Source: a virus
Reading direction: 5' to 3' (one strand)
Virus record (IMG/VR): IMGVR_UViG_3300009132_000041
Coordinates: 1 to 23,180 of that record
DNA: 23,180 bases
Part shown: positions 1 through 23,180 of the stretch, in pieces
How positions within the stretch are numbered: the first letter of the stretch is position 1
Layout: each line of letters starts with the position of its first letter
Program-made: the position numbers and the translations under genes
The notes under the pieces: model-generated
Databases searched by the model: none
What the model saw: the letters and a program-made list of their open reading frames with translations, nothing else
What the model was told of the DNA's origin: nothing

Positions 1-3000
1 GAAAATAAAAGCCTCTTAAACCACCTTTTTCTCTGTTGTTATAGTAATCAAAGATATATTCAATATCTTTTAGCTTCTCTTTATTTGCAGAGTCAACAGC
101 TTCTCTATTTTCTGAATGCTGTTCACTAAGTTCTTTGTAGCCTATTAACTCTTTTAAAGCGTCATTAATTATTAAATTACCTTCTTCATCTTTAATTAAA
201 TTACCATTTTTATCTAGATTCATTAAACTGATAAATAAATCTAATTCAGATTCTTTTCCTATCCACTCAACATTTTGTAACTTCTTAATAAGATTTTTTA
301 CTTTTTTACCAAGTTTAAAAAAGCTATTATCTGTTCTTTCTTGTACATTTTTAGGAACACTAAAAGATATATCTTTTATATTGCTATCAGCACCTTTAAT
401 TTTTTGAAGTTCATCAGTATTGTCTTTAAATAACTTTAATAAATCAGAATCCTTAATTTGTATTGTGTTCCACTGTATAAATTGCTCACCATCTTCTTGT
501 AATTCGTTTATATAAGCAAGATTAGGATTATCAAAATGTTCAATTGGGTAACTGCCACGTCTTAATCTAAATAAACCTTTATCTTTTTTGCCGTTAGAAT
601 TTACTTTCCTGGCAGTTTGTATTGCTAATAATCCTAAAGATGTACTAGCTACATTTCTAAAATTAGAATCTCTAATTACTACCCCTCTAAAAGATGAATC
701 TTCTTCAATTTTAGCAATGTTCTTCAAAAACTCTTTTTCAGAGTCTTTTTCAAATTTAACATTTAATAGATCAAACATCTCTAAACCTATATCTTTACTA
801 GCATTTCTAGTAAAAATACCTGCATTACCCCAAATAGCAATCTCTTCTTTGCCTAATCTATCTGTTTGTTTAGCGTCTCCATAAAGTAAATCAGCTATTT
901 CAAACATAGCCCTAAATTTACTATGTCCTACATTTACTGCTGCATAATGCATAGTGCTAAGCATCATTGCAAAAATTACTTCATCTGGTAAATTTCCATC
1001 TTTATCGGAAAACAGTTTAAAAGCTTGTTTTGCTAACAAACCATTTGCAAGATCTGTTTTATTTAAACCTGAGTTAATTGAGTTAAATGCTTTTTTAAAC
1101 TCAATAAATTGACTTACTAGTGCTTTTCCGTAATCACTTTCTGGGTCTACTTTGACTTTTTCTAATAAAAGCTTAATAGATTTTTCATCTAAGTTTTTGT
1201 TTTGATTAAATGAGAAGAAAGAATCACGCTCTATATCTTTAATTCTAAACAAATCAGTAACACTTAATACTGTATCTCTTAGTTTTACAAAAGTATTAGC
1301 AAATTTAGTTAAAAAATGATTTGCTGACTTTTGCCTAAGTTCTGCCGCTATAAAATTTTTAAGCTCTAATTTATGATTAGCAATTTTGTAATTTAATGCA
1401 TCTACTTTATCTTGTATTTCAACTCTGTTAAAAGGTTTTTTATTTTTTAATATATCTTTAAGAGTATCTCTTTCAGCACTTAATTTTTTTATAAGATTTA
1501 TAACTCTAGTTTGATAAGCTTTTAAACGTTTATTACGATTAGCTCTAGTCTGTTCTTTAGGATTTGCTAATTCATCAGTAGATACATCTTCGTCTATAAT
1601 TTCTTCAGCTTCTAAGATAATATCTTCAATTTCTTGAGCAGTCGCGCTATCTGAATCTTTTGCTTCTTTTTTAGGTTTAGCTTTAGGTTTACTTTTAGGC
1701 TTAGCTTTAGGTTTCTTTATATCATCAAGACTTCCTGTATCTTCTTGATTCTTAGCGATAATCTCATCAATCTTCTTTTGATTAGCAATGATAGTATCAT
1801 TTAATTCTTTATTTTTAACCTTGCTATCTACATTATTAAGTACATCAGCGATAACTGCTTTTATATTTTTTGCATATTCAATTTCTAATTCTAATAGTTC
1901 AATTAACACATCACTCTTATCATTGATGTACCAATAATTATTTAAATCAGAATCAGGTAATTGCTTACGGCTTGAATATACTTTATAAGTATTCTTATCT
2001 ACATATACGTCAGTTTTGTTTTTCTTTCTATTAAATATAGCTTTAGCTTTTTGCCAAGCTTTATATTTAAGTTCTAGCCCTAATACAAAATCATCAAATT
2101 GAGTTTCTTCAAATACATTGTTTTTAGCATTTTCTAAATAAGTTTCTAAACCTTTAAATTTACCTTTACGACCATTTGTGATTTCATCATGTACATCTAA
2201 TAAAGTCTTTTTAGCATTTTTCAGTCTTTTCTTTATTGCTCTAAAACTATCTCTAACTTTATTTTTTCTTTCAGCTTGTTCTTTTTGGGCTCCTTGTAAG
2301 CTACCTAATGTAGCATTATCAACTCCTTCGTTTAATATATCTATATCTAAAGAATCAGTATCTTGTTCAGTAGTTGTTTCTTGTTTTTTAGTTTCTTCTT
2401 TATTAAGTTTATTTAATTCACTTACAATATTCTCTCTTAATTGTACAAAACCAGAAAGTTTTACATCAATTTCTTTTAAAGCTTCTTTATCAGTAGTTTC
2501 TTTTTTATCTTTTTGTAATTCTTTTATTGCTTTGTTTATTTCACTATAAGCACCTAATAGATTAGATTTCTTCTCTTCGCGATCTTTAACAGATAAATTA
2601 TCTTCTTTTGTATTAATGTAGTCGTCATAAGCGGCTTGCGCTACATCAATTAAATCAGATAATTCTTCATTAGTCTGTGTTTGAGTTACTTTCTTTTGAA
2701 ACTTAAAACTTCCTATTGCATCTTGTCCTGCTTTAATAACTCCTTTAGTTAAATTAACTTCATTCTTTTTAGTTAAGTTATTAATGAGTACGCCTAATTG
2801 ATTACGCTCTCTATTTAATTCTTTTCTTTTAGCTTTAGATAAATTAGATTGTTTATTATTAAGAATCTTATTGATTGCTCGTATTCTTTTAGCAGCTGAA
2901 ACAATACTACTACGAGCTGGTGCACTTCCTTTTTTAGCTGCTCTTTTTTTACTACCTAATCGATTGATTGCATTATCTCTAGCTTTTTCTATATTAGCAA

Positions 3001-5134
3001 TCTGTACAGCTGCTTTATCTTTAATAGTTTTTATTGCTTTTGCACTTTTTGGTTTTCCACTTGGTGTTGTTTCGTTTATTCTTTGCTCAGTACGTGCATT
3101 TATTCTATCTATTCTTGCTTGAGCACTATCATCAATTCTTTTTGCTCTTTGCTTAATATCAATCTGTACTTCACCTGTATTAAGTTGGTCTAGAGCTTCA
3201 TTAATAGTGTTTTTAGCGTTAATTACGTTTGAGTCGGCTGTACCACCACTTGAGTCTTTTTGTTGAATTTCAAGCCTGTTTAAAGCGTCTGCAAGGAATA
3301 CAGCTTTTTCAATAGGTACTTTCTTAGCATAATCGTCAGGTAAAGTAACACCTAAGTCTTGACTAACTTTTTCTATATCACTAACTGTATCTACTAATAT
3401 CTCTTCAGATTTTTGGTCTTTGCCTCCTGTAGCTTCTTGATTTGTTGCTTCTTGTACTTGTCTTTGGATATTTTGATAAGCTCTAGCAGTAGCTCCTTGA
3501 TCGCCTGCAAGTCTATTTTGTACTTCATTTATTAAATTAGCTCCACCACTTAACGTAGAACCAGGAACTAAACCTGCTACAAAAGAATTTAATAGCCCTG
3601 ACCTAAACTCTGCACTATTCATGTCAGGTAGATGACCTTCTTTAATTAAATCTTGAGTTACTTCTTCTACAATGAACTGTAAAAATTCAGTTGTACCTTC
3701 TTGAGAACCACCAGTTAGAATACCTGCTGCTATACCTTTAGCGTTATCACCTAAATTATTTTTAAGAACTTTATTAAGAGAACTATTAGTTTGACTTTTA
3801 GCAGCTTTACCCATTCCTAATTTACGCATTAGTTTAATAGGATAAAAAGCTTCTAAAGCTCCTGCTATAGTACCACCTGCTAATGAGCCTAATCGTGCTC
3901 TTGAATCTCTTTTACCAGCTGCAGCTACATCTCCATATATACTACCTGTTTCTAAACCTGTAGCACCAAGATAAGCACCAGCTGCTCTACCTGTTTGTAC
4001 GCTAGGTATAAGCGTTTTAGTCATCCAGTTTCTAAATTTACTGCTTGTTGTATTTTTTAATGCACCTTTTACTCCAGCACTAATTGCTTGTTTAGCAACT
4101 AACCCACCTAATCCACCAGTACCTATCATTAATGCAATAGATGGCATAGCTTCACCAAGTAAAGCTCCAAATTTAGATAAAGCTTCATTTGGATTTGACC
4201 AATCTACATCCTCTACTTTAGGAAGTTGTGCTCCATTTGCTTGTGCTTCTTCTAAGTTGCGTAAATACTGTTCAATAAACCAAGTAGCAGTAGCTTCACC
4301 TCTTTTACCTGGTATTGAATCAGCAATTAAAGCTGCCATTCCCCAACCAGTAGCTTGCAACCCATCTATACCTTGGCTTAAACCTTTACCAGCACTTATC
4401 CAAAATCCTTCACCACTATAAGTTTTTTCATTAAAACTTCTTGTAGCTTCTTCTAATTTTTGTACACCATCAATATAAGAATCTACATTATATTGACTAT
4501 AAAACATAGCATTAGTTTTAGGCGTATTCATTACTTCATTAATGATTTTGCCTGTTTCAGGATTACGTACAGTAATTAAAGGTCTACCATAATAGCCTTC
4601 GCCATCCTGGCGGATGTCTACGGCTATTTGACCACTACTAGTATTTTGTCCTTCGAGTAAAAGACGTTTAAATTCTTCAGTTTGTTTAGCTGCCTCTTCA
4701 TTTAACATTCTCTGAGACACCATTGTGTAATCTTTTATGCCATTTCTTTTAGCATAAGATATACGATGTAGATCCCACTTTTTACTACGTTTACTGCCAT
4801 CAGTAGGTTCTATACTTCCAAGATAAGGTATTAGTTCATTATTTTCATCATATTTAGCTGTTTCATATGCATCTAAACTAAATCCTTTGCCACCACCGTA
4901 TAAACGTCCAAAATTACGTAAAGTATCAGCATCTGTGATATCATCAATATTTATATTTTGAGATATAAAGTCATTAGTCTTTTCTTCTGATTTAAGACCT
5001 AACTCTTCTTTTTTACGATTAACTAACTGATCTAAACTTTCAGTTTGTTCTGATAGTACCTTATCTAATACAGTACTTTGTTGATTTGCTAAACTTTGTA
5101 AGTAAGCTTCATCTATGGCGTTATTTGTTGCCAT
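1..5134 (-). CDS. Giant virion protein, candidate N4-type virion RNA polymerase (3' end outside window)
   Basis: The frame is open from the ATG at 5132-5134 through base 1, giving at least 1711 residues. Visible layout: a hydrophilic N terminus; a Gly/Ala-rich, weakly hydrophobic stretch at about residues 315-520 (membrane-insertion type, with EGTTEFLQF near 475); a long Lys/Glu-rich helical region to about 1250 with a KPKA/KPKS repeat at 1141-1156; then a globular part. In that last part, segments near 1385 (MMLSTMHYAAVN) and 1437 (GIFTRNASKDIG), and a long polar helix ending YIFDYYNN followed by GLRGFYF at the window edge, run in the same order as the region before the TxxGR motif of N4 virion RNA polymerase. 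Its position last after portal and capsid is also that of N4 gene 50. It starts 4 nt after the upstream stop with no Shine-Dalgarno. The catalytic motifs would lie beyond base 1, so polymerase identity is inferred. A different giant ejection protein is the alternative. Confidence 0.6.
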   Translation of the reverse strand, partial: MATNNAIDEAYLQSLANQQSTVLDKVLSEQTESLDQLVNRKKEELGLKSEEKTNDFISQNINIDDITDADTLRNFGRLYGGGKGFSLDAYETAKYDENNELIPYLGSIEPTDGSKRSKKWDLHRISYAKRNGIKDYTMVSQRMLNEEAAKQTEEFKRLLLEGQNTSSGQIAVDIRQDGEGYYGRPLITVRNPETGKIINEVMNTPKTNAMFYSQYNVDSYIDGVQKLEEATRSFNEKTYSGEGFWISAGKGLSQGIDGLQATGWGMAALIADSIPGKRGEATATWFIEQYLRNLEEAQANGAQLPKVEDVDWSNPNEALSKFGALLGEAMPSIALMIGTGGLGGLVAKQAISAGVKGALKNTTSSKFRNWMTKTLIPSVQTGRAAGAYLGATGLETGSIYGDVAAAGKRDSRARLGSLAGGTIAGALEAFYPIKLMRKLGMGKAAKSQTNSSLNKVLKNNLGDNAKGIAAGILTGGSQEGTTEFLQFIVEEVTQDLIKEGHLPDMNSAEFRSGLLNSFVAGLVPGSTLSGGANLINEVQNRLAGDQGATARAYQNIQRQVQEATNQEATGGKDQKSEEILVDTVSDIEKVSQDLGVTLPDDYAKKVPIEKAVFLADALNRLEIQQKDSSGGTADSNVINAKNTINEALDQLNTGEVQIDIKQRAKRIDDSAQARIDRINARTEQRINETTPSGKPKSAKAIKTIKDKAAVQIANIEKARDNAINRLGSKKRAAKKGSAPARSSIVSAAKRIRAINKILNNKQSNLSKAKRKELNRERNQLGVLINNLTKKNEVNLTKGVIKAGQDAIGSFKFQKKVTQTQTNEELSDLIDVAQAAYDDYINTKEDNLSVKDREEKKSNLLGAYSEINKAIKELQKDKKETTDKEALKEIDVKLSGFVQLRENIVSELNKLNKEETKKQETTTEQDTDSLDIDILNEGVDNATLGSLQGAQKEQAERKNKVRDSFRAIKKRLKNAKKTLLDVHDEITNGRKGKFKGLETYLENAKNNVFEETQFDDFVLGLELKYKAWQKAKAIFNRKKNKTDVYVDKNTYKVYSSRKQLPDSDLNNYWYINDKSDVLIELLELEIEYAKNIKAVIADVLNNVDSKVKNKELNDTIIANQKKIDEIIAKNQEDTGSLDDIKKPKAKPKSKPKAKPKKEAKDSDSATAQEIEDIILEAEEIIDEDVSTDELANPKEQTRANRNKRLKAYQTRVINLIKKLSAERDTLKDILKNKKPFNRVEIQDKVDALNYKIANHKLELKNFIAAELRQKSANHFLTKFANTFVKLRDTVLSVTDLFRIKDIERDSFFSFNQNKNLDEKSIKLLLEKVKVDPESDYGKALVSQFIEFKKAFNSINSGLNKTDLANGLLAKQAFKLFSDKDGNLPDEVIFAMMLSTMHYAAVNVGHSKFRAMFEIADLLYGDAKQTDRLGKEEIAIWGNAGIFTRNASKDIGLEMFDLLNVKFEKDSEKEFLKNIAKIEEDSSFRGVVIRDSNFRNVASTSLGLLAIQTARKVNSNGKKDKGLFRLRRGSYPIEHFDNPNLAYINELQEDGEQFIQWNTIQIKDSDLLKLFKDNTDELQKIKGADSNIKDISFSVPKNVQERTDNSFFKLGKKVKNLIKKLQNVEWIGKESELDLFISLMNLDKNGNLIKDEEGNLIINDALKELIGYKELSEQHSENREAVDSANKEKLKDIEYIFDYYNNREKGGLRGFYF
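1667..1714 (-). repeat. Coding tandem repeat, Lys-Pro-Lys-Ala/Ser x4
   Basis: Four 12-nt units inside the giant gene encode KPKA, KPKS, KPKA and KPKK (residues about 1141-1156). It lies in the Lys/Glu-rich linker ahead of the proposed polymerase part. It is basic and probably unstructured, so a flexible hinge or nucleic-acid contact is possible, but nothing more specific can be read from it. Confidence 0.85.
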
Positions 5135-5138
5135 TTGT

Positions 5139-6272
5139 TTATTTATTTAAGTCACGGTTTTGTATTTCTTCTCTTTCTTTAATGAAATCCATATAACCGC
5201 TACCAGGACCTGTATACCAGCCACCATCCCACTCACCACCGTAACCATATTTTCTTAAATCTTCTTTGTTACTTACATCTCCAAAGATTGTTTCAGCGCT
5301 TTTTTCTTTAAAATCATTTTTATCAATTTTTTGTCCTTCGTTTTCATTCCAAATTTTAAAGAATACTTTTTCTAATTGACCTTTATCAAGTTTAGGATTA
5401 TTTTCAACAAATTCATCAAAATATAAACTTTTAACAATAGATTTACTTGTTATAAATTTACTTGCATCTTTACCTTGTTCTAACGCTTCATTACGTTTAA
5501 CTTGCATAAGTTTTTCATATAAAGCATCTTGAGAACCTTTTTCAGCAAAATCCCACTGTTTACCGTCTAATGTAAATGTCATGTCATCATCAAATGGTCT
5601 ATCTGCCCATTCAATAGTTTGTGTATTAAATGCTTTATTTAATTCATCACGACTAATTTCACTTCCATATTTATCTAAGAATTTATTTGAATAACGTACA
5701 ATTTGTTTTTGTTCTTTTTCACCAAAGTCACTTCCAAAAGGTGTCCAAGCATTCATCCATAAAAATCCACCTTGATTTTCATCTTCTAAATCTTCAAATA
5801 ATTCATTTTTAGGGTCACCAGGATTTTGTGCATCAGATGCACTTATGTTAGATGAACTGCTACTACTCCTTGTTGATGTTTTTGGCACTGCTGCCAATTC
5901 CATAGCATCTTCATGCTCTATTCCTTGCATTAATTTATTAAAATAATGTTGAGTAGCTAATTGTTTTTCATAAGCAGCTTGTTCTCTATCAGGAGCACCT
6001 AACTCATAATTAGTTTTATTAACTTGATCTAAATTTAACCAAGATTGATTAGCTGCACCAATCATAGCATCACGTTCTTCTTGACTACCAGCATTCATTA
6101 AATCAGCTACAAAAGCATCTGTTTCACTTTTTTGTCTATCGTCAACGTATCCTGATATAGCTTCTTGTATGCCTGTACCTGCTTCACCAATTTGTCGAGC
6201 TGATTGGTTCATTGAATTTAGAATCCCTGAAGGATTCATAGGAGCTATGTTTTTCCAAGTTACTGCAGCCAT
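5139..6272 (-). CDS. Probable internal virion (ejection) protein, 377 aa
   Basis: The ATG at 6270-6272 has a good ribosome site (AGGAG, 7 nt upstream). The product is soluble, polar and mostly helical, with no signal peptide or membrane segment. The N terminus (VTWKNIAPMNPSG, then a helical stretch with AISGYVDDRQKSETDAF) resembles the start of ejection-type proteins in podoviruses, as I recall them. A Ser-rich linker (SSSSSS at about 137-142) separates it from a C-terminal part rich in Trp, Asp and Lys. It lies immediately before the giant gene (4 nt gap), the position of N4 gene 51, and may be ejected with the giant protein. The function is inferred from position; no catalytic motif is seen. 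Confidence 0.6.
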   Translation of the reverse strand: MAAVTWKNIAPMNPSGILNSMNQSARQIGEAGTGIQEAISGYVDDRQKSETDAFVADLMNAGSQEERDAMIGAANQSWLNLDQVNKTNYELGAPDREQAAYEKQLATQHYFNKLMQGIEHEDAMELAAVPKTSTRSSSSSSNISASDAQNPGDPKNELFEDLEDENQGGFLWMNAWTPFGSDFGEKEQKQIVRYSNKFLDKYGSEISRDELNKAFNTQTIEWADRPFDDDMTFTLDGKQWDFAEKGSQDALYEKLMQVKRNEALEQGKDASKFITSKSIVKSLYFDEFVENNPKLDKGQLEKVFFKIWNENEGQKIDKNDFKEKSAETIFGDVSNKEDLRKYGYGGEWDGGWYTGPGSGYMDFIKEREEIQNRDLNK

Positions 6273-6285
6273 GTTATTCTCCTAA

Positions 6286-6765
6286 TTAACCTACGTAATT
6301 ATCTGAAGTAGGCATACCTTGTGCAGCTGCCCAATCATTTCTTCTTTGAATCATATTGTTAGTTACTTTAGCTTGGTCTGCGTAATTACGCTCCCATTGG
6401 TCTTTCATTGTATCGTAAGCATCTCTCTGTAGACCTATGTTTTTTAATGCAGCCCATCCAGATGCTAATTGACCTAATCCACTTATAGCACTTCCAAAAG
6501 CATTCATGTTATCAGCAGTAAAGTATTTACCTAAACCTGAACCTGAAGGATTCAAAACTGTTCTATCAAGATTATTTGAAAAATTGTAACCACTATTATT
6601 TAATAAAGCTCGTTGTACATCTTGACCACCAAAACCCATGTCCATACCTGCATTACCAAAACTAGGAATCCCATCAAATGTAGCAGCTCCTGAATTATTA
6701 AAGCCTTGAACTTTATTTACATTTCCATATATAGAAGGGTATTGTTCTTCCCAATTAATTGCCAT
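6286..6765 (-). CDS. Small virion structural protein, 159 aa
   Basis: The start has a good ribosome site (GGAGAG, 5 nt before ATG). The first half is rich in Asn, Gly and Ser and low in predicted structure. The second half is helical: a Gly/Ala hydrophobic segment (AISGLGQLASGWAALKNIG, about 92-110) followed by a polar amphipathic helix with DAYDTMKDQWERNYADQ. This layout, with a small hydrophobic helix and an amphipathic tail, fits a podovirus internal or ejected protein. It sits between the 1022-aa and 377-aa genes, about where N4 gene 52 lies. No named family is recognised with certainty. Confidence 0.55.
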   Translation of the reverse strand: MAINWEEQYPSIYGNVNKVQGFNNSGAATFDGIPSFGNAGMDMGFGGQDVQRALLNNSGYNFSNNLDRTVLNPSGSGLGKYFTADNMNAFGSAISGLGQLASGWAALKNIGLQRDAYDTMKDQWERNYADQAKVTNNMIQRRNDWAAAQGMPTSDNYVG

Positions 6766-6817
6766 TATTCTCTCCGATTAGAGTTTACAAATAAAGTTGT
6801 TATAATCATACATCATA

Positions 6818-6847
6818 ATTATAGCCTTGTATAGTTCTTTTTATTAA
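6818..6847 (-). promoter_or_regulatory. Weak sigma70-like promoter candidate in a 78-bp gap
   Basis: Reading leftward, TTAATA (6842-6847), 18 nt, then a perfect TATAAT (6818-6823) lie in the gap between the 1022-aa and 159-aa genes. It could give separate transcription of the 159-aa, 377-aa and giant genes. The -35 matches only 4 of 6 consensus bases, and such sequences arise often by chance in AT-rich DNA. The rest of the gap holds the AGAGAAT ribosome site and a 12-codon open frame not considered a gene. Confidence 0.25.
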
Positions 6848-9800
6848 GTCTGCATTACTTGAGTTTCATATAAAACATCCCAAGTATTATCATAATTGTA
6901 ATCTTCAAATCCTAAAACATGGAAATTGTTATAGTAAGCTAAGTATTCTGTAGGCATCATAGGATTAATAGTAGATTGCATATTTACATTAACTAAGTTA
7001 CTTAAATGTCTTATAGTGTTAGGACTATATTCTTCATTTAATTCAGCTAATTGGTCTTCTAAACTCTCTTGTCTTTCTTTTTCTGCATTCCATTCAAGTG
7101 TTAAATCTTCTTGTAAGCCTTCTACTGTAGTTTCTATTACTGTTGATATTAAATCAGCTGTATTACCTATTAAAGTTGCTACATCTTCAAATGCCCTAAA
7201 GTTTATTCCTTTTCCACCACTAACTGTATATCCAATAAAGATAGCTACTGCAAATGCTAATTCAGGACTTACTTCTTTAGCAATAGTAATAATGATCTTT
7301 TCTATAACTAAATTAATTACTATTTGTTTAATCATAGCTGCAATAGCTTGAGCTGCAGCAAACTGACCTGATATGATTGCCATTAAGAATAATACAACTT
7401 GTACTATTTTTAATAACCCTGACCATACAGGTTGTTCAATTATTTGTACATCAGCTACATATAACGATATATGCGCACTTGCTACAAACAAACTAGACAC
7501 ATGGTCATTAGGTAAGGTTTTAATAACTTCGTATGAAAACGGTATCATCAAACCAGTAGGGTCAGTTAAATCAAAGTTAACCATCTTAAACTTACTAGTT
7601 TGTGAATCAATTACTCGTAACATACTTTTAGGTGAGTGCACAGTGTATGTGTTCATACCGTTAACTACATTTTGATAGTAAGTAAATGATGTACCTACAG
7701 TAGTAGGTTCGTTAGCTTTACTAATCTTTTTTACTCCAGATGTAATTGATAATGGTGTTAATACACAAAGTCCTGCACTACCATTTCCACCATCATTTCC
7801 ACTTTGTCCACCTGCACCTCCACCCCCAATACTAACTACAACATAATCAGTAGAATTAGCTAATGTGTGATTTACAGTATAGTAAGCGCCTCTATTGCCT
7901 CCTGCTCCAGAATCATCTTGATAGAACCATCCACCATCGTCACCAGCTCCTGCTCCACCTGCTGAATAACCTGAAGCATGACCACCAGCTGAATCATTAT
8001 AGTTTTGTCCTCCACTTCCTGAAAATGAGGAATGAGCTCCTGAAGGTACTCCATTGCTGCCAGGACCACCAAAATTATCTCCAGGATCTCCAACAGAAGT
8101 TTCACCCATACTATTTCCTCCTCCTCCGCTTCCACCTGAAGCAGAATAAGTGTTTAATAGTGTGCCTCCTGCATTATATACTCTTGCGTAAGTTGTTCCT
8201 CCACTATGTCCATTACTACCACTACCTCCTCTTTCAGCACTACCTCCACCACCTCCACCACCAGATATTTCGATTTTTAACGTTGCAGAAGTAGCAACTG
8301 GGTAATAAGTCGTATTGTTTGTTATTACTTGAGTAGTAGGAGTAGGTACACGTTCATATATTTCAGATGGTTTAACTTCGCCAGAAGTACTAATACTATT
8401 GTCTGAATTTATTATTGTTCCTGAAAAACTAATTCCTTGTGTAGGTTGCATCCAATTGGCTGCTTCCGAAGAATAAGAAGATTCTTGAGTAAGAGTACCT
8501 GCAATAAACGCTGCTAACTCAGTAGCATTAGAAACAAAATAACCTACGTTATAGCTTTTTATACCTGATGAAACGTAATAAGTACTTAATAAATTATTGC
8601 TACTATCAAATCTGCTTGCGTCTGAATAATATTTATCATATATATCTGAACCAGCACCTGCACTATTAATCTGTGCTACAGTGTAATTAGCATATGTAAT
8701 GTAAGCCCAGGTAAATGCTAACTTATAATCACCTTGTGTTACAAGAATAGTATTATAAGGTTTGTCATCCGAGCTTGGTGTACTATCATAAATAGCTTTA
8801 GTTACACCTTGACCAGGGAATAACGTACTTAAAAATCTAAAGCCATAATTCATCGCTATTTGTGATGTATCCCAGACTCTAACACCAAAATTTAAATAAA
8901 CATGGTCTACTTTATTTTGATAGTTAGCAATGTTAGTAGCAGCAACATCTGCCATAACTTCGTCAATAATATTTTCAGCGTCTAAACCTACAGTATCAGC
9001 TAATCCTATTATGCTATCGCGTTTACTAGTACTTTGTCCTGAAGCATTAAAATTAGTATTATTTAAACGTAAAGGTATTGCAGGCAATACACTCAGTGTT
9101 TCTGTACCAGTAGTAGTAATTTGAGTATTTGGATCATCTAAACCGCTATAAGTACCAGCACCTACTTTATATACAAATAATTTATTTACGCTAGGAGCAC
9201 TGTCTAAATAGTAATTTACTATGTAATGTAGTCCCGTAGGTTTGCTAGGTATATTAAATGCAGTAAAGTTTGCTAAAGGACTTCCTGTACGTAATGTGTA
9301 ATCATTACTACTACTGTTATATACAGAATTAGCAACGTTAACAGTGTAACTAGTTCCACTATGTGTAAATGTACTAGTCTCGTGTACATATGCTTTATTT
9401 TCTTGAAGCCAATATTTTTGCCAAGGGTTTACAAACAATGTACCTAATTTAGCATTAGATATTGTGCACGGAGCGCTATTAAGAGTAGTTAACACAGAAT
9501 CGACTTCATCATAGTCGACAGTCATTACATTTCCTTTTAGAGTTGGAAAGTCTTCAAAATAATCACCATCATCAATATACTTGATAAATTTTCTAATGTT
9601 TTGTTTGCCATTTTGAAATAGTGTAGCAAATCTTAAAGCTTCAGCTATATCTTGTCCTTGAGTAATAGCTTTTACAACAGTTTCTGCAGAAGCTTTTTTA
9701 TCAGGGTCTGCAAATAAAGCTTGGTTATGTATTTCAAATAGTTCTACATCATCACTATCTGTTTCACCATCTTCATATCCTAATAGATTAGCAACAGGAG

Positions 9801-9912
9801 ATAGTACTGCATCTATAACACCTACTACAGCATCGACAATAGTATCTACGACATCAACGATTGCATCGACAATGTCTTCAATAGCATCTTCAATTACATC
9901 ACATAAACCCAT
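6844..9912 (-). CDS. Large virion protein with glycine-rich insert, 1022 aa
   Basis: The N terminus (residues about 4-38) is an amphipathic helix of Ile/Val/Ala with Asp or Glu every 3-4 positions. Residues about 50-545 are a Thr/Ser/Asn/Tyr-rich region likely to be beta structure. Residues about 549-720 are a glycine-rich domain with many GGGG and GGxG runs, like the Gly-rich domains of phage fibre proteins. A second beta part follows. Residues about 825-900 are strongly hydrophobic with possible membrane helices (VVLFLMAIISG, FAVAIFIGYTVSGG). A coiled-coil-like stretch and an aromatic C terminus close the protein. Membrane-active parts plus its place before the ejection-type genes suggest a channel-forming or tail-associated virion protein. 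It starts 2 nt after the previous stop without a Shine-Dalgarno, so coupled translation is likely. No enzyme motif is seen. Confidence 0.65.
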   Translation of the reverse strand: MGLCDVIEDAIEDIVDAIVDVVDTIVDAVVGVIDAVLSPVANLLGYEDGETDSDDVELFEIHNQALFADPDKKASAETVVKAITQGQDIAEALRFATLFQNGKQNIRKFIKYIDDGDYFEDFPTLKGNVMTVDYDEVDSVLTTLNSAPCTISNAKLGTLFVNPWQKYWLQENKAYVHETSTFTHSGTSYTVNVANSVYNSSSNDYTLRTGSPLANFTAFNIPSKPTGLHYIVNYYLDSAPSVNKLFVYKVGAGTYSGLDDPNTQITTTGTETLSVLPAIPLRLNNTNFNASGQSTSKRDSIIGLADTVGLDAENIIDEVMADVAATNIANYQNKVDHVYLNFGVRVWDTSQIAMNYGFRFLSTLFPGQGVTKAIYDSTPSSDDKPYNTILVTQGDYKLAFTWAYITYANYTVAQINSAGAGSDIYDKYYSDASRFDSSNNLLSTYYVSSGIKSYNVGYFVSNATELAAFIAGTLTQESSYSSEAANWMQPTQGISFSGTIINSDNSISTSGEVKPSEIYERVPTPTTQVITNNTTYYPVATSATLKIEISGGGGGGGSAERGGSGSNGHSGGTTYARVYNAGGTLLNTYSASGGSGGGGNSMGETSVGDPGDNFGGPGSNGVPSGAHSSFSGSGGQNYNDSAGGHASGYSAGGAGAGDDGGWFYQDDSGAGGNRGAYYTVNHTLANSTDYVVVSIGGGGAGGQSGNDGGNGSAGLCVLTPLSITSGVKKISKANEPTTVGTSFTYYQNVVNGMNTYTVHSPKSMLRVIDSQTSKFKMVNFDLTDPTGLMIPFSYEVIKTLPNDHVSSLFVASAHISLYVADVQIIEQPVWSGLLKIVQVVLFLMAIISGQFAAAQAIAAMIKQIVINLVIEKIIITIAKEVSPELAFAVAIFIGYTVSGGKGINFRAFEDVATLIGNTADLISTVIETTVEGLQEDLTLEWNAEKERQESLEDQLAELNEEYSPNTIRHLSNLVNVNMQSTINPMMPTEYLAYYNNFHVLGFEDYNYDNTWDVLYETQVMQT

Positions 9913-9914
9913 TT

Positions 9915-10382
9915 TTAATTAGCTAAAGGATTATCAAGGCTTTGTTGTATGCGTTTCATTAAGTCTTCTTTAGTATTATCGACTTTAATTTCAAACCTAT
10001 CTAACTTAGTATCGTAATTAGTAAGTTTAGTATCTACAGATTGTAACTTTGTATCCACTTTAGATTCAAGATTCCACTGACTGTTGCGTAAGTCAGTCAT
10101 ATCTTTCTTAAGTTCTATCTTAATTGCATTAGCATGTTCTTCAATACGTAATACATCAGCAGAAGTCTTTGCCATAGAAGCACTAATGTCTCCTAAGTCC
10201 AAATTTGCTAATGCTTCGACTTTTTGATATAAAAGAAAGCCTCCATACAATGAACCTAAGATTGTAGAAATTAAAGCAAACAGTGCCATAATACTAGCCC
10301 AACTAAATCTAAAGCCTTTTACTTTGACTTGTTTAGTACGTAAGTCTTCAACTTCTTTAATTTTCTTTTCTAAATCATCCAT
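9915..10382 (-). CDS. Membrane-anchored coiled-coil protein, 155 aa
   Basis: A charged N terminus with KVKGFRFSW is followed by one hydrophobic segment at about 31-53 (ASIMALFALISTILGSLYGG), then a long heptad-type helix with near repeats (KVDTKLQSVDTKL, TNYDTKLDRFEIKV). With basic residues before the membrane segment, the coiled coil should lie outside the cytoplasm. Its start shares TAATG with the stop of the upstream gene, and GGAG lies 11 nt upstream. It directly follows five genes for exported proteins, so it may tether or space one of them at the inner membrane. A spanin-like or holin-like role is possible but unproven. Confidence 0.6.
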   Translation of the reverse strand: MDDLEKKIKEVEDLRTKQVKVKGFRFSWASIMALFALISTILGSLYGGFLLYQKVEALANLDLGDISASMAKTSADVLRIEEHANAIKIELKKDMTDLRNSQWNLESKVDTKLQSVDTKLTNYDTKLDRFEIKVDNTKEDLMKRIQQSLDNPLAN

Positions 10383-10810
10383 TAGTTGTCGAACTCCCCT
10401 GTTTCTTGTAATGCTTTTAACAATTCAATTTCTTGCCGTAACTTTTCTACTTCTAGTCTTCTACGTTGCAATTCTAATTGATAAAGCGTATTACAGTTAA
10501 TTCTTTCTTTTGGTGCATCTAGCGGTATTATTATTCTAGCATAAATACCTAAGTCTTTTGTTTGTGGGTTATCTGGATCTTTTTTACCAATAATAGGTGC
10601 TATTGCGTTATTCACAATACCTGTCAAACCAAATTCAAAATTAGTACTCCCGCCTATGCTATTAGAACAGTCTATGTCGCCAGCTTTAACACTATCTGTA
10701 CCGTGACTAGCAGTACTACCTGGCAATTGTAAATTAAGAGATGTACTAGTAGCTACAGCTTGTGTGCTTAACAAAATTAACAGTAAACATTTTATTTGAA
10801 TTTTGAGCAT
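10382..10810 (-). CDS. Exported protein with C-terminal coiled coil, 142 aa
   Basis: The N terminus is a clear signal peptide (basic start, CLLLILLS core, likely cut after AVA near residue 20). The mature part holds two Cys (CSNSIGG and INCNTLYQLEL), a stretch YARIIIPLDAPKERINC, and a C-terminal helix with heptad leucines (LELQRRRLEVEKLRQEIELL). It appears to be periplasmic and probably oligomeric through the coiled coil. It overlaps the upstream gene by 19 nt and has no strong ribosome site. I recall similar unannotated proteins from marine phages, but no function is known to me. Confidence 0.7.
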   Translation of the reverse strand: MLKIQIKCLLLILLSTQAVATSTSLNLQLPGSTASHGTDSVKAGDIDCSNSIGGSTNFEFGLTGIVNNAIAPIIGKKDPDNPQTKDLGIYARIIIPLDAPKERINCNTLYQLELQRRRLEVEKLRQEIELLKALQETGEFDN

Positions 10811-11166
10811 ATTCTAGTAGCTAATAAAGTTTTACTTTCGTTCTTACTTCTTAATTTAGATAATGAACATATGTATCTAGCTTTATCTACATGTTCTTCT
10901 TTTATGTATACATCAAAATTTACTTCTTTTAAATAATCTATAGAAAGAATGCGATATGCAGTAACAAAAGGAATTGGTTTCCACTTTTCTGTAAACACTC
11001 CTATTTCATAATACTGCACATCTTCTCTTGCATTCCATAACCGCATAGTTGTCTTTTTTACATCGTCTATACCACTAACTCCCCACTTAGGATATGTAGG
11101 TGTCATTTCATGACTTAGTACTGCTCCGCTTAGCAGCAGTAAACATAATCCTATTGAGCTACGCAT
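10792..11166 (-). CDS. Exported protein, fimbrial-chaperone-like, 124 aa
   Basis: The signal peptide is MRSS, then GLCLLLLSGAVLS, with a likely cut before HEMTPTYP (about residue 19). The mature part is short and beta-rich: a strand with TTMRLWNAR, then YYEIGVFTEKWKPIPF, and further strands, ending with two Cys (YICSL, TRICSK) that could pair. The pattern of a strand ending in N, followed by an extended YEIxV strand and a Pro-rich turn, recalls the N-terminal Ig-like domain of PapD-type chaperones, but it is only about half the usual chaperone length. It overlaps the pilin-like gene by 16 nt and has no clear ribosome site. Chaperone function is an inference from fold pattern and neighbour. 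Confidence 0.6.
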   Translation of the reverse strand: MRSSIGLCLLLLSGAVLSHEMTPTYPKWGVSGIDDVKKTTMRLWNAREDVQYYEIGVFTEKWKPIPFVTAYRILSIDYLKEVNFDVYIKEEHVDKARYICSLSKLRSKNESKTLLATRICSKFK

Positions 11167-11642
11167 TCAGCTAATACTACTGCTTTATACGTACCACCTG
11201 GGAATGCACGGTTACCACCATAAGTAGCTACTGATGTTGACTGTATCCAAACACTACCTGCTACGCTAAGTCCATATTGACGCATTGCACCTGTTGTAGT
11301 TGATGCAGACTGATATCCACTCATACCACTTTCACCCGTAGCTTTTACAGTTACAGCACCAGTCCACGTTACATTGTCAGACAATGAAGGACTTGAACTA
11401 AAGCTAGTAGGATAACTTACTTGTGCATAGTATGCGTTAGCTAACGTAGTATCAAAACGCACCACAGGAACTTGACCTGCGCTTGAAGGGTCTGTTGTTA
11501 AAGTGTATGCGTTAGGGTTACCATATTTACCTGGTGTTACATCTGCAACAGTACATCTACTTTGAACACTTCCATCTATGTCTATTGCTAAAATTGGAGT
11601 AGCTCCAATCATTAAACTTAATGCTATTAATAATTTCTTCAT
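11151..11642 (-). CDS. Exported pilin-like beta protein, 163 aa
   Basis: A textbook signal peptide (MKKLLIALSLMIGATPILA, cut near residue 20) leads into a Ser/Thr/Gly-rich beta protein. One Cys lies near the mature N terminus (SRCTV, about residue 31) and one near the C terminus (LAECVAQ), with GGTYKAVV just before it. A Cys at each end and a GxYxAxV last strand are typical of Ig-like pilin and spore-coat-U subunits. The start overlaps the previous stop as ATGA. The following gene encodes the chaperone-like protein, so the two may act as a subunit-chaperone pair. It could instead be a periplasmic or surface decoration protein. Confidence 0.65.
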   Translation of the reverse strand: MKKLLIALSLMIGATPILAIDIDGSVQSRCTVADVTPGKYGNPNAYTLTTDPSSAGQVPVVRFDTTLANAYYAQVSYPTSFSSSPSLSDNVTWTGAVTVKATGESGMSGYQSASTTTGAMRQYGLSVAGSVWIQSTSVATYGGNRAFPGGTYKAVVLAECVAQ

Positions 11643-12526
11643 CGATATTGCTCCTCTATCATTGTATTCATTAGTTTATCTTGTCCTAGACTTCTTAAAG
11701 CTTTTCTATTATCCACTATATCTTTATCTTGTAAAACAATAGCTTCTTTATATATCTTACCTGGTATGGTTGCGACATAGTAAGTGTTAATGTTTGTTGC
11801 TTGATTTATAGATTGTAATAAAGCAGATTGTGATATGTCATTTGCAATAGTTAATGCATTTTCTGCAGTAGCCAAAAGCATTTCTAACTCTTGCTCTTTT
11901 TCTTCTTCTTCATCTTCTTCTTTAGCTTCTTCGTCTTCCTCCTTTAACAATTCTTTATCAACTTCTGCTTGCGCTAGTTGAACTGATTCATCTTGTAATG
12001 CATCATAATCTGGTATTTCAGGTAATTTAGGTGGTTCAGGTTTTTTATAACCTGGACAGTTAGGGTCACTCTGTGGATCAAAACAAGGGTCAAATCTATA
12101 TATGTATCTAACTTCAGGATTTTCTATACTACCTGTTCCTTCTTGTTTAAGCCTACCATCACCAAACACTGCAATAGGTGTGTATGGTAAAGCAATTGTT
12201 CTTCTGACTTCTACACCACCTTCTCTTTGTGACCAATCCTGTACATCTTGAAATACATAACCACCACCTACTTTATCGTTTTCAAGCGTTACAATGTAAT
12301 CATCTTCTTTAACTTTAATAGGTGTGTACTTGTAAGTTACTCCTGAGATATCCATTCCGCCAATAGCATTAGTACCTAAATAGATAGGAGTCATTGACCA
12401 CTGTAAGCCGTTGATTGCTGCGTTAGGTGTGTAGCCGAATGTGTAGCTAAAAGAAGATAAAGGCAGCAGCAGTAGCACCCATGATGCTAAGTACCTTATC
12501 ACGTTTTTCTTGTGCAGTAAGTTCAT
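11639..12526 (-). CDS. Exported acidic protein, 295 aa, start overlaps upstream gene
   Basis: I chose the ATG at 12524-12526 because AGAGG lies 6 nt before it; an ATG two codons earlier (12532) has almost no spacing. The N terminus is a signal peptide (YLASWVLLLLPLSSFS, cut near residue 28), encoded wholly inside the end of the previous gene in another frame. The mature part begins with a beta-like domain, then a two-Cys Pro-rich segment (DPCFDP, DPNCPGYKKPEPP). A run of Asp/Glu/Lys follows (about 190-215, KEEDEEAKEEDEEEEKE), leading to a helical region and a polar C terminus. It is probably periplasmic. No named family is recognised. Confidence 0.65.
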   Translation of the reverse strand: MNLLHKKNVIRYLASWVLLLLPLSSFSYTFGYTPNAAINGLQWSMTPIYLGTNAIGGMDISGVTYKYTPIKVKEDDYIVTLENDKVGGGYVFQDVQDWSQREGGVEVRRTIALPYTPIAVFGDGRLKQEGTGSIENPEVRYIYRFDPCFDPQSDPNCPGYKKPEPPKLPEIPDYDALQDESVQLAQAEVDKELLKEEDEEAKEEDEEEEKEQELEMLLATAENALTIANDISQSALLQSINQATNINTYYVATIPGKIYKEAIVLQDKDIVDNRKALRSLGQDKLMNTMIEEQYR

Positions 12527-13019
12527 CTTCATCCTCTGGCATAGGTACTAAATCAGTTCTAACTTCCCATGCTCGTTTAGCTTCTTCACCAATCAAGCCA
12601 TCAATAGGACAGGGTGTACCTGCATCCATCATCGCTTGCCATACATCTTTATCTTGGCACATTATAGATACAGCGGCTACTTTCATACCCATATCATATA
12701 ATCTACCTGCTTTTTTTAATCTAAGACAATTTGCTTCGGTGTATGTAGCACCTAAGCTTAAAGATAATATCTGTGTGCCTAAAGCACCACTAGAAGATAT
12801 CGTACACAAATCTGAATTGTTACCACCTACATTAGGAGATATAGCTGAAGGTGGTGGAGACTTAACTGTAGTCTCATTTGTACCTGTAGTTGTTACAGTA
12901 GACGTAGTATTTTGTGTTATTGAACTTTCATCTACTGCCATTACAGGCAATACAAAGATAACCCAAAAACACGCAACAATACCTAAAGCTATAACATTGT
13001 TGCGCAATCTGTTAGACAT
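12447..13019 (-). CDS. Exported phage protein with four to five Cys, 190 aa
   Basis: The N terminus is basic, then hydrophobic (ALGIVACFWVIFVLPVMA), ending in a signal-peptidase-like site before VDESS. A Thr/Ser/Pro-rich linker follows, then a compact domain with SDLCTIS, ANCLRLKKAGRLYDMGMKVAA, IMCQDKDVW and GTPCPIDG. Its spaced Cys suggest disulfides in the periplasm. I recall this Cys pattern from uncharacterised marine phage proteins. The C terminus is hydrophobic (MGATAAAFIFF). The start shares TAATG with the previous stop. The last 80 nt also encode the signal peptide of the next gene in another frame. The function is unknown. Confidence 0.65.
   Translation of the reverse strand: MSNRLRNNVIALGIVACFWVIFVLPVMAVDESSITQNTTSTVTTTGTNETTVKSPPPSAISPNVGGNNSDLCTISSSGALGTQILSLSLGATYTEANCLRLKKAGRLYDMGMKVAAVSIMCQDKDVWQAMMDAGTPCPIDGLIGEEAKRAWEVRTDLVPMPEDEDELTAQEKRDKVLSIMGATAAAFIFF
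12533..12537 (-). promoter_or_regulatory. Ribosome binding site deciding the start at 12526
   Basis: AGAGG on the minus strand lies 6 nt before the ATG at 12524-12526 and directly abuts the upstream ATG at 12530-12532. Spacing therefore favours the second ATG. The site lies inside the coding frame of the preceding 190-aa gene, so initiation needs ribosomes on already translated mRNA. Confidence 0.55.
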
Positions 13020-13549
13020 TACCCTGTAGGTTCTGCGTTAGCAATTTGAGCATTTAGATCAGTTCCTACTCCTCCAGAATTAAGAGCAGTAACTGTTGTT
13101 ACTGGTGTACCAGCTACATTAGTATTAATAGCCCAAGCATCTAATAAAGTTTTAAGATACTTCTGGTCAGCATTCCACTTAAATCCTTTAGCTTGTTCAG
13201 CTTTTAATGTAATGTCTTTACCCATTACACTATTAGCATTAGGTGTAGTGTTACCTGTTACAAGAGTTTGAGCAAATTCAGTTGTTTGTTTTTGCGTTAA
13301 CAAAGCAACTTCTGCATTTGTTTTTTCTTGTCCTATTGTATATGCTACTGATTGTTGTAGTGCTGATTGCATTGCTCCCAAGTAAACTGTTGCAAAATCT
13401 GAACCTGTTATTCTACCTAACTGATATTGTGCTTCTAAGTGTGTAGTAACAGCTTCCATCAGATCATCAAATACACCAGTACCTGTGACTACGTTATTAG
13501 TAACTGTTAAGCCACTGCCTTGTGTTAAGTTTGCTTGGGTTAATGCCAT
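13019..13549 (-). CDS. Helical virion structural protein, 176 aa
   Basis: The Thr/Gly-rich N terminus (VTGTGVFDDLMEAVTTHLEAQ) leads into a helical core with YQLGRITGSDFATVYLGAMQ and a Gln/Thr-rich helix. After a linker comes a C-terminal helix with KYLKTLLDAWAINTN. I recognise the GVFDxLMxxVxxHLxxQYxxGRIxGSDxATVYLG pattern from structural genes of marine podoviruses, downstream of the capsid gene, though I know no assigned function. There is no signal peptide, unlike the five genes that follow. The ribosome site is GTAGGA, overlapping the stop of the previous gene. Confidence 0.65.
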   Translation of the reverse strand: MALTQANLTQGSGLTVTNNVVTGTGVFDDLMEAVTTHLEAQYQLGRITGSDFATVYLGAMQSALQQSVAYTIGQEKTNAEVALLTQKQTTEFAQTLVTGNTTPNANSVMGKDITLKAEQAKGFKWNADQKYLKTLLDAWAINTNVAGTPVTTVTALNSGGVGTDLNAQIANAEPTG

Positions 13550-13553
13550 AATA

Positions 13554-14171
13554 TTATCCTACTGATCCTGTTGCTTTTTGTTTAACACGTAACTTGTCAA
13601 TTTCTTCTGGTGTTAATGGAGGTAACACTTCAACATTGTATGCTTTAATATTTTTAGGCTCCATAACTTCTTGACCATTACGAGTTGTTCTTGCAAAGAT
13701 TTGGCATTCTGCTGCTTTAAGATGATTATATAAAATCTTAGGTATATGCCAACCTTCATCATTGTTATACGGAATATATTTTTTAACAGCTTGACCATCA
13801 TTAATAACATTACTACCTACTGTAAATATATCACCTACAGCATCTACTTTTAATGGATCATTTGGTCTAACTATAACTCTAATTAAACTTAATCCTTCTG
13901 CAGCTTGTAAACCTTCTAACTCAATGCCGTTATAAGTGTAATTATCTATCATATCATCAGTAAGAATAGTAACTCCCATTTCAGCAGCTATTTCTTCATC
14001 TGTTTTAGCAGTTGATTGTTTTGTATTCATAGTTATATTTATTTCATCGCTATTATTAATATTTTCTAGTGCTTGCACTAACTTTTCTCTTTTACTGTTA
14101 AAGTGCATATTTACACCGTGATTACGTAACTCATCACTAATTTGTTTGGATGTCATTTCGTCTATGTTCAT
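13554..14171 (-). CDS. Accessory head protein with SAP-like N terminus, 205 aa
   Basis: Start chosen at 14169-14171, with AGGAG 5 nt upstream; an in-frame ATG at 14201 would begin inside the hairpin loop and arm and lacks a ribosome site. Residues 1-36 (DEMTSKQISDELRNHG, then FNSKREKLVQAL) have the two-helix pattern of SAP or HeH domains, which bind DNA. A flexible Asn/Thr linker leads to a second domain with LIRVIVRPNDP, DIFTVGSN and KKYIPYNNDEGWHIPK, ending VEVLPPLTPEEIDKL. That C-terminal part matches what I recall of proteins encoded just after N4-type capsid genes. It is likely a capsid-associated or decoration protein, perhaps contacting packaged DNA; this is inference. Confidence 0.6.
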   Translation of the reverse strand: MNIDEMTSKQISDELRNHGVNMHFNSKREKLVQALENINNSDEINITMNTKQSTAKTDEEIAAEMGVTILTDDMIDNYTYNGIELEGLQAAEGLSLIRVIVRPNDPLKVDAVGDIFTVGSNVINDGQAVKKYIPYNNDEGWHIPKILYNHLKAAECQIFARTTRNGQEVMEPKNIKAYNVEVLPPLTPEEIDKLRVKQKATGSVG

Positions 14172-14176
14172 AATAT

Positions 14177-14181
14177 CTCCT
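14177..14181 (-). promoter_or_regulatory. Ribosome binding site deciding the start at 14171
   Basis: AGGAG followed by ATATT and the ATG at 14171. It fixes the start of the 205-aa gene downstream of the hairpin rather than at the longer in-frame ATG at 14201. Confidence 0.8.
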
Positions 14182-14188
14182 ATATTAA

Positions 14189-14221
14189 GTCTTCCCCACA
14201 TACGTAGTATGTGAGGAAGAC
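14189..14221 (-). terminator. Strong hairpin after the capsid gene
   Basis: The two 15-nt arms (GTCTTCCTCACATAC and GTATGTGGGGAAGAC on the minus strand) pair completely except for one G-U wobble, around a 3-nt loop TAC. The hairpin begins 8 nt after the capsid stop codon. What follows is TTAATATAGG, not a T run, so it is not a classical intrinsic terminator. It may act as a partial terminator, an RNA 3' stabiliser or a processing site that keeps capsid mRNA abundant relative to downstream genes. Confidence 0.7.
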
Positions 14222-14237
14222 AAGCTTAATTAAGCTT
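14222..14237. repeat. 16-bp perfect palindrome overlapping the capsid stop
   Basis: AAGCTTAATTAAGCTT is its own reverse complement. It covers the last capsid codons and the stop, and directly abuts the hairpin at 14189-14221. It could form a second short stem in RNA or be a protein-binding site in DNA. In AT-rich DNA some palindromes arise by chance, but this one sits exactly at an operon joint. Confidence 0.75.
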
Positions 14238-15516
14238 TTTTACACCAAATGATTCCTAGACGCTCAGGACGTAGAGCCATGAACCCATAGTACCACTTGA
14301 TTGAGTAAAAACCCTTTTCACCGTAAGGGTCGTTCACGTCAGCAGTCTCTTTACCTGGCTTCTTGTGAGTAGTAGTGAACTTAAGGCTCTTACCATCAGT
14401 TTGGAAACCGATAGTAGTAAATGAACCGTCACCTACACAAAGCATAGGGTAAATGTCTGCATTAGATGCACCCGCACCTGAATCATACTGCATTTCAGGA
14501 ACTACAACAAAACGGAACTGGTCTACTGAACCAATCTCACCGTTAAGGATTGTAGAAGCGTCAGCGTATTTCTCTACACCAACAAATCCTGAACCAACAC
14601 CTGAACCAGATATATCAGTCATCTTACGTACCATTGGAATCAAATCTGGACCAATGTACATAACACGTCCACCGTTAACAGTTTTAGTATCTGTCATACG
14701 AGAACCTGAAATAATCTTAGTTTGCTTAGGTGTCTTGTTGTTATCTAGCGCAATAGACAATGTCATCAAGTCATTGTAAGTTGCTACAGCATTAACGTTA
14801 GCTTTTGCTGCTCCACCAATGAAATAAGCAGTACCGCTAGAAGTAGCAGTATTGATTAGATCTTTCTGCAATTGTGCTTCAGTCATTTCTGTTGCACCAA
14901 CCATCATCTCTTCAGTGATGTGAGACAACAACTCAGAGTCTGAATCAAAATCTAGAGACTCTTGAGTGTACTCAGTGAAGAAACCTTGCTTGATAAGTGA
15001 ACCAGTAATTTGTGTACGCTTGAAACCTACACGGTTAACTCTTCCACCATTCTCAGTTAATGCTGGTAGACGATCAGCGATTACACCAACATCTTTTGAT
15101 GAACCGTAAAGGTTACCATACATTTGCTTAGTACTACCACCAGTACCAGCTGCAGTAGTTGCATTAGCTTGAGTTGCATAATAACCAGCATGAGTTGCAG
15201 TTGCTGCTGTCCAACCAGTACCACCTGATTGTAATGTACCTGCTTTATCCCAAGCCATGAACTTAGTACTAGTTTGAATTAGACCGTCAGCATCAATACC
15301 TTGGTCTGTTGTATTCAAATCATCTAGTAATGGTTGATATACATCTTGCTTGATTGTCTTACCATGATGCTTAGGCATAGCCCTAACATCTGCCAATGGC
15401 ATAAAGTACTGAATGTCACGTACTTTAATGAGCGCTTTCTTAAAATAAAAGTCAGTGCGCGCTTGTGCACCTACATTACTGGCGCCATTTGCGCCTGTGC
15501 CGTATTCTAAAGCCAT
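14230..15516 (-). CDS. Major capsid protein, N4-gp56 family
   Basis: This builds the icosahedral head shell. At 428 aa it is close to the N4 capsid protein (about 400 aa). Family signatures are near the N terminus: [16 protein letters not shown] (23-38), [10 protein letters not shown] (47-56) and [17 protein letters not shown] (62-78). It ends with a beta-rich, Gly-containing C-terminal part. It lies directly after the scaffold-like gene and has the strongest ribosome site in the window (AGGAG, 6 nt before ATG). By eye its codons contain more C and G at third positions than its neighbours, as expected of a very highly expressed gene. A strong hairpin follows the stop. Identification is from recognised motifs; no alignment was run. 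Confidence 0.85.
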
Positions 15517-15552
15517 ATTATTCTCCTATAGCTGTATATTAAAAGAGAAAGA

Positions 15553-16773
15553 CTATACATCGGCTAACTTCATAAATTCTTCGTCAGTCATACCTAAGTA
15601 ATTAGTTCCAACTGATTCAGTTTTGCCTGCAGTCTTTCTTGTTCCTGCTGCAGCTTTACGTTTTTGTTTTACAACAGCAGGGTCCTTTGCTTTAGCCTTC
15701 GGTACAGATGCAGGAGGAGGTACAACAGATTCCTGTTGACTTTGTAGTGTTCCTTGAGACTGTAAGTGTTCTGCTACTTGTCTATAAGCAACAACATCAG
15801 GTACATTTAATCGTCCTAATGCACGTTCAGTATCAACAACTGATTGAACTTTATCAAAGACTCCGTTAAATACGTGGTCATTAATAATAGATATAATCTC
15901 TGGATTATCTGATATTAGATTTTTACTTTCGTTATCCCACTCTTTAGCTAAAATGTTTATAGTTTTATCAAAAGATGGGGTATCTCTAATATCATCAATT
16001 GCCTGATTTATCTTAAATTCTTTATCAGATACACCATAGTTATTAGGTTTATATGTTGTTTCCTCATCAGTATCTATATCTAACGGATCAATGCCACTTT
16101 CTTTTATAAGCTGAGCAATTGCTTTAGGGTCTTTTTTAGAAATATCAATTAGATTGTTAAGTTTACTTTGTTCTAACAATCCTTCTTTTTCTAACATACT
16201 TACTATCTTAAGATTAGGACTTAATCTTTTCATCTTATTATGATAGTCAGCTCCTTTTTGCATTAACGCTATTGCATCGTCAATATTATCGACTTGCATC
16301 ATTCGTTTGCTAGCTTTAAATGGTGCCATTATCCGCTTATATGCTGCTTCGTAATCAATTTCAGCTTGAGAAGTATCCTTCTCGTTTTTAGCTGCATTGG
16401 TATCTTCAGTAGCATCTGTATCTTCCGACTCTAACTCTATAGCATCTTCTAATGTTTCGTCTTCTAGTTGAGTATCCTCATCTAGGTCAGCTACTTCATC
16501 TTCTAATATCTCTTCATCAGATTCTTCCGTATTACTTTCAGACTCATCCGTTTCCTCATAGGGGTCGACCCCATCAGGAGTTACTTCTTCGTCTTCACTT
16601 GTTACCTCTTCAGAAGTTTGCTCTTCTTCAGAAGTATCAATTTCTTCAGTGTTTTCTTGAGCTTTTGTTTCTTCTGCTTCTTCCGCTGCAATTAATTGAG
16701 CTTCAAGTTCACCTAAATCTTGTTTTAGGAATTCTTCATCATCCATTCCTAGAGGACTATTTACTTCAGCCAT
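15553..16773 (-). CDS. Scaffold-like head assembly protein, 406 aa
   Basis: The first third (about residues 11-140) is extremely rich in Asp, Glu, Ser and Thr. The middle (about 140-345) is a helical region with KRIMAPFKASKRMMQVDN and DDAIALMQKGADYHNKMK. A Gln/Pro/Ala linker and a basic Lys/Arg/Ala tail (about 355-385) follow. The motif LGMDDEEFLK at 8-17 recurs as LGMTDEEFMK at 393-402. An acidic helical protein with a basic tail, between portal and capsid genes, fits a scaffold that is lost or retained on maturation; N4 gene 57 has this place. The ribosome site is AGGAGG, and the start overlaps the previous gene by 8 nt. A tape-measure label in some annotations of this family is the alternative. 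Confidence 0.7.
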   Translation of the reverse strand: MAEVNSPLGMDDEEFLKQDLGELEAQLIAAEEAEETKAQENTEEIDTSEEEQTSEEVTSEDEEVTPDGVDPYEETDESESNTEESDEEILEDEVADLDEDTQLEDETLEDAIELESEDTDATEDTNAAKNEKDTSQAEIDYEAAYKRIMAPFKASKRMMQVDNIDDAIALMQKGADYHNKMKRLSPNLKIVSMLEKEGLLEQSKLNNLIDISKKDPKAIAQLIKESGIDPLDIDTDEETTYKPNNYGVSDKEFKINQAIDDIRDTPSFDKTINILAKEWDNESKNLISDNPEIISIINDHVFNGVFDKVQSVVDTERALGRLNVPDVVAYRQVAEHLQSQGTLQSQQESVVPPPASVPKAKAKDPAVVKQKRKAAAGTRKTAGKTESVGTNYLGMTDEEFMKLADV

Positions 16774-17110
16774 TGCTTAAGTCCTCCTGTAATATTTGAG
16801 TTCTAGCATCTTCATCTTCTTTATAAGCTTGTTCTGCTTGTGTACCTCTAGTCAGTACACTATCAAAGAAATTACTTAATGCTCCAATTCCATATATCAT
16901 ATTATCTATAACAGCTTGTTGTTCTTTATTTAAAGAACTGGCTTTTGCCATAACTAATCTAGCTGCTTCTTCTTTGAAATAGTAATCTAGTATGACTTTT
17001 TTAAATTCTCTATTTTTAAAAAGTTTTACGCAACTATTTTTGACTTCGATAAAATGCTTAGCTTGCTGCATATTATCTTCTAACTCTTGCAATTGTTCTT
17101 CTGTGCTCAT
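16766..17110 (-). CDS. Small helical head-assembly protein, 114 aa
   Basis: An all-helical, charged protein with EELEDNMQQAKHFIEVKNS-type heptads, then LFKNREFKKVILDYYFKEEAARLV (with the conserved-looking FKKVIxDYYFxEE) and a final acidic helix. No signal peptide or membrane segment is seen. I recall similar short proteins between portal and scaffold genes of N4-like and marine podoviruses, role unknown. It is the first gene after the extended -10 promoter candidate, has an AGAGGA ribosome site, and overlaps the scaffold-like gene by 8 nt, so the two are probably translated together. Confidence 0.6.
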   Translation of the reverse strand: MSTEEQLQELEDNMQQAKHFIEVKNSCVKLFKNREFKKVILDYYFKEEAARLVMAKASSLNKEQQAVIDNMIYGIGALSNFFDSVLTRGTQAEQAYKEDEDARTQILQEDLSNG

Positions 17111-17164
17111 CGTGTGTCCTCTTATTGAGATAAAAACAAAGTAGTAAAATTCTCCTTTTTCGCG

Positions 17165-17173
17165 ATTATATCA
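17165..17173 (-). promoter_or_regulatory. Extended -10 promoter candidate before the head genes
   Basis: In the 77-bp gap after the portal gene, the minus strand reads TGATATAAT, a perfect extended -10 (TGnTATAAT), followed by the GC-rich CGCG. The -35 region 17 nt upstream (CAGTAA) is poor. Extended -10 promoters tolerate that, and N4 late promoters are known to be weak sigma70 sites that need the phage SSB. It would drive the 114-aa, scaffold and capsid genes. Confidence 0.45.
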
Positions 17174-17187
17174 CTCTTTTTTCAAAA

Positions 17188-19317
17188 TTACTGCCGATTT
17201 AACATTGGATCGTTAATTATTGCATCTGCAAATTTATTATCCATTGTATTTTGTTGATCTACTTTTTTCATATTTTCTTCATGTTGTCTGCCAACTCCAG
17301 ACTCTTGTTCAACAAAATTCAAGTCTTCTAAATCAGACTTACTATTTAAGTTTCTAGATTTAGATATTTCTGTTTGTGTCTTAGCTTTCTTGTATTCTAC
17401 ATCTACTGCATTCTCAGCTGCTTTTGCACTTTCATTTTGTATTTGAGCTTGTAGTAATTGCAATTCAAGTTGTGCTTTTTGTTCAGCCATTGGATTAGGT
17501 TGTGGCTGATATTCTTTAATTTGTTTTGCTAAATCAGGCATTTTACGTAATCTAGCAATATCAGATAATATTATCTGTGACATAGATGGGTCCATATTAT
17601 TACCCATTGTTTGTAACATAAAAGATAGTTCTTGTGCTTTTTCGTTATCAGCCTCAGCTGTAGATATATTTAATTTAATATCATACATACCACCTAAGTC
17701 TTCACGATTAATAGCAACAAACTCTTCATTAGTTACTCTTATTATTTCTTGGTCAGATAAAAACTCTGCATTCATAGATATAATCTTACGACCAATTTGA
17801 TTAATACCGTCTGCTAATCTTCTAAGTATTCCTAACTCACGTTTAGACGCTGCATCTAATGCACTTCTAATACCAGTAGCTGTATTACCTAATGCCGAGC
17901 CACTAATACCACTATTAAATGCTTTAACACCTGTCAAAGACTCAGCTTCATTGTTTTGAAGATTAAGCATGTTAAGAGCACTGTTAGGTATTTCAGGATA
18001 AGTATCCATATGAAATGCTTGTCTAGGGTCTACATTAGAATTAAACTTATAATCAGCTCCTTGTTCAAATTTACGAGCATTAGTAACATCTAATGCATCT
18101 TTACGAATACCCATTTGACCATTAGCAGACCTACCAATAATATCAATCATACCTCGTGTTACAGCACCAATAATCTTTTGATTATCTTCTAATAATGCAC
18201 CATCAGGTTCTCCGTATATATGTCTACGTACAGGTAAATATTGAACTGCTACAAAAGGTAACTTTTTATCAGGAAATGGATTACTTTCCATCCTAATTAG
18301 TACATCACCTACCCACGTAGCAATAAATGGTTCTACTTCACCAGTATCATTAATGTCCCAGTATCCCCAATATTCATAAACAATAATCTTTTTACGTGGA
18401 TCATCTTTAAACTTAAAGTTAGTTTCATCTTCTAAATTATGGTCTGGTTGTGCTAATGGGGCAGCATTTTCTAAAATAACATGTTCTAGATTTGAGTATC
18501 TACCATCTTTTTTAAGTTCAGCCATAGATGTTTCAAAACTATAAATAATAAAATTAGCTTTATCTAAATCACCTAAACAAGTCGGGTCAATGATTACATT
18601 GTTATAATCACATACTTCTAAATCAGGTTGATTTTTAAGAACTTTTATTTGTTCTTCTATGTGAGAGCCTACTTGTACACCCATCATTGGAACACCTGTT
18701 TCCATAGTTAATCTATGAGCTTCTTGTATTTCTGGTGCAATATCTTGTTTATATTTTTGAGGGTCAGCTTCCATCATTTGATGTAGCTGTTCATGCATTT
18801 GTGCTGATTCTGGTGATGGCTGATATTCAAAATCAGGAACTTCAACTTCTATAGTCTCATCTTCGTATGTCCATCCTACTTTAACAATAACAGTACCTTC
18901 ATCTACAGCTGTACGCACATACTCATCAATAAAAGCAGTTTTATCTATTTTGCAATTGATTTGATAATTTAATAATAAACCATTTTGTATAGCAGACTCT
19001 TTATCTTCAAATGTCATTGGAGACGTATTGAATAAATCATCTGTTGATAAAAAAGGTTCACTTAATGCAGCATAACGCCATTCAGCTTGTTTTCTAATAA
19101 GTTTAGGGACAATTTTTGATCTACCTTTCTTATTATTAATTGTTTGCTCACCATTTAAAGCACTTATCCAATTATCAACATCTAATACATGTGATGTATG
19201 TGATGACTGAGCTTCATCATAATCAGCTTTAAGTTCTAATAAATCAGGTGGATTCTTCCAATCTACAAGCTTCTTTGGTTCACTTAAATCTACATCTAAA
19301 TCATGTTGTTTTGCCAT
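17188..19317 (-). CDS. Portal protein, N4 gp59 / P22-type
   Basis: The portal forms the dodecameric ring at the head vertex through which DNA enters and leaves and on which the tail is built. At 709 aa it is close to N4 gp59 (about 760 aa). Signature stretches are GRSKIVPKLIRKQAEW (65-80) with ALSEPFLSTDDLF, then VRTAVDEGTVIVKVGW (about 137-152), a YEYWGYWD segment, and a helical crown region with GDxGxRxA-type sequence TATGIRSALDAASKREL. The C terminus is a long Gln/Ala/Lys-rich helix (AEQKAQLELQLLQAQ), as in barrel-bearing portals. It shares TAATG with the previous stop; GAGGAAGAAG precedes the ATG. It is the first recognisable gene of the head module. Confidence 0.85.
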   Translation of the reverse strand: MAKQHDLDVDLSEPKKLVDWKNPPDLLELKADYDEAQSSHTSHVLDVDNWISALNGEQTINNKKGRSKIVPKLIRKQAEWRYAALSEPFLSTDDLFNTSPMTFEDKESAIQNGLLLNYQINCKIDKTAFIDEYVRTAVDEGTVIVKVGWTYEDETIEVEVPDFEYQPSPESAQMHEQLHQMMEADPQKYKQDIAPEIQEAHRLTMETGVPMMGVQVGSHIEEQIKVLKNQPDLEVCDYNNVIIDPTCLGDLDKANFIIYSFETSMAELKKDGRYSNLEHVILENAAPLAQPDHNLEDETNFKFKDDPRKKIIVYEYWGYWDINDTGEVEPFIATWVGDVLIRMESNPFPDKKLPFVAVQYLPVRRHIYGEPDGALLEDNQKIIGAVTRGMIDIIGRSANGQMGIRKDALDVTNARKFEQGADYKFNSNVDPRQAFHMDTYPEIPNSALNMLNLQNNEAESLTGVKAFNSGISGSALGNTATGIRSALDAASKRELGILRRLADGINQIGRKIISMNAEFLSDQEIIRVTNEEFVAINREDLGGMYDIKLNISTAEADNEKAQELSFMLQTMGNNMDPSMSQIILSDIARLRKMPDLAKQIKEYQPQPNPMAEQKAQLELQLLQAQIQNESAKAAENAVDVEYKKAKTQTEISKSRNLNSKSDLEDLNFVEQESGVGRQHEENMKKVDQQNTMDNKFADAIINDPMLNRQ

Positions 19318-19634
19318 TATGCTTCTTCCTCAAATTGTCCATTATTATATCGTTTAACTTTATAAATGATATGGTTCTCAAACTCTATTGGAGTTTTATC
19401 AATATATTTAAAGTAACCCTTATCATTATCTGCAAAACTTACATAAAGATCATCATTAATAATAATTTCATTAAAAAAGTATTTTAATAATTTTGCAAAA
19501 TTCTTTTTATCTTTGAAATTATCTCCAATTGCTATTGTTAAAGCTAAGTATCCATTAATACGCTTATCATGCCTATAGTATAGATAAGCATTGCCATTTT
19601 GTAAAACTGTACATCTATGAAACTTAATATCCAT
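19317..19634 (-). CDS. Unknown 105-aa protein before the portal gene
   Basis: I do not recognise this protein. It is soluble, with alternating short strands and one helix: FHRCTVLQNGNAYLYYRHD, then NGYLALTIAIGD, a Lys-rich helix KNFAKLLKYFFNEI, and a beta-like end (YVSFADNDKGYFKYID). No signal peptide or membrane segment is seen. It shares TAATG stop-start junctions with both neighbours, so it is clearly part of the operon. Its place just before the portal gene suggests a role in head-tail joining or packaging, but nothing in the sequence confirms that. Confidence 0.6.
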   Translation of the reverse strand: MDIKFHRCTVLQNGNAYLYYRHDKRINGYLALTIAIGDNFKDKKNFAKLLKYFFNEIIINDDLYVSFADNDKGYFKYIDKTPIEFENHIIYKVKRYNNGQFEEEA

Positions 19635-21079
19635 TATCTATTAGGTTTAAAAAAGTTTTTAATTGCTTGTACATCTAATTCTTTTCTAGCAGGTCTTTTT
19701 ACAAATGTAGGTAATGGATTTCCACTAGCACCCCAAGTTTCCATTGCTTTTTCATATCCAGCATCTGTTTTCCAAAATTCAGAGTTTTCATCTGCACTCC
19801 AGTAATTACCATTTTCTGCTTTTTTAAATCCTGGCATTTCTCCGTATTTAGGAGCTAATCCTTTTAAACTTCTGTTATCTTTCATTTTTTCATCAGGAGA
19901 CATATTAAAGCTAAATATAGGCTTTTTTCTTTTTCGTCCTCTAGTACTTGGACCTTCTGAAAATGTATACTTAGTTTTCATACCTGCTTCAATATCTGCA
20001 GTATCATCCATAGCAGGAGCGTTACCTAATGGCATAGGAGGAAGTAATTCTTTTCTCACTCTTTTTCCTGTATCTATAGGGGGTGTATATCTTGGTTCAT
20101 AAGATGACATAGCCCTACCCATATGTAAAAGTCTTCTTTCTTCTTTAGCTTTATCAAACATAGCTTGATCTGCTGCTGATACTGGTGTTTGTGTATAGCG
20201 ATTCATTGTAGGGTTTTCAGCACCTTTTAATCCAGTTCCTCTAAGTATATCTTCCATACGGTATTTAGCATTCCAGTTTTTCCAAGGAGTATTCAAATCT
20301 GGATTATCAGGATTATAAAAATAACTATCATCTTTTTCATTTTGTGCTCTATCCATTATTTGATACATTCTTTCAAGACTTGCTCTTTTACTTGCAGCTT
20401 CTGCATCTAATTCACCTTGATTTTCTTGCCCAGTTATTCTTTCTGTTTGACTACGCACTAAATTTACATTGTTATTGCTATCATCTTTTTCAGCTTCTGC
20501 TCTGTCCATAATTGCTGCTAATTGTTTAAGATTGTTATTATTAGCAACAGTTTCTTCCATCGAAGCTGTATCTGTACCAAGAATTTGTTGATTAAGTCGT
20601 TCTTCAAGTTCTGTTGGTACTCTAAATAATCCATTAGGATTTTCTTCTCTAGTTGGAAAAGTACTTGCAAATGCATTTACATTTTCATCTATAAAAGCTT
20701 GTCTAACTGGATCAAAATCAGCTAATTCATTATTTGGTTTTAAAGTTTCTCCAGTATTAGATTGTAGATTATTACTACGATATACTGCAGCTTCAATAGC
20801 GTCATTTTCACTTATATGACTACTATTAGGTCTTACTCTGCCTGTATCAAGCATTCTAATAACACCTTTAGTAGTATAAACTTTACCATTAATTAAGCTA
20901 GGAACATTAACCCAATTTCCACTTCCTTCAGGATATTCTATAGTTATAACAATCTCAGAATGTTTCTCTCCTGTTTTAGTATTTAGATAAACTCGGTTAC
21001 CTGCTGAAGTTACTTCATCAGTTCTCTTAAGCTTATAATCTTTATTAATCTCTTTTAAATGTTCTTTGCTTGCTGCCAT
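19634..21079 (-). CDS. Probable virion-associated protein with internal repeat, 481 aa
   Basis: The first 105 residues form a compact domain with EIVITIEYP, GNWVNVPSLINGKVYTTKG, IRMLDTGRVRP and AIEAAVYRSNNL, a domain I recall at the ends of several phage structural and internal proteins. The rest is hydrophilic and helical. The motif IMDRAEAEKDDS (190-201) is repeated as IMDRAQNEKDDS (241-252). A basic segment with RGRKRKKP lies near 380, and a Trp-rich NGNYWSADENSEFWKT near 425. No enzyme motif is visible. The start lies 1 nt after the previous stop with only a weak GGAA upstream. A tail, neck or internal protein is likely. Confidence 0.5.
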   Translation of the reverse strand: MAASKEHLKEINKDYKLKRTDEVTSAGNRVYLNTKTGEKHSEIVITIEYPEGSGNWVNVPSLINGKVYTTKGVIRMLDTGRVRPNSSHISENDAIEAAVYRSNNLQSNTGETLKPNNELADFDPVRQAFIDENVNAFASTFPTREENPNGLFRVPTELEERLNQQILGTDTASMEETVANNNNLKQLAAIMDRAEAEKDDSNNNVNLVRSQTERITGQENQGELDAEAASKRASLERMYQIMDRAQNEKDDSYFYNPDNPDLNTPWKNWNAKYRMEDILRGTGLKGAENPTMNRYTQTPVSAADQAMFDKAKEERRLLHMGRAMSSYEPRYTPPIDTGKRVRKELLPPMPLGNAPAMDDTADIEAGMKTKYTFSEGPSTRGRKRKKPIFSFNMSPDEKMKDNRSLKGLAPKYGEMPGFKKAENGNYWSADENSEFWKTDAGYEKAMETWGASGNPLPTFVKRPARKELDVQAIKNFFKPNR

Positions 21080-21080
21080 T

Positions 21081-21665
21081 TTATTTATTCCATTTAGCGT
21101 TTACTTTACGATGTTTATTCCAAGCTGCAAATCCACCTAATCTTAGTCCGTAATAAGCTAAGTAGTTAATTAACCTGAACCCATTTTGTATTATGTTTAC
21201 GTCTCTAAATATTATGTCTAATTGTTTTTGATTTCTTAAACCAATAGTCTTCTTTTTACCTTTACATAGTAATGTTTGATATTTGTAACCGTAATCGTGT
21301 ATCAAACCTCCAACTAATAGTACACCCATTGGTGATAACCAGGTATGTAAAAACTTAGGAACTGATGCTCCATCAAATACAAATCCTTTTGGTATTACTA
21401 GCTCTTGCCCATCAACAATATAATGATAGTCTTTAACTATCTCCCATTTACGTGATACAAATAACCAGACTTTAAGTCCTCCCCAGAACCCTTTACCTTT
21501 AGTAGGTATAGGAATAGGTCTCATATGAGGCATGTCTATTGCTTTAAACTTTAGATTAGGTTCTACATGTCTATCTAAGAACTTCCAAAGACCTCCAATA
21601 ATTATTAATACAATTACTAAACTAAACTGCCAAAACTGTAATGCGTAAGTCGTTAATGTTTCCAT
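21081..21665 (-). CDS. Membrane-anchored DUF1353 family protein, 194 aa
   Basis: A hydrophobic segment at about 11-28 (FWQFSLVIVLIIIGGLW) anchors the protein. The DUF1353 signature follows: LVIPKGFVFDGASVPKFL (89-106), WLSPMG and GGLIHDYGYKYQ (119-130). The C-terminal part is basic with INYLAYYGLRLGG. DUF1353 proteins are common in phages and have no settled function; the conserved His-Asp pair (IHDYGY) could be a metal or catalytic site. Here an unusually long N-terminal anchor precedes the domain. It has a good ribosome site (AGGGGAAG) and sits next to a three-TM protein, so an envelope or lysis role is plausible. No classical endolysin is seen in this window. Confidence 0.75.
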   Translation of the reverse strand: METLTTYALQFWQFSLVIVLIIIGGLWKFLDRHVEPNLKFKAIDMPHMRPIPIPTKGKGFWGGLKVWLFVSRKWEIVKDYHYIVDGQELVIPKGFVFDGASVPKFLHTWLSPMGVLLVGGLIHDYGYKYQTLLCKGKKKTIGLRNQKQLDIIFRDVNIIQNGFRLINYLAYYGLRLGGFAAWNKHRKVNAKWNK

Positions 21666-21666
21666 A

Positions 21667-22098
21667 TCACTTCCCCTTTGCTAATTGTGCACCAAAATAA
21701 AACTCTATAATCATACTTGCCCAGGCAAATATTTCGTCATACTTAATTAAGCCATTTATTACTTGATATTCAATTACATCTTGCGTTATATCAAGTCCAA
21801 AGAAGCTAAATCCTTTATGAACTATTGGTATTGCTGTTGGTATATTAAACCATACGGGTGCTATCTGTGTGAATATTATTAGTCCTAGTATAGTTAATAT
21901 AATAATTCGTCTATTCCAAGCAGCCATAGGGCTTTCTTTATCTGCCCAAGCCCTAGTTTGATTAATAGCGTCATTGCGTGCTTGCATTGACTCTATCATC
22001 AACTTCTGTTGTTCAGATGCTGCTTGACTCTTTAAAGCTATAAGTTTAGCAACAAAGCCTAACGCTATTGGAGCTATACTTGTTATAAAAGCTATCAT
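21667..22098 (-). CDS. Three-TM holin-like membrane protein, 143 aa
   Basis: Three hydrophobic segments are visible: about 3-21 (AFITSIAPIALGFVAKLIA), about 66-88 (RIIILTILGLIIFTQIAPVWF) and about 120-138 (EIFAWASMIIEFYFGAQL). A polar helix with QQKLMIESMQARNDAINQTRAWADKE lies between the first two. Size and layout fit the three-TM holin family found in gene transfer agents and marine phages. Holins permeabilise the inner membrane to release or activate lysis enzymes. It lies next to other small membrane proteins. The assignment is by layout; without an endolysin nearby the lysis role is unproven. Confidence 0.55.
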   Translation of the reverse strand: MIAFITSIAPIALGFVAKLIALKSQAASEQQKLMIESMQARNDAINQTRAWADKESPMAAWNRRIIILTILGLIIFTQIAPVWFNIPTAIPIVHKGFSFFGLDITQDVIEYQVINGLIKYDEIFAWASMIIEFYFGAQLAKGK

Positions 22099-22099
22099 A

Positions 22100-22213
22100 T
22101 TAGCTTGGCTTTACCCATTTCTCTATTTTCCAAATAATCACGTTAAAAACGTATTTAACTTTGTTTGAAAACGTTTGTTTTATATATTGTCCTTTCTTGT
22201 TCTTTGGTTGCAT
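22100..22213 (-). CDS. Basic microprotein, 37 aa
   Basis: A short frame from the ATG at 22211-22213 to a TAA at 22100-22102. It has one of the best ribosome sites in the window (AAAGGAG, 6 nt before ATG), and exactly fills the space between two genes. The product is very basic, with KNKKGQYIKQTFSNK at the start and an amphipathic aromatic segment YVFNVIIWKIEKW. It may sit on the membrane surface. Its neighbours are membrane proteins, so a holin partner or regulator is possible, but the function is unknown. Confidence 0.6.
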   Translation of the reverse strand: MQPKNKKGQYIKQTFSNKVKYVFNVIIWKIEKWVKPS

Positions 22214-22224
22214 TATATTCTCCT

Positions 22225-22413
22225 TTATAATAATTTAAGTAACAACTCTCCTAAACCAAAATCTGTTGCGATCATTAAACCAAAACCAATTAACAGACCT
22301 TTACCCATTGACATAAATTTTAGATGCATATTTTTAATTTCTCTAACATCTTTATATAAATCTACTATTTGTTTTTCATGTTTATCTATTTGTACTTGTT
22401 GCTTAGCCGTCAT
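22225..22413 (-). CDS. Small one-TM coiled-coil protein, 62 aa
   Basis: A polar helix with heptad pattern (QIDKHEKQIVDLYKDVREIK) is followed by one hydrophobic segment (MGKGLLIGFGLMIATDFGLGELLLKLL, given here only as residues about 36-62). A short coiled coil then a C-terminal membrane helix is the layout of XhlA-type lysis proteins and of small phage membrane anchors. The start overlaps the previous stop as ATGA, with GGAG upstream. It probably belongs with the three-TM protein and the microprotein that follow. Confidence 0.6.
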   Translation of the reverse strand: MTAKQQVQIDKHEKQIVDLYKDVREIKNMHLKFMSMGKGLLIGFGLMIATDFGLGELLLKLL

Positions 22414-22949
22414 CCCGCTATCTCCATAAGTATCATATTAGAACCTTCTGCTTTACTAAACATATATAACCCACTACCCGTCATTAAATGACCTTGAAAA
22501 GTATAAGTAGTTGCTGAAGTAGTACTTGGACTATCTAAATACATAACATTTTGAATTGAATTACCTTCAGTGTCTGCATTCCTAAATTGCAAATGCTCTC
22601 TAAAACTGTCAGTATTCCAAATCGTAGTTGAACCTCTTTGTAATCGAAAACCACCTCTGTTTAAATTACTACTACCAGAAACCATAGCAGGTACAGTTGC
22701 GTGAATTAAAATTTTACTACTTGTTGAACTTGGTGTTATTGCTAGTGAAAAATGACTTGTCCAAGAACCTGTACTCGAAATCACAGTTCTACTTGCTGTG
22801 CCTGAAAATTGTACTACTTGCAATACACTACCAGTAGGCATTACCAATTTAGAACCAGCAATAGCCGCACTACTGTTTATGTCAGCATTTACAACTGTTC
22901 CGTCTTGTATTTTGTTGACTCCAGTTGAGCCACTAATCTCTGTAGGCAT
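22410..22949 (-). CDS. Fibre/tip-like structural protein, 179 aa
   Basis: The N terminus (STGVNKIQDGTVVNADINSS, then AAIAGSKLVMPTGSVLQVVQF) is the repeat-like segment often found before the head domain of marine phage tail fibres. The rest is Ser/Thr-rich beta sequence with TPSSTSSKILIHATVPAM and a FRLQRGSTTIW strand, ending in an aromatic FSKAEGSNMILMEIAG. It probably forms a trimeric fibre tip or a virion surface protein that touches the host. It has an AAGGGG ribosome site right after the previous stop. Receptor-binding function is inferred from sequence type and position. Confidence 0.65.
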   Translation of the reverse strand: MPTEISGSTGVNKIQDGTVVNADINSSAAIAGSKLVMPTGSVLQVVQFSGTASRTVISSTGSWTSHFSLAITPSSTSSKILIHATVPAMVSGSSNLNRGGFRLQRGSTTIWNTDSFREHLQFRNADTEGNSIQNVMYLDSPSTTSATTYTFQGHLMTGSGLYMFSKAEGSNMILMEIAG

Positions 22950-22952
22950 TAT

Positions 22953-23180
22953 TTACCCCTTTGGATATTTGTCTTTAGTTGCTTTAATTGTAGTTTTCCA
23001 GCCAGCAACGCCATTATGATATATATCATCAAGTTGGTCAGCAATGCTTGGATATTCTGCTGCTCTATCTCGCTGATACTTGTTACCATCATAGACACCT
23101 TGAAGTCTTGTAACCTCTGCGTCTATCTCGCTCTGTGTTGGTTCAGTTTGTTTACTGTCCAGCCACTCTAATTCGTCACC
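22953..23180 (-). CDS. C-terminal end of a fibre-associated protein (5' end outside window)
   Basis: The reading frame enters from the right edge and stops with TAA at 22953-22955, leaving 75 residues. The visible part is helical, with TEPTQSEIDAEVTRLQ, YQRDRAAEYPSIADQLDDIYH and WKTTIKATKDKYPKG. The pattern YxRxRxxEYPSIxDQLDxIYH is one I recall from the ends of many phage tail-fibre or fibre-assembly proteins. The adjacent fibre-like gene supports this. The length and N-terminal domains cannot be judged from this window. Confidence 0.6.
   Translation of the reverse strand, partial: GDELEWLDSKQTEPTQSEIDAEVTRLQGVYDGNKYQRDRAAEYPSIADQLDDIYHNGVAGWKTTIKATKDKYPKG

Follow-up and report, generated by a model that had tools for sequence, protein, structure and literature searches.

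What protein does a giant gene encode when it runs off the end of a viral contig? The DNA analysed here (the window, 23,180 bases, a complete IMG/VR record) contains such a gene at its left edge, an ORF at 2..5134 on the minus strand that begins with ATG, encodes 1,711 residues and is still open where the contig stops. An earlier note, made from the sequence alone, had described at least 1711 open residues at this edge and proposed an N4-type virion RNA polymerase (vRNAP), cut just ahead of its catalytic motifs. Polymerase motifs are not visible within the window, as the phrog_2206 search gave no match in it and nothing significant was obtained for the ORF against Pfam and PHROGs (best phrog_35800, E 0.05, and GAT, E 0.52); tblastn of the ORF against phages also returned nothing significant.

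The complete gene in other records

As the window is the entire IMG/VR record, the gene was followed in other records. A peptide-pattern scan of IMG/VR yielded four loci, among them L002 (IMGVR_UViG_3300013113_000097, 52,310 bases; record G001), and four IMG/VR scans together gave 22 distinct contigs. L002 differs from the window by 41 mismatches in 23,150 ungapped positions (99.8% identity), 14 of which fall within the ORF (5,134 bases). The complete gene (L002:10001-21961) encodes 3,986 residues, 2,275 of them past the window cut, and the final residue of the window, 1711, lies 9 residues short of the predicted active-site arginine R1720; both the giant size and the position of the break just before the catalytic motifs are thus borne out. 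The related ORFs encode 4,016 residues in L003, at least 4,632 in L005 and 2,641 in L004, where the contig ends the ORF.

Identity as an N4-type virion RNA polymerase

The full L002 protein scores 1,111 bits against phrog_2206, 'virion RNA polymerase'. Searched against PDB sequences, it matches three distinct sequences up to E 10 (E 6.3e-35 to 5.5e-31), all named virion DNA-directed RNA polymerase and including the N4 gp50 entries 9pnr and 9pnq. The Pfam N4 RNAP helical domain scores 24.1 bits in this protein (cut-off 27) and 27.0 bits, equal to the cut-off, in that of L005. From about residue 1364 onward, a profile of four environmental proteins aligns with six cultured N4-like vRNAPs (five filed under Schitoviridae and one, At2, under Caudoviricetes only) at probability 100 and E 8e-136. 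Residues 1634-3986 matched 464 phage records in tblastn, and 16 of the 30 rows listed carry an RNA polymerase, vRNAP or N4 gp50-like name. Identity is low, 22.7-24.4% in these 30 rows and 13-14% in structural alignments to N4.

The L002 protein contains equivalents of five catalytic residues of N4, namely R1720 (R1421 in N4), D1845 (D1556), K1943 (K1667), Y1951 (Y1675) and D2217 (D1948), of which D1845 belongs to motif A, K1943 and Y1951 to motif B, D2217 to motif C and R1720 to the TxxGR region. All five are identical in the 13 aligned cores (L002 and 12 relatives). The motif A and C aspartates and the motif B lysine expected past the cut are therefore present, while the TxxGR motif named alongside them is retained in its arginine only: the site reads QSQHR in L002 and TRVGR in N4, and the arginine alone is constant in 13/13 rows. 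The missing literal motif does not refute a polymerase, since in the six cultured N4-like vRNAPs the arginine is invariant but the threonine is not among the invariant columns either. With a polymerase active site in the full gene of the near-identical L002, the guess of the earlier note was right, and it is very nearly certain that the window ORF covers the N-terminal 43% of an N4-type virion RNA polymerase from a schitovirus-type phage.

The replaced Thr and Gly of TxxGR, together with the splitting of the gene into several ORFs in G019 and G020, could also be read as decay of the polymerase part in a vRNAP retained for ejection only. We regard this as highly improbable, because the ORF is intact in L002 and L003, and in L005 up to the contig end, and because the five catalytic residues are kept in 13/13 cores while identity to the L002 core drops to 18-34%.

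A polymerase is also supported by the predicted fold. An AlphaFold2 model of residues 1284-2385 of the L002 protein, computed from an alignment with 11 relatives, reached pLDDT 82.0 and pTM 0.83; its first 428 residues are the part encoded in the window. The ten best Foldseek rows in the PDB are all N4 vRNAP (best 3c46_B, E 2.9e-23; TM 0.60-0.65), with yeast mitochondrial and T7 RNAP coming next, from E 6.4e-12. VIA-align likewise ranks N4 mini-vRNAP first among the PDB entries (Z 26.7, rmsd 4.5, 914 residues), its first seven entries being all N4. By this model, the L002 core has the N4 mini-vRNAP fold and not a plain T7 or mitochondrial RNAP fold. The giant size, the Gly/Ala N-terminal part and the ejection-gene neighbours would suit any ejection protein, including a different giant ejection or polyvalent protein without polymerase (of the transglycosylase-bearing gp16 type or the DarB type), and there are further giant ORFs that have a Dda-like helicase but lack a phrog_2206 match in their records (L066, L068 and L069). 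Such a protein is nevertheless a most unlikely product of this gene, as the near-identical full gene has the polymerase domain, all catalytic residues and the predicted N4 fold, and as no lysozyme or transglycosylase family occurs among the Pfam matches of the window ORF or the L002 protein up to E 1.

The N4-type vRNAP reading also holds for the part of the gene inside the window. The polymerase domain starts here with residues 1284-1711 (2..1285, minus strand), as delimited by profile alignment and the fold model. With the last 453 residues of the window ORF and three homologues as query, hhalign aligned residues 1363-1703 with N4 gp50 1122-1401 (291 columns, probability 97.5, E 7.5e-12). 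Against the score of 107.7, 30 column shuffles reached at most 22.3 and the reversed query 17.0; as these controls are far below it, the earlier reading of the last ~330 residues as ordered like the region preceding TxxGR in N4 is sound. That L002 might be a chimeric assembly, the gene of the window then continuing otherwise, can be put forward because both are metagenome contigs, but it deserves almost no weight, as in L003 and L005 a single ORF encodes this N-terminal domain together with the polymerase, as the ORF of L004, cut by the end of its contig, also includes both, and as the part in the window, taken by itself, aligns to the N4 residues that immediately precede the active-site arginine.

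Gene order and lineage

The vRNAP gene is the last minus-strand gene after those for the portal, gp58/gp57-like proteins, the capsid, gp55/gp54-like proteins and the genes in the places of gp53 to gp51, and its claimed position behind portal and capsid, like that of N4 gene 50, is confirmed. This series, all on the minus strand, comprises the portal gene (gp59-like, 17188..19317; PHROG/Pfam and N4 phmmer matches), a gp58-like gene (16766..17110; weak, E 2.6e-05 for the L002 copy), a gp57-like gene (15553..16773; N4 phmmer match, phrog_2120), the gene for the gp56-like major capsid protein (14230..15516; phrog_1357, N4 phmmer match), a gp55-like gene (13554..14201; E 6.2e-20 for the L002 copy) and a gp54-like tail tube gene (13019..13549; E 1.4e-12 for the L002 copy, phrog_2050). 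The genes in the positions of gp53 (6844..9912; phrog_2220) and gp52 (6286..6765; phrog_33671 and phrog_2646, with no named function) are assigned by place only, and next to the vRNAP gene lies a putative gp51-like ejection protein gene (5139..6272; weak N4 gp51 match, E 5.1e-05 for the L002 copy). The window portal shares 53.9-56.6% identity with those of the 30 phage records listed out of 487 matched.

Phmmer with 29 N4 proteins found 18 matches in G001, an incomplete record, in N4's order: gp59, gp58 (weak), gp57, gp56, gp55, gp54, gp51 (weak) and gp50, and further gp45, gp44, gp43, gp42, gp39, gp25, gp24, gp69, gp15 and gp16. Among these are the portal gp59 (E 8.3e-203), the DNA polymerase gp39 (1.3e-172), gp56 (9.2e-100), TerS gp69 (5.8e-49) and gp50 (4.5e-32); gp33, 34, 37, 41, 52, 53, 61, 64, 65, 67 and 68 gave no phmmer match in this incomplete record. 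TerL is likewise among the proteins without a match in G001, and in the relatives G019 and G005 it is matched at 4e-185 and 2.5e-186, and gp67 weakly at 2.8e-4 and 1.8e-4, respectively. The late genes meet the middle genes at the vRNAP gene, which here as in N4 is convergent with the SSB-side middle genes. In G001, TerS (gp69) is located on the far side of the polymerase II gene, as though the linear N4 map had been opened at another point. The two N4 RNA polymerase II subunits, gp15 and gp16, correspond in the window's virus to a single ORF of 605 residues (L015:13682-15499, minus strand), and to one of 593 residues in both G019 and G005.

Judged by its N4-related DNA polymerase, capsid, portal, TerS and vRNAP, the window's virus is of schitovirus type. 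In the tree of the C-terminal vRNAP domain, eight rows including the window's virus form a clade (100/100) apart from the six cultured phages, and a ten-row clade with G009 and G011 is also supported by 100/100. The polymerase tree agrees (six rows 100/99, eight rows 100/99). Both trees are midpoint-rooted, and in the polymerase tree N4 and others sit on long branches of unsure placement. One scan of genome contigs for a relative as a clue to the host found none. The full-length vRNAP of a divergent, uncultured lineage is what these sequences add, the vRNAP family itself being already known.

The N-terminal domain and the linker

Residues 1-560 (3455..5134, minus strand) constitute an N-terminal domain with Gly/Ala hydrophobic stretches, as delimited by profiles and composition, which is 38-59% identical to that of three relatives. 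Homology of these 560 residues to the six cultured N4-like vRNAPs was not detectable (probability 1.3; in the control comparison probability 1.5, score 30.9). Its hydrophobicity shows moderate peaks only, the highest at about residues 324-355 (4070..4165, minus strand), where the protein may contact the membrane. The N-terminal domain of N4 vRNAP, which is reported to enter membranes (PMC12633501), likewise has Gly/Ala hydrophobic stretches. A short stretch with 'WVNVP' and 'GK' was seen by eye both in the window gene at 19634-21079 (minus strand) and in an insert in the N-terminal domain of L005.

Residues 561-1283 (1286..3454, minus strand) form a Lys-rich, putatively helical linker region, recognised by composition, which has weak similarity to the cultured vRNAPs (score 47.0, probability 28.9 in the hhalign comparison). 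Its Lys content is 14.8%, as against 6.1% in N4 401-1006. Of the earlier statement that the Gly/Ala membrane-type N-terminal part and the long Lys/Glu helix differ from N4, the half concerning the Lys-rich middle therefore stands, while the Gly/Ala character is shared with N4 and does not distinguish the two.

Metallopeptidase-type domains past the polymerase

Local profiles place the domains of the full gene in the order N-terminal domain, polymerase, zincin-type domain MPT2 and C-terminal domain, and in L002 the polymerase core, the C-terminal HExxH domain and the conserved large C-terminal domain lie in one giant chain. MPT2 of L002 contains the motif HELLH at 2922 and a following glutamate at 3006. 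It was found in 16/16 mapped environmental records that reach this part (L002, L003, L005, G005-G009, G011-G014 and G019-G022), and in 2/6 cultured proteins by the same profile. The C1 domain of N4 has the same pattern (HELVH at 2228 with Glu 2310), and this pattern of a following glutamate is matched by N4 and At2 and absent in the other four of the six cultured proteins. An HExxH in N4 vRNAP is reported in PMC12633501.

A second zincin-type domain, MPT1, lies between the polymerase and MPT2 in L002 (HELIH at 2507, Glu 2610). It follows the polymerase in L002 and L005 and precedes it in L004 (aa 1111-1350), from which it appears to have moved within the vRNAP gene; its profile matched none of the remaining 14 mapped records, which include incomplete ones. 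Against the alignment of the cultured C1 regions the profiles gave probabilities of 90.7 (MPT1) and 95.6 (MPT2), against N4 C1 alone 10.9 and 1.2, and against each other 72.5. A model of both HExxH domains is uninformative, as its pLDDT is 53.5 and Foldseek found no match at E <=0.001. The HExxH motif, the following glutamate and the profile matches together suggest that MPT1 and MPT2 are zincin-type. With L005 residues 2624-2929 as query, 100 phage records were matched, 20 of them listed at 24-29% identity; among the matches listed, several Pseudomonas phage proteins are annotated as internal core or ejectosome proteins and two EcP1 rows as vRNAP.

A variable slot and helicases in relatives

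The slot between the polymerase and the C-terminal metallopeptidase-type domain varies in predicted content among the relatives. In L005 it contains a Dda-like SF1 helicase (AAA_30, E 5.8e-19; aa 2926-3425, L005:17801-19300), flanked within one ORF by MPT1 and MPT2. In G005 (L041), from another metagenome, a helicase at aa 229-727 occupies the same slot of an ORF cut by the contig start, and is preceded by an AlkB-like domain (2OG-FeII_Oxy_2, E 3.2e-12). The two helicases are 71% identical in their best segment. The motifs GRGGTGKT, DEVSM, GDNVQL and YVATSR are found in the L005 helicase, and the motif V pattern matched neither copy. The G005 contig lacks the polymerase part of the gene, and polymerase and helicase are seen together in L005 only. 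The L004 ORF breaks off at its contig end within a segment that shares 58.6% identity over 29 residues with the one just ahead of the G005 helicase, for which reason L004 may be a third case. In G014 the helicase is in a separate upstream ORF.

N4 gp37 helicase (phmmer <=1e-3) matches in G005 inside the vRNAP ORF only (5.4e-13), and in G001 and G019 not at all at this threshold; a UvrD-like gene is present in G001, G019 and G005. Similar helicases occur in 155 phage records, and none of the best 40 or of 60 spread rows, two overlapping lists in which several rows carry no annotation, is annotated as vRNAP. Nor did the literature, as searched by titles and abstract openings, yield a report of a helicase fused to vRNAP. 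A helicase in a vRNAP chain is the unusual feature; it is predicted in relatives, from two contigs, of which L005 alone carries the polymerase too. Ten slot, linker and ORF stretches, including the 445-residue slot of L002 itself, have no Pfam match up to E 0.01.

The vRNAP ORFs of the relatives differ in other respects as well. In L075 and L076 (G006 and G007) the slot spans aa ~2872-3839 and 2872-3603, or ~730-970 residues, with no Pfam match to E 0.01. The vRNAP ORFs of L081, L086 and L087 (G012, G021 and G022) have 2,289-2,446 residues, that of G022 being ended by the contig, and that of L083 (G014) has 2,324; in these four the N-terminal domain was sought and not found, and the polymerase and C-terminal domain are present. 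Separate upstream ORFs in G012 and G022 match N-terminal parts of phrog_2206, and rare split vRNAPs are mentioned in PMC10654107. In L084 and L085 (G019 and G020) the gene lies in several ORFs, by sequencing error or decay; the portal gene of G019 is also broken, and TAA stops lie inside its vRNAP match. L066, L068 and L069 are giant ORFs of at least ~3,100 residues that match a Dda-like helicase; two of them contain HExxH, phrog_2206 matches in none of their records, and by these features they are another kind of giant phage protein.

Proposed role in infection

N4 vRNAP is packed in the head, ejected last via a gp51/gp52 channel, acts in the cytoplasm on hairpin promoters and is restrained by its C-terminal domain (PMC12633501). 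By analogy with N4, the head would contain several copies of the enzyme, which would follow the gp51/gp52-like proteins through the tail, remain close to the membrane through their N-terminal domain and begin early-gene transcription at single-stranded hairpin promoters; the second polymerase of the phage and that of the host would take over later. Proteolysis by the zincin-type domains may be a further step.

Hairpins with a stem of at least 5 including at least 2 G/C and a 3-nt loop were sought in L015:15500-17860 (2.4 kb), an early region that may be incomplete, and 0 were found against 1.3 expected from mononucleotide shuffles; the identical scan of the first 5 kb of N4 found 12 against 2.8 expected. 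No promoter-like family was noticed among the repeats in L015:15500-18300. The hairpins of this lineage may have a loop size other than 3 nt.

The vRNAP gene may further be a carrier of injection cargo, its variable slot containing a second zincin-type domain, a zincin-type domain and a helicase, or an AlkB-like domain and a helicase, an idea that we put forward tentatively and judge a little under even. If it is true, the virion would deliver in one chain a polymerase for single-stranded templates and a motor that could make such a template, so that host supercoiling would not be required for early transcription or for DNA entry, and the zincin-type domains may release the cargo by cleavage. 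An uncultured, AT-rich lineage, separate from the cultured schitoviruses of this comparison, carries the N4-type giant polymerase gene. Its full-length sequences, far from N4, show the five catalytic residues, an N4-type core and the C-terminal domain as the constant parts, and the N-terminal domain and the post-polymerase slot as the changing ones.

Comparison with known systems

The phiKMV-like Pseudomonas phages matched by the first zincin-type domain of L005 are of another phage type, and their internal virion proteins share with it a similar domain; these proteins are not known to contain a polymerase. The fusion of vRNAP to one or more metallopeptidases is already known: N4-like RNAP polyvalent proteins, in which the polymerase is fused to at least one zincin-like metallopeptidase, are co-injected with the DNA (Iyer et al. 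2017, PMC5512222). The passages of that paper drawn on here name lysozyme, PBECR and ART fusions to N4-like RNAP, and not helicase or AlkB-like ones. The closest known system is N4 gp50, with which the L002 protein shares the single-subunit core, the catalytic residues, the large C-terminal domain, the place beside the gp51/gp52 genes and a domain with HExxH and a following glutamate (2228 and E2310 in N4; 2922 and E3006 in L002). It differs from N4 gp50 in its length (3,986 residues as against 3,500), in its unrelated-looking N-terminal domain and Lys-rich linker, and in an additional HExxH domain between the polymerase and the C-terminal domain.
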